From contig JAICXX010000010.1 of assembly GCA_025934485.1 (NCBI GenBank), positions 1-64,000 on the forward strand: 64,000 bases of DNA, given 5' to 3'. The translations under genes and the position numbers were made by a program. Below the pieces are notes generated by a model, which did not search any database, was not told where the DNA came from, and worked only from the letters and a program-made list of their open reading frames with translations. Shown here one piece after another: positions 1 through 64,000 of this stretch (its first letter is position 1; each line of letters begins with the position of its first letter). The DNA is from Chitinophagaceae bacterium (GTDB lineage Bacteria > Bacteroidota > Bacteroidia > Chitinophagales > Chitinophagaceae).

Positions 1-1
1 A

Positions 2-358
2 GCCACACTGTTTGAGAAATATGGCTTATACAATGAAGACAACAAGATCGTCTCCGATCTCGAGTTCTTTATGATCGCCATCATAAAACACAGGTCTACC
101 TACCGGCATATCGGCCAGGTGCTCACCCTGATGCAATCGGGCGGCGTAAGCATCACCCGGAGCCACGAAGCCCTGAAAAAAGAAGAACGTATGGCCTGCT
201 TCAAACGGGCTTTCCCCGAATTTTATAACCTTATCGCCGAAAACTTCCGCATGAAGGAAGAATTGGCTTTCTATGAACAATCCCGGCCCGTGCAATTTGT
301 CCGAAAGCTGCAGCAGGGCCGGTTCAACAAGCTTAAGAATAAATACCTGCGGCATTGA
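2..358 (+). CDS. glycosyltransferase family 2, C-terminal part (cut by window start)
   Basis: The reading frame is open from base 2 to a TGA at 356-358, so the start lies outside the window. The visible part begins ATLFEKYGLYNEDNKIVSDLE. This is the typical region near the end of GT2 enzymes where the acceptor-side Asp/Glu motif (here SDLEFF) follows a 'child of figure' phrase. GT2 enzymes move a sugar from a nucleotide donor to a lipid-linked acceptor at the inner face of the cytoplasmic membrane. The stop overlaps the TTG start of the next gene (TTGA), which indicates translational coupling within the polysaccharide operon. The family is clear; donor and acceptor are unknown. Confidence 0.8.
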   Translation, partial: ATLFEKYGLYNEDNKIVSDLEFFMIAIIKHRSTYRHIGQVLTLMQSGGVSITRSHEALKKEERMACFKRAFPEFYNLIAENFRMKEELAFYEQSRPVQFVRKLQQGRFNKLKNKYLRH

Positions 359-1524
359 AGATCCTGTTTGTCGCCTTTCCTTTTAGCATTCATACCGTCA
401 GGTGGATCTCCCAGCTGGAAGGCCAGGGATGGGAACTGCATTTATTCTCCTCTATGACGGGTGCGCTGCCACACGAGCAGCTCGGCGCCGCCACCTTTCA
501 CGAGCACTTTTATTATGTGCCGCGGGGACACCAAAAACCATTCGAACCGCTTGCCTTTCGCCCGCTCGCACTGTTGCGGCGTTTCGGCCTCTCGGGTCTT
601 TTCGGGAAGGCAGCCCGCTTTCTTCATCTCGAAAAAGGCCGGCCGGACGAGCTGGCCCGCCTGATCAAACATATCCGGCCCGATATCATCCATTCGCTGG
701 AAACGCAACATGCCGGCTACCTGGTGAGCGAGGTGAAACGCAGCTGGTCCGGGCCCTTCCCCCGCTGGATACATTCTAACTGGGGGATCGACATGCACTA
801 TTTCGGCGTTATCCCCGAACATACGCCTAAGATAAATGAGATGCTGGCAGGCATCGATACGCTGGTCGTGGAAGGCCGGCGCGATGCGGAGCTGGCCCGG
901 CAATATGGTTTCAACAAAAGAACAGTGACCTTTCCCAGCGTCGGCGGCGGCATAAAAATACCCGCGGGCGGGCTTTTGCCCGCGTCAAAACGAAGGAAGA
1001 TATTGGTAAAAGGCATGCAGGATAAGGTCCGACGCGGCCTGGTCGCCCTGCGGGCGCTCGAAAGATGCGCAGAGCTGCTAAAGGATTATGAGATCGTTCT
1101 CTACAGCTCGAACGAGACGACGCGCGAGGCCGCGCATCATTTTTTTCATCGGACCGGCAAAGGCATCACGATCCTGCCCACCGTCTCAAACGAAGAGCTA
1201 TTGCGATTGAATGCCGAAGCCCGCCTGAACATCACCGTTAATATGAGCGACGGTCTTCCCAACTCCATGCTGGAGGCGATGACGATGGGCGCCTTCCCGG
1301 TCCAAAGCTCGACCTCCATCGCCGACGAATGGATCCGGGATGGAGTGACCGGTATGCTGGTCCCGCCCGAAGACCCGGACCGGATCGAGCTGGCTATCAG
1401 GGAAGCCTTGCTGAACGACCGCATGGTCGACGAAGCCCAGCAGGTCAACCGGGACACGGTCCGTCAGCGGCTCGACTACGAAACTATCAAACGACAGGCA
1501 ATCGAACTCTATACCGTCAATTAA
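355..1524 (+). CDS. glycosyltransferase family 4 (GT-B fold)
   Basis: A 389-residue GT-B enzyme. The N-terminus MKILFVAFPFSIHTVRWISQL is a Rossmann-type acceptor domain. The C-terminal half has the GT4 donor-binding signature NMSDGLPNSMLEAMTMGAFPV at about residues 296-316. The start is a TTG at 355 whose TG is shared with the TGA of the upstream GT2 gene; no ATG fits better. A perfect 7-bp inverted repeat lies inside the gene at 963-984 (loop 970-977), just before the KRRK stretch, and may be a small in-frame insertion. It is probably one of the transferases that assemble the repeat unit. The substrate cannot be told from sequence. Confidence 0.85.
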   Translation: MKILFVAFPFSIHTVRWISQLEGQGWELHLFSSMTGALPHEQLGAATFHEHFYYVPRGHQKPFEPLAFRPLALLRRFGLSGLFGKAARFLHLEKGRPDELARLIKHIRPDIIHSLETQHAGYLVSEVKRSWSGPFPRWIHSNWGIDMHYFGVIPEHTPKINEMLAGIDTLVVEGRRDAELARQYGFNKRTVTFPSVGGGIKIPAGGLLPASKRRKILVKGMQDKVRRGLVALRALERCAELLKDYEIVLYSSNETTREAAHHFFHRTGKGITILPTVSNEELLRLNAEARLNITVNMSDGLPNSMLEAMTMGAFPVQSSTSIADEWIRDGVTGMLVPPEDPDRIELAIREALLNDRMVDEAQQVNRDTVRQRLDYETIKRQAIELYTVN

Positions 1525-1536
1525 TTTCCGATATTC

Positions 1537-2628
1537 ATGATCAACGTCACCAAATCCTTTCTGCCCCCGCTTGAGGAATATGTGAAATACCTCGAAGGCA
1601 TCTGGGAAAGGGGCCATCTCACCAACCATGGCCCGCTCGTAAACGAGCTGGAAGAAAAGCTACGCCTCTTTCTCGGCGTCAAACATTTCTTTTTCGTCAA
1701 CAACGGCACGATCGCCATCCAGATCGCCATCAAGGCATTAGACCTGCGGGGTGAGATCATCACCACGCCGTTCTCTTATGTCGCCACCACTTCATCCATC
1801 GCCTGGGAGAATTGTACGCCGGTGTTCGTAGACATCGATCCGGCCAATTTCACCATCGATGCCTCGAAGATCGAAGCGGCGATAACGCCCGCGACCACGG
1901 CCATCCTCGCCACACATGTGTATGGCATCCCTTGTGCCGTTAAAGAGATCGAAGCTATCGCCGCCAAACACAAGCTCAAGGTCATCTATGACGCGGCGCA
2001 TGCCTTTGGCGTGAAACAGGACGGCAAGGGCATCATGAACTATGGCGATATCTCTACCCTGAGCTTTCATGCGACCAAACTGTTCCATACCGTAGAAGGG
2101 GGCGCCATCATGACCAATGACGATACCCTGGGGCATCGCATAGGTTATATGCGCAACTTCGGTCACAAGGGCCAGGAAGATTTCTGGGGGATCGGCATCA
2201 ACGGCAAAAGCTCCGAATTCCATGCGGCCATGGGGCTTTGTGTGTTCCCGCAAATCGAGGCGATCCTCGAATCGCGGAAAACACTTTCACTCGCCTATGA
2301 TCAATGTCTGGACGAGCTCAAGGTCAACGTCAAACGGCCCCGGTTGCCCAAGGGGACACACTACAATTATGCCTATTACCCGGTAGTCTTCGAGTCGGAA
2401 AAACAACTTCTGTCGGTACGGGATAATCTCAACGCCGCCTATATCTATCCCCGGCGGTATTTTTATCCTTCGCTGCATACGCTGCCTTATGTGAAGCCCG
2501 GGATCGTGCTTTCAGAAGCGGAGTCGGTTAGCGCACGCGTGCTTTGTCTGCCTTTGTATCATGAGCTCCCCGTGGACTCGATAAAGAAGATCTGCCATAT
2601 CATTGCGGAAGTCTTAAAATATGAATAA
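1537..2628 (+). CDS. DegT/DnrJ/EryC1/StrS-family PLP aminotransferase (sugar 4-aminotransferase)
   Basis: A 363-residue PLP enzyme of the sugar aminotransferase family. The likely Schiff-base lysine is K181 in SFHATKLFHTVEGGA, and the PLP-phosphate and aspartate motifs (NNGTIAIQIA, YDAAHAFGV) are in the usual order. It is followed after 3 nt by a NeuD/PglD-like N-acetyltransferase. This pairing is known for making 4-acetamido-4,6-dideoxyhexoses from nucleotide 4-keto-6-deoxy sugars. I infer a product such as dTDP- or UDP-4-amino-4,6-dideoxyhexose. The dehydratase supplying the keto sugar is not in the window, although Gmd at 31.9 kb makes GDP-4-keto-6-deoxymannose and a perosamine-type use is possible. 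Confidence 0.85.
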   Translation: MINVTKSFLPPLEEYVKYLEGIWERGHLTNHGPLVNELEEKLRLFLGVKHFFFVNNGTIAIQIAIKALDLRGEIITTPFSYVATTSSIAWENCTPVFVDIDPANFTIDASKIEAAITPATTAILATHVYGIPCAVKEIEAIAAKHKLKVIYDAAHAFGVKQDGKGIMNYGDISTLSFHATKLFHTVEGGAIMTNDDTLGHRIGYMRNFGHKGQEDFWGIGINGKSSEFHAAMGLCVFPQIEAILESRKTLSLAYDQCLDELKVNVKRPRLPKGTHYNYAYYPVVFESEKQLLSVRDNLNAAYIYPRRYFYPSLHTLPYVKPGIVLSEAESVSARVLCLPLYHELPVDSIKKICHIIAEVLKYE

Positions 2629-2631
2629 GCC

Positions 2632-3246
2632 ATGATCATCGCAGGCGCCGGCGGGCACGCCCGGGAATTGCTAGGTATACTGGCCGAAGCCGGGAGGGTT
2701 GAGGACGTGTTCCTGTTCGACGATGTCTCGCCCGATGCGCCGGCGATCATTTGGGGACGTTTCCCTGTGCTGCGTTCTGCGGATGAAGCGAGGCGCATAC
2801 TGGCCGGCGACCCCGGATTTATCCTTGGCGTTGGCAAACCTGGCGCAAGGAAATTATTATACGAAAAAATGATCGCGCTCGGCGGCGAGGTCCGGGCCCT
2901 TACCTCGCCGTATGCGAGGATAGGCGTCTATCAGGTGGAGATCGGCCCCGGCGCCAACATCATGACGGGAGCGGTGATCACGCAGGACATAAAAATGGGA
3001 ATAGGCTGTTTGGTTCATTGCAACGTGACGATCCACCATGACTGCCGGATCGGCGATTTCTGCGAGCTTTCTCCCGGCTGTCATCTCCTCGGCAAGGTGA
3101 ACGTCGGTGCGCAGTGTTCAATCGGCGCGGGCGCTGTGGTCCTGCCCGGCGTTACCATTGGCGAAAAGGCGGTGATAGGGGCGGGAGGGGTAGTGACCAG
3201 AGATATAGCCCCGGGCCGGATCGTAAAAGGGATGCCCGCAAAATAG
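2632..3246 (+). CDS. NeuD/PglD-family sugar O/N-acyltransferase
   Basis: A 204-residue protein. The N-terminal nucleotide-sugar-binding Rossmann part starts IIAGAGGHARELLGILAEAG, and about 100 residues of hexapeptide repeats follow (left-handed beta-helix; for example IGIGCLV, IGDFCEL, VNVGAQCSIGAGAVV, IGEKAVIGAGGVV). The catalytic His is probably in HCNVTIHHDCRIGD. PglD-type members N-acetylate UDP-4-amino sugars with acetyl-CoA. The position directly behind the DegT aminotransferase supports that reaction rather than sialic acid O-acetylation. The trimeric architecture is inferred from the family. Confidence 0.82.
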   Translation: MIIAGAGGHARELLGILAEAGRVEDVFLFDDVSPDAPAIIWGRFPVLRSADEARRILAGDPGFILGVGKPGARKLLYEKMIALGGEVRALTSPYARIGVYQVEIGPGANIMTGAVITQDIKMGIGCLVHCNVTIHHDCRIGDFCELSPGCHLLGKVNVGAQCSIGAGAVVLPGVTIGEKAVIGAGGVVTRDIAPGRIVKGMPAK

Positions 3247-3266
3247 CGGGTTTAACAGTTGACAAA

Positions 3267-4418
3267 ATGAAAAACGCAATAGCAAAAAGGCTTCCTTCCT
3301 ATATCCGTACCCCGCTGGGCTTTATGATCAGCCCGAGAGTGCGCAAAAGAATATATACCGAACGGCGGATCAGGAAACAACAGAACAAGGCGATCCACCA
3401 ATTCGATGCTGCCGCGAAGAAAATGGTGGTTTTTCTGGTGGCGGGAGCAGACATGAGCACCGGGAAAGACAAGATCTCGGGCGGCATCATCTCGATTGTA
3501 TCCCTGTGCCAGGAGTCGGCGAAAATGAAAGACATCCATGACGCCCAGGTGATCATGTGCACCCTACGGAATGAACACCTGCTATTCAGGCATACACAAT
3601 TCGAGAACCACACGGACGTATTCAGGTTCGACCAGCTCCAGGCCTATTTCTCAGCGGCCGATGAAGTGCTCTTCCATATCCCGGAATTTATCTGCGATTA
3701 TTTCCTCGGGCATCTTACTGACGGCGACAGGAAATGGCTGGCCGGGCTCAAGGACCTGCACATCAATATTCTCAATCAGAATATCCGGTATATGCCTGCC
3801 CCGGAGGTGATCGACCGGCTCCGCCGGCTTGCCGGCAAGGTGACGAACACCACGGCACACCAGAAATATTGTAATCCGCATTACCGGGCACTGTTCAATA
3901 TACCCGTTCACAAATTTTCAGTTTGGATCAGCCCTGAGCAATACCAATTCAGGCAATACGCCGAAAAGGAAAACCTCATCGTGGTGTCACCGGATATGAG
4001 CACCTTTAAACAGGAGGTGCTGGAGCAGCTATCGTCCATCCCCGGCCTCAAAGTGCAGATCATCAAGAATCTTACTTACGAACAATATAAAGAAACGATT
4101 GCCAGGGCCAAATGGACGCTCACCTTTGGCGAAGGCCTCGATGGCTATCTCATAGAGCCGATATTCAGCGGCGCGATAGGTTTCGCTGTGTACAATGAAG
4201 ATTTCTTTACGCCGGATTTCAAGGGTAAGCGTACGCTCTATGGGTCATACGAGGAGCTACTGAAGACCATCAAAAAGGATATCAGTGAGCTGGATGAGCC
4301 CGCCGCCTTCGCTGCTTACCAAAAAAAACAATTCGATCTCTGCGCCAGGTACTATAGCCAGGAGGAATACCGTAGCAATATCCGGGCATTTTACCGCGGA
4401 CAATACAGCCTGCCGTGA
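3267..4418 (+). CDS. putative GT-B glycosyltransferase, unassigned family
   Basis: 383 residues from the ATG at 3267. An open frame extends upstream to 3114, but that stretch overlaps the acetyltransferase gene and does not look like protein, so I chose 3267 (MKNAIAKRLPSYIRTPLGFM). No standard motif stands out. The C-terminal third (ARAKWTLTFGEGLDGYLIEP, then FSGAIGFAVYNEDFF) resembles the donor-binding end of GT-B enzymes, and the mid part (VSPDMSTFKQEVLEQLSSIP) resembles the strand entering that domain. It is coupled to the next GT2 gene by a 4-base GTGA overlap. The glycosyltransferase call is mainly contextual; a polysaccharide modification role is also possible. Confidence 0.5.
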   Translation: MKNAIAKRLPSYIRTPLGFMISPRVRKRIYTERRIRKQQNKAIHQFDAAAKKMVVFLVAGADMSTGKDKISGGIISIVSLCQESAKMKDIHDAQVIMCTLRNEHLLFRHTQFENHTDVFRFDQLQAYFSAADEVLFHIPEFICDYFLGHLTDGDRKWLAGLKDLHINILNQNIRYMPAPEVIDRLRRLAGKVTNTTAHQKYCNPHYRALFNIPVHKFSVWISPEQYQFRQYAEKENLIVVSPDMSTFKQEVLEQLSSIPGLKVQIIKNLTYEQYKETIARAKWTLTFGEGLDGYLIEPIFSGAIGFAVYNEDFFTPDFKGKRTLYGSYEELLKTIKKDISELDEPAAFAAYQKKQFDLCARYYSQEEYRSNIRAFYRGQYSLP

Positions 4419-5353
4419 ATAGTAGAAATACCCCACTGGTTTCCGTGATCACTGTAACCTATAATTCCGCGTTATATGTTAGGGATACCATCGAAAGTGT
4501 GCTCGCCCAGACCTATACCGATATCGAGTATATCATCTGCGATGATTGCTCTACGGACCGAACCTGGGACATCATCCGGGAATACAATGACCCGCGGATC
4601 AAAGCTGCGCGCAATGAGCAAAACCTCAGGGAATATGTCAACCGTAACAAGGCCATCGGGATGGCCACGGGAGAATACCTGATTTTTATCGATGGCGACG
4701 ATGTCATCTTTCCGCACGGGATAGGTTTTTTTGTAAGCATGATGGAAAGCTTCCCGGCTGCCGGCATGGCGATACAAAAGAACTACATCAACAATCTCCT
4801 GTTCCCGGCGCTACTCGAGCCTGCGGAGACGGTACGCAATCATTTTTATGGCGAGAAGGACCTGCTGACCTCGAGTTTTGCTTCGAACTTTTTCAGGACC
4901 TCCGCGCTCAAACGCTGGAATCTCAAAACGGAGTTCATCAGCGGAGACGAAGAGATCAGGCTGAGGATCGCCGCGAACTACCCGGTGCTGTTCGTCGCGG
5001 GTTGGGTAACCTGGCCCAGGGAGACGCCCGGCCAGGCTTCGATGAAAGTGGCGGGCGGCCTGGGCCTTGCGGAAGCCTTTAAATTTTCCCACGATATCTT
5101 TACAGACACACCAGGGCTGTCGCCCGAATTGCTAAAGGATATCGATCTTATGTTCAAAAAGCGGCTGGCAGGCCAGGCTATCCAGCTGATAAAAAAAGGA
5201 CAGCTGTCCCGGGCGAAGAACTTTCTCCGGCGCGCCGGTCTGAAACTCAAGGATGTGCCGGCCTATTACCGCCATGAACCGGCGTTCACCGATCCATTGG
5301 TTGATTATACCCCTTCCGCGCCACTCAAACGGGGGTTCCTGAACAAAATCTAG
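4415..5353 (+). CDS. glycosyltransferase family 2 (GT-A fold)
   Basis: A 312-residue GT2 enzyme. The N-terminus PLVSVITVTYNSALYVRDTI carries the nucleotide-binding start, then CDDCSTDRT and the metal-binding DXD-like FIDGDDVIF at about residues 92-100. The acceptor-side acidic motif is probably SGDEEIRLR. The start is GTG at 4415, whose TG is shared with the TGA of the preceding gene. About 100 residues follow the catalytic domain without membrane segments, so it is probably a peripheral membrane protein. It likely adds one sugar to the lipid-linked repeat unit. Confidence 0.85.
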   Translation: MNSRNTPLVSVITVTYNSALYVRDTIESVLAQTYTDIEYIICDDCSTDRTWDIIREYNDPRIKAARNEQNLREYVNRNKAIGMATGEYLIFIDGDDVIFPHGIGFFVSMMESFPAAGMAIQKNYINNLLFPALLEPAETVRNHFYGEKDLLTSSFASNFFRTSALKRWNLKTEFISGDEEIRLRIAANYPVLFVAGWVTWPRETPGQASMKVAGGLGLAEAFKFSHDIFTDTPGLSPELLKDIDLMFKKRLAGQAIQLIKKGQLSRAKNFLRRAGLKLKDVPAYYRHEPAFTDPLVDYTPSAPLKRGFLNKI

Positions 5354-5359
5354 CTCCGG

Positions 5360-6007
5360 ATGAAGCAAAAGATCGCCTATCTGCTAGGTAATCCATTGAG
5401 AATTTTTATTGTAGCGATAACCAAGCTGCCTTATTTCCGGTTTATCCGCGAGACCCAGGACTATCAATGCCGGATCAATTTCGGCGTTTGGTTCAGGCAG
5501 AAGATTTTGAATCTTGGCGGCAATAAGCAGGCGTACTGGCCCGTCCATTGGAGCAGTGAGGTATACGACGTTGAAAATATTGTGGTTGGAGTGGATACGT
5601 ATCCCGGATTTTCCCGGAATTGCTATATCCAGGGGAAGGGTTCGATCTTTATCGGGGACTATACCCAGCTGGCTCCGGGCGTGACCATCGTGAGCGCCAA
5701 TCATGATCTGTACGATACCCGCAAGCATGTCCCGGCAGCCGTGCACATCGGGAAATATTGCTGGATTGGGGCGGGCGCTAAAATTATGCCGGGGGTACGG
5801 TTGGGTGATTTTACCATCGTAGGCGCCGGCGCTGTCGTCACCAAATCTTTTCCAGAGGGCTATTGCGTTATCGGCGGAGTGCCGGCCGGCGTGATCAAAA
5901 ATCTGGAAAAAGACAAATGTGTTCCCTTCAGGAATAAGATAGAATACAATGGCTACATTCGTTCGGATAGATTCGAGGCCTACAGGAAAAAAAAGCTCAA
6001 GGTATAA
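5360..6007 (+). CDS. left-handed beta-helix acyltransferase (CatB/WcaF-like)
   Basis: A 215-residue protein whose second half is made of hexapeptide repeats (VVGVDTYPGFSRNCYIQG, IFIGDYTQLAPGVTIV, HIGKYCWIGAGAKIMPGVRL, IVGAGAVVTKSF). The likely catalytic His is in SANHDLYD at about residue 114, the usual place in the xenobiotic/maltose/galactoside acetyltransferase group. The N-terminal 60 residues are hydrophobic and basic and may lie on the membrane. It probably O- or N-acylates a sugar of the growing repeat unit with an acyl-CoA. It could be a partner of the acyl-supply cassette at 27-31 kb, but nothing in its sequence shows that. Confidence 0.75.
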   Translation: MKQKIAYLLGNPLRIFIVAITKLPYFRFIRETQDYQCRINFGVWFRQKILNLGGNKQAYWPVHWSSEVYDVENIVVGVDTYPGFSRNCYIQGKGSIFIGDYTQLAPGVTIVSANHDLYDTRKHVPAAVHIGKYCWIGAGAKIMPGVRLGDFTIVGAGAVVTKSFPEGYCVIGGVPAGVIKNLEKDKCVPFRNKIEYNGYIRSDRFEAYRKKKLKV

Positions 6008-6013
6008 TTTCAA

Positions 6014-6628
6014 ATGATTACGATCGTAGATTACGGAGTCGGTAACCTGGCATCCATCAATAATATGCTGAAGAAGGTGGGGGCGCAGGCCCGCATCTCC
6101 GCCGCTGCGGAAGACATTGCCACTGCGGATAAGCTCATTCTGCCGGGCGTAGGCGCCTTCGATACCTGCGCGGAGAAATTGCAGCAAAGCGGCCTGACGG
6201 CCCTTCTCAATAAAAAAGTGCTCGAAGACCGGACGCTCGTCCTCGGCATTTGCGTTGGGCACCAGTTGCTGGCGGAAGGCAGTGAAGAAGGGGTTTTGCC
6301 TGGCCTTGGTTGGATCAAAGGCCGTGTCGTGAAATTCAAACAGGAGCTCCTGCCGGCAGGCGTCAAGATACCGCATATGGGCTGGACCAACGTCGTGCTG
6401 GATAAACCCTCCCCGCTTTTCGACAACATGTATGAGGAGCCCCGCTTCTACTTCGTTCATTCGTACTATATAGCGCCCGACCGCGGGGAAGATGTGCTGT
6501 TGACGGCGGATTACGGTTATCCCTTTACCGCGGGAGTCGAACATGACAATATCATGGGTGTCCAGTTCCATCCCGAAAAAAGCCACAAATTCGGCATGAA
6601 GCTACTTGAAAACTTTGTGAAGCGCTGA
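6014..6628 (+). CDS. hisH: HisH-type glutaminase subunit of the sugar amidotransferase system
   Basis: A 204-residue class I glutamine amidotransferase. The nucleophile is C80 in LGICVGHQLL and the partners are H186 and E188 in GVQFHPEKSH, so the catalytic triad is complete. It releases ammonia from glutamine for a partner HisF. Although it is the histidine-pathway fold, no other his genes are nearby. It is followed by a HisF without its catalytic Asp11 and by wbpG. That trio is known from Pseudomonas aeruginosa O-antigen clusters (hisH2-hisF2-wbpG) for turning an acetamido group into an acetamidino group. I therefore assign it to polysaccharide rather than histidine synthesis. Confidence 0.88.
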   Translation: MITIVDYGVGNLASINNMLKKVGAQARISAAAEDIATADKLILPGVGAFDTCAEKLQQSGLTALLNKKVLEDRTLVLGICVGHQLLAEGSEEGVLPGLGWIKGRVVKFKQELLPAGVKIPHMGWTNVVLDKPSPLFDNMYEEPRFYFVHSYYIAPDRGEDVLLTADYGYPFTAGVEHDNIMGVQFHPEKSHKFGMKLLENFVKR

Positions 6629-6630
6629 TC

Positions 6631-7401
6631 ATGAAAAGAGTCAGGATAATACCTTCCTTGCTGATCCAAAAAGGCGGTTTGGTCAAATCGGTGCGGTTCA
6701 AAGACCACAAATACGTGGGAGACCCCATCAACGCCGTCAAGATCTTCAACGAAAAGGAGGTCGATGAGATCGTGATCCTGGATATCTCCGCCACCGGGGA
6801 AAAACGTGCCCCCGACATGCGCAGGATCAGGGATATCGCTTCGGAGGCCTTTATGCCGCTGGGTTATGGCGGCGGCATTACCAGCCTGGAAGAGATCAGG
6901 ACGCTCATCGGGTTGGGCGTAGAAAAAGTGATCCTCAACGCCGCGGCATTCGCCAACCCCGACCTCATCAGCGAAGGGGCAAGATATATCGGCAGCCAGA
7001 GCATCGTCGTCTCCATGGACGTAAAAAAAACCTTGTTGGGCAAATACCGGGTCTATACGCTGGGCGGTTCCCGGAATACCGGTCTCGACCCCGTAGAGTT
7101 TGCAAAGAAGATGGAGCAGGCCGGCGCCGGCGAGATCCTGCTGAATTCCATCGACCGGGATGGGACCTTTGAAGGATATGATAGCAGGCTCATCGGCCTG
7201 GTGAGCCATGCGGTAAATATCCCGGTAGTAGCTATCGGCGGCGCCTCTTCTACCGAAGACTTTGCGGCTGCCATTACAGCCGGGGCCTCCGCCGCGGCGG
7301 CCGGAAGCCTTTTTGTTTTTCAACGCCCGCATCGCGCCGTGCTCATAAGCTATCCTACCCAGGCAGAACTCAAACAAAAGGTATTCGAAAAGATAAAATA
7401 A
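6631..7401 (+). CDS. hisF: HisF-like ammonia-channel subunit, LPS-type
   Basis: A 256-residue (beta/alpha)8 barrel of the HisF family. The N-terminal motif reads RIIPSLLIQKGGLVKSV: residue 11, the general-acid Asp of true HisF, is Leu here, while D130 (in VVSMD) is kept, as is the phosphate-binding SIDRDGTFEGYD. Loss of Asp11 argues against imidazole-glycerol-phosphate synthesis and fits the polysaccharide paralogues, which are thought to pass ammonia from HisH to the WbpG amidotransferase. It lies 2 nt after hisH and 5 nt before the FkbM methyltransferase gene. The functional call is strong from context and motif together. Confidence 0.87.
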   Translation: MKRVRIIPSLLIQKGGLVKSVRFKDHKYVGDPINAVKIFNEKEVDEIVILDISATGEKRAPDMRRIRDIASEAFMPLGYGGGITSLEEIRTLIGLGVEKVILNAAAFANPDLISEGARYIGSQSIVVSMDVKKTLLGKYRVYTLGGSRNTGLDPVEFAKKMEQAGAGEILLNSIDRDGTFEGYDSRLIGLVSHAVNIPVVAIGGASSTEDFAAAITAGASAAAAGSLFVFQRPHRAVLISYPTQAELKQKVFEKIK

Positions 7402-7406
7402 CAAAG

Positions 7407-8126
7407 ATGAACAACGCTGTTCTGTCCGGATCGAAAATCCAATCTTCCATAAAATGCATTCTCCGTGGACTCGCCATGCGCCCGGAACGCATCGACATCC
7501 CGGTCGAAAAGTTCCTTGCCTCGGTGGCAGGCAAGATCGGGCATTTTGTAAAAATAGGCTCCAATGATGGCGTCAAGAATGACCCATTCGGGAATGCCAT
7601 CGACAAATATCACTGGAAAGGGATCATGGTAGAGCCCTTTGAACAGAATTTCGAAAAGCTCAAAGCCAATTTTGGCGGCAGGCCTAATGTCCAGTTGGAA
7701 CAGGCCGGCATTACCGAGCAAAGAGGGTCCTTCGATTTTTATTATATCGAAAACATCCGTGAAGACGAACCCGGCTGGTACGACCAGGTAGGCTCCTTCG
7801 ATAAGGAAACCTTTATTAAGAATATAGAGGTAGTGCCTTCCTTGCTGTCGAGGATCGCCTGCAAGCAAATACCTTGTATGACCTTTGCCGATCTGCTGCA
7901 GAAATACGCCGTCGAAACGGTGGACCTCATTCACATCGACACCGAAGGCTACGATTACAAAATTTTGAAGACCATCGATTTGAAGAAAGTGCGGCCCATG
8001 ATCCTGATCTTTGAATACGAATGGCTCACCCAATTCGAATTTCGGGAGGCGAAAAAATTGCTTACCGATAACGGGTATAAATTATACTATGCCGAGAGCG
8101 ACTGCGTTGCGGTAAGCGCTCACTAA
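7407..8126 (+). CDS. FkbM-family SAM-dependent methyltransferase
   Basis: 239 residues with the FkbM layout. A SAM-binding loop sits in HFVKIGSNDGVKNDPF, an acidic residue follows in GIMVEPFEQNFEKLK, and the family hallmark LIHIDTEGYDYKIL is near residues 174-187. FkbM enzymes O-methylate hydroxyls of sugars or polyketides. It sits between hisF and wbpG inside the amidino-sugar block, so it probably O-methylates a residue of the same glycan. There is no signal peptide, so it is cytoplasmic. Confidence 0.85.
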   Translation: MNNAVLSGSKIQSSIKCILRGLAMRPERIDIPVEKFLASVAGKIGHFVKIGSNDGVKNDPFGNAIDKYHWKGIMVEPFEQNFEKLKANFGGRPNVQLEQAGITEQRGSFDFYYIENIREDEPGWYDQVGSFDKETFIKNIEVVPSLLSRIACKQIPCMTFADLLQKYAVETVDLIHIDTEGYDYKILKTIDLKKVRPMILIFEYEWLTQFEFREAKKLLTDNGYKLYYAESDCVAVSAH

Positions 8127-8142
8127 TCACACCTATCAGCTT

Positions 8143-9306
8143 ATGATCCTCAGTGAAAAAGATCCGGGTTACAAACAGTGTGCTGTTTCCGTAATGGACA
8201 ATATAGCCGACCCGGATATCCGGTTCGATGCGCAAGGCATTTGCAATTATGTATACGATTACCAGGCCATTGCGAAAGAAAACCTCTTTACAGGGGCCGA
8301 TGGCGAAGCCCGGCTGGAAGAGCTGCTGGACAAGATGCGGAACGAAGGAAAGGACAAACAATACGACTGCGTCACCGGCATCAGCGGCGGAGTCGACAGC
8401 TCCTACCTTATCCTTATGGCCAAAAAATGGGGCCTTCGCCCCCTGATCGTGCATTTCGACAACGGCTGGAACTCCGAAATTGCGGTCCGTAACATCAATA
8501 ACATCATCAAACATACCGGTTACGACCTGTATACCATCGTAGTCGATTGGGAAGAATTCAAGGACCTCCAGCTGGCCTATATCAAGGCCTCCGTTGTGGA
8601 TATAGAAGTACCCACCGACCACGCGATCAGCGGCACCCTGCAGCGCCTAGCCGTCAAATACAAGATCAAATATATTTTGAGCGGGAACAACGTGGCGACG
8701 GAAGCCATCTTACCCCCCTCATGGATATACAACAAGAACGACTATGTCAACCTGACGAATATCCATAAACAATTTGGCTCACGGGCTTTGAAGACCTATC
8801 CGCTTTTTGGGCCCAAAGAGCAATACCTTTATGGCAGCGTCAAGGGTATCCATACCGTCAAGCCGCTGAACTATCTCCCGTACGAAAAACAAAAGGCCAA
8901 AGAAGCGATTATCCGCGAGCTGGAATGGACCGACTATGGCGGGAAACACTACGAATCGGTCTTCACAAAATTCTATCAGGCCTATATCCTGCCGCAGAAA
9001 TTTCATATCGACAAACGCAAGGCTCACTTATCCAATATGATCTTCTCCGGTCAGCTCACGAAGACAGAAGCGTTGGAAGAGATGAAATTGCCGCTGTACG
9101 AACCATCGGAGCTTCGGGAAGAAAAAGACTATGTGCTCAAGAAATTCGGCCTGTCCACAGAGGCTTTCGATGCCCTGATGAAGCTGCCGAGGGTAGAACA
9201 TTCCGTATTCGGCAAACAAAAGCCGATCACGGAGACATTTCCGTTGCTAAAGGTGCTCCGGCCGCTTAAAACATTGATCAAAGGACGACGTGAGAAGAAA
9301 GATTAA
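8143..9306 (+). CDS. wbpG: WbpG-type N-acetyl sugar amidotransferase
   Basis: A 387-residue PP-loop ATP pyrophosphatase with SGGVDSS at residues 81-87. The family converts an N-acetyl group on a nucleotide sugar to an N-acetimidoyl (amidine) group, using ATP and ammonia from HisH/HisF. The N-terminus normally carries two CxxC pairs for zinc (CxRC ... CxxC). Here only the first Cys of each pair is kept (C13, C34); the second positions are S16 and V37. The residues around the PP-loop and the SGNNVATEAILPPSW region look intact. It overlaps the next gene by 17 bases. With WbpB/D/E nearby, the substrate is probably a UDP-2,3-diacetamido uronic acid. Confidence 0.88.
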   Translation: MILSEKDPGYKQCAVSVMDNIADPDIRFDAQGICNYVYDYQAIAKENLFTGADGEARLEELLDKMRNEGKDKQYDCVTGISGGVDSSYLILMAKKWGLRPLIVHFDNGWNSEIAVRNINNIIKHTGYDLYTIVVDWEEFKDLQLAYIKASVVDIEVPTDHAISGTLQRLAVKYKIKYILSGNNVATEAILPPSWIYNKNDYVNLTNIHKQFGSRALKTYPLFGPKEQYLYGSVKGIHTVKPLNYLPYEKQKAKEAIIRELEWTDYGGKHYESVFTKFYQAYILPQKFHIDKRKAHLSNMIFSGQLTKTEALEEMKLPLYEPSELREEKDYVLKKFGLSTEAFDALMKLPRVEHSVFGKQKPITETFPLLKVLRPLKTLIKGRREKKD

Positions 9307-10486
9307 ACAACGCCTTGCTGGTGCGCTTCGGGCAATGGGCTGGTGGAAACCACTGTCCTTACCCGGTGAAGTGCTCACGACGGACGTTTATCTCGATAAG
9401 TATTACTCTACCTATTCGCCCGAAAAGGCCATTATTTTTCCGGCCGCCTGGCGGGAGGAATCCTTGCCCGGGACATTACGCTATGCTCCAGGCTGGAAAT
9501 TCACCAGTCTCAGCAAGCGAAAAGTTCAGGAAGCATTCGTACTCCGGCTGCCCGATGGACGGGTATGGGGACAAAATGGGGCCGTGATCACGAGAGAAGG
9601 CGTCCTGTTGAAAGATCTCTCACGGGAGTTTGGGAAAAGACATGGCCACAGCGCCCTCGAGTCCCTCCGGATCGGCAAGCCCGCCGAACCGGCTCGCAAT
9701 ATTGCCGTGTTGTCGACGGCCGGGGGTGATACCTTTTATCATTGGTTGTTCGATATCCTCCCCCGATATTATTTGTTGAAGAAAGCCGGTCTCGCATCGG
9801 CCATCGATCTCTTTGTCGTCCCGCGGATCCGAAGCCGGTTTCAGCAAGAGAGTCTCCTGCAGCTCGGCATCGCGCGGTTCCGCCTGCTGGAGGCCGATAC
9901 TCCGGATTTCCATATCCGGGCGGAGAACCTCTTCGTTCCATCGCTACCTTCGCTGCTGGGAGCTGTAAATCCCTGGGCATCGGCTTTCGTGCGGGAAGCG
10001 TTTCTCGGGCCCAACCTCCCGGCTGTACCCCCGGCAGAGGTCCCTTCCAACCTCCCGACCATGCCCCCGGCCAAACGCCTCTTCATCTCCCGGAAAAATG
10101 CGCCTAACCGGCGTCTCGCAGGTGAAGAGCAGCTGGAAGACTGGCTGGAACGCAATGGCTTCACGGTCATCATGGCCGAGAACCACACCTTGCCGGAGCA
10201 GGCGGCACTATTTCATGGGGCCGAAGTCGTGATGGCAGTACATGGCAGCGGCCTGTCGAATATCGTCTTTTGCCGGCCGGGGACCATTATTATAGAGTTG
10301 TTTGCCTCGTCTTTCGTAGTCCCCTGCTACTGGATACTGGCCAATAACCATTCCCTCCGGTATTTTTGCCTGCAGGATGGGGAAGAAACTGAGCCTTATC
10401 GACCTTACTGGGAAGGCATACCCGGAGATTGCCGGCTCACCGAAAAGGACCTCGGCGAGATCCTGGCGCTGGCTACCAAATCATAA
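9290..10486 (+). CDS. glycosyltransferase family 61 (DUF563-like)
   Basis: A 398-residue protein. The GT61 core is visible in the second half: STAGGDTFYHWLFDILPRYY, RLFISRKNAPNRRLAGEE, VVMAVHGSGLSNIVFCRPG and TIIIELF, ending in a short helical tail. HGSGLSN is the typical nucleotide-sugar-binding signature of the capsular polysaccharide branch. The start is a GTG at 9290, inside the last 17 bases of wbpG. Donor and linkage are unknown. Confidence 0.82.
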   Translation: MRRKIKQRLAGALRAMGWWKPLSLPGEVLTTDVYLDKYYSTYSPEKAIIFPAAWREESLPGTLRYAPGWKFTSLSKRKVQEAFVLRLPDGRVWGQNGAVITREGVLLKDLSREFGKRHGHSALESLRIGKPAEPARNIAVLSTAGGDTFYHWLFDILPRYYLLKKAGLASAIDLFVVPRIRSRFQQESLLQLGIARFRLLEADTPDFHIRAENLFVPSLPSLLGAVNPWASAFVREAFLGPNLPAVPPAEVPSNLPTMPPAKRLFISRKNAPNRRLAGEEQLEDWLERNGFTVIMAENHTLPEQAALFHGAEVVMAVHGSGLSNIVFCRPGTIIIELFASSFVVPCYWILANNHSLRYFCLQDGEETEPYRPYWEGIPGDCRLTEKDLGEILALATKS

Positions 10487-10506
10487 AAAACCACTAAGCG
10501 AATACA

Positions 10507-11505
10507 ATGAAGTTCGGAATCATCGGCTGCGGCCGGATAGCACAACGTCATGCTGAACATATCCACAAACAAGGTAAGCTCGTAGCCGTTTGTGACGTCA
10601 TCGAAGACAAGGCCCGGGAAATGGCGGGAAAATACGGGGCCGCCTGCTTTAAGGATATCGACGTCTTCCTCGCCGGGTCGAAGGAAATGGATGTCGTAGC
10701 CGTGTGCTCCCCCAATGGTCTCCATGCGGCGCACACCATTAAAGCGCTTCGGGCGGGGTTTCATGTGCTCTGTGAAAAACCCATGGCGCTCTCGGTCCAG
10801 GACTGCGGCGAAATGATCAACGCCGCGGAACGCGCGAACAAACGGCTTTTTATCGTCAAGCAAAACCGGTTCAATCCCCCCGTTGCCGCCGTCAAAAAGA
10901 TCATCGACGAAGGCCGCCTCGGCAAGATATACAGCGCTCAGCTGAGCTGTTTCTGGAATCGTAACGACGCCTACTACAAGAACTCCTGGAAAGGCACCCT
11001 GGATCTCGACGGCGGTACGCTGTATACGCAGTTCAGCCATTTTATCGATCTGCTCTACTGGATTGTAGGCGACGTAAAGACCGTACAATCCTATATAGGG
11101 AACTTCGCCCACCAGGGGGTCATCGAATTCGAGGACACCGGGGTGATCAGTCTGCGGTTCTATAATGGCGCCGTGGGTACCATAAATTATACGGTGAACA
11201 GCCATAACAAGAATATGGAAGGGTCCCTAACGTTGTTCGGCGAGAAGGGGACGGTGAAGATCGGCGGGCAGTACCTGAACGAGCTGGAATACCAGGACAT
11301 CGAGGGCTATAAGATCGAAAATCTTCCGCCTGGCAACCCTGCCAACAACTATGGCCAATATCAGGGCTCCATGTCGAACCATGATAAAGTATACCAGAAT
11401 GTCATCGAAGTGCTCGAAGGCAACGGTATCATCGCCACCGGCGGGTTCGAAGGGCTGAAGACAATAGAGATCATTGACAAAATCTATTCATCTGCCAAAC
11501 AATAA
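10507..11505 (+). CDS. wbpB: WbpB/WlbA-type UDP-N-acetylglucosaminuronate 3-dehydrogenase
   Basis: A 332-residue Gfo/Idh/MocA oxidoreductase. The NAD-binding start is KFGIIGCGRIAQRHAEHI, the catalytic EKP is at residues 90-92, and the substrate region follows in LDGGTLYTQFSHFIDLLYW. WbpB/WlbA oxidises C3 of UDP-GlcNAcA to the 3-keto sugar, the first step of UDP-2,3-diacetamido-2,3-dideoxy-glucuronate synthesis. It is followed by WbpD- and WbpE-like genes, which confirms the pathway. The UDP-GlcNAc 6-dehydrogenase (WbpA) that would make the substrate is not in the window. Confidence 0.88.
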   Translation: MKFGIIGCGRIAQRHAEHIHKQGKLVAVCDVIEDKAREMAGKYGAACFKDIDVFLAGSKEMDVVAVCSPNGLHAAHTIKALRAGFHVLCEKPMALSVQDCGEMINAAERANKRLFIVKQNRFNPPVAAVKKIIDEGRLGKIYSAQLSCFWNRNDAYYKNSWKGTLDLDGGTLYTQFSHFIDLLYWIVGDVKTVQSYIGNFAHQGVIEFEDTGVISLRFYNGAVGTINYTVNSHNKNMEGSLTLFGEKGTVKIGGQYLNELEYQDIEGYKIENLPPGNPANNYGQYQGSMSNHDKVYQNVIEVLEGNGIIATGGFEGLKTIEIIDKIYSSAKQ

Positions 11506-11972
11506 TGAGCGCGCGTTTCAAACAAGCGGGAATAACCGCGGATGTAGCCTTCGGCGAGAATGTGACCGTGGTCCAGCCGGTAAACCTTTACGGATGTACG
11601 ATAGGGAGCAATACATTTATCGGCCCTTTCGTTGAGATACAAAAGAATTGCCGGATCGGCAGCCAGTGTAAAATTCAGTCGCACACTTTTATCTGCGAGC
11701 TGGTGACGATCGGCGATCAATGTTTTGTCGGCCACGGTGTCATGTTCGTCAACGATCTCTTTTCCTCGGGCGGGCCCGCCGGCGGCGATCCATCCAAATG
11801 GAAGAGCACCACGATCGGCAACCATGTATCCATTGGCTCGAATGCCACCATCCTGCCCGTAACGATCTGTGACCATGTCGTCATCGGCGCGGGGGCCGTG
11901 GTGACAAAGAACATCACCCAACCTGGCATCTATGCCGGAAACCCGGCGAAGAAGCTCAGAAATATTGAATAG
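11505..11972 (+). CDS. wbpD: WbpD/WlbB-type UDP-3-amino sugar N-acetyltransferase
   Basis: A 155-residue left-handed beta-helix acetyltransferase with the diagnostic phrases VQPVNLYGCTIGSNTFIGPF, IQSHTFICELVTIGDQCFVG and HGVMFVNDLF. It uses acetyl-CoA to N-acetylate UDP-2-acetamido-3-amino-2,3-dideoxy-glucuronate. Its ATG shares its A with the TAA stop of wbpB (TAATG), and wbpE follows after 3 nt, so the three steps are produced together. The length is slightly below the roughly 190 residues of Pseudomonas WbpD, lacking a C-terminal tail, but the repeat region is complete. Confidence 0.87.
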   Translation: MSARFKQAGITADVAFGENVTVVQPVNLYGCTIGSNTFIGPFVEIQKNCRIGSQCKIQSHTFICELVTIGDQCFVGHGVMFVNDLFSSGGPAGGDPSKWKSTTIGNHVSIGSNATILPVTICDHVVIGAGAVVTKNITQPGIYAGNPAKKLRNIE

Positions 11973-11975
11973 ATT

Positions 11976-13088
11976 ATGAACATTCCTTTTGTAGACCTGC
12001 AGGCGCAATACCAAGGCATCAAGAAAGACATCGACAAGGCTATTACGGACGTCATCGCCGAGACGGCCTTTATCGGCGGCCATTTTGTAAAGGATTTCGA
12101 ACGCGATTTTGAATCGCTCTATGGCGTGAAGCATATGATAGGTTGTGCCAATGGCACCGATGCCCTCTATATACTCATGAAGATGCTCGGGGTAGGGCCC
12201 GGCGACGAGGTCATCACCGTCGCCAACAGCTGGATATCCAGCTCCGAGACCATCACCCAAACGGGCGCAAGACCCGTCTTCGTGGACGTTCATCCGGAAT
12301 ACTATAGCCTCGACGAGACCTTGCTGGAAGCAAAGATCAACTCCAGGACCCGCGGTGTGATCGCTGTACACCTGCAGGGGCAGATGTGCGATATAGCGGC
12401 CATCAAAGCCATTTGTGACAAACACGGGTTATTCCTGCTTGAAGACTGTGCGCAGTCGCATTTTTCGGAATTTCGCGGGGTCCGCGCGGGTCTCACGGGC
12501 GTGGCGGGATCCTTTAGCTTCTATCCGGGAAAGAACCTCGGCGCGTATGGCGACGCCGGCGGTATCATCACCAACAGCGACGAGCTGGCTGAAAAATGCC
12601 GGATGTTCGCCAACCATGGCGCCTTGAAAAAGCCGGATCACCGCATAGAAGGGATCAACAGCAGGCTGGATACCATCCAGGCCTCGATCCTCAGCGCCAA
12701 GCTGCCTCATATCCTGGAATGGACGGAAGCCCGTATCCGCAACGCGGGGTTGTACGACCGTTATCTCAAGGATATCCCGCAGATATGTCTCCCCAGGGTC
12801 CGGCCCGAATCCAAACACAGTTTCCATCTCTATATGATCCGCACGCCCCATCGCGTGGAGCTCATGGAATACCTGAAGGCGCAGGGGATCGAAACGGCGG
12901 TACACTACCCCGTGGCCCTGCCTAACCTGCCCGCCTACCGTTATCTTGGACATTCTCCCGCCGACTTCCCCGTCGCCAGCCGTTTGCAAAACGAGATCCT
13001 GTCAATCCCGATGTATCCGGAGCTCACCGAGCCGATGATCGCCAATGTCGCGGAGAAGATCAGGACATTCCATTCCGGCCGGCGCTAG
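11976..13088 (+). CDS. wbpE: WbpE/WlbC-type UDP-3-keto sugar aminotransferase
   Basis: A 370-residue DegT-family PLP aminotransferase. The Schiff-base lysine is K186 in SFYPGKNLGAYGDAG, and other family marks are ANGTDALYI, EDCAQSHFSEF and NSRLDTIQASIL. WbpE aminates the 3-keto sugar made by WbpB, with glutamate as donor, before acetylation by WbpD. It is clearly different in sequence from the first DegT enzyme at 1537, whose lysine motif is HATKLFHT, so the cluster makes two different amino sugars. Confidence 0.88.
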   Translation: MNIPFVDLQAQYQGIKKDIDKAITDVIAETAFIGGHFVKDFERDFESLYGVKHMIGCANGTDALYILMKMLGVGPGDEVITVANSWISSSETITQTGARPVFVDVHPEYYSLDETLLEAKINSRTRGVIAVHLQGQMCDIAAIKAICDKHGLFLLEDCAQSHFSEFRGVRAGLTGVAGSFSFYPGKNLGAYGDAGGIITNSDELAEKCRMFANHGALKKPDHRIEGINSRLDTIQASILSAKLPHILEWTEARIRNAGLYDRYLKDIPQICLPRVRPESKHSFHLYMIRTPHRVELMEYLKAQGIETAVHYPVALPNLPAYRYLGHSPADFPVASRLQNEILSIPMYPELTEPMIANVAEKIRTFHSGRR

Positions 13089-13103
13089 AACCAACCCTAC
13101 CAC

Positions 13104-14327
13104 ATGCCTGCACTGCAAGGAAAACGAATACTCATCTTGTCCCCGCAAAATTGGGGCAGGATGTTCGTGTCCAAACATCACTATGCCATCGAGCTGGCCC
13201 GCCGGGGCAATACCGTGTATTTTCTCGATCCCCCGGAACAGGGCGAATCCGATCTCCGGGAACCGGTGAACATCACCCCGCTGCCGGATGCGGGTAACCT
13301 TTTCCTGGTGCGCCATAAGCTTTGGTTCCCGTATAAGCTGAAATTCCATGCCCTGCCCCTTTTTCATGCGGGGATGCGCGGGCATTTGAAAAAGATACTA
13401 AAGACCATCGGCGAGCCCATCGATATCGTATGGTCCTTCGATCTGGGGAACTTATATCCGCTGACCTACTTTACCGGCGTACCGCGGAAGATCTTTCATC
13501 CCGTGGATGAGCCGTTGAATCCCCCGGCCATCGCCTCGGCGCGGGGCGCCGACGTGATATTTTCGGTAACCGCAGAGATCCTCGCGAAATACAAGCAATA
13601 CGGTCTTCCGGCGCAGTTCATCAATCATGGTGTGGGGGCCGATTTCCTGGCATCGGGTGGTGCTCTTTCGACCGCCGGGGATAGCGCGGCGGGTGCTCTT
13701 TCATTTGCCGGTGACAACGCGGGCTCAGGCCGACCGGGCCTGGTGCGTATCGGATTTTCGGGTAACCTGCTGCGTAATGACATCGACCGGCCTACCTTTC
13801 TGCAGATCGTCAGGGAGAATCCGGCAGTGCGGTTCGAATGCTGGGGCAGCTATAAGGACCGTGAATCCAATATCGGCGGCGTCGCCAATGACGAAACCCG
13901 GCAATTCATTGCAGGTTTGCAGGCCAGCTCCAATGTCGTCCTCCACGGGCCGGTGCCCTCGGGGCGTCTCGCGAAGGAAATACACGGGATGGACGGTTTC
14001 CTCATTTGCTACGATATCAAAAAAGACCAGAGTGGCGGCACCAACTACCACAAGGTCATGGAATACATGAGCACCGGAAAGGTGATCATTTCCAATAACA
14101 TCACTACCTACAAGGACCGGCCGGAGCTCGTGGTGATGACGGCCGAAAGGGACCATAATCGCGAACTGCCGGCGCTCTTCACACAGGTGATCGCCCGGCT
14201 CGACCAGTACAATGCCCCTGCCGCGCAGCTTACCCGGGCCGGCTTTGCCCGGGATAATACCTATTCAAAACAAGTCGATCGAATACAAGCTCACCTGGAA
14301 TCGATCTTTCCAGGCCGGCAACAGTGA
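13104..14327 (+). CDS. glycosyltransferase family 4-like, GT-B
   Basis: A 407-residue GT-B enzyme. Its N-terminus KRILILSPQNWGRMFVSKHH and mid-part FHPVDEPLNPPA suit a GT4 acceptor domain, and the donor site reads GTNYHKVMEYMSTGKVIISNN near residues 312-332. Between the two domains sits an Ala/Gly/Ser-rich insert (about residues 183-212) encoded by an imperfect duplication at 13660-13731: two segments each contain GGTGCTCTTTC-like sequence followed by a GCCGG-GGA/TGA run. It probably adds one sugar to the repeat unit. Confidence 0.8.
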   Translation: MPALQGKRILILSPQNWGRMFVSKHHYAIELARRGNTVYFLDPPEQGESDLREPVNITPLPDAGNLFLVRHKLWFPYKLKFHALPLFHAGMRGHLKKILKTIGEPIDIVWSFDLGNLYPLTYFTGVPRKIFHPVDEPLNPPAIASARGADVIFSVTAEILAKYKQYGLPAQFINHGVGADFLASGGALSTAGDSAAGALSFAGDNAGSGRPGLVRIGFSGNLLRNDIDRPTFLQIVRENPAVRFECWGSYKDRESNIGGVANDETRQFIAGLQASSNVVLHGPVPSGRLAKEIHGMDGFLICYDIKKDQSGGTNYHKVMEYMSTGKVIISNNITTYKDRPELVVMTAERDHNRELPALFTQVIARLDQYNAPAAQLTRAGFARDNTYSKQVDRIQAHLESIFPGRQQ

Positions 14328-14330
14328 ACT

Positions 14331-15488
14331 ATGTCTGACGCTACAAAAAAGGTACTGGTCGTTCTTTACTCCCATCCCGAGCTTTATCCGCCGACGCTGA
14401 ATGCCGTCATGAACCTGGCCGGACATATGGGCGAGGTCCATGTGCTCTACCGACCGCACAAAAAGGATGAGTGGAGCTGGCCCGCCAACGTGCATTTGCA
14501 TTCTTCGGGTAAACCCATAGGCGTCAGACAATTCATGACAAGTGACTGGCGTACGAGGATGGGGGCGCATGCCCGCTTTGCCATGGACCTCCTGCGCCTT
14601 ATGCGACGGATCAGGCCGGACATCGTCCTGCTGTATGATCCCTATCCTGCGTTGTTCTACCGGCTCATCCATCCCCTTTTGCGGCGCAAGCCCTTTCTCT
14701 GGTATCACAGCCACGACGCGATCGACCGCCGCGACCTGGAGAGCGGCAACAAAATGATACAACAGCTCCGGAAATCGGAGACCTTTGTGCTGGATCATGC
14801 CGATCTCTTTACCCTGCCGGCCGTCGAACGTAAACCTTTTTATGACCTGGGCAATTTCCGCGGTAACTATTGGACGATCCCCAATTTCCCATCCTTAAAG
14901 GTCTTTAGCGCCGCGCCGTCCAGGACCCTCGACGGTGAGTTGGTCCTGGCTTTTCAGGGATCGATCTGCCAAGGCCGGGGCCTCGAAGACGTGATCACGT
15001 CCCTGCCGATAACCATAGCGGGCAGGCCCGTGCATTTTTCCATTACGGGTTTCTGCTATAATGCGGCTTATATGGATTCCCTTCGCCGGCAGATCGCCGC
15101 CCTGCCGGAACCCGACGCTGTCTCGATCCACGATGCCGTGCCCTATGCGCGGTTGCGAGAGGCACAAAGCGATGCGCATGTAGGCTGGGCCTACTACGGG
15201 GTGAACTCGAGCATGGACGTGTCCATCGGGACGGCCTCCAATAAATTTTTCGAATCCTGCGCCATGGGGCTCCCGGTGTTGTACAACGCCGGCAATACCT
15301 TCTCCGCTTATACACAATACGCTTGGGCATTGCCGGTGAGACCCGGCCGCGAAGATCTCGCGGCTCAGCTAACGCGGGTCGCGGGTGATTATGAAAACCT
15401 TTCGGCACTCGCAAGACGCCAATTTCTGGAAGAACTCAACTATGAGATAGCCTTTGAAGAAGTATTAAAATTTTTACCCCATGCGTGA
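14331..15488 (+). CDS. glycosyltransferase family 4-like, GT-B
   Basis: A 385-residue GT-B protein. The N-terminal domain begins KKVLVVLYSHPELYPPTLN; the acceptor side contains YDPYPALFYRL and HSHDAIDRRDL. The donor site near the C-terminus reads TASNKFFESCAMGLPVLYN, with the glutamate typical of retaining GT4 enzymes. Its last 8 bases overlap the start of the AT3 acyltransferase gene, so the two are co-translated. Confidence 0.8.
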   Translation: MSDATKKVLVVLYSHPELYPPTLNAVMNLAGHMGEVHVLYRPHKKDEWSWPANVHLHSSGKPIGVRQFMTSDWRTRMGAHARFAMDLLRLMRRIRPDIVLLYDPYPALFYRLIHPLLRRKPFLWYHSHDAIDRRDLESGNKMIQQLRKSETFVLDHADLFTLPAVERKPFYDLGNFRGNYWTIPNFPSLKVFSAAPSRTLDGELVLAFQGSICQGRGLEDVITSLPITIAGRPVHFSITGFCYNAAYMDSLRRQIAALPEPDAVSIHDAVPYARLREAQSDAHVGWAYYGVNSSMDVSIGTASNKFFESCAMGLPVLYNAGNTFSAYTQYAWALPVRPGREDLAAQLTRVAGDYENLSALARRQFLEELNYEIAFEEVLKFLPHA

Positions 15489-16476
15489 TCTCGGCGACCG
15501 GCAATCGGGGCAGGTGGAAATCGTGACCGTCCTCAGAGGTCTCGCGGCTACAAGCGTGTTCCTCTTTCACCTGGTTTGCGTATCCAATGGTTATATCTCG
15601 GACAATTACCTGCGCACTTTTTTCGGCTATGGCAAATTCGGGGTACAATTCTTCTTTGTGATCTCCGGGTTCGTCATTCCTTATTCCATGTTACGCGCGG
15701 GGTATGAGCTCAAAGACTTCTTCAGGTTCCTGCTAAAGCGGGTCGTTCGCATCGAGCCGCCCTACCTGCTGATCGTTGTACTTACCGTATTGTTCCTTTT
15801 GGTACGCTCGAGAGCGGAACATCATTCCGGCATGCCCGTGACCTGGCAGCAGGTAGCCCTGCACGTGGGTTATCTCATCCCTTTCAGCGGCTATAGCTGG
15901 CTCAGTATTGTTTTCTGGACCCTGGCCATCGAATTCCAATTCTACCTGTTGTTCTCGCTGGCTTTTAAGCTTTTCACTACCGGAAAGGCCGGGAGATGGC
16001 TTTCCAGCCTTTTGCTGCTCTTCCTTTCCTGGTTCATCCAATGGGACAACAATTTCCTTTACTGGTCGCCGATATTCCTGATGGGTATCTATGTGGCGCT
16101 GGCCAAACAAAAAAGGATCGGGCATGCCGAGCTGTATACAGCGCTGGGTTTGTTGGCGGTCTTTGCCTTGCTCAAATTCGGCCTCGTGATCGATTTGTTT
16201 GCACTGACCGCTGTGGCGGCCATCTGGTTCGAGCCGGTGATCCGCAGCGCTGTCCTCGACTTTCTTGGAAATATCTCGTATTCCCTGTATCTGTCGCATA
16301 CCCTGATCGCTTTTGCCGTGATCAACCTAGGCATTCGGTATACGCGGCATCCGTGGCAAAAGCCCGTCTTCATAGCGGCGGCTATCGCGGCGACGATGCT
16401 CTTTAGCTATTTGCTTTATTACTTTGTGGAAAGGCCGGCTAAAAAGTGGGCGTCCAGTATTAAATATATTTCATGA
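15481..16476 (+). CDS. AT3-family membrane O-acyltransferase (OafA-like)
   Basis: A 331-residue polytopic membrane protein of the acyltransferase-3 family. The N-terminal helix carries LRGLAATSVFLFHLV, which includes the conserved His of this family, followed by the FFGYGKFGVQFFFVISGFVI phrase and about ten hydrophobic segments up to YYFVERPAKKW. AT3 proteins O-acetylate or otherwise O-acylate surface sugars in the cytoplasmic membrane. There is no SGNH esterase-like extension. It starts inside the preceding GT gene and its stop overlaps the following GT start (ATGA). It is a candidate user of the acyl group made by the 27-31 kb cassette, by proximity only. Confidence 0.88.
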   Translation: MRDLGDRQSGQVEIVTVLRGLAATSVFLFHLVCVSNGYISDNYLRTFFGYGKFGVQFFFVISGFVIPYSMLRAGYELKDFFRFLLKRVVRIEPPYLLIVVLTVLFLLVRSRAEHHSGMPVTWQQVALHVGYLIPFSGYSWLSIVFWTLAIEFQFYLLFSLAFKLFTTGKAGRWLSSLLLLFLSWFIQWDNNFLYWSPIFLMGIYVALAKQKRIGHAELYTALGLLAVFALLKFGLVIDLFALTAVAAIWFEPVIRSAVLDFLGNISYSLYLSHTLIAFAVINLGIRYTRHPWQKPVFIAAAIAATMLFSYLLYYFVERPAKKWASSIKYIS

Positions 16477-17513
16477 GCAAGCCGACCATCGTGAGCCCTT
16501 CGGGGAATTTCTATGGCAGCGAACAGGTGTTGTTCGATTATCTCACCGGCACTAGTCTTGTGTGTACAGTATGGGTTCCGGCCGCCAGCATCCTGCTCGG
16601 CAAATTAACGGCCGCGGGTTCGCCGCATCATATCCGGACGTTTGATCCCCGGCGTTTGCCGCTGCTCTATGCCCGTCTCCTGGCGGGGCTCGCCACGGGC
16701 CGCATCCGGACGCTCTATCTCAATGAGGCCGGGCACAGCCGCTTCGCCGTTTTGTTGGCCCGCCGCTTTCCCCGGCGAAAATTCGTGATCCATGTACGAA
16801 TCACGGAAGACACGTTGTCTTCGCGCTGGCCGGCTGCCCCGCTTCCCAATCTGCGGCTGATAAGTATCTCCCGCTACATAGCGGACAAGCTGGCTTTGCC
16901 CTCCGAGCTCATCGGCGATCCCTATCTTTTCGGCGACCGGGCGGTGCGCCGGGAGAAGAAGGTTTCTTCGGTATTAACTGTGGGCGTGATCGGCAGGATT
17001 ACCTTGACCAAAGGATTGGATAGGCTCGTCCAGCTCGTCGAAGCAGCCGCTGGCGGCGAGCATACCCGGCATATCCGGTTTATCCTTTTCGGCGATGCGT
17101 CTTCTGCCGTAGAAGAGCAACCGATGATCGACAGGTTAAAAGCTTCGCCGGCTGTAAACATGACGGGCTTTGTATCCGCTAAGGATAAGATCTACGGCGG
17201 GCTCGACGCCGTTCTGCACATGAGCGCGGTGGAACCCCTGGGCCGTATCTTTTTCGAAGCGATAGACTATGGCCTGCCGTTCGTCGGTTTCGACGCGGCT
17301 GGCATCGGGGAGATAGGGCATGCGACGGGTTTGCTGCAAGGCCTGGTGCCGGACGACGCCGGGTGGAAAGACAATATGCTGCGGAGGCTGCTCCAGCTGG
17401 ATAAGGAGTATGCGGCATTCGCAGCAACTGTGGGTCAGCAACGCACACGCTGCCGGGAACTGTTCTCGACAGAAGCATATGTCCGGCAGATCGATAAGCT
17501 TATCAACGCATGA
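16473..17513 (+). CDS. glycosyltransferase family 4
   Basis: A 346-residue GT4 enzyme. The N-terminal SPSGNFYGSEQVLFDYL is the common 'GGSE' acceptor-domain start, and RKFVIHVRITED follows. The donor domain has LTVGVIGRITLTKGLDRLVQ and the glutamate motif EPLGRIFFEAIDYGLPFVG. The first domain is shorter than usual, but no frameshift is evident. Starts and stops overlap both neighbours by 4 bases (ATGA). Confidence 0.85.
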   Translation: MSKPTIVSPSGNFYGSEQVLFDYLTGTSLVCTVWVPAASILLGKLTAAGSPHHIRTFDPRRLPLLYARLLAGLATGRIRTLYLNEAGHSRFAVLLARRFPRRKFVIHVRITEDTLSSRWPAAPLPNLRLISISRYIADKLALPSELIGDPYLFGDRAVRREKKVSSVLTVGVIGRITLTKGLDRLVQLVEAAAGGEHTRHIRFILFGDASSAVEEQPMIDRLKASPAVNMTGFVSAKDKIYGGLDAVLHMSAVEPLGRIFFEAIDYGLPFVGFDAAGIGEIGHATGLLQGLVPDDAGWKDNMLRRLLQLDKEYAAFAATVGQQRTRCRELFSTEAYVRQIDKLINA

Positions 17514-18517
17514 GAGTACTCTACATTGGACAATATGGCGCCGGCAGCACCTCGCGTATGCGCGGGGAGAACCTTAAAACGTTGCTGGCCCCTACTACCT
17601 TCGAGGTGATCGATATCGACGAGCCGATCCGGGGAACGCGGCAGCCGTTCCGGTCCCTGGGCTGGCGGTTCAATAGCGGTCCGTTGATCGGCAATATCGC
17701 CAGCTTTATCCGTAACCGGCTGGAGGGTACGTATGACCTGGTATGGGTCGACAAAGGAATATTTCTCGGCGCCAATGTGCTGGGAGAGATACGCGCCGGG
17801 CTCAAAGTTCATTATACGCCTGATACCGCCATCGTTTTTAACAAATCCCGGCTTTTCAACAGCTGTATCCCGCTTTATGACTATTGCATCACGACAAAAT
17901 CCTTTGAGATAGAAGCTTTTAAACAAAAAGGCGCCCGCGAGGTCCTGTTTTGTACACAGGGTTATGATGCCCGCGTTCATCGGCCCATTGATCCGCCGGG
18001 GAAAAGGAATGGAGCGGTTTTTGTCGGGCTTTGCGAACCTTCCCGGGAAGAGGTGCTGGCCAAACTCATTGAAAAAAAGGTCGCGGTGACCCTTGCCGGC
18101 CAAAATTGGGATAAATTTGTTGCCAGGTACCGGAATAACCCCTCTTTGTCTTACATTGGAAAGGGGGTCTTCGGCGAAACCTATGCCGCGCTGATCTCCG
18201 GGAGCGCATTGGGACTCGGGCTCTTATCGAAGCGATTCCCGGAACGGCATACGACCCGCACCCTGGAGATCCCCGCTTGCGGTACGGCCCTTGCCACCGA
18301 ACGCAACGAAGACACCCTTTCGATATTCGGCGAAAAGGAAGTGTTCTTCTATCGCGATACCCGGGAGCTGGTCGAAGGCGTCCCTGCCCTGTTGAATGAT
18401 CCGCAGAAGCTGGAAAAGATCGCCCGGGCGGGCCATCAGCGGGTAACCCGGGGCGGGTACGATTACTTGTCCATCTTGAGAAACTTGTTAAGGAAAATGA
18501 ATGTTCATGCGGAGTAA
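17510..18517 (+). CDS. CgeB-like GT-B glycosyltransferase
   Basis: 335 residues resembling the spore-maturation CgeB / GT_1_2 group. It starts RVLYIGQYGAGSTSRMRGEN, has HYTPDTAIVFNKSRLFNSCI, and ends in the donor site RFPERHTTRTLEIPACGTAL followed by FFYRDTRELVEGV and the closing RVTRGGYDY. This branch is common in Bacteroidota polysaccharide loci. It starts on the stop of the GT4 gene (ATGA), and its last 17 bases overlap the polymerase gene. Confidence 0.8.
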   Translation: MRVLYIGQYGAGSTSRMRGENLKTLLAPTTFEVIDIDEPIRGTRQPFRSLGWRFNSGPLIGNIASFIRNRLEGTYDLVWVDKGIFLGANVLGEIRAGLKVHYTPDTAIVFNKSRLFNSCIPLYDYCITTKSFEIEAFKQKGAREVLFCTQGYDARVHRPIDPPGKRNGAVFVGLCEPSREEVLAKLIEKKVAVTLAGQNWDKFVARYRNNPSLSYIGKGVFGETYAALISGSALGLGLLSKRFPERHTTRTLEIPACGTALATERNEDTLSIFGEKEVFFYRDTRELVEGVPALLNDPQKLEKIARAGHQRVTRGGYDYLSILRNLLRKMNVHAE

Positions 18518-19958
18518 GATTAGGATATTGCCTTTGGTCCAGGTAGTGATCTTCATCCTGGGTTTTTTCACGGATAACTATGGCCCTTTGATCCTGACGC
18601 TGCTTGGTTGTACTATCTTGATGATCCTCGACAACCTCGGGAAAGGTATCGTACTCAGGGAGATCATCGCGCTGCACAGCATCTTTATCTGCCTGGTGAT
18701 GCCGTTGGTCGGGTACAATTTTTTTACAAAGGCCAATGCGCTTGCCCACTTGTGGGTACGCTGGATGCCGGTCCCCGAGGACGAGTACTTTGGTTTTGCG
18801 CTGCCTGCCATCACGGGTTTTGCCCTGGTGTTGTGCTGGCCGTTGAACGATCGGCGTATCAGTGACTATGGGGCTTCTTTGAGCCGGCTGTTGGATGCGG
18901 CCAAAAAGATCGTTCAGTATAAGACGCGTTTCGGCGTGATATTGCTGGGGATCGGGATGGTCGCCTTCGAGGCGCAGAACTTTATGCCGGAGGCTTTACG
19001 GTTTGCCTTTCTGCTGTTCTTTTTCGCCGGTTTTGCCGGCTTTTTATACGTCTACTATTCGAAGAACTTCAAGTTCCGGCGGGTGGTGATCGGCATTTTC
19101 GTAGCCTTTATTCTTGCGGCCACCGTCAACAGCGGGATGTTCACCGTCGTGGCCTATATGGGTCTGACGCTGTTCTCGTTCTTCTTCCTTGGCCGCAAGA
19201 CCCGGCTTTGGAAAAAATTCCTGGTCTTTTGCGTCGGAGGTTTCCTGCTCGTGGTCATCCAAATGGTCAAACCGGCTTTCCGGGCGAAGGTGTGGAAAGA
19301 GGATTACCAGGGTAGCAAAGCGGCCCTCTTCGGCTCGATGTTCGTCGAAAAGGTGAGCAACTTCAGTGTCGAATCGGCAGATCTGTTCTTTCCGGTGTAC
19401 TACCGTACCAACCAGGGCTTCAACGTGGCGCTGGTGATGCGCCGCTTCCCCTCCAAGCATGAGTTCGACTACGGAAGCAAGGTTGCCGTAGACATCGTTT
19501 CTGCGCTGGTGCCCAGATTTCTCTGGCCCGACAAACCGGAGGCGGGCGGGAAATTCAATATGAAGTATTACGCGGGTTTTACCATCAACGGCTGGTCGAC
19601 GAACGTAGGACCGCTGGGAGAGGCCTATGGAAGTTTCGGACCGGTGGGCGGGGTATTTTACATGATACTCCTGGCCTTTTTTATCCGGTGGGCTTACCGG
19701 ACCCTGTTCAAGCTGGCGCAGAAAACCCCTTTATTGCTATTCTGGATACCGGTACTGTTCTACCAGGTGACCTATTCCGCGGAAACCGATACCCTCCAGA
19801 TCATGAATTCCATTTTGAAAGCGGCCTTTTTCGTTTGGTTGTTGTATAAGATAAAACCCGACCTGTTCAAGATCCTTACGGCGCCCCAGCCGCGGAAAGG
19901 CGCCCAGCGAAGACCTGGGACTGTGGGCGAAGGCGCTATGGCAACGGGCCATCATTAA
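18501..19958 (+). CDS. Wzy-like O-antigen/capsule polymerase (membrane)
   Basis: A 485-residue protein with about 10-11 hydrophobic segments and one large loop rich in charged and aromatic residues (about 265-365, with VPRFLWPDKPEAGGKFNMKYY and GWSTNVGPLGEAYGSFG). The long periplasmic loop and the phrase 'PRFLWPDKP...' are typical of Wzy-type polymerases of Bacteroidota, which join lipid-linked repeat units in the periplasm. Two starts are possible, ATG at 18501 or at 18507; an AAGGAAA at 18490-18496 is close enough to serve either. It is the only polymerase candidate in the locus. Confidence 0.72.
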   Translation: MFMRSKIRILPLVQVVIFILGFFTDNYGPLILTLLGCTILMILDNLGKGIVLREIIALHSIFICLVMPLVGYNFFTKANALAHLWVRWMPVPEDEYFGFALPAITGFALVLCWPLNDRRISDYGASLSRLLDAAKKIVQYKTRFGVILLGIGMVAFEAQNFMPEALRFAFLLFFFAGFAGFLYVYYSKNFKFRRVVIGIFVAFILAATVNSGMFTVVAYMGLTLFSFFFLGRKTRLWKKFLVFCVGGFLLVVIQMVKPAFRAKVWKEDYQGSKAALFGSMFVEKVSNFSVESADLFFPVYYRTNQGFNVALVMRRFPSKHEFDYGSKVAVDIVSALVPRFLWPDKPEAGGKFNMKYYAGFTINGWSTNVGPLGEAYGSFGPVGGVFYMILLAFFIRWAYRTLFKLAQKTPLLLFWIPVLFYQVTYSAETDTLQIMNSILKAAFFVWLLYKIKPDLFKILTAPQPRKGAQRRPGTVGEGAMATGHH

Positions 19959-19964
19959 TACCTT

Positions 19965-21008
19965 ATGTCGAAAACGCTCACATTTTTCTACCGGAAAAAG
20001 AATCCCTTATTCCATAGTATCGAGCAGGTCTTCGGGCGGATCGCACAGCAGTTAGCCGCCAACTACCGGAGCGAATTCGAACTTCGCGAGCTTTCCCTGC
20101 CCCGCATCACGAAATTGAAAAACCTGCTGCCGAACATCCGGTTCGCCCGCAGATCCCAAAGCGACATCAATCATATCACCGGCGATATTCACTACGCCCT
20201 GCTGGGCTTCAGCCGGCGAAAGATAAATATCCTCACCATCCACGATTGCGTCCTGCTCAAAAGACTTTCGCGGCGGGATCCCCGGTTCTGGGTCATCAAA
20301 TGGGTTTGGCATGTTTGGCCCATGCGCAGGGCCGATATTGTCACGGTGATCTCCGAGAACACCAAAGCCGACCTGCTGCAATTCATCCGCTGCGACCCCG
20401 CGAAGATCAGGGTGATACCCAACTTTATCGATCCCGCGTTTGCGCGGATGACCCGCAATTCCGCCCATTTCAGGGAGCGGCCCCGTATCCTCTTTGTAGG
20501 CACTACGCCCAATAAGAATCTCGACCGCCTTATCGAGGCGATGGATGGATTACCCGCGGAGCTGGATATCATCGGTAAACTCAGCGAGGAACAGCTCGCC
20601 CGGTTGCGGCAGCATGGGATATTGTATTCGCAGTCGTTCAACCTGTCCAGGGAGGAGCTCCTGCAACATTACCAGGAATGCGACCTGCTGGCTTTCCCGA
20701 CAACACTGGAAGGATTCGGACTTCCCATAATCGAAGGACAGGCCGCGGGTCTGCCGGTACTCACCAGCGATCTTTCACCTATGCGGGAGGTCGCGGGAAA
20801 AGGCGCCTGCCTGGTCGACCCCTATCGGCCGGAATCCATCCGCGAAGGGCTGCTAAGGATCACCCAGGACGAAGCTTACCGGCGCCGCCTGATCGAGTCG
20901 GGCTTCGACAATGTCCGACGATACGATCTCGACGCCGTAGTTTTGCAATACGCGGAGCTTTACCGGGAGCTCATCAAAAATAAAGCACCAAATCTTAAAA
21001 GCGCCTAG
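19965..21008 (+). CDS. glycosyltransferase family 4
   Basis: A 347-residue GT4 enzyme with all typical marks: NILTIHDCVLLKRLSRR, the Ser/Glu-bearing IVTVISENTKADLL, a FVGTTPNKNLDRLIEA loop, and the donor motif FPTTLEGFGLPIIEGQAAGL at about residues 244-263. The mannosyl/rhamnosyl transferase branch shares this layout, but the donor cannot be fixed. It lies between the polymerase and asnB with gaps of 6 and 3 nt. Confidence 0.87.
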   Translation: MSKTLTFFYRKKNPLFHSIEQVFGRIAQQLAANYRSEFELRELSLPRITKLKNLLPNIRFARRSQSDINHITGDIHYALLGFSRRKINILTIHDCVLLKRLSRRDPRFWVIKWVWHVWPMRRADIVTVISENTKADLLQFIRCDPAKIRVIPNFIDPAFARMTRNSAHFRERPRILFVGTTPNKNLDRLIEAMDGLPAELDIIGKLSEEQLARLRQHGILYSQSFNLSREELLQHYQECDLLAFPTTLEGFGLPIIEGQAAGLPVLTSDLSPMREVAGKGACLVDPYRPESIREGLLRITQDEAYRRRLIESGFDNVRRYDLDAVVLQYAELYRELIKNKAPNLKSA

Positions 21009-21011
21009 CCT

Positions 21012-22877
21012 ATGTGCGGAATATCGGGAGTAATAAGCGGGAGGGACACGGCATCTTTGCCGGACATCATTCACAGGATCAACGATGCGATGTCGCATCG
21101 CGGGCCCGATGCCGATGGCTTTTTTTTCGAAGACGGTATTGCGCTTGGGCATCGCAGGCTTTCGATCCTGGATCTTTCGTCCGCCGCGAACCAGCCCTTT
21201 ACCGATGCCTCGGGAAGATATGTCATGGTATTTAACGGGGAGATTTATAATTTTCAAGAGATAAAGAAAAAGCTCCCGGAATATCCTTTTCATACCACGG
21301 GTGACACCGAAGTCCTCATCGCGGCTTTCGCCAAATATGGCGCCGAATGTCTCCAGCTGTTGCGCGGCATGTTTGCCCTGGCCATATGGGACAAGCAGGA
21401 ACGCTCCCTGTTCCTGGCAAGGGACAGGTTCGGCGTAAAACCGCTGTATTATCACCATTCGGGCGGCCGCCTGCTCTTTGCCTCCGAGCTCAGGGCCCTG
21501 CTCAACTCCGGCTGGCTGCCCCGCAAGCTTAACCGCAGCGCGGTGACCGACTATCTCAAGTATCAGGCTTTCGCCTCGCCCGTGACGCCCATCGAGGGCG
21601 TGTGTGAATTACCGGCCGGCAACTATATGACCTTTCGCGACGGGCGCGTAGAAACGAAGACCTGGTGGGAGCTCACGGCTCAAAATAAGCCTATCGCGGA
21701 GACCAATATCGGCGCTATCCAAAAACGTATCCGGGAGCTGCTGTATCAATCCGTGGAACGGCGGCTGGCAAGCGATGTATCGCTCGGCGCTTTTCTTTCC
21801 GGCGGTATCGACTCCAGCGCTGTAGTGGCCATTATGTCGCAGGTAAACCCGGGCGCGACGAATGCGTTTACGATCGCCTTCGAAGAAAAGGATTATAACG
21901 AACTACCCTATGCCGAACTGGTAGCGAAAAAATACAAGGTCAATCATACGAAGCTACTGCTGCGGCCGCAGGATTTTCTCGACCAGCTGCCCGGGGCATT
22001 GAATGCTATGGACACCCCGAGCGGCGATGGACCCAACACCTATTTGGTATCGAAAGCCATTCGCAATAGCGGGATTATCGTGGCGCTCTCCGGCATCGGC
22101 GGCGACGAGCTGTTTGCGGGATACCCGTTCTTCAAACAATTTCTTTCCATCAAGAAAAGACAGGGCCTCTTCGACAATTCGCTCGGTGTCCGCAAGGCCT
22201 TATCGTTTTTGCTGCCTGCTTCCGATCAGAAGCTCATCCGGATAAAAGAGCTCCTCGAAGTACCGGCCTCGGATATCACCGACATCTATCCGTTATTCAG
22301 GCAGATCCAGAATCCCAGGGTACTGCAGGGCCTCTATGGCAGGCTGCAGCCGCTGCAGGAGGCCGACACGCTGGAGAAGAATCTGGCAGGCAAGCAAAAG
22401 GCGTTGGACGGCTTTCCGTTCCTGAGCCAGGTGACCATTGCCGATTACCTGGGCTATACTCAGAGCGTGCTGCTCAAGGATGCCGACCAGATGAGCATGG
22501 CCGTGTCCCTGGAGCTCCGTGAGCCCTTTTTCGACAACGACCTTGTCGAATACGTGCTCAATATTCCCGATGACTTTAAATTTCCGGCCTATCCCAAAAA
22601 ACTCCTGGTCGAATCGCTGGGCGATCTGCTCCCGCCCGAGATCGTCTTCAGAAAGAAACAGGGCTTTGTCCTGCCTTATGATCTTTGGATGCGCAGCGAC
22701 CTCAAAGGTTTTTGCGAAGAGAAGATCCGCGGGCTTGCCGCCAGGGGCATCTTCGATGAAGAGAAAATGATCGATTACTGGAACCGGTTTCTCGGACGCA
22801 GATCCAACATCCGCTGGGCCGATGTCTGGATCTTTGTTGTGCTGGAACACTGGCTGGAGAAAAATCAAATATCATGA
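21012..22877 (+). CDS. asnB: glutamine-hydrolysing asparagine synthetase family amidotransferase
   Basis: A 621-residue two-domain enzyme. The N-terminal Ntn glutaminase begins with Met then Cys2 (MCGISGVISG), with MSHRGPDADG and VFNGEIYNF. The synthetase domain has the PP-loop SGGIDSSAVV at about residue 264. Both active sites look complete, so it could make asparagine. Its place inside a glycan operon, with an ATGA overlap to a secreted lyase-like gene, suggests the WbpS-type role known in Pseudomonas O-antigen loci, in which a uronic acid carboxyl is converted to the uronamide. I favour sugar amidation, but sequence alone does not separate the two. Confidence 0.85.
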   Translation: MCGISGVISGRDTASLPDIIHRINDAMSHRGPDADGFFFEDGIALGHRRLSILDLSSAANQPFTDASGRYVMVFNGEIYNFQEIKKKLPEYPFHTTGDTEVLIAAFAKYGAECLQLLRGMFALAIWDKQERSLFLARDRFGVKPLYYHHSGGRLLFASELRALLNSGWLPRKLNRSAVTDYLKYQAFASPVTPIEGVCELPAGNYMTFRDGRVETKTWWELTAQNKPIAETNIGAIQKRIRELLYQSVERRLASDVSLGAFLSGGIDSSAVVAIMSQVNPGATNAFTIAFEEKDYNELPYAELVAKKYKVNHTKLLLRPQDFLDQLPGALNAMDTPSGDGPNTYLVSKAIRNSGIIVALSGIGGDELFAGYPFFKQFLSIKKRQGLFDNSLGVRKALSFLLPASDQKLIRIKELLEVPASDITDIYPLFRQIQNPRVLQGLYGRLQPLQEADTLEKNLAGKQKALDGFPFLSQVTIADYLGYTQSVLLKDADQMSMAVSLELREPFFDNDLVEYVLNIPDDFKFPAYPKKLLVESLGDLLPPEIVFRKKQGFVLPYDLWMRSDLKGFCEEKIRGLAARGIFDEEKMIDYWNRFLGRRSNIRWADVWIFVVLEHWLEKNQIS

Positions 22878-25231
22878 GTACGATCGTTCATCCATACGCC
22901 GCGATCCTTCGCCAGGCGGCGGTTCTCTTATTGGCGGCGGCATGCTTCCTGGCGCCGGCCGTCTCGTACGCACAATCGAGAGAAGAACTCGACGGGCCCT
23001 TCCCCAGCTGGGCGAATGTCAAAACCCGTTTTGGTGCAAAGGGCGACGGCAGGACCGACGATACCAAAGCCTTGCAGACGGCGATCGACAGCCTGAGCAA
23101 CCCGGTGGTGAACTTCAACTTGGGCAGGAGCGGCTATATGGTGATCTGGCTTCCTGCGGGAACCTATTGCATCTCCTCGACCCTGACCCTCAAAGGCAAG
23201 ATCGGGGTAAGCATCATCGGTGAAGACCCCCTGCATACGATGATTAAATGGATCGGCGGCGACCAGAACATGCTGTTCTGGGCGAACGGATCGGCCTATT
23301 TCAAGCTGTCACGGATCACCTGGAATGCCAATGGCCATAAGAACATGGAAGGCATCGGAGTTCATTGGAAAGACAGATGGCGGGATGCCAATTCCCGGAG
23401 CTTTGCCTCCCTGAACATCGAGCTTTCGGATAATAATTTCACCGGCGGCTTCCTCTATGGGATCAGCGGCGGCACGACGGGCGGCGGCGACGGCACGGGC
23501 AACAATGACTCCGAGCTCACCATCCGGCGTTGTCTTTTTGACCACTGCACCGGCTCGGGTATCGAGATCAAAGGCTTCAATGCCCTCGACTACTGGATTT
23601 GGGATTGCCGGTTCATGGGTTGCGGCAACGGCATCCATTGCACGAACGGTGGCTATCATGTCTATCGCTCCTTCTTCTCGGGTTCCGGGGTGGCGGATCT
23701 GCACAACATGCACGGGTACTACAATTCCGCCAGGGGCTGTTACTCGGAAAATTCTTCGGTCTTTTCGGCCGACGAGACCATGAGCTCGAACCCTTTCAAA
23801 AGGATCTTCCAGGATAATACAGTAATCGGCGCCCACCAAATGCCCATTCAGTACTACCACCTAGGCAAGATCACGGTGTTGGGGAATAAATTCGGTCCTT
23901 CACTCGATACGGCAGATAAGTTCAGCGTGAATTACCGCGGCGGTTTCACAGGCATTTATGAGGTTCTTTCGCTGCACAATATCTATCCCAATGCCAACGC
24001 CGTGCGCATCGCCTCGACCCCCAAAAGGCTTTTCACCTATGGTGACAGGATCGCCGCGGTGAAGCCTGCGGCAGAGGGCTTTTTGAAAACGCTGGACCCT
24101 ACACCCCCCCGCGTGAACCGAAAGGTCTTCGAAGTGCCGCCAGGCTCCGGCTCGGCAGCCATCCAGGCCATCCTCGACGAGGCGGCCAGGTTAAAAGGGC
24201 AACGGCCGGTAGTACATTTCGGCATGGGCACCTACGCCATCGACCGGACGCTGGTGATCCCCCCCGGATGCGATATGCAATTGATCGGGGACGGGCTCAT
24301 CGATGCTTCCCAGCTGGTCAAAACGGCGGGCGGAGACTTTCGGCGTAACGCCCTGATCCTCGTGCAGGGGCCGAGCACCGTTGTCCTCCGCGACCTCACG
24401 TTTGGCTCGGATGGAGATGTGGGAAGACTGCCGGCCATCGTATTCAGCGGAGTAGACCAGCGCGGTTCCCAGGCGCATCTCGACCAGATCTATTCCCATG
24501 CCGACACCTCCCTTGTATTGCGCGAGCTGAACAACTTGTATGTAGAGAAAGACAATTCCTTTTTTACCGATGGGAATTATGTTTCCGGGGGTAGCTCCAT
24601 GCAAAATGGGAGCGGCATGGCCGGCCTGTTTTGTTTCGGCGGACAGTGGGCGGGTGTGCGGGTGCAAAAGAACGGTAGATTTCTCGCCAAAGACTGCTGG
24701 TGGGAAGGCGCTACCCGCATACCCCTCGATCTGCAGGGCCAGGGAACCATTTGCATCGACGGCGCCATGTTGGCACCGAACTCCGCCGACAGCATGCCGG
24801 CGATACGTATCGGAAAATTCGATGGCCATATCGCACTGATGAATATGTACGTCCAGGGGGCCTTGCTTCCGGCGGCGGATAATCCCGGGCTCGATCTCCT
24901 CGCGTGGAATATTCATTTTTACCATAAAATGGATGTGCTGAGTTTTCTCCCGCTCCCGGCCGGTGCGCCTGCCTCCTATCACGGTGCCTTTTTGGGTTTG
25001 AATGCCCAGTGTTTCCGGGCCAAGGATCCCGCCTGTCAGGACATCATTTCGATCCCGGACCAGCTCGTGAACGTTCCCAAGGAGGAGCCCTTCCTCGATG
25101 CCGAAACAGGCCTGGACCAGCAAAGCCGGCCTGTACCTTTTAGCAACCTGCCTGCGGGCAGCAGCAATATTTATCTCTCGAGGGTCAGCATCCTGGGTTC
25201 GAGAACCAGTGGCCTCGTGTTTACGCAATAG
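22874..25231 (+). CDS. secreted right-handed beta-helix protein with two pectate-lyase-3-like modules
   Basis: A 785-residue exported protein. Residues 1-34 form a signal peptide ending SYAQS. A Pectate_lyase_3-like module starts near residue 48 with WANVKTRFGAKGDGRTDDTK and ALQTAIDSL and runs into a beta-helix with GNGIHCTNGGYHVYRSFF. A second, similar module starts near residue 417 (AIQAILDEAARLKGQRPVVH, then GTYAIDRTLVIPPG). Such proteins cleave, epimerise or bind acidic polysaccharides outside the cytoplasm. As a member of the operon it may trim or release the polymer made here. The ATG overlaps the asnB stop. Catalytic residues cannot be named with confidence. Confidence 0.78.
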   Translation: MSTIVHPYAAILRQAAVLLLAAACFLAPAVSYAQSREELDGPFPSWANVKTRFGAKGDGRTDDTKALQTAIDSLSNPVVNFNLGRSGYMVIWLPAGTYCISSTLTLKGKIGVSIIGEDPLHTMIKWIGGDQNMLFWANGSAYFKLSRITWNANGHKNMEGIGVHWKDRWRDANSRSFASLNIELSDNNFTGGFLYGISGGTTGGGDGTGNNDSELTIRRCLFDHCTGSGIEIKGFNALDYWIWDCRFMGCGNGIHCTNGGYHVYRSFFSGSGVADLHNMHGYYNSARGCYSENSSVFSADETMSSNPFKRIFQDNTVIGAHQMPIQYYHLGKITVLGNKFGPSLDTADKFSVNYRGGFTGIYEVLSLHNIYPNANAVRIASTPKRLFTYGDRIAAVKPAAEGFLKTLDPTPPRVNRKVFEVPPGSGSAAIQAILDEAARLKGQRPVVHFGMGTYAIDRTLVIPPGCDMQLIGDGLIDASQLVKTAGGDFRRNALILVQGPSTVVLRDLTFGSDGDVGRLPAIVFSGVDQRGSQAHLDQIYSHADTSLVLRELNNLYVEKDNSFFTDGNYVSGGSSMQNGSGMAGLFCFGGQWAGVRVQKNGRFLAKDCWWEGATRIPLDLQGQGTICIDGAMLAPNSADSMPAIRIGKFDGHIALMNMYVQGALLPAADNPGLDLLAWNIHFYHKMDVLSFLPLPAGAPASYHGAFLGLNAQCFRAKDPACQDIISIPDQLVNVPKEEPFLDAETGLDQQSRPVPFSNLPAGSSNIYLSRVSILGSRTSGLVFTQ

Positions 25232-25316
25232 TCGCTGGATGCGGCTCGTCTGTGGGAGTCGGCTTGCCGGATGAAAACCTCTCGTCGGATGGAAAACCAT
25301 TAGTCCCTTGAATAGT
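25232..25316 (+). other. 85-nt gap with a short direct repeat
   Basis: This is the largest gap within the polysaccharide operon. It contains a near-identical direct repeat, CGGATGAAAACC at 25268-25279 and CGGATGGAAAACC at 25286-25298. There is no clear TAnnTTTG promoter box and no hairpin with a T run. It separates the asnB-lyase pair from the GT4/acyl-supply cassette and may mark a module junction or an operator. Confidence 0.4.
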
Positions 25317-26459
25317 ATGGAAAAAAAAAGGATCCTCGTATTAGTTGATTGGTTTGCGCCCGGATACAAAGCGGGGGGGCCGATACAAAGCTGTGTCAAT
25401 TTCTCCTTCGCCATGAAGAACGATTATTCTATCTATGTGCTCACCACAGACACGGATCATGGCGAAACGCATCCCTATACTGGAATAACCTCGGGCCGGT
25501 GGACCAACGACATGGACCCCGATATCCGGGTCTTTTACCTGGAGAAAACGGCTGTTTCTGCAAAACGAATTCGGGAACAAATCGATGCGGTGCACGCGGA
25601 TTATGTCTACCTGAATCATATGTGGTCGCCGCTATTCGTCCTGTACCCCCTTTGGTTGAAATTCAGCGGCAGGCTCAAAGGCGAGATCGTCCTCTGCCCC
25701 CGTGGCGCGCTTTACGAAAGCGCGTTGTCCGTGAAACGCTGGAAAAAAAAGCCGATCCTTTCGCTCTTTCGTTGGTTGCGGCTGGACAAACGCATCCTTT
25801 TCCATGCCACCAACGAGCGGGAGAGGTCCGCTATCCTTCAGCATCTTCCCGGGAGCCGCGTGCTCATCGCGGACAACCTGCCGAACATGCACCAGCCGCC
25901 CTTCAAAAGCCTGCCCAAAGAACGGGGCAATCTTCGATGTATTTTCATAGCCCGCATCGTGCCGATCAAAAATTTGCAATTCCTTCTCGGGGCGCTGGAA
26001 AAGGTGAAGGCCGAGGTGAAGCTGAGCATAATCGGGCCGATAGAGGACCAGGCCTATTGGAAAGAATGTACTCAAAAAATAGCCCAGCTGCCTGCGAATA
26101 TCAAGGTGGACTACCTCGGGCCCATGCGCAACGACGAGCTTATGGCGATCCTGCAACATCATCATCTGTTCGCCCTACCCACTACCGGCGAGAATTTCGG
26201 ACATTCGATCTTCGAGGCGCTACTGGCAGGCCGCCCCGTGCTCATCAGCGACCAGACGCCCTGGCTGGGTCTGGCGGGCCAAAAAGCAGGCTGGGACCTT
26301 CCGCTGGCCGATCCTGATGCCTTCACCCGGGTGATTGAAGATGTGGCGCAGCAGGACCAGGAGGTTTTCGACTACTGGGCGCAATCCGCATGGACATACG
26401 CCCATAAATTCATCAAAAATCCTGAACTTCACGGCCAATACCTCAAGCTGTTCGCATGA
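25317..26459 (+). CDS. glycosyltransferase family 4
   Basis: 380 residues from ATG 25317 (MEKKRILVLVDWFAPGYKAG); a TTG at 25308 would add three residues, and I prefer the ATG. Marks of GT4 are GGPIQSCVNF near the N-terminus, CPRGALYESAL, FIARIVPIKNLQFLLGAL and the donor motif TTGENFGHSIFEALLAGRPV. This branch is frequent in colanic-acid-like clusters beside WcaF-type acyltransferases, as here: the next gene starts on its stop codon (ATGA). Confidence 0.87.
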   Translation: MEKKRILVLVDWFAPGYKAGGPIQSCVNFSFAMKNDYSIYVLTTDTDHGETHPYTGITSGRWTNDMDPDIRVFYLEKTAVSAKRIREQIDAVHADYVYLNHMWSPLFVLYPLWLKFSGRLKGEIVLCPRGALYESALSVKRWKKKPILSLFRWLRLDKRILFHATNERERSAILQHLPGSRVLIADNLPNMHQPPFKSLPKERGNLRCIFIARIVPIKNLQFLLGALEKVKAEVKLSIIGPIEDQAYWKECTQKIAQLPANIKVDYLGPMRNDELMAILQHHHLFALPTTGENFGHSIFEALLAGRPVLISDQTPWLGLAGQKAGWDLPLADPDAFTRVIEDVAQQDQEVFDYWAQSAWTYAHKFIKNPELHGQYLKLFA

Positions 26460-27019
26460 CAACTTCCACACCCGGGCAGGTCGACAATTCCGCTTACCGG
26501 ACTACCATCGCCATTGGCGCATCCAGGCCAAAACAATTGGCGTGGTATCTCGTAAATATTATTTTCTTCAAAAATCCGTTTAACATACTTTCATCGGTGA
26601 AGGTATCTTTGCTAAAGCTTTTTGGCGCCAGGATCGGCGTCGGGGTGCTCATAAAACCTTCCGTAAACATCAAGTTTCCCTGGAAACTCGAAATAGGTGA
26701 CCATTCCTGGATTGGCGAGGAAGTATGGATCGACAACTTGTCCGAGGTGATCATCGGAAGGAATGTCACCCTTTCCCAAGGTTGTCTTTTGCTCACCGGA
26801 AGTCATGATCATACCCGGACGACGTTCGACTTCCTTTCGGGTGTTATCGTTCTCGAGGACGGGGCATGGATTGGCGCCAGGGCGATAGTGGCAGGCGGTA
26901 CTACCTGCAGGACCCATAGTATCCTGGGCATGAACTCTGTAGCGGAAAAGGACCTGGAACCATATACGATTTATAAAGGCAACCCCGCGGTGCCTGTAAT
27001 AACAAGGAGAATAGTGTGA
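26456..27019 (+). CDS. WcaF-like left-handed beta-helix acyltransferase
   Basis: A 187-residue protein of the WcaF/colanic-acid acetyltransferase type. The N-terminal amphipathic part (PKQLAWYLVNIIFFKNPFNI) is followed by hexapeptide repeats (GARIGVGVLIKPSVNIKFPW, IGDHSWIGEEVWIDNL, VIIGRNVTLSQGCLLLTG). The active-site His lies in SHDHTRTTFD at about residue 120, and the end is YKGNPAVPVI. It O-acylates a sugar, normally with acetyl-CoA. Its start overlaps the GT4 stop, and its stop overlaps the E1 gene (GTGA). That makes it the closest candidate acceptor-side enzyme for the acyl group produced by the following three genes. Confidence 0.82.
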   Translation: MTTSTPGQVDNSAYRTTIAIGASRPKQLAWYLVNIIFFKNPFNILSSVKVSLLKLFGARIGVGVLIKPSVNIKFPWKLEIGDHSWIGEEVWIDNLSEVIIGRNVTLSQGCLLLTGSHDHTRTTFDFLSGVIVLEDGAWIGARAIVAGGTTCRTHSILGMNSVAEKDLEPYTIYKGNPAVPVITRRIV

Positions 27020-28962
27020 ATACGGACATCAGAACGATCAATCATAAGGTCATCAAGGAAGCCTTGCGCATCCGCAAGGTGGAAGAGAAATTCCTCGAGC
27101 TCTTCTCCCTGGGCAAGCTCAACGGTACTGTTCATACCTGTGTCGGCCAGGAATTGTCCGCCATAGCCTTTGCGGGGCAGCTCAAGAAAAAGGACTTCGT
27201 CTTTTCCAATCACCGCTGCCACGGGCATTATATCGCTTTCACCGGCGATGTCAGGGGGCTGCTGGCCGAACTGCTGGGCAAGGCTTCCGGCACCTGCGGG
27301 GGCATTGGCAGCAGCCAGCATCTTTGTCACAATAATTTTTATTCCAATGGCATCCAGGGCGGTATCGTGCCCGTGTCGGCCGGCTATGCCCTCGGTAACA
27401 AGCTAAAGGGCAATGAAGGCATCGGCGTCGTCTTCATCGGCGACGGCACCCTGGGCGAGGGGACCTTGTACGAAACGATGAATATCATTTCCAAATGGGA
27501 GATACCCTTGCTGATCGTCTGCGAAAATAATTTCTACGCCCAGTCCACACCGCAAAGCGTCAATCTGGCCGGCGATATCCTGGCCCGCGCCGAAGCGTTC
27601 GGTATCCGAACGGATAAGGCTGATACCTGGTCGCCCGAGACATTGATCCCTAAAGCCCAGGAAGCGATATCCTATGTCCGTGGCACAGGAAAGCCTTGTT
27701 TCTTCCTGGTGGAGACTTATAGGCTCAACGCCCACTCCAAAGGCGACGACGACCGTGATCCCGCGGAAGTAAAGGAATACCTGGCAAAGGATTTTCTGCG
27801 GCGGTTCGAAGATGAGTCTCCTTCGTATTTCCGGATGTACAGTGATTCGATCAACGGCGAGATCAATGGTATGGTAGATGAGATCCTGCAGGAAGGAACC
27901 CTCGAGCCGGAAAAATATTATCGTCACGAAAAGCGGACGTTTTCCGGAGGGTGGACGCCGCTGCAGCCGATCAATAAACGGCAGGTGGAGCTGCTCAACA
28001 ACTTTTTCCGGGAACAGATCGTCGCCGACGAACGCACGGTATTCCTGGGGGAGGATATCCATTCGCCCTATGGCGGCGCCTTCAAGGTGACAAGAGAGCT
28101 GTCCTTTCTGGCGCCGCAGCGGGTATTTTCCTCGCCGATATCCGAGTCCGCGATCACCGGGATTTCCAATGGGCTTGCGCTCAATGGATTCAAGCCGTGT
28201 GTCGAGATCATGTTCGGCGATTTTATTACCCTTGCCTTCGACCAGATCGTGAATCATGCGTCGAAGTTCCATCACATGTTCAATAAGAAGGTGAGCTGTC
28301 CGGTGGTGGTCCGCACGCCCATGGGTGGCCGCAGAGGATATGGCCCCACACATTCGCAGACGCTCGACAAATTCCTGGTGGGGATCGATAATGTAAAGAC
28401 CGTCGCGCTGAATACCCTGCTCGATCCTGCTATTCTTTACCGGTCCATCAGCGCCGAGCAGCATCCCGTAGTAGTGATAGAGAACAAAACCGATTACGGA
28501 AAGAAGATAGCGCAACAACAATGGCCGAACTTTGTTGCCGAACGCAATGAAGACGAGTATCCCGTGGTGAGGATACGCCCCGCAACTTCGGTTCCTACGC
28601 TTACCATTGTCGCATATGGCGGCATGGCCGATGTAGTAGCCGGGATGCTGGACGAAATTTTCCGGGAGGCGGATCATAAACCGGAGCTCTTGGTGCCTTC
28701 ACTGATCTCTGACCTGCCGGTGGATATTGTACTCGATTCGCTAAAACATACCGGCCGTTTACTGGTGGTGGAGGAAGGGTCGGGGTTTGCCGGTATCGGC
28801 AGCGAGCTCATTGCGGCGGTTGTCGAGAGGGCGGAGTTCCGGATCAAAGCCCGCCGCGTGGCGGCGCATCCGGTACCGATACCTTCGGTCAAATCGCTCG
28901 AGAATGAGGTGCTTCCCGATAAGAAAAGAATATTGGCGGAAATCAAAGCGAGCTTTCACTAA
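27016..28962 (+). CDS. fused E1-alpha/E1-beta 2-oxoacid dehydrogenase component (TPP-dependent)
   Basis: A 648-residue fusion. Residues 1 to about 310 are E1-alpha: the thiamine-diphosphate motif starts with GDG at 142-144 (VVFIGDGTLGEGT) and ends with the Asn pair at 171-172. From about residue 318 the E1-beta part follows (VFLGEDIHSPYGGAF, FSSPISESAITGISNGLALN, GYGPTHSQ with the conserved His). This enzyme decarboxylates a 2-oxoacid and transfers the acyl group to a lipoyl arm. The start is GTG at 27016, overlapping the preceding stop. Its TAA overlaps the E2 ATG by one base. It is unexpected in a glycan operon; related fused E1 enzymes (NapB type) supply two-carbon hydroxyacyl units to carrier proteins. 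Confidence 0.9.
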   Translation: MNTDIRTINHKVIKEALRIRKVEEKFLELFSLGKLNGTVHTCVGQELSAIAFAGQLKKKDFVFSNHRCHGHYIAFTGDVRGLLAELLGKASGTCGGIGSSQHLCHNNFYSNGIQGGIVPVSAGYALGNKLKGNEGIGVVFIGDGTLGEGTLYETMNIISKWEIPLLIVCENNFYAQSTPQSVNLAGDILARAEAFGIRTDKADTWSPETLIPKAQEAISYVRGTGKPCFFLVETYRLNAHSKGDDDRDPAEVKEYLAKDFLRRFEDESPSYFRMYSDSINGEINGMVDEILQEGTLEPEKYYRHEKRTFSGGWTPLQPINKRQVELLNNFFREQIVADERTVFLGEDIHSPYGGAFKVTRELSFLAPQRVFSSPISESAITGISNGLALNGFKPCVEIMFGDFITLAFDQIVNHASKFHHMFNKKVSCPVVVRTPMGGRRGYGPTHSQTLDKFLVGIDNVKTVALNTLLDPAILYRSISAEQHPVVVIENKTDYGKKIAQQQWPNFVAERNEDEYPVVRIRPATSVPTLTIVAYGGMADVVAGMLDEIFREADHKPELLVPSLISDLPVDIVLDSLKHTGRLLVVEEGSGFAGIGSELIAAVVERAEFRIKARRVAAHPVPIPSVKSLENEVLPDKKRILAEIKASFH

Positions 28963-30341
28963 TGGCATTATTACAGGAGATACAGGTACCCCTTTTGGCG
29001 GTAAACGATACAACCCTTACGGTCGTGGAGCTTGGTTTTCTTTCCGGCGCCCGCGTAAACAAAGGCGATGTGGTCATGGTCTTCGAGACCTCCAAAACGA
29101 CGTATGATGTCGAAGCCGGGGCCGATGGGTATATTCAATATTTTTGTGAAACGGAGCGGGATTATGATGTGAATACGGTCGTGGCGCGGATCTATAGCGA
29201 GGCCGGGGAGGCTGCCGCGCCGGTCGCCCCCGTGATGCCACCGCCGGCTCGTACTCCCACCGGTGCTTCTCCCACCGGTGCTTCTCCCGCTGCTGCTTAT
29301 TCCGTCGCTGCTTATTCCGTCGCCGGTACACCCGTCGCGGTCGAATCACCGGCCGCACCCCTCCGTTACTGGGAAGGCGAGACCCTTTTCTCCCGTGAGG
29401 CGACCCGGCTTATAGACGAGCACGGCATCGACCGCGCGGCATTTGCCGGGAGGGATCTTGTCACCGGCGCCGATGTGGTGGGATATATGCAGCCACCGCC
29501 CGCGGCCGGCCCCGCCGCCAAACAAGGGCTCAGGACTTCCGCGCCCACAACGGTCGATCCGGCAAAGGCCATCGTTCAGCGGCTGACATCCGCGAAAAAA
29601 CGAGAGATCGAATACCTGGGCGAGGTGCAATCTCCGGGCATCACCAGCACGATCGACATATATATCGATACCGAAAACATTTTCACACACATCAACCGGT
29701 CGCTGAAATACCTCAAGGATTCCCTGCTGCCGGTGATCATATATGAAAGTTCGCGGCTGCTGGTGGGCTACCCCATGCTGAATGCCTGGTTCACGGGCGA
29801 TGGAGTGGCTGTTTATCATGAAGTCAGCCCGGGTTTTGCCATCGATATCGACAAGGGGCTCAAGGTGTTGAAGCTAGCCCGCGCCGGGGAGAAAAGCGTA
29901 GCGGAGATCGAAGCGGATATCCTGCGGCTCTCCGGCAGCTATCTCGACGAAACGCTGGAGTTGGATTCGCTTACCGATATCACCTTTACCATCACGGACC
30001 TGTCCTCCGAAGGCGTTGCATTCTTCCGGCCCCTCGTGAATAAGATGAACAGTGCTATCCTCGGCGTCTCGGCTATCGACAATAAACTGCAGCGGTGTGT
30101 GTTGAGTCTTACCTTCGACCACCGGGTGACAGAAGGCAAGCTCGCCGCGCGTTTCCTGAGCGAGCTCAAGGAAAGGCTTGAATCTTATCGACCCAGGGAT
30201 TTTCAGGGGTATAAGGATGTTTCATGCTTCAAGTGTTTCAAGACGTTGAAGGAAGACCTTGGCGGTACCGGCTTCGCCCGTTGTATTTCGCCTGAAGGAA
30301 AAGAAGGATATATCTGTCAGACATGCCTAAAGGGATTTTAG
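28962..30341 (+). CDS. E2 dihydrolipoyl acyltransferase with C-terminal cysteine cluster
   Basis: A 459-residue protein. Order: lipoyl domain 1-80 with K45 in FETSKTTYDV; a Pro/Ala-rich linker made of two perfect 15-bp tandem duplications (29256-29285 and 29292-29321); a peripheral-subunit-binding domain at about 143-177 (LFSREATRLIDEHGIDRAAF); a catalytic domain with H387 in TFDHRVTEG, where the usual DHRxxDG has Glu for Asp; then a 38-residue tail with Cys422, 425, 441, 452 and 455, which looks like a zinc ribbon not found in normal E2. It transfers the acyl group from lipoyl to CoA or another thiol. There is no E3 gene nearby, so E3 must come from elsewhere in the genome. Confidence 0.85.
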   Translation: MALLQEIQVPLLAVNDTTLTVVELGFLSGARVNKGDVVMVFETSKTTYDVEAGADGYIQYFCETERDYDVNTVVARIYSEAGEAAAPVAPVMPPPARTPTGASPTGASPAAAYSVAAYSVAGTPVAVESPAAPLRYWEGETLFSREATRLIDEHGIDRAAFAGRDLVTGADVVGYMQPPPAAGPAAKQGLRTSAPTTVDPAKAIVQRLTSAKKREIEYLGEVQSPGITSTIDIYIDTENIFTHINRSLKYLKDSLLPVIIYESSRLLVGYPMLNAWFTGDGVAVYHEVSPGFAIDIDKGLKVLKLARAGEKSVAEIEADILRLSGSYLDETLELDSLTDITFTITDLSSEGVAFFRPLVNKMNSAILGVSAIDNKLQRCVLSLTFDHRVTEGKLAARFLSELKERLESYRPRDFQGYKDVSCFKCFKTLKEDLGGTGFARCISPEGKEGYICQTCLKGF

Positions 30342-30345
30342 AAAC

Positions 30346-31176
30346 ATGGAAGAGAAAATAAAAGAGATCGTATCCGTCTTTATCAGGGTTCCCACCGGGA
30401 ATATCGGGCCTTCGACGCCTGTGGACCGCAGTGCGGTGCAAAACTCCATCCTGCTCCACCGGATGTATGCCCGGCTGGCCGAAGAAGGGTTTGCGTTCGA
30501 GAACTACAGCACGATAAAAGTATTCGGCGAACTGCTGAAGCCATTCACTTCATTCCGCGCCGACTCGCCGGAAGCCACGACCACGGCGGCCTCAGCCGGC
30601 CCGCGCGCGGTTGCCTCGTCGCTGTCCTCCCACTCCGGCTCCATTGTCCCTTGGGAGACTGCCCCCCGGACCGACTTACTGTCAACCTACAGCGGCCCCA
30701 GGGCACCGCAGGGCGATCAAGCAATCGTCGGCATCGACATGGAAGCGGTCGCCAACTTGCCCCGCGTATCAGATTTCCGCACTGCCGAATTTTACCGGAT
30801 GAACTTTTCCCCGGAGGAAACAGCCTACTGTATTCTTCAAGTCGACCCGTATGCCTCCTTTGCGGGGTTGTTCGCGGCGAAAGAGGCGATTGTAAAGGCA
30901 GATGAACAATATAGAACGCGACCCTTCCATACCCTGGCCATCGGCCATTCCGATCAGGGAAAACCTTTGTACCCCGGTTTCAGCCTGAGCATTTCTCATG
31001 CTAACGAAATGGCTGTTGCGGTAGCCGTAAAGAACGGCGGGGCCATGTTCCAGCCTCCCGCCCCTGCCGCTTCGTTGAGCCCAAAACCCGGAAAGAAGGC
31101 GGGATCGACCACCGCGATTACCTGGCTGGCTTTGCTGCTCGCACTGGCCGCGTTACTCGTCACGCTGCTGAGATAA
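30346..31176 (+). CDS. acyl-carrier-like domain fused to AcpS-type phosphopantetheinyl transferase, membrane-anchored
   Basis: 276 residues. Residues 1-70 resemble an acyl carrier protein: helix I EEKIKEIVSVFIRV, then S34 in AVQNSILLHRMY at the place of the phosphopantetheine Ser, and YSTIKVFGELL at the end. A Ser/Ala/Pro linker runs to about 125. Residues 127-228 match AcpS: VGIDMEAV with metal-binding D131, FAAKEAIVKA with E180, and LSISHANEMAVAV. A second linker leads to a hydrophobic segment at 256-275 closing with Arg. It could modify its own carrier domain and hold it at the membrane. The PPTase part is convincing; the carrier part is inferred from pattern and spacing. Confidence 0.75.
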   Translation: MEEKIKEIVSVFIRVPTGNIGPSTPVDRSAVQNSILLHRMYARLAEEGFAFENYSTIKVFGELLKPFTSFRADSPEATTTAASAGPRAVASSLSSHSGSIVPWETAPRTDLLSTYSGPRAPQGDQAIVGIDMEAVANLPRVSDFRTAEFYRMNFSPEETAYCILQVDPYASFAGLFAAKEAIVKADEQYRTRPFHTLAIGHSDQGKPLYPGFSLSISHANEMAVAVAVKNGGAMFQPPAPAASLSPKPGKKAGSTTAITWLALLLALAALLVTLLR

Positions 31177-31188
31177 GACCCTATAGAA

Positions 31189-31935
31189 ATGAAGATATCG
31201 ATCATTACTGCAACTTTTAACAGCGCTGCTACAGTGACGGACACCCTGTCCTGCATCAGCGGGCAGGATCATCCCGATATCGAGCACATTATCGTAGACG
31301 GCGGTTCGGGGGACAAGACGCTGGAGATCGTGTCAAAGTTTCCCCACGTATCGAGGGTGGTTACCGGCAAAGACAAGGGTATCTACGATGCCATGAACAA
31401 AGGCATCGGTCTGGCGACGGGCGATGTCATCGGCATCCTGAACTCAGACGACGTCTATACCGGCAGCGCCGTGCTCTCCGATGTCGCCCGGGTGTTCGCC
31501 GACCCGGCGGTCATGACCGCCTATGCCGATCTGCAATACGTGGACGTCGATGACCTGCAAAAGGTCCGGCGCTATTGGAGGTCGGGCCCTTTTAGACCCA
31601 AAAATTTCTATTTCGGCTGGATGCCGCCGCATCCTACCTTCTTCGTTCGTAGGGAAGTATACAACCGGTCGGGTTTGTTCAATCTCGAAATGCATTCGGC
31701 GGCCGATTATGAGCTTATGCTTCGTATCTTGCTGAAGCTTAGGCTACCAGCATACTATATTCCGCAGGTGATCGTAAAGATGCGCACAGGTGGCATTAGT
31801 AACGCAAGCCTCTTCAATAGACTTCGTGCCAATAAAGAAGATCGACTGGCATGGAAGTTGAACGGGCTAAAACCTTATTTTTTTACTTTGTATTTGAAAC
31901 CCCTGAGGAAGATCCATCAGTTCATAATTAAATAA
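31189..31935 (+). CDS. glycosyltransferase family 2 (WcaE-like)
   Basis: A 248-residue GT2. The N-terminus MKISIITATFNSAATVTDTL, HIIVDGGSGDKTLEI, the phrase KDKGIYDAMNKGIGLATGD and the DXD-like LNSDDVYTG are typical of the WcaE/AmsE branch, followed by HPTFFVRREVY and AADYELMLR. It usually acts on early, fucose-containing intermediates. The position just before gmd and fcl fits fucosyl transfer, but this is inference. Confidence 0.87.
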   Translation: MKISIITATFNSAATVTDTLSCISGQDHPDIEHIIVDGGSGDKTLEIVSKFPHVSRVVTGKDKGIYDAMNKGIGLATGDVIGILNSDDVYTGSAVLSDVARVFADPAVMTAYADLQYVDVDDLQKVRRYWRSGPFRPKNFYFGWMPPHPTFFVRREVYNRSGLFNLEMHSAADYELMLRILLKLRLPAYYIPQVIVKMRTGGISNASLFNRLRANKEDRLAWKLNGLKPYFFTLYLKPLRKIHQFIIK

Positions 31936-31952
31936 ATAAATAATCAGACTTC

Positions 31953-33068
31953 ATGGCAAAAACGGCTTTGATAACCGGTGTCACCGGCCAGGATGGCGCC
32001 TATCTTAGTGAACTTCTTTTGAAAAAAGGCTATATCGTTCATGGGATCAAAAGACGGAGCTCCCTGTTCAATACCGATAGGATCGACCATCTTTATCAGG
32101 ACCCGCACGAGAACGACGTACGTTTCAAACTACACTACGGCGATCTCACGGACTCGACCAACCTTATCCGGATCATCCAGGAGACGCAACCGGATGAGAT
32201 CTATAATCTCGCGGCCATGAGTCATGTGCATGTGAGCTTCGACATGCCCGAGTACACCGCCAATGCAGATGGTATCGGCACTCTGCGGATCCTCGAAGCG
32301 GTGCGGCTCCTCGACTTGACAAAAAAGACCCGGGTCTACCAGGCCTCGACGTCGGAGCTCTATGGCCTTGTCCAGGCCGTGCCCCAAAGTGAGACTACGC
32401 CGTTCTACCCCCGTAGCCCTTATGCTGTGGCCAAGCTTTATGGTTACTGGATCACCGTAAATTATCGCGAGGCTTACGGCATGTATGCCTGCAATGGAAT
32501 ACTCTTCAATCACGAATCGCCGCTCCGGGGCGAGACCTTTGTGACCCGCAAGATCACCCGTGGCGTCGCCAAGATCGGCCTGGGTCTGCAGGACAAGATC
32601 TATCTAGGCAACCTGGATGCCCGCCGCGACTGGGGGCATGCCAAAGACTATGTGGAAGCAATGTGGCGCATCCTTCAGCAACCGGTGGCCGAAGACTATG
32701 TGATCGCCACCGGCGTGACGACCCCCGTCCGGGATTTCGTGCGCATGGCTTTTGCAGAGATCGGGGTGGAACTGGAATTCAAGGGAAAAGCGGAAAAAGA
32801 GGTCGGTGTCGTCGCAAGCAGCAACAACCCTGATTTTATGGTGCCCGTGGGTAAAGAGGTGATTGCCGTGGACTCCAAATATTACCGGCCCACAGAGGTC
32901 GATTTGCTGATAGGCGATCCCACGAAAGCGCAGACAAAGCTCGGCTGGAAACCCACCTATGATCTGCCGATGCTTGTCAAGGATATGATGGACGGCGATA
33001 TCCAGCTGTTCCGTAAAGAACGGACGTTGAAAGATTCAGGATTTTACGTTAAGAACCAGTACGAATAA
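31953..33068 (+). CDS. gmd: GDP-mannose 4,6-dehydratase
   Basis: A 371-residue short-chain dehydrogenase/reductase. The NADP-binding [20 protein letters not shown] is followed by the RR of [16 protein letters not shown], the active-site STSELYG and [15 protein letters not shown] (YxxxK), and [18 protein letters not shown]. It converts GDP-mannose to GDP-4-keto-6-deoxymannose. fcl follows after one base, so the product flows to GDP-L-fucose. The usual AQSHV reads [10 protein letters not shown] here, a mild variant. Confidence 0.96.
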
Positions 33069-33069
33069 T

Positions 33070-33996
33070 ATGCAAGTTACTGATAAGATCTATGTTGCCG
33101 GCCATCGCGGGATGGTCGGCTCGGCCATCACCCGCAAATTGCAGAAGGGAGGATTTTCCAATTTGGTTTTTCGCACTTCTGCCGAGCTCGATCTCAAGAA
33201 CCAGGCCGCCGTGCAGGCTTTTTTTGCGGCGGAGCGGCCGGACTATGTGTTCCTCGCTGCCGCCAGGGTCGGCGGCATCATGGCGAATAACACCTACCGC
33301 GGAGAGTTTTTATATGACAACCTGATGATCCAGAACAATACCATCGACGCCGCCTATCGTAACGGGGTGAAGAAGCTGATGTTCCTGGGCTCTTCCTGTA
33401 TCTATCCCAAGCTGGCGCCGCAGCCGCTCAGGGAAGATTACCTCCTCACTGGCCTGCTCGAAGAGACCAACGAGCCCTATGCCATCGCCAAGATCGCCGG
33501 CATCAAATTATGCGACGCCTACAGGTCGCAATACGGCTGCAATTTCATTTCGGTGATGCCCACAAACCTCTATGGCCCCAACGACAACTACGATCTCAAT
33601 AATTCGCATGTGCTGCCGGCGCTTATCCGGAAATTCCACGAGGCGAAGGCGTCCTCGGCTCCCACCGTGACCATGTGGGGTTCGGGCAAGCCCAAACGTG
33701 AATTCCTGCATGCCGACGACCTCGCGGATGCCTGCTTCTTCCTGATGCAGCATTACAATGAGCCCGGACTGGTAAACATCGGCACAGGCGAAGAGCTCGC
33801 TATCGGCGAGCTGGCGTTGCTCGTAAAAGAGACAGTAGGCTATACCGGCGAGATCGTTCATGACCTGAGCAAACCGGATGGCACCCCGAGAAAGCTCATG
33901 GATGTCTCGAAATTGCATAGCTTTGGCTGGAAACACCAGATCGACCTGAAGGACGGCCTCCGGCGGGTCTATGAGGAATATAAAAAGCAGCACTGA
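33070..33996 (+). CDS. fcl: GDP-L-fucose synthase
   Basis: A 308-residue epimerase/reductase. [14 protein letters not shown] is the NADP site, then [35 protein letters not shown] and [10 protein letters not shown] (the YxxxK catalytic pair), and [20 protein letters not shown]. It epimerises C3 and C5 of GDP-4-keto-6-deoxymannose and reduces C4 to give GDP-L-fucose. It works directly after gmd. A 62-nt gap then separates it from the phosphatase gene. Confidence 0.96.
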
Positions 33997-34058
33997 CGTT
34001 GCGGCTTTGGGCTTGCGGCCCGCGGTAGCAGCACCGACCTAAACATCAACCCGACCAT

Positions 34059-34865
34059 TTGTTCTCGTTTTTTAATAAGAAGCCCCGGTCTGCAGCCAGC
34101 CTTGAAGGTATCGCCTGCGACATCCACTCCCATCTCATTCCCGGGATCGACGATGGCTCGCCCGATCTCGGGACTTCGATGCTGCTGATCCGCGGGCTCA
34201 TCGATCTGGGCTATCGTAAGCTCATCACGACGCCGCATGTCAACAGCGACCGCTTCCGGAATACGCCGGAGATCATTCTGGGCGGCCGCGACCGCATCAT
34301 TCAGGAGATCCGGCAGCAGGGCCTAGCCGTAGAATTCGGCGCCGCCGCGGAATACCTCATCGACGATGGGTTCATGGACGGGCTGGAGCGTTCTGCGGAT
34401 TTTGCAGCCTCGTCGTTCTCTCCGATTCCCCCATCTCGCCAGCAGGAGCCATCCCATCTCCCGGTGTTCCTCCCGCTGAAGGACAATCTCCTCCTCGTGG
34501 AGCTTTCCTTCTATGTCCCCGTCATCAATCTCAAACAGGTCCTGTTCGACTTACAGCTAAAGGGGTATCAGCCCGTACTTGCCCATCCGGAGCGATATCT
34601 TTATTTCGCGGGCAATAAGGGCTGGTACGACCAGCTCCGCGAAATCGGCTGTCTTTTTCAGCTCAACCTCCTCTCGTTCAACGGCCATTACGGGCGTGAA
34701 GTCCGCGCCCTTGCCGACTATCTCGTCAAAAAGAGGTACGTGGATTTTCTGGGCACCGATATGCATCATCCGGGTCATCTCGAGGAGCTCCGACATTCGC
34801 CCGCCGTATACAAAGCCGTTCAGCAGATCCTCGATCTGGGGCTGCTGAAGAATCCCTCGCTTTAG
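34059..34865 (+). CDS. CpsB/CapC/YwqE-family tyrosine phosphatase (PHP fold)
   Basis: A 268-residue metal-dependent phosphatase of the PHP superfamily: DIHSHLIPGIDDGSPDLGTS, TPHVNSD, a Glu-rich centre (VEFGAAAEYL), LAHPERY and the closing GTDMHHPGHLEEL. These proteins dephosphorylate the tyrosine tail of BY-kinase/Wzc-type chain-length regulators. The start is TTG at 34059 (MFSFFNKKPR). Its partner kinase is not in the window and probably lies with the missing export genes upstream. It is the last gene of the polysaccharide block. Confidence 0.85.
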   Translation: MFSFFNKKPRSAASLEGIACDIHSHLIPGIDDGSPDLGTSMLLIRGLIDLGYRKLITTPHVNSDRFRNTPEIILGGRDRIIQEIRQQGLAVEFGAAAEYLIDDGFMDGLERSADFAASSFSPIPPSRQQEPSHLPVFLPLKDNLLLVELSFYVPVINLKQVLFDLQLKGYQPVLAHPERYLYFAGNKGWYDQLREIGCLFQLNLLSFNGHYGREVRALADYLVKKRYVDFLGTDMHHPGHLEELRHSPAVYKAVQQILDLGLLKNPSL

Positions 34866-35296
34866 GCTTTCTCTCCTTTTCCCCATTTCTCCCGGCGCAC
34901 ATTCGCGCCGACCCCTGCCAGGCTCACAGCCCTCGCCTGCCGCCTTCTTACATCCCGCCCGCCATACGCCGCGTTCTCCCTGCGCGGTGGCACCCGCCAT
35001 TGCGCCGCCCCGTCCGTCACGGCCCGCCGCCGGTCACGGAAGGAGCCGACGTTTCCCCCCTGCCTTATTGACATTTCGCCGATAAAGGCCCCTTTTTTGC
35101 ATGTACAAGGAGTATAAATAAAGAATTATAGCATGGCAAAAGTATCAACAGAAGGGGAGGAACAACAGCTTGATTATCCGCCTATTGTGTTTTAACAACA
35201 CCGTAGGTCACATAATTTTGGACAGGCTGTTGCTTTATGATTAATTTTGAATAGATGAATTTTTAACCAACAGGGGAACATTAAATCAATCAACAC
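34866..35296 (+). other. 431-nt intergenic region between the polysaccharide operon and the sigma factor gene
   Basis: After a CT-rich stretch there is a perfect 6-bp inverted repeat at 34893-34910 (CGGCGC/GCGCCG) without a T run, so a terminator is not assured. The next 150 nt are GC-rich. From about 35090 the DNA becomes AT-rich and holds a 20-codon open frame at 35133-35195 (ATG to TAA) and two TAnnTTTG boxes. No RNA gene is recognised. Confidence 0.6.
35217..35249 (+). promoter_or_regulatory. Bacteroidota-type promoter(s) for the sigma factor gene
   Basis: Two perfect -7 boxes, TAATTTTG, lie at 35213-35220 and 35242-35249. The TTTG at 35217-35220 is 21 nt upstream of the second box and can act as its -33 element. 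The start codon at 35297 leaves a leader of about 40 nt. The spacing agrees with the known TTTG-N(19-21)-TAnnTTTG pattern. Confidence 0.6.
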
Positions 35297-35797
35297 ATGG
35301 CTACAGTAGAATTCAACCAGCTATTGGTCAGCAATGCGGAGTTCTTGAAGCCGTTCGCTATCACGTTAACACGTGATTCTGAAGCAGCAAAAGACCTTTT
35401 CCAGGAAACCCTTTTCCGCGCATTAGCCAATAAGGATAAGTACAACGTCGGCACGAATATCAAGGCCTGGCTTTACACGATCATGCGGAATATTTTCATT
35501 AACAACTACCGCCGTAAAGCCAAACAAAATACCATTTTTGACAGCACGCCCAACGAGTTTTTGCTCAATTCTGCTCAGATGGCAGTGCCGGGTACTGTCG
35601 AAAGTAATCTTCGGGTAAAGGATATCCAGGCGGCCGTTCATAAGCTGCCGGAAATATTCCGTAATCCTTTCCTGCTTTATTTCGATGGTTTCAAATACCA
35701 CGAGATAGCCGAGATGCTGCAGGAGCCATTGGGCACGATCAAAAGCCGCATCCATTTTGCCCGCAAGCTGCTGAAGAATCAGATCGAGCGGTTCTAA
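35297..35797 (+). CDS. ECF-like sigma-70 family RNA polymerase sigma factor
   Basis: 166 residues. Region 2 is EAAKDLFQETLFRALANKDK followed by IKAWLYTIMRNIFINNYRRK, and region 4 is KLPEIFRNPFLLYFDGFKYH with EIAEMLQEPLGTIKSRIHFA as the helix-turn-helix. It directs RNA polymerase to a dedicated promoter set. No anti-sigma gene is adjacent; idi follows after a tandem repeat. Its position just after the polysaccharide locus may be chance. Bacteroidota genomes hold many ECF factors, so the target is unknown. Confidence 0.92.
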   Translation: MATVEFNQLLVSNAEFLKPFAITLTRDSEAAKDLFQETLFRALANKDKYNVGTNIKAWLYTIMRNIFINNYRRKAKQNTIFDSTPNEFLLNSAQMAVPGTVESNLRVKDIQAAVHKLPEIFRNPFLLYFDGFKYHEIAEMLQEPLGTIKSRIHFARKLLKNQIERF

Positions 35798-35801
35798 GCG
35801 A

Positions 35802-36016
35802 AACCAGGGGCCGCAGGATGCGGACCGACCGAAGGTCAATCATTAACCAGGGGCCGCAGGATGCGGACCGACCGAAGGTCAATCATTAACCAGGGGCCGC
35901 AGGACGCGGACCGACCGAAGGTCAATCATTAACCAGGGGCCGCAGGATGCGGACCGACCGAAGGTCAATCATTAACCAGGGGCCGCAGGATGCGGACCGA
36001 CCGAAGGTCAATCATT
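35802..36016 (+). repeat. five-copy 43-bp tandem repeat of paired mini-hairpins
   Basis: Five head-to-tail units of exactly 43 bp begin at 35802, 35845, 35888, 35931 and 35974, and a 4-base partial follows at 36017. Each unit contains CCGCA-GGA-TGCGG and GACC-GAA-GGTC, two perfect stems with three-base loops. The units are identical except that copy 3 has AGGAC instead of AGGAT, which adds one mismatch in the first stem. The array begins 4 nt after the sigma factor stop and ends 7 nt before the idi start codon. There are no spacers, so it is not CRISPR. Confidence 0.97.
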
Positions 36017-36023
36017 AACCATT

Positions 36024-36542
36024 ATGCCAAAGGAAGAAGTGATCCTTGTGGATGAAGTAGATACGCCGCTCGGAACGATGGAGAAGATCGAAGCCCATCG
36101 GAAGGCTCTTTTACACAGGGCTTTCAGTGTTTTTATCTTCGACAGGGAGGGGCGGATGTTGTTGCAGCGCCGGGCCGATGGTAAATACCATAGTCCCGGG
36201 TTGTGGACGAATGCCTGTTGCAGTCATCCCCGGCCGGGGGAAGATACGGAGGCCGCCGCCATCCGCAGGCTCCGCGAGGAGCTCGGCTTTACGACACCGC
36301 TCATCAGCCTCTTTTCCTTTACTTATCGTTCGGAATATGACAATGGGCTCACGGAATTCGAGTTCGATCACGTCTTTGTAGGCCGCTATGATGCCGCGAT
36401 CCATCCCGACCCCGCCGAGGTCAGCGATCATTGCTACCGAAGCATGGACGAGATCCGCGCGGAGCTGCAAAGCAATCCAGGGCGGTTCACAACCTGGTTT
36501 CACCTGGCCTTCCCGATGGTGAGGGAAAGATACCAGGGGTGA
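36024..36542 (+). CDS. idi: isopentenyl-diphosphate delta-isomerase, type 1
   Basis: A 172-residue Nudix-fold enzyme. The active-site Cys lies in TNACCSHPRPGE, the metal His in HRAFSVFIF and HSPGLW, and the Nudix helix in AAIRRLREELGF; EYDNGLTEFEFDHVF carries the catalytic Glu pair. It interconverts IPP and DMAPP for quinone, carotenoid and undecaprenyl carrier synthesis. The last is a soft link to the glycan operon. The immediate upstream DNA is the 43-bp tandem array, so read-through from the sigma factor promoter would cross five hairpin units. Confidence 0.95.
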   Translation: MPKEEVILVDEVDTPLGTMEKIEAHRKALLHRAFSVFIFDREGRMLLQRRADGKYHSPGLWTNACCSHPRPGEDTEAAAIRRLREELGFTTPLISLFSFTYRSEYDNGLTEFEFDHVFVGRYDAAIHPDPAEVSDHCYRSMDEIRAELQSNPGRFTTWFHLAFPMVRERYQG

Positions 36543-36551
36543 TCGAAGGGG

Positions 36552-37052
36552 CTATTGGCAGAGATTTAGCTCATCTGTTCCCAGGGTCGAGAACTGAAAG
36601 AATTTGACCCTGCCACCGGCGCCTGCCACATCGTAATGCAGCACCAGTGTGCCATACTGCATCTCATAAGCATCCCACAGATCGTCCTTGACCTTGGCGT
36701 TGCCCAGCTTCGTGAAGAGCGAACCGCGTTTGGTGCCCAGGAGCGGCAGGCTGGTTTTCCCGACGAATTTGGGCCCCACTTCGACGTATTTTCTCCTGGT
36801 GTAAAAGAAGAGGTCTTTGTCCTTGAAGAAGACGCCACCGCCGCATTTGGCCGACTCGGACTCGTCTTCGGCGCTGGTAAAACAGGGGAATTTTTCCTTG
36901 ATCTCGTTTTGCGTAAAGCTCGGCTTGATGTCGTTCACGGTGCCATTGAGGACATCGACGTATAGATCGGGGCATTTCACTTTGGCCTTTAACTGGCCCA
37001 TGCCTACGGAGAGGATACTCATAAAGAAGGCGACAGAAAGCAGTTGCTTCAT
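36552..37052 (-). CDS. secreted protein of unknown function
   Basis: 166 residues with a signal peptide (MKQLLSVAFFMSILSVGMGQ). The mature part is basic, with four cysteines (CPDLYVDV, FPCFTSAEDESESAKCGGG and LNLC at the very end) that could form two disulfides, and a beta-rich pattern (LFFYTRRKYVEVG, GTLVLHYDVAGAGGRVKFFQ). I do not recognise the family. It lies 86 nt downstream of the DUF4337-like gene on the same strand and converges on idi with 9 nt between. Confidence 0.75.
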   Translation of the reverse strand: MKQLLSVAFFMSILSVGMGQLKAKVKCPDLYVDVLNGTVNDIKPSFTQNEIKEKFPCFTSAEDESESAKCGGGVFFKDKDLFFYTRRKYVEVGPKFVGKTSLPLLGTKRGSLFTKLGNAKVKDDLWDAYEMQYGTLVLHYDVAGAGGRVKFFQFSTLGTDELNLCQ

Positions 37053-37138
37053 ATGCGATAGTGGTTTTAAACTACCCTATTACTGCAAAATCCTTGCTAG
37101 AGTTGTAACGGGCCCGCCTTTTTCCGGCTCATTCTCCC

Positions 37139-37858
37139 TCAGGGAAGGATTCCCACGATCAAAAAGCAAATGCCGATGGCGGTGAGCACCAAACCCACAT
37201 ACCAGAGCATCTTCCGGCGGGTCAGGACAGCGATGGCGGAGATGGCGATGGCGATCTGGAATGCGGTAACCGCGCGGGAGAGCGGCACGTGTCTGGCGAG
37301 ATGAGCTTCGGAGACCTGCTCGTCTTCCTCGGCCTGCTTCTTTATCTCGGCTTTCTCTTTTTCATACCGTGCAATGTCCTGGCTATGGTCTCTAGCCATT
37401 GCGGCTGCTGACGATTCCCCGGCGGAGCCCGCTTCTCCGGCTTCCGCGGCCGGCTTCCCGGCACGTGATCCTGCGGCTGCTGGCTGCCCGGCCCCGCCGG
37501 TTTTGGTGCCGGCAGCCATTGCGGTTGTGGTCGCGGCTCCGGCGGTTTTCGCGGTTGTGGCCGTGGTGCCGGCAGTTTTCGCCGGGCCGATAGCCTTCAG
37601 TATAGCATCGGTATTGACGGCGATCTCCTGCTTGAGGTTTTTCGCCTGATAGAAATTCCATTGATCGGAGGCCTTCATCCGCTCCACCAGGGCCTCATTG
37701 GCGTGATGTCCTGCCATCAGGCCGGCGAAAGCCGCCAGCACAGCCATAAAGGCCGTGGACAATGCGAGGTACAATGTCCAGCGTTCTTTCCTTTCTTCTG
37801 CTCTTTCTTCGATTTCCTCGTGCAGATGTTCCGTGGGGATCTCGATCTCTTCGGGCAT
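37139..37858 (-). CDS. DUF4337-family membrane protein with Ala/Thr-rich insert
   Basis: 239 residues. Residues 1-25 are strongly acidic and basic (TEHLHEEIEERAEERKERW), then a membrane helix (LYLALSTAFMAVLAAFAGLM), HHANEALVERMKASDQWNFY typical of DUF4337, a low-complexity Ala/Thr/Gly insert at about 95-150, a charged helix (KEKAEIKKQAEEDEQVSEAH), and two C-terminal membrane helices. The function of the family is not known. The insert is longer than I would expect and is rich in GCN/ACN repeats. The gene starts 27 nt after carB ends, on the same strand. Confidence 0.8.
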   Translation of the reverse strand: MPEEIEIPTEHLHEEIEERAEERKERWTLYLALSTAFMAVLAAFAGLMAGHHANEALVERMKASDQWNFYQAKNLKQEIAVNTDAILKAIGPAKTAGTTATTAKTAGAATTTAMAAGTKTGGAGQPAAAGSRAGKPAAEAGEAGSAGESSAAAMARDHSQDIARYEKEKAEIKKQAEEDEQVSEAHLARHVPLSRAVTAFQIAIAISAIAVLTRRKMLWYVGLVLTAIGICFLIVGILP

Positions 37859-37885
37859 AGTTATCGGGTTTTACACCCGAAATTA

Positions 37886-40711
37886 CTATTTACTCAGATA
37901 CATGCTTCGATCCTTGTACAATTTCCGGAAGCCGGGGTCGCGGAGATCTTTGATGAACCGGATGGCTTCGCCCGTAGACTTCATTTCCGGACCCAGCTCG
38001 ATCTTGACGCCCGGGAATTTGTTGAAGCTGAACACCGGCTCCTTGATGGCGAACCCTTGCAGCTTCTTTTCGAACGTGAAGTCGGTGAGCTTGTGCGTTC
38101 CGAGCATGATCTTGGTGGCGATGTTGAGATAGGGGATCTGGTAGGCCTTGGCAATAAAAGGCGTCGTCCTCGAAGCCCGCGGATTCGCCTCGATCACAAA
38201 GACCTTCCCGTCTTTGATGGCAAACTGGATATTGATCAGCCCTTTGATGTTCAGCGCCCGGGCGATCCTCTCGGAATAATATTCCATGGTCGTCACCACC
38301 AATGGCGTAAGATTAAAGGCCGGCAGAACGGCGTGGCTGTCGCCGCTATGGATACCCGCCGGCTCGATGTGTTCCATGACGCCCATCACATGAAAGTTCT
38401 CGCCATCGAAGATCGCATCGACTTCCGCCTCCTGGCAGCGATCCAGGAAGTGGTCGATCAGTATCTTGTTGCCGGGGATATGTTTCAGCAGACTCACGAC
38501 TGCCTTCTCGACCTCGTCGTCATTGATCACGATCCGCATCCGCTGACCTCCCAACACGTAGCTCGGCCGGACCAATACGGGATAGCCTACACGGTTCGCC
38601 ACCTGCACTGCCTCGTCGACATCGAAGGCCGTTCCGTAGTCTGGGTAGGGGATGCCCAGTTCCTTGAGCATATCGCTGAAACGACCGCGGTCCTCCGCGA
38701 TGTCCATGCTGTCGAAAGAGGTCCCGATGATCCTGATGCCTTTCGCCGAAAGCCGCTCAGCCAGCTTCAGCGCCGTTTGACCACCGAGCTGCACGATCAC
38801 GCCTTCTGGTTTCTCATGCTCGATGATCTCCCACAGATGCTCCCAGTATACCGGCTCGAAGTAGAGCTTGTCGGCGATATCGAAATCGGTCGAGACCGTC
38901 TCGGGGTTGCAGTTGACCATGATGGCCTCATAACCGCATTCCCTGATCGCCAGTAACCCGTGGACGCAGCAGTAGTCGAACTCGATACCCTGACCGATGC
39001 GATTAGGGCCGCTACCGAGTACGATGATCTTCTTTTTATCCGAGACTTTGCTTTCATTGGCATGGCCGCCTTCGAATGTGGAATAGAAATAGGGTGTCTT
39101 GGCCTCGAACTCGGCGGAACAGGTGTCCACCATCTTATATACACGGGTGATACCGGCGGCCTTGCGTTTCTCATACAACGCATCTTCGGAGCCGGAGCCC
39201 ATGATCTTCACGATCTGCTCGTCGCTGAACCCTAGTTTCTTTGCCTCGCGCAGCACGTCTACCGGGATGGTCTCGAGCTTATAGCCCGCCAGCTCTTTCT
39301 CCATGTTGCAGATCTTTTGGATCTCATAGAGGAACCAGCGGTCGATGCCATTGGTGGCCTTTGAGATGGTGCCTACCGAGATACCCGCCATCAGCGCGTC
39401 CTTGATACGGAAGATGCGGTCCCACTTGGGTGTCTTGATATATTCCAGCAGCGCTTCAGCATGCATTAGGCTCTTGCCATAATAACCCAGGCCCACGGCA
39501 TTATTCTCCAAGGACTGACATGCCTTCTGCACCGCCTCGGTAAAGCTCCGGCCGATTGCCATCACTTCGCCTACGCTCTTCATCTGCAGACCCAGCGTGT
39601 CATTGGCGCCTTTGAATTTGTCGAAGTTCCAGCGCGGGATCTTCACGATCACATAGTCCTGCACCGGCTCGAAATAGGCCGAAGTGGTCTTCGTGATCTG
39701 ATTTTTCAGCTCGTCGAGATTGTAACCGATGGCGAGCTTGGCTGCAATTTTGGCGATGGGATAACCTGTTGCCTTGGAGGCCAGGGCCGAGCTGCGGCTA
39801 ACCCGTGGGTTGATCTCGATGGCGATGATCGATTCGTCTTTGGGATTGAGTGCGAATTGGACATTGCAACCGCCGGCGAAATTACCCAGATCCCGCATCA
39901 TCATGAGGGCGGTGTTCCGCATCAACTGGAACGCGGTATCGCTAAGGGTCATCGCAGGCGCCACCGTAATGGAGTCGCCGGTATGTACCCCCATGGGGTC
40001 GAAGTTCTCAACCGTGCAGATGATGACTACATTATTATTAGCATCGCGTAAAAGCTCGAGCTCGAACTCTTTCCATCCCAGCACGGCCTGCTCTACCAGT
40101 ACCTCATGGATGGGCGAAGCCTGCAGGCCGCGATTCAACGCTTCATCCAACTCGCTCTTATCATGCACAAAACCGCCGCCTGTACCACCGAGCGTAAACG
40201 AAGGGCGTATAACCAGCGGGAAACCGATGTCCTGTGCATATTCCTTTCCTTCCAGAAAGGAGTTTGCCGTTTTTGCCGTTGCGACAGGCACGCCGAGCTG
40301 GATCATCCACTGGCGGAATTTCTCGCGATCCTCCGCTTTGTCGATGGCTTTGATGTCGACGCCGATCAGGCGGACCTTGTATTTTTCCCAGATGCCGAGA
40401 TCCTCTGCCTCTTTGGCGAGGTTGAGGGCCGTCTGGCCGCCCATCGTGGGCAGTACCGCGTCTATATTGTTCTCTTCCAGTATCTGTTCGATACTTTCCA
40501 CCGTAAGCGGTAACAGATACACCTTATCCGCCATCATCGGGTCCGTCATAATAGTGGCCGGATTGCTGTTGATCAGGATAACTTCGATCCCCTCTTCCCG
40601 CAAGCTGCGGGCAGCCTGGGTGCCGGAGTAATCGAATTCGCAAGCTTGACCGATGATGATAGGACCTGAACCAATGATCAGGACGGAACGAATGGAAGAG
40701 TCTTTGGGCAT
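37886..40711 (-). CDS. carB: carbamoyl-phosphate synthase large subunit, without C-terminal allosteric domain
   Basis: A 941-residue enzyme with both ATP-grasp synthetase halves: SVLIIGSGPIIIGQACEFDY at the N-terminus and IIVLGSGPNRIGQGIEFDYC at about residue 563, each followed by its ATP-binding loops (RPSFTLGGTGGG and RPSYVLGGQRMRIV). It makes carbamoyl phosphate from ammonia, bicarbonate and two ATP with CarA. It stops at DRSMYLSK, right after the second core. Enterobacterial CarB is about 1073 residues, so the MGS-like effector domain (UMP/ornithine/IMP site) is absent. Similar short forms are, as far as I recall, common in Bacteroidota. carA is not adjacent. Confidence 0.96.
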   Translation of the reverse strand: MPKDSSIRSVLIIGSGPIIIGQACEFDYSGTQAARSLREEGIEVILINSNPATIMTDPMMADKVYLLPLTVESIEQILEENNIDAVLPTMGGQTALNLAKEAEDLGIWEKYKVRLIGVDIKAIDKAEDREKFRQWMIQLGVPVATAKTANSFLEGKEYAQDIGFPLVIRPSFTLGGTGGGFVHDKSELDEALNRGLQASPIHEVLVEQAVLGWKEFELELLRDANNNVVIICTVENFDPMGVHTGDSITVAPAMTLSDTAFQLMRNTALMMMRDLGNFAGGCNVQFALNPKDESIIAIEINPRVSRSSALASKATGYPIAKIAAKLAIGYNLDELKNQITKTTSAYFEPVQDYVIVKIPRWNFDKFKGANDTLGLQMKSVGEVMAIGRSFTEAVQKACQSLENNAVGLGYYGKSLMHAEALLEYIKTPKWDRIFRIKDALMAGISVGTISKATNGIDRWFLYEIQKICNMEKELAGYKLETIPVDVLREAKKLGFSDEQIVKIMGSGSEDALYEKRKAAGITRVYKMVDTCSAEFEAKTPYFYSTFEGGHANESKVSDKKKIIVLGSGPNRIGQGIEFDYCCVHGLLAIRECGYEAIMVNCNPETVSTDFDIADKLYFEPVYWEHLWEIIEHEKPEGVIVQLGGQTALKLAERLSAKGIRIIGTSFDSMDIAEDRGRFSDMLKELGIPYPDYGTAFDVDEAVQVANRVGYPVLVRPSYVLGGQRMRIVINDDEVEKAVVSLLKHIPGNKILIDHFLDRCQEAEVDAIFDGENFHVMGVMEHIEPAGIHSGDSHAVLPAFNLTPLVVTTMEYYSERIARALNIKGLINIQFAIKDGKVFVIEANPRASRTTPFIAKAYQIPYLNIATKIMLGTHKLTDFTFEKKLQGFAIKEPVFSFNKFPGVKIELGPEMKSTGEAIRFIKDLRDPGFRKLYKDRSMYLSK

Positions 40712-40759
40712 TTCTTGATTTTAGTTGTTCGGGCCTCAGGGCCCGTTTGACAAATTGCG

Positions 40760-40791
40760 CAAAGGTAACACAGTGGAGGTCTTTATCCAAA
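40760..40791 (-). promoter_or_regulatory. carB promoter
   Basis: On the minus strand TTTG (40791-40788) is followed after 20 nt by TACCTTTG (40767-40760), a full match to the Bacteroidota TTTG-N-TAnnTTTG pattern. Transcription would start near 40752, giving a leader of about 40 nt before the ATG at 40711. Confidence 0.75.
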
Positions 40792-40800
40792 AGAAAAAGG

Positions 40801-40922
40801 CTCCGTGGAGGTATTGTGGGGTTTCCGGACCCCACATCCCGGCGCGTCCCCGTGCTAACGCCTGTTAGCCAGCTTCGCCGCCCGCGTATTCCGGCGCGCC
40901 TCAAGCCTTCGCCGGCCGGGCA
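40801..40922. repeat. GC-rich island of short inverted repeats upstream of carB
   Basis: Perfect small stems follow one another: CTCC/GGAG (40801-40810), TGTGGGGT/ACCCCACA (40815-40836, loop TTCCGG) and GCTAAC/GTTAGC (40854-40869, loop GCCT), then GC-palindromic GGCGCG/CGCGCC segments. There is no open frame. It lies between the carB promoter and the terminator of the small membrane protein gene. Confidence 0.6.
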
Positions 40923-40926
40923 CAAA

Positions 40927-40953
40927 AAAGCCCCGGCAGACGCCGAGGCTTTG
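40927..40953 (-). terminator. rho-independent terminator of the small membrane protein gene
   Basis: On the minus strand AGCCTCGGC - GTCT - GCCGGGGCT forms a 9-bp stem with one mismatch, followed by a run of six T. It sits about 33 nt after the stop of the gene at 40986-41204 and has the right orientation for it. Confidence 0.75.
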
Positions 40954-40985
40954 TATAACTAACAATTTACTAAGGGAGACTAAGA

Positions 40986-41204
40986 CTAATTATTATTATG
41001 AAACGAAGCCAGTTCGATATCGTCGAGCATGACCCCACCCTTGCGGGCAAAAGATTTACGCTCCGCCATCAGCCTGCGATTCTCATACTTGCTTTTTACC
41101 CGGAATACCCATTTCTGTTTAGCTTCTTCGCCTTTAATAAGTCCTATCGCCCCGCCGACAGATACTGCCAGAAAGACGACAATTTTGTTTTTTACTCCTT
41201 TCAT
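40986..41204 (-). CDS. small single-pass membrane protein, unknown function
   Basis: 72 residues. A short basic start (MKGVKNK) leads into one hydrophobic helix (IVVFLAVSVGGAIGLIKG), then a long basic tail (KWVFRVKSKYENRRLMAERK). It looks like a type II or N-terminally anchored protein with a cytoplasmic or nucleic-acid-facing tail. An A-rich AAAAAAGAACGG just before the ATG may aid initiation, and a good terminator follows. I do not recognise the family. The overlapping plus-strand frames have improbable composition, so this strand is preferred. Confidence 0.65.
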   Translation of the reverse strand: MKGVKNKIVVFLAVSVGGAIGLIKGEEAKQKWVFRVKSKYENRRLMAERKSFARKGGVMLDDIELASFHNNN

Positions 41205-41534
41205 ACCGTTCTTTTTTGATAGTGAAGCCTACTCTTTATTAAGACAATTAATGTTAGCCAAAAGCTGTACCAAACTTGAAAAAATGTCTACCCTTTTTGT
41301 GGTATTTTTTCCCGGCGCGTATCCACTGTTGATCTATAGTATTTTATTAACAATCACTTCACGAACCCCCTTGGTTACCTACGAAAGACAGGCCTGTTCA
41401 GATGTCGGTATATCGCCTTTTGACGGTTCGCCGTTGGGAAAATCCGGCTCACATTGGGAATCACTTTCGTCGTACGCGGCGGGAATCACTAAATTTACAG
41501 CGTAATCGCACTTTAATCTCTCTTTAATCTCGTC
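41205..41534. other. 330-nt divergent intergenic region
   Basis: This stretch separates the small minus-strand gene from the plus-strand M23 gene and is AT-rich in its first half (41220-41350). I see no perfect TAnnTTTG box on either strand. A direct repeat, CTTTAATCTC at 41511-41520 and 41522-41531, lies immediately before the ATG at 41535 and could be an operator. No RNA gene or terminator is seen. Confidence 0.5.
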
Positions 41535-43433
41535 ATGCGCTACCTGTTCTCTGCAGCCCTCGTGCTCTGCTCGATACCCGGCATTTGTCAACTATTCGTG
41601 CCCGCCAACTACCCGCGTAATTATTTCCGCGATCCGCTGGCCATTCCCATGAGCCTGGCCGCGAACTTCGGCGAGCTGCGCGCCGAGCATTATCACATGG
41701 GCCTGGACATCCGGACACAACACCGCGAAAATCTCCCCGTGTTCGCTGCCGCCGATGGCTATGTGGCGCGTGTGTCCATTGCACCTTTTGGTTTCGGCCA
41801 GGCTATCTACATCAATCATCCCAATGGCTATACTACGGTCTATGGCCATCTCAACCACTTCTCTCCCGCGCTTGCCGCCTATGTTCACAAAGAGCAATAT
41901 CGCCACAGGTCCTGGCAGGTCTATCTCGAATTGCCGCCTTCGCTATTTCCGGTGCACAAGGGAGACCTGATAGCTTACAGCGGCAACACCGGCGGCTCCC
42001 AGGGGCCTCATCTGCATTTCGAGATCCGCCGCACCGCAGGTGATGTCAATCTCAATCCGCTACTCTTTGGGTTACCCGTGCCGGACAATACAACACCCAC
42101 TATTCAGCGCCTGGCCTGGTACGACCGCAGTAAAAGCGTATATGAACAATCACCGCATTTGTTGGCTGTGCAGAGGAATAACATACACGAAGATGGAAGG
42201 TTCACGATCAGTCCGTCTTTACTCAGCGTTCCCGTCACCCATGTGAGCTTCGCCATCGGGGCTTTCGACACGCAAAGTGGCTCGACGAACCCCAATGGTA
42301 TCTTTGAAGCCGAACTGTTCATGGACGAGCGCCCTGTTATCGGTTTTCGGATGGACAGGATCAGTTACGACAATACGCGCAACATCAATGCGCATATCGA
42401 CTATAAGACAAGATTGACAGGCGGTCCGTTTCTTCAACAGTTGTTTTTTTTACAAGGATACCCACTTCCCTCTATCTATTCCGTTCCATATGGTGCTTCG
42501 GATCGGCCCGCCGACCCCGCAGCCGTTCTTGCCGCCGGCGGACATCCCCTTGACGGTGTGCTGGACATCAGTGACGGTCGTTCCCATGCAATAAAGATCG
42601 AAGTCAGGGACCCCTATGGAAACACTTCGCGGCTGCAATTCGAGATAAAATACAACCCCGCTGCATTCACCGGCGAATCCGTCGATTCACCGGCCAGAAG
42701 CGTTGCTTTACCGGCGGAGGACGTCGCGTCACACGCTGAGGCTGCCGGGGCCTACAGGAGCAAACGATTTTATCCCGGCATGGTCGACGGGCTAGAAGGT
42801 GCAAACTGTTCGTTCTTTCTCGGCGAGAAGAGTCTGTACGACTCGGTGACCATCGGAACTATCGTTGCCGGCTATCCGGGATCGGGTAAGACCCTCCCCG
42901 GAGGGATCTCACCGACTTACGCGATCGGCGCAAAGTGGATACCCTTACTGGAGCCGGTGCTTGTCCGGATACAATATCCGCATGCTGTACATGCCGGCCC
43001 GGCAGCGGGTAACAGCGTGGTTGCGCCCATCGACACGAGCCACGTCGTCATGGTGTGTTTCAACGGCACCGATAAAGACATACAGCGTCCCGAATGGCAC
43101 GATGGCTGGGCATCCGCCCGTTTTCGGGAGTTCGGCGACTTTCAGCTCGTCGACGACCGCACCCCGCCCGTGATCACCCCGCTCCAACCTCTGCAGGGCG
43201 CCAATCTGGCCAGGGCTCACCGCATCGCCTTCGAAGTTAAAGACGACCTGGGCGCGCTGCGTGATTTCACCGCCGAGCTGGATGGCTCCTGGCTTTGTTT
43301 TACCAACGACAAGGCAAAGGCTTTTATCTATATCTTCGACGAACACTGTCCGCCCGGCGCGCATACACTCAAAGTGACGGCGAAGGATGTGGCCGGTAAC
43401 CAAACCACCAGGGAATATCATTTTACAAGATAG
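41535..43433 (+). CDS. secreted M23-family metallopeptidase
   Basis: 632 residues: signal peptide 1-19 (ending GICQ), then a zinc-peptidase domain with H54-x3-D58 in EHYHMGLDIRT and the HLHFE motif near residues 159-163, complete for zinc binding and catalysis. About 430 residues follow that look like beta-sandwich modules (AFDTQSGSTNPNGIFEAELF, DISDGRSHAIKIEVRDPYGN, FNGTDKDIQRPEWHDGW). M23 enzymes cut peptide cross-links of peptidoglycan; this large form is frequent in Bacteroidota. bcp follows after 6 nt and is probably in the same transcript. Confidence 0.88.
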   Translation: MRYLFSAALVLCSIPGICQLFVPANYPRNYFRDPLAIPMSLAANFGELRAEHYHMGLDIRTQHRENLPVFAAADGYVARVSIAPFGFGQAIYINHPNGYTTVYGHLNHFSPALAAYVHKEQYRHRSWQVYLELPPSLFPVHKGDLIAYSGNTGGSQGPHLHFEIRRTAGDVNLNPLLFGLPVPDNTTPTIQRLAWYDRSKSVYEQSPHLLAVQRNNIHEDGRFTISPSLLSVPVTHVSFAIGAFDTQSGSTNPNGIFEAELFMDERPVIGFRMDRISYDNTRNINAHIDYKTRLTGGPFLQQLFFLQGYPLPSIYSVPYGASDRPADPAAVLAAGGHPLDGVLDISDGRSHAIKIEVRDPYGNTSRLQFEIKYNPAAFTGESVDSPARSVALPAEDVASHAEAAGAYRSKRFYPGMVDGLEGANCSFFLGEKSLYDSVTIGTIVAGYPGSGKTLPGGISPTYAIGAKWIPLLEPVLVRIQYPHAVHAGPAAGNSVVAPIDTSHVVMVCFNGTDKDIQRPEWHDGWASARFREFGDFQLVDDRTPPVITPLQPLQGANLARAHRIAFEVKDDLGALRDFTAELDGSWLCFTNDKAKAFIYIFDEHCPPGAHTLKVTAKDVAGNQTTREYHFTR

Positions 43434-43439
43434 AAACGT

Positions 43440-43955
43440 ATGACCCATCTCCAGGAAGGCGACAAAGCTCCCGGCTTCACCGGCAAAGATGCCAACGGCA
43501 ACAAGATCTCGCTGGCGGATTACAAAGGCAAAAAGCTCGTGCTCTACTTCTACCCGCAGGACGACACTCCGACCTGTACGACACAGGCGTGCAATCTCCG
43601 CGACAACGACGCCCTGCTGCGCAAAGAAGGTTTCTCCATCGTCGGCATCAGCCCCGATGATGAAAAAAGCCATCTGAAATTCGTGGGTAAGTTCAACCTG
43701 CCCTTTCCCCTGGTCGCCGACCCCGATCATACCATCATTGATCGCTATGGGGTCTGGAGCGAGAAGCAATTGTATGGCCGCAAATACATGGGATTGCATC
43801 GCACCACCTTTCTCATCGATGAAAAAGGCGTCATCCGGAAGATCTTTCTAAAGCCCAGGAGCAAGCAGCATGCGGAAGAAATAACCAAAGCCTGGAAAGA
43901 GCTCAGCGGCCGGCCGCCGAAGGATCCAGTATCCACTCTACCTCCCCAAAGCTGA
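43440..43955 (+). CDS. bcp: thiol peroxidase / peroxiredoxin Q
   Basis: 171 residues of the Bcp/PrxQ family. The peroxidatic Cys is in TPTCTTQACNLRDN, with a second Cys five residues later as resolving Cys (atypical 2-Cys type); YFYPQDDTPTC precedes it and VVRKT-like GLHRTTFLIDEKG follows. The usual TPGCT is TPTCT here. It reduces hydroperoxides using thioredoxin. Its last 53 bases overlap the end of birA on the other strand. Confidence 0.93.
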   Translation: MTHLQEGDKAPGFTGKDANGNKISLADYKGKKLVLYFYPQDDTPTCTTQACNLRDNDALLRKEGFSIVGISPDDEKSHLKFVGKFNLPFPLVADPDHTIIDRYGVWSEKQLYGRKYMGLHRTTFLIDEKGVIRKIFLKPRSKQHAEEITKAWKELSGRPPKDPVSTLPPQS

Positions 43956-44658
43956 AGCTCCGGTCCAGCACATCCCGTGTCAGCAACTGACCCTGCGGCG
44001 ACACTCCCTCGACCCGGGTCGTGAAGACGGCATTGTCCTTCCGCAACCGCACCTCCTGGCCCCGCCGGTAGAGCACCGCATTATAGGCTTCCAGCAGTGC
44101 GGGGGCACCGCCGGCCTCCCACTCGGTATACCGCTTGTCCAGGTGATGTCCCAGGTCCCGGGCCAGGCTGATCGTTTCGTAGGTCCGCCCCGTGATCTGC
44201 CGCAGGGAGACCGGGTTGCGCGCTGTGGGCGGAAATTCCACCTGGTTGATGTTAATGCCGATCCCTGCGATGGCATGCGCCCAACGGTTGCCCCGGAGAT
44301 GGTTCTCGATGAGGATGCCGCCTGCCTTTCTGTCATTCCAATAGAGATCATTGGGCCATTTGATGGTGACATCCGAGTAGGCATAGGCAGTAAAGAAATC
44401 GCGGCAGGCCAGTGCTACGGCGACGCTGAGGCCAAAGGCCGCCTGAAGGGATGCAACTGGCTCTAATACAGCACTGAGGATGATGTTGGCTCCGGGGTTG
44501 CTGTTCCAGGTCCGCCCGCGCTGTCCCTTCCCCGCCCACTGGTCATGCGCAAAAACCAGGGTGCCGTGTACAGCCTTGCCCGCAGCGGCCAGAGCCATGG
44601 CATAGTTGTTGGTGCTGTCCACCGATTCTAATTCAATAAAAGAATGACCGATCGCCAA
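43903..44658 (-). CDS. birA: biotin-[acetyl-CoA-carboxylase] ligase
   Basis: A 251-residue biotin protein ligase without the N-terminal DNA-binding domain. It shows ESVDSTNNYA, the adenylate loop GKGQRGRTWNS, KWPNDLYW with the catalytic Lys, and GGILIENHL. A C-terminal SH3-like domain ends in SFGEVEWIL. It biotinylates carboxylase subunits. Its 3' end overlaps bcp in a convergent manner, and its 5' end diverges from rsfS. Confidence 0.93.
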   Translation of the reverse strand: MAIGHSFIELESVDSTNNYAMALAAAGKAVHGTLVFAHDQWAGKGQRGRTWNSNPGANIILSAVLEPVASLQAAFGLSVAVALACRDFFTAYAYSDVTIKWPNDLYWNDRKAGGILIENHLRGNRWAHAIAGIGININQVEFPPTARNPVSLRQITGRTYETISLARDLGHHLDKRYTEWEAGGAPALLEAYNAVLYRRGQEVRLRKDNAVFTTRVEGVSPQGQLLTRDVLDRSFSFGEVEWILDPSAAGR

Positions 44659-44666
44659 AAGATTCC

Positions 44667-44674
44667 TATTTTTG
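44667..44674 (+). promoter_or_regulatory. candidate rsfS -7 box
   Basis: TATTTTTG matches TAnnTTTG and lies 33 nt before the TTG start of rsfS, inside the 49-nt divergent gap. No clear -33 element is seen, so it is tentative. Confidence 0.45.
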
Positions 44675-44707
44675 GTAGAACGAATTTATCACAAAAAGTA
44701 CTGATTA

Positions 44708-45112
44708 TTGGAACAGCTGTCTATATTAGCTACCCGCAAGCGCAATAGCGTAGTCCGGCTAACGAGGAGTTCGAAAATCTTTAAAACAATCATTAAAGCA
44801 ATACAGGAAAAAAAAGGCGAAAATATCATCTCCCTGGACCTTCGAAAGATCCCGGAAGCAGTAGCAGATTTCTTTGTTATCTGTGAAGCAGCCAGCACCA
44901 CCCAGGTAAAGGCGATCGCCGACTCCGTAGAAGAAGAGGTCAGGAAAAACTGTGATGAACTTCCCTATAAACATGAAGGCAGACAGAACTATCAATGGGT
45001 TCTGATCGATTATGTGAATATCGTGGTCCACGTGATGCTGCCCGAAAACCGCCGCTTTTATAAACTGGAAGATATGTGGAGCGATGCCGCACAGGAAGAC
45101 CATAAAGGTTAA
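44708..45112 (+). CDS. rsfS: ribosomal silencing factor RsfS (YbeB/iojap)
   Basis: 134 residues: IIKAIQEKKGENIISLDLRK, then VADFFVICEAASTTQVKAIA and the C-terminal WVLIDYVNIVVHVMLPENRR with the conserved YKLEDMWSDA. It binds ribosomal protein L14 and blocks subunit joining in starvation. The start is TTG at 44708: an in-frame TGA lies at 44702-44704 and no ATG or GTG occurs before the conserved domain, so the TTG is well supported. An AT-rich 150-nt leader separates it from ftsH. Confidence 0.93.
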   Translation: MEQLSILATRKRNSVVRLTRSSKIFKTIIKAIQEKKGENIISLDLRKIPEAVADFFVICEAASTTQVKAIADSVEEEVRKNCDELPYKHEGRQNYQWVLIDYVNIVVHVMLPENRRFYKLEDMWSDAAQEDHKG

Positions 45113-45262
45113 TAAATCTGTGCGAAACGCGGCCAAAAAACCGGAAACCGACAATTTAACAGTATATTTTGCCGTTTGAAGGTTTTTTTCGAACATTTTA
45201 ACCTTGTATTTTTTATTATTTATATTACTAATACAGCAAAAACAACACAGGATTAATACACA

Positions 45263-47332
45263 ATGCCACAAGACGATTTGAAACAAAACGATAAAAACAA
45301 CTTTCCTCGGTTTCGACCCAGGGGGGATGATGATGGCAATGGCGGACGCAAAGGTCCCAAATTCAGCATTTATTGGATTTGGGGCATCATAGCAGCAGTC
45401 CTCATCGGCTTCAACCTCTTTGGTTCCTTCTCTCCCGATGCACACCAGATAGAAGAGTTGGACTTCCGTCAGCACATGCTGGCGCAGGGCGATGTCGAGA
45501 AGGTCGATCTCATCTCCAATAAGAACCTCGTCAGGGTCTATATTAAGAAAGATAGCCTCAGCAAACCCTATTACGCCAAGTACAGTAAATCGAATTCCTG
45601 GCCAAACGGCATGAGCAAAGAGGGGCCCCAGTTCGAGTTCCGGGTCACCGACGTAAAAGATTACGAGAAATATCTGCACGACTGGTTCACCAAACATCCC
45701 GACCAGCCCGAAATTTACATTGCCTCCAAACCGGAAGGTGAATGGTTCGGGCCATTGCTCAATTTCCTCCTCCCCCTGCTGATCATCGTCCTCATATGGG
45801 TGATGCTCATGCGTAAAATGGGCGGCCAGGCGGGCGCCGGCGGGCCGGGTGGCATTTTCAACATCGGGAAATCAAAGGCCACCCTCTTCGACAAGGGTAC
45901 CAAGGTCACGATCACCTTCAGCGATGTCGCGGGATTGGACGAGGCCAAGGTTGAGGTCATGGAGATCGTGGACTTCCTCAAGAATCCCAAGAAATATACC
46001 GCCCTTGGCGGCAAGATCCCCAAGGGTGCCCTGCTGGTAGGCCCTCCGGGGACCGGTAAGACCTTGCTGGCCAAGGCTATGGCCGGGGAAGCGCAGGTTC
46101 CCTTTTTCTCGATGAGCGGTTCCGATTTCGTGGAGCTGTTTGTCGGGGTGGGTGCCAGCCGCGTCCGCGATCTGTTCAAGCAAGCCCGGGAAAAGGCTCC
46201 CTGCGTGATCTTTATCGATGAGATCGACGCCATCGGCCGTGCCCGCGGAAAGAACGCCATCATGAGCAATGACGAAAGGGAAAGCACCCTCAACCAGCTG
46301 CTCGTGGAAATGGACGGCTTCGGCGGCGACAGCGGCATCATCGTGCTGGCCGCTACCAACCGCCCCGACGTACTGGACACTGCCCTGCTGCGTCCCGGCC
46401 GTTTCGACCGGCAGATCTCTATCGACAAACCCGATCTCAAAGGCCGCGAAGCCATCTTCAAGGTCCATCTGAAACCCATCAAGATCTCCAGTAAACTCGA
46501 TATCCATAAGCTGGCCGAACAAACTCCCGGTTTTGCCGGCGCGGACATCGCCAACGTCTGCAATGAGGCCGCGCTGATCGCCGCCCGAAAGGGAAAAGAG
46601 ACAGTAGAAATGGAAGACTTCCAGGATGCGGTAGACCGGGTCATCGGCGGTCTGGAGAAGAAGAACAAGATCATCTCTCCCGACGAAAAACGGATCATTG
46701 CATATCATGAGGCCGGACATGCTATTTGCGGCTGGTATCTCGAACACGCATATCCCCTGTTAAAGGTAACCATCGTGCCTCGTGGCGTCGCAGCGTTGGG
46801 TTATGCTCAATACACCCCCAAGGAACAGTATCTTTATAATACGGACCAGCTGTTCGACCAGATCTGTATGACCCTCGGCGGCCGCGCCAGCGAAGAACTT
46901 AACTTCGGTAAGATCTCCACCGGCGCCCAGAACGACCTTCAGCAGATCACCCGTATCGCGTATTCGATGGTAACGGTATACGGGATGAACGACAAAGTAG
47001 GTAATATCAGCTTTTACGATCCGCAAGTAGAGAACTCCTTTACCAAGCCCTATTCCGAAGAGACTTCCAAGCTCATCGACGAAGAGGTGCGGAAGCTCAT
47101 CGATAAGGCCTATGAGGCTACCAAGCAGCTGCTCACGGAGAAAAGCCGGCAAGTGAAGCTCCTGGCCGAAGCGCTTCTCGATAAAGAGGTGCTCTTCCAA
47201 AGCGATGTAGAGGCGCTCATTGGCAAGCGGCCGTATGAAGAGAAGCGTGCCCTGGATGTATCCGAACACGAGCAAGGCAATGGAGTGCCGCCGCCCGTGG
47301 TCGTTCCCCCCGCCACCGAAGAAGTGAAATAG
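45263..47332 (+). CDS. ftsH: ATP-dependent zinc metalloprotease FtsH
   Basis: 689 residues with two membrane helices (about 34-52 and 163-183) around a periplasmic domain, then the AAA module (Walker A GPPGTGKT at about 260, Walker [12 protein letters not shown], second-region-of-homology RPGRFDRQI) and the protease domain with HEAGH near residue 481. It degrades membrane and short-lived cytoplasmic proteins as a hexamer. The N-terminus is rich in Asp/Asn/Gly before the first helix and the C-terminus ends in a Pro/Val-rich tail. A LUD gene follows after one base. Confidence 0.97.
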
Positions 47333-47333
47333 T

Positions 47334-47975
47334 ATGAACGTTTCTTCAGCGAAAGAAAATATATTGAAAAAGATAAGGAAGGCGTTGAGTGAATCAACGC
47401 CTATTCCTTTTCCCCAAAGCGAAGGCACGCATTCCGTCTTTCAGCCATCGAAACAGGACCTCGAAATAGAATTTGCGGAGCAGTTTGCCAAGCTGCAGGG
47501 GAAATTCGTGTTCTGCATCGATCACAAGGAATTGGCCGGCCAGCTCAACGCCCTGATCGCCACCCAGGGCTGGAAGAACATCTTTTGCCGGGAAGAGAAG
47601 CTGCGCAAGAATTTGCAGGACCAGGGGCTCGGCGACGCCCTCTCTTCCAAAGACCTTGGCGAAAGCGATGCCGCGATCACCACCTGCGAGACCCTGGTGG
47701 CGCGCACAGGCACTATCGTCCTCGCTTCGGCTAACGCCAGCGGTCGTACTACGAGCGTCTACGCGCCGGTACATCTCTGTGTTGCTTACACCGATCAGCT
47801 GGTCTACGATATCCGCGATGCCCTCGTGGGCCTGAAAGAAAAATATGGCCAGCAGCTGCCCTCGCTGATGTCTTTTGCCACCGGGCCCAGCCGGACCGCC
47901 GATATCGAGAAGACCCTCGTCGTCGGTGTGCACGGTCCGAAACAGGTGTATCTTTTCCTGGTGGATAGACACTAG
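47334..47975 (+). CDS. LUD-domain (LutC/YkgG-like) protein
   Basis: 213 residues with the LUD fold marks CETLVARTGTIVLAS and FATGPSRTADIEKTLVVGVH and the closing GPKQVYLFLVD. LutC-type proteins take part in lactate oxidation with LutA and LutB. No lutA or lutB is adjacent, so this solitary copy after ftsH may have another role. The stop TAG lies inside the first inverted repeat at 47974-47992. Confidence 0.85.
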   Translation: MNVSSAKENILKKIRKALSESTPIPFPQSEGTHSVFQPSKQDLEIEFAEQFAKLQGKFVFCIDHKELAGQLNALIATQGWKNIFCREEKLRKNLQDQGLGDALSSKDLGESDAAITTCETLVARTGTIVLASANASGRTTSVYAPVHLCVAYTDQLVYDIRDALVGLKEKYGQQLPSLMSFATGPSRTADIEKTLVVGVHGPKQVYLFLVDRH

Positions 47976-48036
47976 CAGGCTGGAAGCCTGCTGGCCGAAG
48001 GCCCGACATTAGCCCATGGTTGGGCCGAAGGCGCAA
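47974..48036 (+). repeat. run of GNA-loop mini-hairpins at a gene end
   Basis: AGCAGGCT-GGA-AGCCTGCT is a perfect 8-bp stem at 47974-47992 that overlaps the upstream stop codon. GGCC-GAA-GGCC follows at 47993-48003, then GCCCA/TGGGC (48012-48025), then TTGGGCC-GAA-GGCGCAA at 48020-48036 with one mismatch. The first two have the same order and the same three-base loops as the 43-bp repeat unit at 35.8 kb. The tract lies directly before the lpxH -7 box. Confidence 0.85.
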
Positions 48037-48038
48037 CC

Positions 48039-48046
48039 TATATTTG
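48039..48046 (+). promoter_or_regulatory. lpxH -7 box, close to the start codon
   Basis: TATATTTG is a perfect TAnnTTTG element, only 5 nt before the ATG at 48052. A TTG at 48020-48022 lies 16 nt upstream. Transcription would begin at or near the start codon, so a leaderless or nearly leaderless mRNA is suggested, and it supports 48052 rather than an upstream start. Confidence 0.55.
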
Positions 48047-48051
48047 TATTT

Positions 48052-48840
48052 ATGCAGATCCCACCCGGCAAAAAGATCTATTTTCTCTCCGACTTTCATC
48101 TGGGTGCCCCAGATCACGAGACCAGCCTGGCCCGTGAGCGACGCATTGCCGCCTTTCTGGAACGTATTCGCGGCGACGCCGCCCTGATCTTCATCGTCGG
48201 CGACCTCTTCGATTTCTGGTACGAATACCGCACGGTGGTCCCCAAGGGCTATACACGCATCCTGGGTAAGCTGGCCGAGCTCACGGATTCGGGCATCCCC
48301 ATTCATTTCTTCACCGGTAACCACGACATGTGGATGAGCGGCTATTTCGAGCAGGAACTCAATATCCCCGTGTATCATGAACCACAGGTCTTCGATTTCA
48401 ACGGCAAGTCATTTTATATTGGCCATGGGGACGGACTAGGGCCCGGCGACCATGGATATAAGTTTTTGAAGAAGATCTTCCGGAACCCACTGTGTCAATG
48501 GATGTTCGGTATCCTGCCGCCTGCCGTGGGGGTGGGGATCGCCGGCTGGCTAAGCCGCCGCAGCAGGGCAATGACGGGTGCTACCGACGCCGAATTCCTC
48601 GGCGAGGACAAAGAGTGGCTGGTGATCTACTGCCGCGAGCTGCTAAAGAAACAACGACACGATTATTTTATCTTCGGCCATCGCCACCTGCCCATCGATC
48701 TTTTATTGGACCAAACCGGCAGCCGGTATATCAATTTGGGTGACTGGATCCGTTATTATACATATGCCGTCTTCGACGGGGTACAGCTGTCGCTGCTTAG
48801 CGAGACCCCCGAGACTGCCGGCAAGATCGTCCGTCGATGA
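48052..48840 (+). CDS. lpxH: UDP-2,3-diacylglucosamine diphosphatase (LpxH-like)
   Basis: 262 residues from ATG 48052; the frame is open to 48016, but those codons are in the hairpin tract and the promoter box is downstream of them. It is a calcineurin-like phosphoesterase: SDFHLGAPDHE, GDLFDFWYEY, TGNHDMWM, IGHGDGLGPGDHGYKFLKKI and FGHRHLPID. The motif order is that of LpxH in lipid A synthesis, which splits UDP-2,3-diacylglucosamine to lipid X and UMP. The C-terminal helix pair suits membrane association. The next gene starts on its stop (ATGA). Confidence 0.9.
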   Translation: MQIPPGKKIYFLSDFHLGAPDHETSLARERRIAAFLERIRGDAALIFIVGDLFDFWYEYRTVVPKGYTRILGKLAELTDSGIPIHFFTGNHDMWMSGYFEQELNIPVYHEPQVFDFNGKSFYIGHGDGLGPGDHGYKFLKKIFRNPLCQWMFGILPPAVGVGIAGWLSRRSRAMTGATDAEFLGEDKEWLVIYCRELLKKQRHDYFIFGHRHLPIDLLLDQTGSRYINLGDWIRYYTYAVFDGVQLSLLSETPETAGKIVRR

Positions 48841-49691
48841 AGCGGCTCCACCATACAATCCTTCTGTTGCTCTGCCTGGCAGGCAGCCGACCGGCATCGG
48901 CGCAGCAAACCGAGCAGCCGCCACCCGCAGCCCAGCCCGGCTCCATGGGCGATTTCACGCTGACGCTCAAGGTCTCCCAGGATATCGTCGATTTTACCGT
49001 CGACAATCTCGGTAATATCTATGTGCTGAACTCCGACAACCAGCTCAAAAAGCTCAGTCCGCGCGGCGACTCGCTGGCCGTCTTCAATGATGTCCGGCGG
49101 TATGGCAAGATCACGTTCATCGACGCCACCAATCCGCTCAAGATATTGGTCTATTACCGGGAATTCACCACGGTGGTCGAGCTGGATCGCTTCCTCAATC
49201 TCATCAATACCGTCGATCTCCGCAAACAGAATATCCTCCAGGCGAAAGCGATTGGGCTGGCGTATGAGAATAACATCTGGGTGTACGACGAGCTCGACGC
49301 GATGCTCAAACGCGTCCGCGACGACGGTACGCTGGTTGATCAGACCACCGACTTCCGGCAGCTGTTCGACTCGGTTCCGGATCCGACTATTATCCGCGAC
49401 CGCGGCGATCTCGTCTATCTTTATGACCCTGCTAAAGGCGTGTACATCTTTGATCATTACGGAACCTTAAAAACCCATCTCGATATCCGGGGCTGGAAGG
49501 ACTTCAATGTTATTGGTAAGAATCTCCTGGGGCACGATGATACGCAGTTCTACCGCTATGAGCCCGGCACCCTCAATATGCTGGAACAGCCTATACCCGC
49601 CGATTACCAGGGCGCCATCCACATCGATATCACGCCCACCGTGATCTATGTGCTGAAAAAGAGCGGGCTGGAGGTGTATTCGCGGAAATAG
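48837..49691 (+). CDS. secreted protein, possibly beta-propeller, unknown function
   Basis: 284 residues with a signal peptide (RLHHTILLLLCLAGSRPASA), a Pro/Gln linker, then repeated YxxD/N strands such as DFTVDNLGNIYVLNSDNQLK, YENNIWVYDELDAMLKRVRD and RGDLVYLYDPAKGVYIFDHY. These resemble blades of a propeller, though the count is low. Homologues follow lpxH in other Bacteroidota, as I recall, but no function is known to me. It is translationally coupled to lpxH (ATGA). Confidence 0.75.
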   Translation: MKRLHHTILLLLCLAGSRPASAQQTEQPPPAAQPGSMGDFTLTLKVSQDIVDFTVDNLGNIYVLNSDNQLKKLSPRGDSLAVFNDVRRYGKITFIDATNPLKILVYYREFTTVVELDRFLNLINTVDLRKQNILQAKAIGLAYENNIWVYDELDAMLKRVRDDGTLVDQTTDFRQLFDSVPDPTIIRDRGDLVYLYDPAKGVYIFDHYGTLKTHLDIRGWKDFNVIGKNLLGHDDTQFYRYEPGTLNMLEQPIPADYQGAIHIDITPTVIYVLKKSGLEVYSRK

Positions 49692-49720
49692 CATCCCGCG
49701 GCTGGCTGCGTTCGAAATAA

Positions 49721-49728
49721 TATCTTTG
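49721..49728 (+). promoter_or_regulatory. mscS-family gene -7 box, 4 nt before the start codon
   Basis: TATCTTTG matches TAnnTTTG and ends 4 nt before the ATG at 49733. No good -33 element is seen. As with lpxH, the mRNA would begin at or very near the start codon. Confidence 0.45.
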
Positions 49729-49732
49729 CACC

Positions 49733-50848
49733 ATGCACAGCATCTGGAGTACCATAGTCCTGAGTAATCCGCTGAGATCTTACTTCATCGTCGCTATTAC
49801 CATCCTGTTCATCATTGCGCTCAAGCGGGTCATTTCGCGGCTTATCGGCCGGCTGATCTTTCGCCTCCTTGGCCGCATAGGCGCCGGGATCGATCGTTCT
49901 GCCTTTCTGGACTTGGTGGTCGCCCCCATCGGTACATTTATCGTACTTTTTGTCTCACTCACCTCTATCGAGAAGCTACACTTTCCTGCCGGGCTCGAGT
50001 TCGACATCTATGAAGTCAGATCCAAGACCATCATCCAATCGATCGCCATCATCATTCTGATCTCCGCCTTTTTCTGGCTCTTGCTGCGACTGGTGGATTT
50101 CATTGCCCTGGTGCTGCGTACCAAGAGCCGTAAAGACGGCAGTTTCCGCGATATCCAGATGATCGTCTTTATCCGCGATTTTCTCAAAGCGATCCTGGGT
50201 ATCATCGGGGTGCTGGTGATCCTCAACTCGGCCTTTCATGTGGATGTGTCCAGCATCCTCGCCTCGCTGGGTCTGGCCGGCGCCGCCCTGGCCCTGGCCG
50301 CCAAGGAGAGCATCGAGAACCTCATCGCTTCCTTCGTGATCTTCTTCGACAAGCCTTTCAAATCCGGCGATGTCCTTAAAGTGAACAATATCTCCGGCAC
50401 CGTGGAGAAGATCGGTCTGCGCAGCACCCGTATCCGCACGGACCAAAAGACCTATGTCACGGTCCCAAACAAACAAATGGTGGATAGCGTCGTCGATAAC
50501 CTCACGCTGCGGACCCAGCGCAAAGGCGAGCTCCGGCTGGAGTTGAGTCTTTCGACGACCGCCGAGCAGCTCGATACCGCGATCGCCCGGATCAAAAAGT
50601 TGTTGGTAAAGGACAACGTGGAGAACGGCAACGCTTATCTCAATGATATCTCCGGTACGGCCTTCCTGGTGAATGTAGATTATTATACGTCGCCGGTACC
50701 CTTCGACGAGTTCAATGCGATCAAACAGCGGGTGAACCTCGACGTGTTACGGCTGTTTGCTGAATTGGGTATCGACATTGCCGGATTGAGTACGACCATC
50801 AACCTTGCGCAGCCGTCCCCGCCCGAGCCGGATACCTCCGTCCGTTAG
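49733..50848 (+). CDS. MscS-family mechanosensitive channel
   Basis: 371 residues with four or five membrane segments. The pore-lining helix is GLAGAALALAAKESIENLIA at about residues 180-199, followed by SFVIFFDKPFKSGDVLKVNN and SGTVEKIGLRSTRIRT, the classic MscS beta domain, then a cytoplasmic alpha/beta region. It opens on membrane tension and releases solutes under hypo-osmotic shock. It has an extra N-terminal pair of helices compared with the E. coli 286-residue protein. Confidence 0.93.
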   Translation: MHSIWSTIVLSNPLRSYFIVAITILFIIALKRVISRLIGRLIFRLLGRIGAGIDRSAFLDLVVAPIGTFIVLFVSLTSIEKLHFPAGLEFDIYEVRSKTIIQSIAIIILISAFFWLLLRLVDFIALVLRTKSRKDGSFRDIQMIVFIRDFLKAILGIIGVLVILNSAFHVDVSSILASLGLAGAALALAAKESIENLIASFVIFFDKPFKSGDVLKVNNISGTVEKIGLRSTRIRTDQKTYVTVPNKQMVDSVVDNLTLRTQRKGELRLELSLSTTAEQLDTAIARIKKLLVKDNVENGNAYLNDISGTAFLVNVDYYTSPVPFDEFNAIKQRVNLDVLRLFAELGIDIAGLSTTINLAQPSPPEPDTSVR

Positions 50849-50851
50849 AAG

Positions 50852-51844
50852 TTATAATTGCGCCCTCATTTCCTGGAGAAAGGCTTTGATCTGTTGGAGA
50901 CGCTGGATCACTCCGAAACGTTCTTCGGCCTTTTTATTGTTTTTCAGAAATTCTTTCGCGCCTTCGATGGTATATTTCTTTTGCCGGAGGAGATGATAGA
51001 TCAGGTGAAGGTGTTTGATATCGACGGGGCGGAAGTATCGATCCCCCTTACGGTTCTTGCGGGGTTGGAGGATGTCGAATTCCGTTTCCCAGAAACGCAG
51101 CAGACTCTGGTTGACATGGAACATCTCCGAGACCTCGCCCATGGTATAATATTGTTTGCTGAAGAGGATCTCGTCTTCGGGTATTTCTATGAGGTCGGCC
51201 TCGGCAGCCACCTGTTTGAGCGATTTACGTCCCCTTTTAGATGGTCCCTGTTTTGCCGCTGCCGCCCGTTTTGCTGCGGGGGTGCGTTTTGTCGCCGGTA
51301 CGATGACGGGTGTAGCGGGGGCGACCGGTTCGGTGGTGGCCGCGGGGGCGACTTGTTCGGCGGCCGCGGGGATTTCGGCCTGCACGCTGTCGTTCGATGT
51401 GATAGAGGGTTCCGCGGCTTCCGCGTGTGAAGGCTCCTCCAACGGGGCTTCGGGTTCTCCGAAAATTCCTGCCCGTTCTCTCGACGCCAACACGCGTTCT
51501 TCGAATATCCGCGCCCGCTCCAGCTCGGCGGCCTGCTCTTCCGCAAGCGTTGCCGTCGCGACGGCCGCCAGGTCTTCGGACACAATAGGCTGGGCGACCT
51601 CTTCAGCCACCGGCTCACCCTCCCCGGCGGATATTTCCTCTGCCCGCTGGCTCCCGAACAGATCGCCGTTTTGGGGAGTGGGCGTCTGTTTATAGGCCTT
51701 GATGCGCACACCGACACCTCCGGCCGTCATATACGGGCGCGAAGAAGCCTCCCCTCCACCGTCATTGGCTGCGGGAGCAGGTGCGGGGGGCGGGGTTTGC
51801 GGCTCCTGGCCGAAATCAAGCGCTATCTGGGTCTGTTTGCTCAT
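50852..51844 (-). CDS. MerR-family transcriptional regulator with long disordered N-terminus
   Basis: 330 residues. About 210 residues of Pro/Ala/Glu-rich, disordered sequence come first, followed by a basic patch (KRTPAAKRAAAAKQGPSKRG) and then the MerR helix-turn-helix YYTMGEVSEMFHVNQSLLRF and WETEFDILQPRKNRKGDRYF, with a dimerising helix at the end. This architecture is a known Bacteroidota type. There is no ligand-binding domain. The basic, Lys/Ala-rich stretch may bind DNA non-specifically. The gene converges on the MscS gene, with 3 nt between. Confidence 0.87.
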   Translation of the reverse strand: MSKQTQIALDFGQEPQTPPPAPAPAANDGGGEASSRPYMTAGGVGVRIKAYKQTPTPQNGDLFGSQRAEEISAGEGEPVAEEVAQPIVSEDLAAVATATLAEEQAAELERARIFEERVLASRERAGIFGEPEAPLEEPSHAEAAEPSITSNDSVQAEIPAAAEQVAPAATTEPVAPATPVIVPATKRTPAAKRAAAAKQGPSKRGRKSLKQVAAEADLIEIPEDEILFSKQYYTMGEVSEMFHVNQSLLRFWETEFDILQPRKNRKGDRYFRPVDIKHLHLIYHLLRQKKYTIEGAKEFLKNNKKAEERFGVIQRLQQIKAFLQEMRAQL

Positions 51845-51900
51845 CGCCGTTTTGGCTCAAAAATCGAGCCTACGCGTATATCCTTATGAAATTACTCAAA

Positions 51901-52872
51901 TTAGTCAAAACTTTGATTACTGGAAGCCGCCAGCTTGAGAAGCCGGTCGTACTGGTCGGGCGTGATGTCATTGTAGAAGTAATACACAGGGTCCACGGGG
52001 TCTCCATTGCGGTGGACCTCATAGTGACAATGTGGGCCGGTGCTCTTGCCCGTGCTACCCACCCACCCGATGATCTCGCCGCGTTTGACCTTATCGCCGG
52101 GCTTGACCTTTACCCGGAACATATGCCCGTACAGTGTAGCATAGCCATACCCATGGTTGATCACCACATGGTTGCCATATCCGTTACCCGTGTTACCTGC
52201 TACCTCCACCGTACCGTTCGCCGTGGCATAGATAGGCGTGCCTTGCGGCGCGGCAAAGTCAAGCCCCGCGTGGAACTTCGTGGTTTTATACACCGGGTCG
52301 ATGCGGTAGCCGAAACCGGAGGCGATCCGGCTGAGTTCCTTATTGCTTACCGGCTGGATCGCAGGCGTACAAGCGAGAAGCTGTTCTTTGTTCTTGATAA
52401 ACCCGTCGATCTGGACATACGATTTGGCCTGACTCGCCATGCGGGCCGTTAGCTGTTCGAGGGTGGCGGCGATGGAAGTGTAGAGATTCTCCTGGTCCAT
52501 GCCCTGCACCAGCTTGATCTCCTGCTCCTGCTGTGTTTCCTTGGCCCGCGCACTGTCAGGAATAGGCGCAGCTTCGAAGATGGCCCGGTAAACGCCATTA
52601 TCCCTTTTTTCCAGCTCCGCCATCTGCTCCTGCATCTTTTTAACCTTATCGTCCAGGGTATAATAATTGTCCTGCAGGGCTTCATTCCTCTGCATCAGCC
52701 GTTTTTCGTTAGCCGAAGGAAAATATTTATAGGCGAGGGAAACGAGGATCAGGGCGGTGACGACGGCGGCGCTCAGGAACCCCAGGACGCGCAAAAGGGT
52801 CACCCGGAGCGGCGTCTCCAGCTTTTCATAGCGGAGGGTGTTCGTGTTATAATAGTACTTGATCTTCTTCAT
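51901..52872 (-). CDS. membrane-anchored M23 metallopeptidase with coiled coil
   Basis: 323 residues from ATG 52872 (MKKIKYYYNTNTLRYEKLE). The frame is open upstream to 53316, but that part overlaps alaS and is not protein-like. One membrane helix (about 22-46) is followed by a coiled coil (about 55-90), then a linker and the M23 domain with HAGLDFAAPQGTPIYA, NHVVINHGYGYATLYGHM and GPHCHYEVHR; both zinc motifs are complete. It resembles the EnvC/NlpD/TagE types and probably remodels cell-wall cross-links at the outer face of the membrane. Confidence 0.9.
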   Translation of the reverse strand: MKKIKYYYNTNTLRYEKLETPLRVTLLRVLGFLSAAVVTALILVSLAYKYFPSANEKRLMQRNEALQDNYYTLDDKVKKMQEQMAELEKRDNGVYRAIFEAAPIPDSARAKETQQEQEIKLVQGMDQENLYTSIAATLEQLTARMASQAKSYVQIDGFIKNKEQLLACTPAIQPVSNKELSRIASGFGYRIDPVYKTTKFHAGLDFAAPQGTPIYATANGTVEVAGNTGNGYGNHVVINHGYGYATLYGHMFRVKVKPGDKVKRGEIIGWVGSTGKSTGPHCHYEVHRNGDPVDPVYYFYNDITPDQYDRLLKLAASSNQSFD

Positions 52873-52972
52873 CCGGCAACAATGGTTGCACCGTTCGGCG
52901 CTTCTATAGGACATCTTACCCGGCCGACCCGACCCGTTTGGGGGTAGAACGACAAAACAGGCTGATTTGGTG

Positions 52973-52980
52973 TACCTTTG
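52973..52980 (+). promoter_or_regulatory. alaS -7 box
   Basis: TACCTTTG matches TAnnTTTG and lies 75 nt before the alaS ATG in the 183-nt divergent region. A matching -33 is not clear. The opposite-strand gene has no visible box here. Confidence 0.5.
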
Positions 52981-53055
52981 CACGGCTTTTATCAGGAGCC
53001 AGGCGCACAAATATAACAGGTGCGAGCCAAATAACAACCAAAGATTGTTCCGTTT

Positions 53056-55770
53056 ATGATGACCAGTGCCGAAATACGAAAGGAATTTCTGGACTTTTTT
53101 GTATCGAAAGGACACACGATCGTGCCCTCCGCCCCTATTGTTATCAAGAACGACCCCACCCTGAAATTCACCAATGCGGGGATGAACCAGTTCAAAGACT
53201 TTTTCCTCGGCAACAAAAAGGCGCCCTATTCCCGGGTGGCCGACACCCAGAAATGCCTCCGGGTCAGCGGCAAACACAATGACCTGGAAGAGGTCGGCGT
53301 TGACACCTATCATCATACGATGTTCGAAATGCTCGGCAATTGGAGCTTTGGCGACCCGGCCGATCCCAGCGCAGGCTATTTTAAAAAAGAGGCCATCGCC
53401 TGGAGCTGGGAGCTGCTGACAATGGTTTATAAGATACCCAAGGACCGGCTGTACGTCACCGTATTCGAAGGCGATGAGAAAGATAAGCTACCTCGTGATA
53501 CCGAGGCCTTTGAGGAATGGAAGAAATGGATTGCCGAAGACCGGATCCTCATGGGTAAGAAAAAGGATAACTTCTGGGAGATGGGAGACACCGGCCCGTG
53601 CGGACCCTGCTCCGAAATTCACGTGGATACCCGCACCGATAAAGAGCGGGCTAACATAGACGGCGCCAAGCTTGTAAATGCAGACCATCCCCAGGTCATC
53701 GAGATCTGGAATGACGTGTTCATGCAATTCAACCGGCTCAAGGATGGGACCCTTCAGCCCTTGCCGGCCAGGCATGTGGATACGGGCATGGGTTTCGAGC
53801 GGCTCGTCCGGGTGATCCAGGGCAAACAATCCAACTACGATACGGATATATTCACCGGCACCATCGCCGTAGTGGAACAGATCGTCAGAAAACAATATGA
53901 CTATGGCGACAGCAAACGGGATATCGCTTTCCGCGTATTGTCCGACCATCTTCGGGCGATCTCCTTTACTATAGCCGACGGGCAGCTGCCTTCGAATACC
54001 GAAGCAGGTTATGTCATCCGCCGTATCCTCCGCCGTGCGGTCCGCTATTATTATTCCTATCTGGATTATAAGCAGCCGTTGCTGTTCCAGCTCGTACCCG
54101 TGCTGGCAGATCAGTTCCGGGATGTTTTCCCCGAACTCCACCACCAGGCCGAGTTCGTCGCCAAGGTCGTAAAGGAAGAAGAAGAAGCTTTTCTGCGTAC
54201 CCTGGACAAGGGCCTGAAAAGGATAGACGATATCATGGCGTCATTGGGCGTATCCGCTTCCGTCAGGGTCGCCGGCAATAGCGACGGGCGGCGTTTCCAC
54301 GATCGTCCGGTGATTCCGGGTGCAGCAGCCTTCGAACTGTTCGATACTTACGGTTTCCCCCTGGATCTCACAAAGCTTATCGCTCATGAAAATGGACTCG
54401 ACGTCGATGAAGCAGGCTTTAACGAGGAGATGAAGAAGCAAAAAGACCGCTCGCGTGCCGCCACCACCATCGACACCGAAGATTGGGTGGTGCTCATCGA
54501 CAACCCGCTGGAAGAGTTCCTCGGCTATGAAATGCTCGAGACGAATACACAGGTCGTCAAATACCGAAAGATCAGGAAGAAAGGCCAGGAGTCGTACCAA
54601 CTTGTGCTCGAAGCCACACCATTCTATGCGGAAAGTGGCGGACAGGTGGGGGATACCGGCGTTCTGATATCCGGTACTGAAACTATTCCTGTCCTAGATA
54701 CCAAGAAGGAGAATGGCCTCATCGTTCTTTTTACGGACAAGCTGCCTTCCGACCCTGAAGCTCCGGTGATCGCGAGGGTGGACCGGGTCAAAAGGAAGGC
54801 CACGGAGATCCATCACTCCGCTACCCATCTCGTCCACGCCGCCTTGCGCAAGGTCCTGGGCGCCCATGTGGCCCAAAAGGGTTCGCTCGTCAACAGCGAC
54901 CAACTGCGTTTCGACTTCTCGCATTTCGCGAAGATGACGGAGGCCGAAGTGGCTGCCGTGGAAGGTCTCGTCAACGAAAAGATCCGCGAGAACATCCCCG
55001 TGATCATCCGCGAGATGCCCAAGGACGAGGCGCTGAAGCTGGGTGCCATGGCTTTGTTCGGTGAAAAATATGGCGATACCGTTCGGGTGGTCACCATCGA
55101 CCCCACCTATTCGGTGGAGCTCTGCGGCGGCACCCATGTGGGCGCTACGGGTGAGCTCGGCTTCTTTCGTATCAAGCACGAAGGCGCCGTCGCTGCCGGC
55201 GTCCGGCGGATCGAGGCCGTTGGCGGCAAGGCTGCCGAAACCTTTGTCGACGAACATTTTGCCGAGCTCCATACCGTCCGCGAGGTGCTCAAGAATCCCC
55301 GCGAGCTCACGAAGGCCGCCGAGAACCTCGTCGCCGAGAATGCCGGGCTGAAAAAGAAACTCGAGCGCGCCGAGGCCCGCGAGCTGGAAGCCACCCGCCA
55401 GGAATTGCTGCAAAAGGTGCAACAGCTCAACGGAACCAATTTCATCGGCGAGATCATTGAAGCACCGAACGCCGACGCTGTCAAAAAACTGGCCTTCGAT
55501 CTGCGTCCCGCACTAATCGCCAGGCCTGGCGACCTGCCATCTATCATAGTGCTGGCCGCAAAAATCGATGGCAAAGCTTCTGTAGTCATCGCAATCGACG
55601 ACAAGCTCGTGGAGACGAAGGGTTTGGAGGCGCCGAAGATCATCAAGGAGCAGATCGCCCCGCTGATCAAAGGCGGCGGCGGCGGCCAGAAGACCCTTGC
55701 CACTGCCGGCGGCCAGGATGCCAGCAACCTGCCACAAGTGATCGAACGCGTGAAAAAATTGTTGGCGTGA
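53056..55770 (+). CDS. alaS: alanine-tRNA ligase
   Basis: 904 residues in the usual order: class II catalytic core (SAEIRKEFLDFFVSKGHTIV, FTNAGMNQFKDFFLG, HHTMFEMLGNWSFGD), tRNA-recognition part, editing domain with HHSATHLVHAALR and CGGTHVGATGELG, then a coiled coil and the C-Ala domain ending GGGGGQKTLATAGGQDAS. It charges tRNA-Ala and clears mischarged Ser/Gly. Two ATG codons stand in tandem at 53056 and 53059; I use the first. The downstream gene starts on its stop (TGATG). Confidence 0.97.
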   Translation: MMTSAEIRKEFLDFFVSKGHTIVPSAPIVIKNDPTLKFTNAGMNQFKDFFLGNKKAPYSRVADTQKCLRVSGKHNDLEEVGVDTYHHTMFEMLGNWSFGDPADPSAGYFKKEAIAWSWELLTMVYKIPKDRLYVTVFEGDEKDKLPRDTEAFEEWKKWIAEDRILMGKKKDNFWEMGDTGPCGPCSEIHVDTRTDKERANIDGAKLVNADHPQVIEIWNDVFMQFNRLKDGTLQPLPARHVDTGMGFERLVRVIQGKQSNYDTDIFTGTIAVVEQIVRKQYDYGDSKRDIAFRVLSDHLRAISFTIADGQLPSNTEAGYVIRRILRRAVRYYYSYLDYKQPLLFQLVPVLADQFRDVFPELHHQAEFVAKVVKEEEEAFLRTLDKGLKRIDDIMASLGVSASVRVAGNSDGRRFHDRPVIPGAAAFELFDTYGFPLDLTKLIAHENGLDVDEAGFNEEMKKQKDRSRAATTIDTEDWVVLIDNPLEEFLGYEMLETNTQVVKYRKIRKKGQESYQLVLEATPFYAESGGQVGDTGVLISGTETIPVLDTKKENGLIVLFTDKLPSDPEAPVIARVDRVKRKATEIHHSATHLVHAALRKVLGAHVAQKGSLVNSDQLRFDFSHFAKMTEAEVAAVEGLVNEKIRENIPVIIREMPKDEALKLGAMALFGEKYGDTVRVVTIDPTYSVELCGGTHVGATGELGFFRIKHEGAVAAGVRRIEAVGGKAAETFVDEHFAELHTVREVLKNPRELTKAAENLVAENAGLKKKLERAEARELEATRQELLQKVQQLNGTNFIGEIIEAPNADAVKKLAFDLRPALIARPGDLPSIIVLAAKIDGKASVVIAIDDKLVETKGLEAPKIIKEQIAPLIKGGGGGQKTLATAGGQDASNLPQVIERVKKLLA

Positions 55771-55997
55771 TGGACCCGGAAATGCTGACCACCCTGGTCT
55801 CCATGCCGATGCCCTTTGGTAAATACAAAGGCACACTGCTTTGCGATCTCCCCGTTTCCTACCTCGAATGGTTCCATCGCGAGGGGTTCCCCAATGGTAA
55901 GCTGGGCATGTTGCTGGCGACGATCTATGAGATCAAGATCAACGGCCTCGAGCAACTGCTCGAGCCATTGAAAAAGGCGAGGAAAAACGCCGGCTAA
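55770..55997 (+). CDS. DUF3820-family small protein
   Basis: 75 residues: MDPEMLTTLVSMPMPFGKYK then GTLLCDLPVSYLEWFHREGF and a Leu-rich helix. This is the DUF3820 pattern ('MPFGKYKG...L.dLP..YL.W'), which is also related to the exonuclease-associated 'putative quorum-sensing-regulated' small proteins; its function is unknown. ATG at 55770 shares its A with the alaS TGA; a GTG at 55767 would add one Met. Confidence 0.82.
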   Translation: MDPEMLTTLVSMPMPFGKYKGTLLCDLPVSYLEWFHREGFPNGKLGMLLATIYEIKINGLEQLLEPLKKARKNAG

Positions 55998-56061
55998 AGC
56001 CAGCCGGCCCGGCCGCCGACTTTAACATTTCCGAATCCTTTCGTATTCACAAATTTCCTCC

Positions 56062-56090
56062 TATATTTGATCTACGAAAGAAAACGTAGA
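56062..56090 (+). promoter_or_regulatory. promoter with downstream inverted repeat, PDZ-protein gene
   Basis: TATATTTG at 56062-56069 is a perfect -7 box. Directly after it lies TCTACG-AAAGAAAA-CGTAGA (56071-56090), a perfect 6-bp inverted repeat that would form the 5' end of the transcript or an operator. The ATG is at 56095. Confidence 0.6.
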
Positions 56091-56094
56091 TAAT

Positions 56095-57111
56095 ATGAAC
56101 ACACACTTTCTTAAGGTTCCGGCACTGGCAATCGCAATGCTGACCTTCCAGTTGCAGGGCTTCTCACAGCAACTGGTACCCACCCCGGGCGAGGTATCGG
56201 ATGCCGCGGATACCGCGCACCCGCATAACTACAGCGAGATCATCATCCGCCAAAAGACGGACAAGGACGCCAAGGTCACCGTCGAGATCAAAAATGGCGA
56301 GCTGTTCATCAATGGCAAACCCGCTTCGGAGTACGAAGACGGCAATCTGGTGATCACGAAGCGGAAAATCAAACCACTCAAGAACGGCACAATCCTCGAC
56401 GGCGGCGATATGAACCTCAGCCCCTTCCGGCAACAATGGGATTTTAAGGAATTGATGCCGCAGAACCGGGCCTTCCTGGGGGTTACCTCCATGCGCCCGG
56501 AAAACGGCCCCGCAGGTGCGCGTATCGCCGAGGTCTCTCCCGGCAGTGCCGCCGAGAAAGCCGGGCTTAAAACGGGTGACGTCATCACCAAATTGGATGA
56601 GATCTCCATCGAGAGCCCAGAAGACCTTAGCCGGGCCGTAGGGAAATATGACCCGGATGAAAAAGCCACTATCACCTATCTCCGGGATGGGAAAGAGACC
56701 AAGGTCACCGTCACCCTCGGTCAAAGCCCCAGCGGCCGCGTCTTTGGTTTCAACGGCCCCGGCGGGCAGGATGAGCAATTTTTCAAGCAGTTCGCGCCAC
56801 GGGGTTATAACTATAACTGGAATAATTCCAACAGCCCGCGTCTTGGCATCCGCGCGCAGGACACTGAAGATGGCAAGGGCGCAAAGGTCATTCATGTCGA
56901 CGGTGAATCTGCTGCGGCAAAGGCCGGCATCAAAGAGCAGGATATCATCACCGCCTTCGATGGCCACCCCGTGAATGATGCGGGTAGTCTCGCAGCCGTC
57001 GCCCGTGAAAGCCGGCTTAAACCCACTGTGAAAGTCAACGTCCTGCGCGACGGCAAACCGCTGGAGCTCGAGGTCAAAAATCCCAGAAAGCTCAAGACCG
57101 CCGATCTCTAA
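56095..57111 (+). CDS. secreted protein with two PDZ domains, no protease domain
   Basis: 338 residues. Signal peptide about 1-25 (ending GFSQ), an unassigned N-terminal part, then PDZ 1 (about 128-215, FLGVTSMRPENGPAGARIAE and AEKAGLKTGDVITKLDEISI) and PDZ 2 (about 248-330, RLGIRAQDTEDGKGAKVIHV and AAKAGIKEQDIITAFDGHPV). There is no HtrA-type serine protease domain, so it is probably a periplasmic scaffold or a peptide-binding regulator of a protease. It lies between alaS/DUF3820 and gatB. Confidence 0.85.
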   Translation: MNTHFLKVPALAIAMLTFQLQGFSQQLVPTPGEVSDAADTAHPHNYSEIIIRQKTDKDAKVTVEIKNGELFINGKPASEYEDGNLVITKRKIKPLKNGTILDGGDMNLSPFRQQWDFKELMPQNRAFLGVTSMRPENGPAGARIAEVSPGSAAEKAGLKTGDVITKLDEISIESPEDLSRAVGKYDPDEKATITYLRDGKETKVTVTLGQSPSGRVFGFNGPGGQDEQFFKQFAPRGYNYNWNNSNSPRLGIRAQDTEDGKGAKVIHVDGESAAAKAGIKEQDIITAFDGHPVNDAGSLAAVARESRLKPTVKVNVLRDGKPLELEVKNPRKLKTADL

Positions 57112-57163
57112 AAGCGGACGGGCCGGAGCCTATCGTCGTAACGGCCAAGTGCGCATAATTATG

Positions 57164-57193
57164 TACTTTTGCTAGCTGCCGGCACCCCGGCAG
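57164..57193 (+). promoter_or_regulatory. gatB promoter box and 5'-leader hairpin
   Basis: TACTTTTG (57164-57171) is a -7 box. CTGCCGG-CACC-CCGGCAG at 57176-57193 is a perfect 7-bp stem with a 4-base loop, extendable by G-U and A-U pairs. It would form near the 5' end of the mRNA, about 10 nt before the start codon at 57203, with no T run behind it. Confidence 0.6.
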
Positions 57194-57202
57194 TTGGTAT
57201 TT

Positions 57203-58675
57203 ATGATGGAGATCAATTATGATGCATACGAGACGGTAGTAGGACTGGAGGTGCACGCGCAATTGCTGACCCGCACAAAGCTTTTCTGTGGCGACAGCGC
57301 TGCTTTTGGCGGTGAACCGAATACCCACGTGAGCCCTGTGACCCTGGGTCTGCCCGGCGCGTTGCCCCGGCTCAATCGAACGGCCGTGGAGTACGCGATC
57401 AAAATGGGGCTGGCGTGTAAAAGTACCATCGAGCGGAACAACTACTTCGCCCGCAAGAACTATTTCTATCCCGATCTGCCCAAAGGATATCAGATCAGTC
57501 AGCACACGACGCCCATATGCATAGGCGGCCGCGTGACTATCCGGACTACGGCTGGCGAGCGCGACATCGAGCTTAATCGCATCCACCTGGAAGAAGATGC
57601 GGGCAAAAGCTCGCATGACATCGATCCCGACTATACTTGCGTCGATCTCAACAGGGCAGGGGTACCGTTGATCGAGATCGTTACCGAACCGGTTATCTCG
57701 AATGGCGATGAAGCCTATGCCTATCTCACCGAACTGCGCAAGATGCTCCGCTACCTCGAGATCTGCGATGGCAATATGGAAGAAGGCAGCATGCGCTGTG
57801 ACGCCAACGTCTCCGTAAGACTCAAAGGTGACACCAGGCTCGGCACCAAGGTGGAGGTGAAGAATCTCAACTCCATCCGCAACGTCCGGCGCGCCATCGA
57901 ATTCGAATCCCGGCGGCTGATCGAGCTGCTGGCCACGGGTCAGTCCATCCAGCAACAGACCCGCAGCTTTAACGCGGGGGACGGCACGACTTTCACCCTT
58001 CGGTCTAAAGAGGAAGCCAACGACTACCGGTATTTCGCCGATCCCGATCTGCCGCCCTTCGAGGTCACGGATGAATTCCTGGCCAGGATCGGCGCTTCAC
58101 TGCCCCCGATGCCCGAAGAGCTGGTGCAGAAATACACCCGCGAATTGCAGCTTTCCGAATACGATGCCCGGGTGATCGCCGACGAAAAGGAGAGCGCTGG
58201 CTATTTTGAACGGCTCATCGGGCTCACTGGGGCCGCCGGCGGGGCCAAAAGTTATAAGGCGGCAGCCAACTGGCTTCTCGGCCCTGTGAGGTCAAGCCTT
58301 AACGAAAAAGATCTAGACTGGAAAGACTTCCCTGTCCCGCCCGAGTCCCTGGCTGCACTCATCCGGCTGGTGGAAGAGGGCGCACTGAGCTTTTCCATCG
58401 CCGCCGAACGCATCTTCCCGGTGCTGCTGCAGGAACCGGCCCGCGCACCCCTCGAGATCGCCACCGCCCTCAACCTCCTCCAAAGCTCCGATACCGGTGA
58501 GATCGCCGCGTGGGTCGAACAAGCGCTGGCCGGCATGCCCGACAAGGTTTCGGAATACAAAAAAGGCAAAAAAGGACTCATCGGTCTGTTCGTCGGCGAG
58601 GTCAAGAAATTGTCCAAAGGAAAAGCCGATCCCAAACTCACGAATAAACTATTACTCGAAAAACTGGAAAATTAA
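57203..58675 (+). CDS. gatB: Asp-tRNA(Asn)/Glu-tRNA(Gln) amidotransferase subunit B
   Basis: 490 residues from ATG 57203 (a TTG at 57194 is less likely, since it lies next to the leader hairpin). The signature VVGLEVHAQLLTRTKLFCGD is at the start, then YFYPDLPKGYQISQ, the metal-site region HLEEDAGKSSHD, EPVISNGDEAYAYLTELRKM, and the C-terminal helical YqeY-like tail. It activates misacylated Glu-tRNA(Gln) with ATP and transfers ammonia from GatA. No gatA or gatC is adjacent, as is usual in this phylum. Confidence 0.96.
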   Translation: MMEINYDAYETVVGLEVHAQLLTRTKLFCGDSAAFGGEPNTHVSPVTLGLPGALPRLNRTAVEYAIKMGLACKSTIERNNYFARKNYFYPDLPKGYQISQHTTPICIGGRVTIRTTAGERDIELNRIHLEEDAGKSSHDIDPDYTCVDLNRAGVPLIEIVTEPVISNGDEAYAYLTELRKMLRYLEICDGNMEEGSMRCDANVSVRLKGDTRLGTKVEVKNLNSIRNVRRAIEFESRRLIELLATGQSIQQQTRSFNAGDGTTFTLRSKEEANDYRYFADPDLPPFEVTDEFLARIGASLPPMPEELVQKYTRELQLSEYDARVIADEKESAGYFERLIGLTGAAGGAKSYKAAANWLLGPVRSSLNEKDLDWKDFPVPPESLAALIRLVEEGALSFSIAAERIFPVLLQEPARAPLEIATALNLLQSSDTGEIAAWVEQALAGMPDKVSEYKKGKKGLIGLFVGEVKKLSKGKADPKLTNKLLLEKLEN

Positions 58676-58678
58676 GCT

Positions 58679-59863
58679 ATGCGTCTGAAAACTCTCGCGG
58701 CCATCGGGGCCTTATTCATACTCGCTGCCTCCTGTCAAACCAAAAAGAAGGGCACATTTACGGTCACCGGCACCTTTAAGAACGCCAATGTGTTGTCGGC
58801 CGAAGCAGGCCCTATCTCCAAGGTCTATCTCATGGAGGTCTCTTACGGTCAGGACCAGCCGCCGGTGATCCTCGATTCCGCCAAGCTGCCGGTAAGCAAC
58901 GGTAGCTTCTCCGTCAGCGGGGTCACAAAGAACCAGGAGATCTACGAGCTCGTCTTCGGCAACAACGCCATTGCCGTCCCGCTGATCAACGACGCGCCCG
59001 AGGCTCGCGTGAATGTCGACCTGGGCAAAAAGGATGATTTTTACGAGGTCAGCGGCTCCGACGCCAGCGCGCAGCTCAGGGAATTCATCAAGACCTTTGG
59101 CAAAAAGGATTACGAAGTGGAGAAGGTCATGCGGACGGCAGACAGTCTTCGTCAGGCCAAGGCTCCGGATACTGTTCAATCCATCGCGATGACCCAGGCC
59201 AACGGCGCACTGCAGGATCTCAACATGTTTTTGAAACAGTTCGTCAATACCTGCACGAACCCCACGCTTTCGGCGCTCGCGCTTAGCTTTTCTTCCCGCA
59301 GTCTTCCGCCGGCGGAATTTCAGGCTTCGCTTATCGATCAGCTAAAGAAGTATCCCGATAATCCGACGCTGCTGGGTCTCAAGCAAGACTACGATAAACG
59401 CGAACAGCAAATGGCCGCTCAACAAAAAGAAGAGGAAGAGAAAAGCTGGGTCGGCAAACAGGCCCCCGATCTTACGCTGCCCGATGCCAACGGCAAGGCC
59501 ATATCTATCTCCTCCTTTCGCGGTAAATACCTGCTGGTAGATTTCTGGGCCAGCTGGTGCGGACCGTGTCGTGCGGAGAACCCCAATGTCGTGAACGCAT
59601 ACCATGAATTCAAAGGAAAGAACTTCGCGATCCTTGGCGTATCCCTCGACAAAGAGAAGGGGGCCTGGCAGGAGGCGATCCGTGCCGATCATCTCGACTG
59701 GACGCATGTGAGCGATCTCAAATTCTGGCAAAGTGAGGCGGTGACAACCTTTGGGTTCAACGGTATTCCCTTTAATGTGCTCATCGATCCGCAGGGTAAG
59801 ATCATCGCTCAGTCTCTTCGCGGCGAGGACCTCGAGAACGAACTTAAGTCGGTATTGAAATAA
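58679..59863 (+). CDS. DUF4369/TlpA-like thiol-disulfide lipoprotein
   Basis: 394 residues. It is a lipoprotein: a hydrophobic stretch ends in LAASC, with Cys at about 19. An N-terminal DUF4369-like beta domain (GTFTVTGTFKNANV ... SFSVSGVTKNQEIYELVFGN) is followed by a helical linker and a C-terminal thioredoxin fold with WASWCGPCRAEN; the CxxC is complete. Such proteins reduce disulfides or act in cytochrome maturation in the periplasm. It follows gatB after 3 nt, probably in the same mRNA. Confidence 0.9.
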   Translation: MRLKTLAAIGALFILAASCQTKKKGTFTVTGTFKNANVLSAEAGPISKVYLMEVSYGQDQPPVILDSAKLPVSNGSFSVSGVTKNQEIYELVFGNNAIAVPLINDAPEARVNVDLGKKDDFYEVSGSDASAQLREFIKTFGKKDYEVEKVMRTADSLRQAKAPDTVQSIAMTQANGALQDLNMFLKQFVNTCTNPTLSALALSFSSRSLPPAEFQASLIDQLKKYPDNPTLLGLKQDYDKREQQMAAQQKEEEEKSWVGKQAPDLTLPDANGKAISISSFRGKYLLVDFWASWCGPCRAENPNVVNAYHEFKGKNFAILGVSLDKEKGAWQEAIRADHLDWTHVSDLKFWQSEAVTTFGFNGIPFNVLIDPQGKIIAQSLRGEDLENELKSVLK

Positions 59864-59924
59864 ATACGTTATGACACGAGGCTCCGCCGACTGCATAACA
59901 CCTTGAGAAAATAATTGACTCGTT

Positions 59925-60347
59925 ATGAATAAACTATTCGCGCTTATCCTGCTGCTCGTCTCGGCAGCCTCCGTCAATGAACTATTTGCGCAGGACGTCA
60001 ATATGTCCGTCGACGCCGTCAAGGGATTGTTGTGCAGGAAATGGGATCTGAGCTATGGAATTGTGAGCGGTGAGCGAATAGGGCCAAATCCCAGCGCCCC
60101 GACGATGAGCTTTGATTTCAAGGCGGACGGGTCTGTCGTCATCGGCTTCAATGGGCAGAACAATCATTTGCAGGGAACCTGGGCGTATGATGCCGCCGAC
60201 AAGTGGATCAAGGTTACCGTGAACAAGCAAAAACGGCTGACGATATCCAGCTTGAAACAGGATGAGCTCGTGATGCTGTCGGATATGAAAGACATCACGC
60301 CCAATGATCCTACGGATAAATTGGTGTATAAGCCAGCGGCGAATTAA
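59925..60347 (+). CDS. small secreted lipocalin-like protein, unknown function
   Basis: 140 residues with a signal peptide (MNKLFALILLLVSAASVNEL, ending FAQ). The mature part, CRKWDLSYGIVSGERIGPNP, MSFDFKADGSVVIGF, LQGTWAYDAADKWIKVTVNK and LVMLSDMKDI, has the W-containing beta pattern of small lipocalin-like domains found in Bacteroidota. Function is unknown. A bidirectional terminator follows 15 nt after the stop. Confidence 0.75.
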   Translation: MNKLFALILLLVSAASVNELFAQDVNMSVDAVKGLLCRKWDLSYGIVSGERIGPNPSAPTMSFDFKADGSVVIGFNGQNNHLQGTWAYDAADKWIKVTVNKQKRLTISSLKQDELVMLSDMKDITPNDPTDKLVYKPAAN

Positions 60348-60361
60348 TCCTCAATAAATAG

Positions 60362-60397
60362 AAAAAGCCTCATAAATGTTGATTATGAGGCTTTTTT
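60362..60397. terminator. bidirectional rho-independent terminator
   Basis: AGCCTCATAA (60366-60375) and TTATGAGGCT (60383-60392) form a perfect 10-bp stem with a 7-base loop. A-run 60362-60366 on the left and T-run 60392-60397 on the right let it stop the plus-strand gene and the minus-strand tRNA. Confidence 0.9.
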
Positions 60398-60402
60398 GTG
60401 AG

Positions 60403-60474
60403 TGGTCACGCCAGGAATCGAACCTGGATCCAGGGCTTCGGAGACCCTTATACTATCCATTGTACTACGTGACC
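60403..60474 (-). tRNA. tRNA-Arg (anticodon CCG)
   Basis: On the minus strand a 72-nt cloverleaf is complete: acceptor GGTCACG paired with CGTGACC, D arm GTACAATGGATAGTAT, anticodon stem AGGGT/GCCCT with loop CTCCGAA (anticodon CCG), T arm CCAGG-TTCGATT-CCTGG. CCA is not encoded; the discriminator base is A. It reads CGG codons. The bidirectional terminator lies directly downstream. Confidence 0.96.
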
Positions 60475-60588
60475 AAATTTGAAGGGCAGCCGGGGGTGCC
60501 CATTCGAAAGGAGTGCGAAATTAGGTAATAAAATCCATTTGGGGAAAAGCGGGGGCATGATTTTACGAATCCGGGGCCGCGGCCGGCC

Positions 60589-61173
60589 CTATCGCAGCAG
60601 CCCGCGCAGGTTCGTGCTGAATATTTTAACGGCGATCGCCAGCAGGATCACGCCGAAGAATTTGCGGATGGCGATCATCCCGGCGGGGCCCAGTATGCGT
60701 TCGATAAAATCCATCGACTTCAGGACGATGAAGATAAAGATGAGGTTGACGATGATGCCCAGCAGCACCGTCCATGTCTCATAGTTGGCTTTGAGGGACA
60801 TGATGGTTGTCAGCGTGCCCGAACCCGCGATCAGCGGAAATGCGATGGGCACCACCACCGACGCCTTCGAGTCCGGCTCGCTTTTAAAAAGCTCGATCCC
60901 CAGCACCATCTCCAGCCCAAGGATGAAGATGACGATCGAACCACCCACGGCAAATGACTTTTGGTCTACTCCCAGGATGCGCAGGAACTGCTCGCCGCCA
61001 AAAAGAAAAAGCACCATCAGCGCGCCCGAGATCAGCGTCGCCTTTCCTTCGTGGAGGCCGCCGATCTTTTTCTTCAGCGCATGCAGCAGCGGGATGCTGC
61101 CGATGATGTCGATCACGGCAAATAAGGTGAAGGTCACCGTAAGCAGCTGGTCGAAATCAAAATTGAATTTCAT
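60589..61173 (-). CDS. MarC-family integral membrane protein
   Basis: 194 residues with six membrane helices and MarC marks: TLFAVIDIIGSIPLLHALKK near the N-terminus, LRILGVDQKSFAVGGSIVIF and PIAFPLIAGSGTLTTIMSLK. The family was once linked to multiple antibiotic resistance, but the role is not established; small-molecule export is suggested. The gene starts 2 nt after cobC ends and reads in the same direction. Confidence 0.93.
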   Translation of the reverse strand: MKFNFDFDQLLTVTFTLFAVIDIIGSIPLLHALKKKIGGLHEGKATLISGALMVLFLFGGEQFLRILGVDQKSFAVGGSIVIFILGLEMVLGIELFKSEPDSKASVVVPIAFPLIAGSGTLTTIMSLKANYETWTVLLGIIVNLIFIFIVLKSMDFIERILGPAGMIAIRKFFGVILLAIAVKIFSTNLRGLLR

Positions 61174-61175
61174 GG

Positions 61176-61805
61176 CTAGGTGAATTTCTTGTAATACGAG
61201 CTTGGCTTATGCTGCTCGCGCTCTTCCGGTTTGTTGTTCAGCAGGACCTCATAGTCCAGACCGGCACCGGCAGGATAGATGCGTACAACGCAGCCATAAT
61301 GAAGCGAGAACACTTTGAAGCTCTCGATGAGCGGCGTCCCGGTGATACCGCTGAGGACGCTCCTGAGCACGCCGCCATGGGCGACAATGGCCTGGTGGCC
61401 ACCGACATTCGCAGCCGCGATGGCGTTAAAACATTGCGTCACCCGGGCATGAAGATCCAGATAGCTCTCACCTCCGGGGACCCGGATATTCACGAAATCC
61501 GCCATCCAGGGATCGATCTCATCCTTGGGCAGGTCATCCCAGGGTTGCATCTCCCAGCTGCCGCAATGCAGTTCCATCAGCTCGGGCCGGAGCGAAACGG
61601 CATGGCCGGGAAAAAGATGGGTCGCCAGCCGGGCACAGCGCTGCAACGGGCTGCTGTGTACCGCGGCAAAAGGTGCAGGCAGCACCTCGCGGATCGCCTC
61701 TGCTTCCGTGATAAAACTTTCAGTGACGTCGAGATCGGTCTGCCCGTAACAAATGCCCTTGGCCACGGCCGGCGTGGTATGCCGTATGAGATAGATATCG
61801 TTCAT
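61176..61805 (-). CDS. cobC: alpha-ribazole phosphatase / histidine phosphatase
   Basis: 209 residues of the histidine phosphatase superfamily. YLIRHTTPAVAKGICYGQTD holds the catalytic His and the RHTxP-type variation typical of CobC, then SSPLQRCARLA, ELHCGSWEMQPWDDL and VAHGGVLRSVLSG with the second His. It removes phosphate from alpha-ribazole-5'-phosphate, or from cobalamin phosphate, at the end of the nucleotide-loop pathway. It lies between cobS and the MarC gene. Confidence 0.9.
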   Translation of the reverse strand: MNDIYLIRHTTPAVAKGICYGQTDLDVTESFITEAEAIREVLPAPFAAVHSSPLQRCARLATHLFPGHAVSLRPELMELHCGSWEMQPWDDLPKDEIDPWMADFVNIRVPGGESYLDLHARVTQCFNAIAAANVGGHQAIVAHGGVLRSVLSGITGTPLIESFKVFSLHYGCVVRIYPAGAGLDYEVLLNNKPEEREQHKPSSYYKKFT

Positions 61806-61839
61806 GAGAAATATAGCCGCCGGTCAGCCGGAAGCGGCC

Positions 61840-62718
61840 CTAAAAATACCGGAAGATTAGCACAAAACCGAGGTAAATCATGATTTCCGATACCTGCTCG
61901 ATGGCCCCGAGACAGTCGCCCGTATAGCCGCCGATCCAGCGTTTGAAATAGCGGTTCAGCTCGAAGGTAGCATACAGCACCGGCGCGATCACCAGCAGAT
62001 AATGCCAGGATAAAAAGCCGAAAGGCGCGAGCGCAAAGATCACCGCTGCGATCACGCCGCCCGAGGACATGCGCTGGCCCGCGATGGCTCCCGATTTACC
62101 CGCGTCCACCGCGCCTGCCGCTGCACCCGCGCCGGCACTCGCATCCGCCCCGGCTCCTGCATTTGCGCCGGTCCGCGCATAGGTCCCCGCTTGCATCACC
62201 AGCACCGGCATCAACCGGCCAAGACTATGCGCACAAACAATGGCCAGGATCGCATAGCGGTGATCGTAAAAAACATTCCACGGCGCGGCCGCCGTAGTGT
62301 TCAATGACGGCGTGAAAGCCGGCAGCTCTTTGATCAAGACAAACTTGCTCCCCAGCATCAGGATGAGCCCGATGGCGCCATAAGCGCCGATGCGGCTATC
62401 CTTCATGATCCCGAGGATCTTTTCTTTCGTCCAGCCGCCGCCAAATCCATCGCAGACATCCGCGAACCCGTCTTCATGAAAGGCTCCCGTTATCAACGCC
62501 CCCGCCACGATCGCCGCCACGACACCGGCATCGGTAGAGATAAAGCGCGTGCCCAGCAGATAGAATAACGCGCTGACGGCGCCCACGATCCAGCCCACAA
62601 CGGGAAAATACCGCGGGGCTTCGCTGAGATATATAGGGGAATGGTCTACGTTTGGCGGCACACGAATGCGCGTGAGGAACATGATCGCCGTAAAGAATAT
62701 GCGTACTTCTTTTTTCAT
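61840..62718 (-). CDS. cobS: adenosylcobinamide-GDP ribazoletransferase
   Basis: 292 residues with seven or so membrane segments. [40 protein letters not shown] (the metal-binding DGxxD pattern) and [11 protein letters not shown] are CobS marks. It joins adenosylcobinamide-GDP and alpha-ribazole. An Ala/Gly-rich insert of about 35 residues (around 180-215, coded by GC repeats at 62090-62180) lies in a loop and is not usual for the family. Its ATG overlaps the cobT stop (ATGA). Confidence 0.93.
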
Positions 62719-63767
62719 TCTGCCTTACTTACGCCCGCCGTATCAAAAGAGGCCATCTCGCGCAGGAAGGCGAGCGCGCTCTTCACCAGTGGATAGGCCA
62801 TAGCGGCGCCGGTGCCTTCACCCAGCCGCATCCTCAGATCCAGCAGGGGTTCGGCGTCGAGATATTCGAGCATGCGGGCATGACCGCTCTCTCCGCTCGT
62901 ATGCGAAAAGATACAAAACGCCTGTACGTTCTCCCGGATCAGCCTGGCCAGCAGCAGGGCCGAAGTGGCGATGAACCCATCCACCAGGATCACCATTCGT
63001 GCCTCCGCCGCCTGGAGAAAAGCGCCCGTCATCATCGCGATCTCGAAACCGCCTACGTGCTCCAGGATAGTCATTGCATCCGGGTTGGCGGCAATGGCCG
63101 GCAGATGAAGCCGAAAGGTTTGGCGTAGCACCTCCCGCTTTTTTTCCAGCTGCTCGTCGCTGGCACCCGTGCCCCGGCCGGCGCATTCTTCCACGGGGAT
63201 ACCCGTGACATAGCTCATGATGAGCGAGGCCGAAGAGGTATTGCCGATACCCATCTCGCCAAAACCTATGCAGTCGCATCCCTTGGCGGCCAGATCACGG
63301 ACGACCGATCTGCCGGCTTCCAGCGCCTTCCCGAGCTCACCCGCAGTCATCGCGGAACCTTCGAGGTAGTTGCGGGTGCCATAGCCGATCTTGTGGGAGA
63401 TGAGATTCGGGGACGAACCGCCCCCGGCGGTTCCGTCAAAATCGAAATTCACGCCTGCATCGACGACGCTGAGGCCCAGCCGGTGCTGTCGGCAAAAGAC
63501 ATTGATCGCCGCGCCACCGGCGAGAAAGTTCAGGACCATCTGTGCCGTCACGGCCTGTGGATAGGGATTCACCGATCCTGTGGCGGCGATGCCATGATCT
63601 GCTGCAAAGACCACGATATGCGGGTGTTTGATCTCCGGCGTCAGTGTATTTTGGATGAGACCGGCCTGCACCGCGATTTCCTCGAGCCGCCCAAGCGCGC
63701 CGAGTGGTTTGGTCTTATTGTCGATCATTTGTTGCAGCCGCTCGCGTAGGACAATTTCAGTTAGCAT
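62715..63767 (-). CDS. cobT: nicotinate-nucleotide-dimethylbenzimidazole phosphoribosyltransferase
   Basis: 350 residues: [60 protein letters not shown] and the catalytic Glu in [19 protein letters not shown] near residue 316. It makes alpha-ribazole-5'-phosphate from nicotinate mononucleotide and DMB. It is between cobU and cobS with short or overlapping joins, so cobU-cobT-cobS-cobC form one minus-strand operon. Confidence 0.96.
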
Positions 63768-63773
63768 GTGTGC

Positions 63774-64000
63774 TTATTTGACTTTCAACGGCAGACCGCT
63801 GATCATAAAGATGGCTTCTTGGGACCGGGCTGCAATATACTGGTTCACCCAGCCTTGCAGATCGGTAAACTTCCGCCCCGACTCGGTATGCGGATGCAGG
63901 CCCATCCCGATCTCGTTGCTGATGACGATGAGGTGTGCATCCTGCTGCAACAGGGCATCGATCTCCATCTTACAGGAAGCCAGACAGGCGTCGACATCAT
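63774..64000 (-). CDS. cobU: adenosylcobinamide kinase/guanylyltransferase, C-terminal part (cut by window end)
   Basis: The frame is open from base 63998 on the minus strand down to the stop, so the N-terminus with the P-loop lies beyond the window. The visible C-terminus includes LIVISNEIGMGLHPHTESGR and the following KFTDLQGWVNQYIA, a strong CobU/CobP signature. It phosphorylates adenosylcobinamide and adds GMP. It ends 6 nt before the cobT start. Confidence 0.93.
   Translation of the reverse strand, partial: DVDACLASCKMEIDALLQQDAHLIVISNEIGMGLHPHTESGRKFTDLQGWVNQYIAARSQEAIFMISGLPLKVK

Follow-up and report, generated by a model that had tools for sequence, protein, structure and literature searches.

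Four abutting genes in a polysaccharide locus of a Chitinophagaceae bacterium probably form a dedicated acyl-supply module for a fucose-type exopolysaccharide, in which an acyl-carrier thioester would be passed to a sugar acyltransferase. We infer every catalytic step, substrate and acceptor of this module from sequence. The genes lie in a stretch of 64,000 nucleotides (contig JAICXX010000010.1), hereafter the window, and their products and neighbors are listed in Table 1.

Gene content of the locus

The original prediction of four contiguous genes was confirmed. All open reading frames (ORFs) were found, with overlaps of 4 bases between WcaF and E1 and of 1 base between E1 and E2, and a gap of 4 bases between E2 and the carrier gene. 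A stop-to-stop scan of the window gave no ORF longer than 944 residues, and therefore no modular NRPS/PKS is present within it. Three ORFs exceeded 700 residues: a pectate-lyase-like protein (Pfam), and CarB and AlaS (by eye). The window also carried an AT3 gene, ~10 kb from the cassette.

Table 1 Features of the cassette and of the genes downstream of it in the window.
Feature	Position	Strand	Evidence
WcaF-family hexapeptide (LbH) acyltransferase, 187 aa	26456-27019	+	NF007797, 208.2 bits (cut-off 192)
Fused alpha-beta ThDP E1, 648 aa, GTG start	27016-28962	+	Pfam
E2, 459 aa: lipoyl, PSBD, CAT, C-terminal Cys tail	28962-30341	+	Pfam, alignment, motifs
Carrier protein (ACP + AcpS + membrane helix)	30346-31176	+	ORF
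ACP domain, residues 1-70; Ser34, proposed 4'-phosphopantetheine site	30346-30555	+	AlphaFold, profile match, Ser34 conservation
AcpS-type phosphopantetheinyl transferase (PPTase) domain, residues 128-230	30727-31035	+	Pfam ACPS, 4.1e-9
C-terminal membrane helix, residues 255-276	31108-31173	+	AlphaFold helix, hydrophobic sequence
GT2 glycosyltransferase	31189-31935	+	Top NCBIfam match WcaE, score well under the cut-off
gmd + fcl, GDP-L-fucose synthesis	31953-33996	+	TIGR01472, 585 bits; NF047922, 500.1 (cut-off 500)

E1 and E2

The E1 combined E1_dh, Transket_pyr and Transketolase_C domains in one chain, with the motifs GDGTLGEG...NN at 142, ISE at 375 and THSQ at 445, in agreement with the predicted alpha-beta fusion with a TPP motif. 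RenH, from the renieramycin pathway, was 44% identical to it over 99% of the E1. In a quick tree with a midpoint root, in which the genome's own PDH and BCKDH had long branches, 81 rows including RenH and a Streptomyces set were separated from five PDH/BCKDH-type rows with a support of 100. The Streptomyces set had the order ACP-E1a-E1b-E2 and was located beside an NRPS. Three loops were common to the window E1, RenH and this set (SNHR[C/G]HGH, GPTHSQ, and HSKGDD with a 2-residue deletion), and were missing from the four 2-oxoacid dehydrogenase E1s compared.

The E2 had the three domains expected: Biotin_lipoyl and 2-oxoacid_dh were recognized by Pfam, and the PSBD, which gave no Pfam match, was supported by alignment and a custom profile. 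Its motifs included the lipoyl Lys45, DHRVTEG at 386 (CAT His387) and Cys422, 425, 441, 452 and 455. The cysteines formed a C-terminal tail (CxxC...CxxC) resembling a zinc ribbon.

The genome encoded further E1 and E2 copies, separate from the cassette, so that the cassette enzymes are not the only PDH/BCKDH candidates of this organism. On these copies and the E1 tree, a plain housekeeping PDH or BCKDH was rejected. The cassette could still act as a local pyruvate dehydrogenase whose acetyl-CoA is used by WcaF in ordinary acetylation, the carrier being a side feature. All catalytic domains for this are present, the nearest solved structures to the E1 are 2-oxoacid and pyruvate dehydrogenases, and WcaF relatives are annotated as acetyltransferases. 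We nevertheless regard a local pyruvate dehydrogenase as very unlikely, given the position of the E1 outside the PDH/BCKDH-type rows, the other E1 and E2 copies, and the retention of carrier and PPTase in 31 loci. Moreover, 9 of 33 genomes of the genus, some of them incomplete, had a WcaF (53–71% identity) and no cassette E1 was found in them.

The carrier protein

The predicted fusion of a carrier, a PPTase and a membrane helix held for the window protein. The PPTase was recognized by Pfam and matched 2wat_F over 100 residues (VIA-align Z 15.9, rmsd 1.8). The window protein had KEAIVKA at 179, and D131, E158, K179, E180, K184 and H218 were invariant in 32 aligned proteins; we take these residues to have AcpS-type active-site roles.

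An ACP fold was predicted by AlphaFold and by profile comparison, though not by Pfam. Residues 1–60 had block-mean pLDDT values of 93–98, and the helix 34–46 began at Ser34, so that the ACP hallmark of a conserved serine at the start of helix II was present. Every one of the 32 aligned proteins had this serine; in those from loci L084, L094 and L102 the N-terminal domain was short or poorly aligned. Comparison by hhalign with ACPs gave 82–85% probability, the best of 40 column-shuffled controls reaching 0.8%. PF00550 stayed below threshold for the window's own domain and matched 1 of 28 homologous N-terminal domains (E 0.015). The matches listed by Foldseek and VIA were to the AcpS domain and tell little about the ACP part. 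That the two domains were joined in one ORF by chance was rejected, because relatives align over both parts in the 32 rows.

The C-terminal helix was modeled over residues 255–275, with a block-mean pLDDT of 74 for residues 251–260, and 95–97 beyond. Membrane anchoring did not hold as a trait of the family, the helix not being universal among relatives.

WcaF and the locus within the genus

Seven of 33 genus genomes had the E1, and these seven also were the ones with the carrier-PPTase; the cassette is therefore more than a chance arrangement. Its place was kept: in all six genus relatives it stood with WcaF, gmd and fcl, the last two being next to it. In four of these six, an AT3-like gene, Pfam-confirmed in one, was located between WcaF and E1. 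In all four cassette-less loci examined, WcaF directly abutted the GT2 gene that otherwise follows the cassette.

The window's WcaF belonged to the NF007797 family (Table 1), and scored 124.5 against the cut-off of 326.3 for TIGR04008, the colanic-acid acetyltransferase equivalog. When cassette presence was mapped on the WcaF tree, two label changes were needed, and 3 of 500 shuffles were as low. The WcaFs of cassette type did not form a clean clade, since that of genome G002, which has an AT3 gene but no cassette at its locus, nested among them. An obligate partnership of WcaF and cassette is thus only partly borne out by the sequences.

Distribution and two arrangements

The expected co-occurrence of the genes elsewhere was found. 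Of 80 E1-relative loci, 42 had a gene for a CAT-type E2 next to the E1, and 23 had one for a lipoyl-LbH protein there, with an acyltransferase domain in place of CAT. The other 15, with no E2 recognized next to E1, are outside this comparison, due to contig ends, a long overlapping ORF (L093, also outside the neighbor counts) or an E2-like gene further off. The further-off genes of L099, L106 and L114 encoded LbH proteins, with the lipoyl domain recognized by Pfam (L106, L114) or by reading (L099). A carrier-PPTase adjoined 31 of the 42 CAT-type E2s (31 of the 80 loci, in many phyla by record title), and none of the 23 lipoyl-LbH proteins had one beside it (p 1.3e-9, or 4.0e-8 when the seven nearest relatives are left out). 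Dependence among the loci makes these p-values, and those below, optimistic. Some loci are the same records (G126 and L055; G259 and L103), and L040, L041, L042 and L051 repeat L031, L034, L033 and L032.

Six of the 23 lipoyl-LbH proteins were analyzed by Pfam (L098, L072, L118, L089, L088 and L119). All had hexapeptide matches, and five had a lipoyl match over the cut-off, L119 being below it. Four of the 23 had a hexapeptide pattern count of 0 or 1; L072 and L088 were Pfam-confirmed, and L082 and L091 were assigned by reading. L098, the only one modeled, matched 4ea7 (E 4e-16) and 4m99 with its C-terminal half. L098 is from Dokdonia pacifica, whereas Rhodohalobacter sulfatireducens (L103) and Kiloniella laminariae (L119) have lipoyl-LbH proteins in sugar loci; Niastella populi and Pollutibacter soli (L043, L044) have loci of the carrier type.

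The Cys tail of E2 was present in all 31 carrier-type loci, in L168 from a separate search, and in 5 of the 11 CAT loci without carrier, L063 among the 11 being unscored. At a distance of up to four genes, 18 of 31 carrier-type loci had a separate LbH gene, as did 1 of 11 CAT loci without carrier (L061) and none of the 23 lipoyl-LbH loci (carrier-type vs lipoyl-LbH, p 3.3e-6; 2.2e-4 with the seven nearest relatives removed). These neighbor counts are inexact, since one LbH gene or more escaped the profiles used (L074, recognized by Pfam at 36.7 bits). One tagged LbH gene was just under the Pfam cut-off (L096, 26.1 vs 27). Glycosyltransferase or sugar genes, scored by similarity to window genes, were located within four genes in 17 of 31 carrier-type, 8 of 23 lipoyl-LbH and 0 of 11 CAT loci without carrier.

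Among 395 genomes of the window's phylum, 135 had matches to the carrier-PPTase. Only three covered the carrier domain by profile range (G000, G126 and G422), and the rest look like ordinary AcpS. The lipoyl-LbH search in this phylum gave six matches, four at full length (G069, G259, G343 and G364) and two with the PglD-like part only.

Alternatively, the acyl-carrier could be destined for a small natural product, a lipid or the modification of a protein, and the glycan locus would then be an incidental setting. The E1/E2 family is used for natural products, as seen from RenH, from an E2 fused to a PKS (L063) and from NRPS genes beside L057, L083 and L098 (Pfam). L101 and L107, kin of L098, are also beside NRPS genes (by gene cluster), and thus an LbH fusion is not always a sign of a glycan locus. 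In addition, six carrier-type cassettes had no marker genes nearby (L059, on a short contig, L067, L078, L084, L085 and L094). Against a non-glycan product stand the lack of a modular NRPS/PKS in the window, the constant company of WcaF, gmd and fcl in the genus, and the relatives that fuse a lipoyl domain to LbH domains of the sugar-acyltransferase kind. We consider such a product unlikely for the window cassette.

Proposed mechanism

In the module that we favor, a ketose phosphate or a 2-oxoacid would be the source of a short acyl unit, which the fused E1 would transfer with ThDP to lipoyl-Lys45 of the E2. From there the CAT domain would hand the unit not to CoA but to the thiol of the phosphopantetheine on Ser34, in the ACP domain. 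The AcpS domain of the same chain would prime Ser34, and the C-terminal helix would keep the carrier at the inner membrane. Lipoyl reoxidation may be left to the housekeeping lipoamide dehydrogenase, perhaps recruited via the PSBD; the genome encodes such an enzyme above the cut-off (543.6 bits). The WcaF-like enzyme, or an AT3 in relatives, would finally acylate a sugar, which may be fucose or its lipid-linked unit. Our best guess for the acyl group is glycolyl, held with about half confidence, followed by acetyl or propionyl.

Acyl transfer to a sugar, as predicted, gains support from the adjacent WcaF and from the loci with an LbH acyltransferase domain in place of CAT. Of the two candidates predicted for the last enzyme, WcaF is adjacent in the window and AT3 is distant, although AT3-like genes are adjacent in four of the six genus relatives. 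In a variant compatible with our main reading, the carrier feeds a membrane AT3 and the transfer occurs across the membrane, not by the cytosolic WcaF-like enzyme. The membrane helix and the AT3-like genes of the genus would agree with this, as would an AT3 directly after the carrier in L075 and MBOAT genes in L077, where the gene immediately follows the E2, and in L110, where it is a few genes further on. We hold the variant to be rather unlikely, considering the distance of the window's AT3 while WcaF overlaps E1, the rarity of AT3 neighbors (4 of 31 carrier-type loci) compared with LbH, and the AT3 of G002 without a cassette.

More broadly, the chances appear even that the module represents a CoA-bypassing, lipoamide-driven acylation, sporadic over many phyla and often in sugar loci, with two wirings of one E1 family. 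In the first, a Cys-tailed CAT E2 would load an ACP with its own PPTase, often membrane-anchored, which would serve a separate sugar acyltransferase. In the second, a left-handed beta-helix acyltransferase would have taken the place of CAT, apparently on more than one occasion, and would move the acyl group from lipoamide directly to an amino sugar or another acceptor.

Known acyl donors in bacterial sugar acylation are acyl-CoA and acyl-ACP (the latter, e.g., with LpxA). If our reading is true, surface sugars would have an additional donor route, with acyl groups derived from a ketose or a 2-oxoacid. Unusual acylation of glycans, for example by glycolyl, would be predicted, and the enzymology of thiamine and lipoate would be tied to the cell surface. 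As single proteins, the lipoyl-LbH fusions can be tested directly, and a carrier that primes itself through its own fused PPTase would be a compact part. The E1 and carrier genes might be used as markers to trace acylated polysaccharides in environmental bacteria, of the Bacteroidota and of other groups.

Comparison with known systems

We take NapB/NapD to be the natural-product counterpart of this E1/E2 loading system. The link made to it originally fits with the RenH similarity and with the homologous set QncN/QncL/QncM, for which the production and attachment of a glycolicacyl unit are reported as demonstrated (PMC6335953). Like the cassette, Qnc and SclQ1-4 have ThDP E1 parts, a lipoyl-E2 and a dedicated ACP, and the scl cluster also has a PPTase (SclP). 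This likeness was drawn via the grouping of the E1 with RenH and the Streptomyces Qnc-like set, in a tree without the Qnc and Scl sequences themselves. In contrast to Qnc and Scl, the cassette has its E1 in one chain, an ACP fused to AcpS and a membrane helix, an E2 with a Cys tail, and a polysaccharide locus as its setting, with no NRPS in the window. E1/E2 loading of carriers is already known from natural products.

In the pepteridine pathway of Photorhabdus, an E1-like protein and an E2-T-C fusion are proposed to prime a carrier and not CoA (PMC5384830). Its E3 is located outside the pathway, and no E3 is found among the cassette genes; unlike in the proposed cassette route, an NRPS condensation domain passes the acyl group on to a pterin.

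The original prediction knew of no described surface-glycan case, and none was found in open-licence PMC papers: in the titles and abstract openings of the matches listed (20 of 72 in one case and 12 of 28 in another), no E1/E2 or lipoyl enzymes feeding glycan acylation appeared. In PMC9833829, on the AT3 fold, no passage on donors was found.

Housekeeping PDH and BCKDH share the domain types and, presumably, the catalytic chemistry of the cassette, which differs from them by an E1 in a separate tree group, the presence of a carrier and the lack of an E3 gene. The PerB/PglB/PglD nucleotide-sugar N-acetyltransferases are kin of the relatives' lipoyl-LbH proteins, as judged from the structural matches of L098. 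Compared with them, L098 adds an N-terminal lipoyl domain and has a dedicated E1 adjacent, its other neighbors being NRPS genes.

In the O-polysaccharide locus of Flavobacterium psychrophilum, the ACP WfpD is predicted to feed the PglD-like WfpG (PMC6519341). Like the cassette, this pair joins a dedicated ACP to a sugar acyltransferase of the LbH type, in a glycan locus of the Bacteroidota; unlike in the cassette, the acyl group is proposed there to come from fatty-acid-type synthesis and not from E1/E2 (PMC6519341).

Cassette genes and their conserved residues

As originally predicted, the cassette consists of four consecutive genes, whose junctions are a 4-base overlap, a 1-base overlap and a 4-base gap. 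It is surrounded by glycosyltransferases, gmd, fcl and a polymerase-like protein, the latter under its model's cut-off. The ThDP motif of E1, expected to be intact, was present, together with E1 beta Glu377, lipoyl Lys45, CAT His387, carrier Ser34 and the PPTase residues, all of which we take to have catalytic roles. The E2 CAT motif had a Glu at the textbook Asp position, where relatives carried Glu, Asp or, in locus L096, Asn. The C-terminus of E2 was a CxxC...CxxC tail, which looks like a zinc ribbon. The nearest relatives came from records titled Chitinophagaceae, Sphingobacteriales or Bacteroidetes.

Features of the window and of loci (L) with relatives of its E1
Location	Feature	Residues
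Window 10507-13088 and 6014-9306	Gfo/Idh-like, hexapeptide and DegT-like genes; HisH, HisF-like gene and WbuX (N-acetyl sugar amidotransferase, 277.9 bits)	
Window 22874-25231	Pectate-lyase-like right-handed beta-helix protein	785
Window 26456-27019	WcaF-family hexapeptide acyltransferase	
Window 27016-28962	Fused ThDP E1	648
Window 28962-30341	E2	459
Window 30346-31176	ACP domain, AcpS domain and membrane helix (carrier-PPTase)	276
L063:11947-19119, Ruminiclostridium sufflavum	PKS protein (KS, DH, KR, ACPs) with E2 (lipoyl and CAT) as N-terminus	2390
L098:1897-13037, Dokdonia pacifica	AMP-ligase and NRPS (C-A-PCP) genes, with E1 and lipoyl-LbH protein downstream	
L106:6567-9044	Protein with radical SAM, lipoyl and hexapeptide/PglD-like domains	825
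L168:7285-9045 (-)	Pyr_redox_2 protein	586
L077:13055-14575	MBOAT membrane acyltransferase	
L110:11449-12924	MBOAT membrane acyltransferase	

The window's beta-helix protein lies within the polysaccharide operon and was also found in several relatives (L031, L032, L034, L044). Judging from the WbuX, HisH, HisF-like, Gfo/Idh-like, hexapeptide and DegT-like genes, the window polysaccharide likely contains a diamino sugar and an acetamidino modification.

Relationship of E1 and E2 to other enzymes

The same genome had further E1s on contigs C57 and C368, a fused E1 on C164, further E2s on C109, C12 and C262, and a lipoamide dehydrogenase over its cut-off. Identity between these E1/E2 copies and the cassette was 23–34% within matched stretches. 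In a quick maximum-likelihood tree (midpoint root, the genome's own PDH and BCKDH on long branches), the 86 E1s split into five rows, labeled by us as PDH/BCKDH-type, and 81 others, with a support of 100. On the separate copies and this split, a plain housekeeping PDH/BCKDH identity was rejected; the outcome named as refuting the original prediction, cassette enzymes grouping with PDH/BCKDH as the genome's only copies, did not arise. Among the 81 were RenH from the renieramycin cluster, 44% identical to the window E1 across 99% of its length, a Streptomyces ACP-E1a-E1b-E2 set adjoining an NRPS, and a Paenibacillus set adjoining ACP genes, in agreement with the link to NapB/NapD-type enzymes made in the original prediction.

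Cassette distribution in the genus

E1 and carrier-PPTase occurred in the same seven of 33 genus genomes. All six relatives examined had E1-E2-carrier with gmd and fcl downstream and a WcaF (73–83% identity); in four of them an AT3-like gene separated WcaF from E1. WcaF was found at E 1e-40 or better in 16/33 genomes, nine of which, some of them incomplete, had no cassette E1. In the four of these nine examined, WcaF directly adjoined the GT2 gene found after the cassette in the window, showing that the cassette is a discrete module within an otherwise similar locus.

The carrier-PPTase

AlphaFold (32 aligned proteins) confidently modeled a helical domain at the N-terminus, in which one helix begins precisely at Ser34, then the AcpS domain and a C-terminal helix. 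Ser34 was unchanged in 32/32 proteins, despite an otherwise very divergent N-domain. Against ACP profiles this domain reached 82–85% probability with Ser34 aligned on the ACP serine, compared with ≤0.8% in 40 column-shuffled controls. Structure and profiles thus favor the predicted ACP-like domain, although Pfam would make no ACP call (1/28 N-domains, E 0.015). The AcpS half matched the PPT domain of fungal FAS (Z 15.9, rmsd 1.8, 100 residues). The proposed membrane anchor, recognized by hydropathy and alignment, was kept in the window protein, its relatives and some others, but was missing from many family members.

Two wirings among E1 loci

Genome contigs were scanned with the E1 alignment and the best 80 loci kept. 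The gene after E1 encoded a CAT-type E2 in 42 and a lipoyl-LbH protein (left-handed beta-helix acyltransferase domain instead of CAT) in 23; in 15 no adjoining E2 was recognized. The anticipated co-occurrence of E1, E2 and carrier-PPTase was recovered in 31 of the 42 (carrier-type loci), versus 0/23 lipoyl-LbH loci with a carrier-PPTase (Fisher p 1.3e-9; 4.0e-8 minus the seven nearest relatives; phylogeny ignored). Using the same profiles, a separate LbH gene lay within four genes in 18/31 carrier-type, 0/23 lipoyl-LbH and 1/11 CAT loci without carrier; a Pfam recheck added L074 and put L096 just under the cut-off. In our reading, a fused transferase would pass the acyl group from lipoamide directly to the acceptor, and a separate one would receive it via the carrier. 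The E2 Cys tail was present in 31/31 carrier-type versus 5/11 other CAT loci (one of the 11 not scored), and so may help to dock the carrier.

A Pfam hexapeptide region was found in all six lipoyl-LbH proteins submitted, and lipoyl Lys46 was unchanged in 16 aligned. The one modeled protein, from L098, matched PerB and PglB/PglD, nucleotide-sugar N-acetyltransferases. Because these types turn up in several parts of the E1 tree, and some of their LbH domains carry the PglD N-terminal domain while others lack it, CAT was probably replaced by LbH more than once.

Several loci varied in content. In L171 and L172 (~6.2–11.8 kb), E1 and then lipoyl-LbH lie between a DegT-like and a Gfo/Idh-like gene, and HisH/HisF/WbuX-like genes occur farther along; the lipoyl part was called by our own profile, Pfam giving just the hexapeptide in L171. 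In the window, the homologous Gfo/Idh-like and DegT-like genes flank one for a plain hexapeptide protein, and in L171 and L172, as amino-sugar loci, the lipoyl-LbH protein may replace the usual N-acetyltransferase. L170, a short contig, encoded E1 alpha, E1 beta and lipoyl-LbH. The radical SAM protein of L106 is encoded just upstream of E1. In L168, from a separate genome search, E1, Cys-tailed CAT-type E2 and carrier-PPTase shared an AsnB/glycosyltransferase locus that also had a hexapeptide gene. The Pyr_redox_2 protein, encoded immediately downstream of its carrier-PPTase, might act as an E3-like partner or be a flavoenzyme with no connection to the cassette. MBOAT genes, directly after E2 in L077 and a few genes on in L110, occurred in loci without carrier-PPTase and are perhaps a third wiring. 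L064, titled Klebsiella pneumoniae (MAG), had an E1 clustering with Planctomycetota and Acidobacteriota rows and is probably a mislabeled bin.

Proposed glycan role and other possible acceptors

We propose that E1/E2 would load a short acyl group, glycolyl as a best guess, onto the carrier, from which WcaF or an AT3 protein would transfer it to a sugar of a fucose-type polysaccharide. This role is argued from the window's own neighborhood. Judged by similarity to window genes, only 17/31 carrier-type, 8/23 lipoyl-LbH and 0/11 other CAT loci had a sugar or glycosyltransferase gene within four genes. Seven carrier-type loci had no marker match nearby, including L074 with its Pfam LbH gene. E1-E2-carrier-PPTase cassettes with no acyltransferase or glycan marker within four genes were seen in Planctomycetota, Armatimonadota, Pseudomonadota and Spirochaetota (L067, L078, L084, L085, L094).

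The E1/E2 family adjoined NRPS/PKS genes in L063, L057, L083 and L098, and by gene cluster in L060, L101 and L107. Given these loci and the nearby MBOAT genes in L077/L110, more than one type of acceptor is predicted to receive acyl groups from the family. The E2 of L063 sits where a PKS would have its loading domain, next to an E1 of the window's family. In L098 the lipoyl acyltransferase sits in a possible small natural-product locus; L101 and L107 are similar.

Comparison with known systems

Among the matches listed by full-text searches of open-licence papers, E1/E2 feeding sugar acylation, lipoyl-LbH fusions and this carrier-PPTase fusion appeared in no title or abstract beginning; the lipoyl-LbH relatives are possibly a new enzyme architecture. 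E1/E2 pairs are known or proposed to prime carriers (PMC5384830; PMC6335953), an ACP has been predicted to feed a sugar acyltransferase resembling PglD (PMC6519341), and acyl-CoA is described as a demonstrated donor for AT3 proteins (PMC9558356). For SclQ1-4, the scleric acid paper proposes a ketose phosphate as source and reports residual product after sclQ1-4 deletion (PMC6335953). Of the homologous QncN/QncL/QncM, the same paper says that they have been shown to direct both the making and the attachment of a glycolicacyl unit (PMC6335953).
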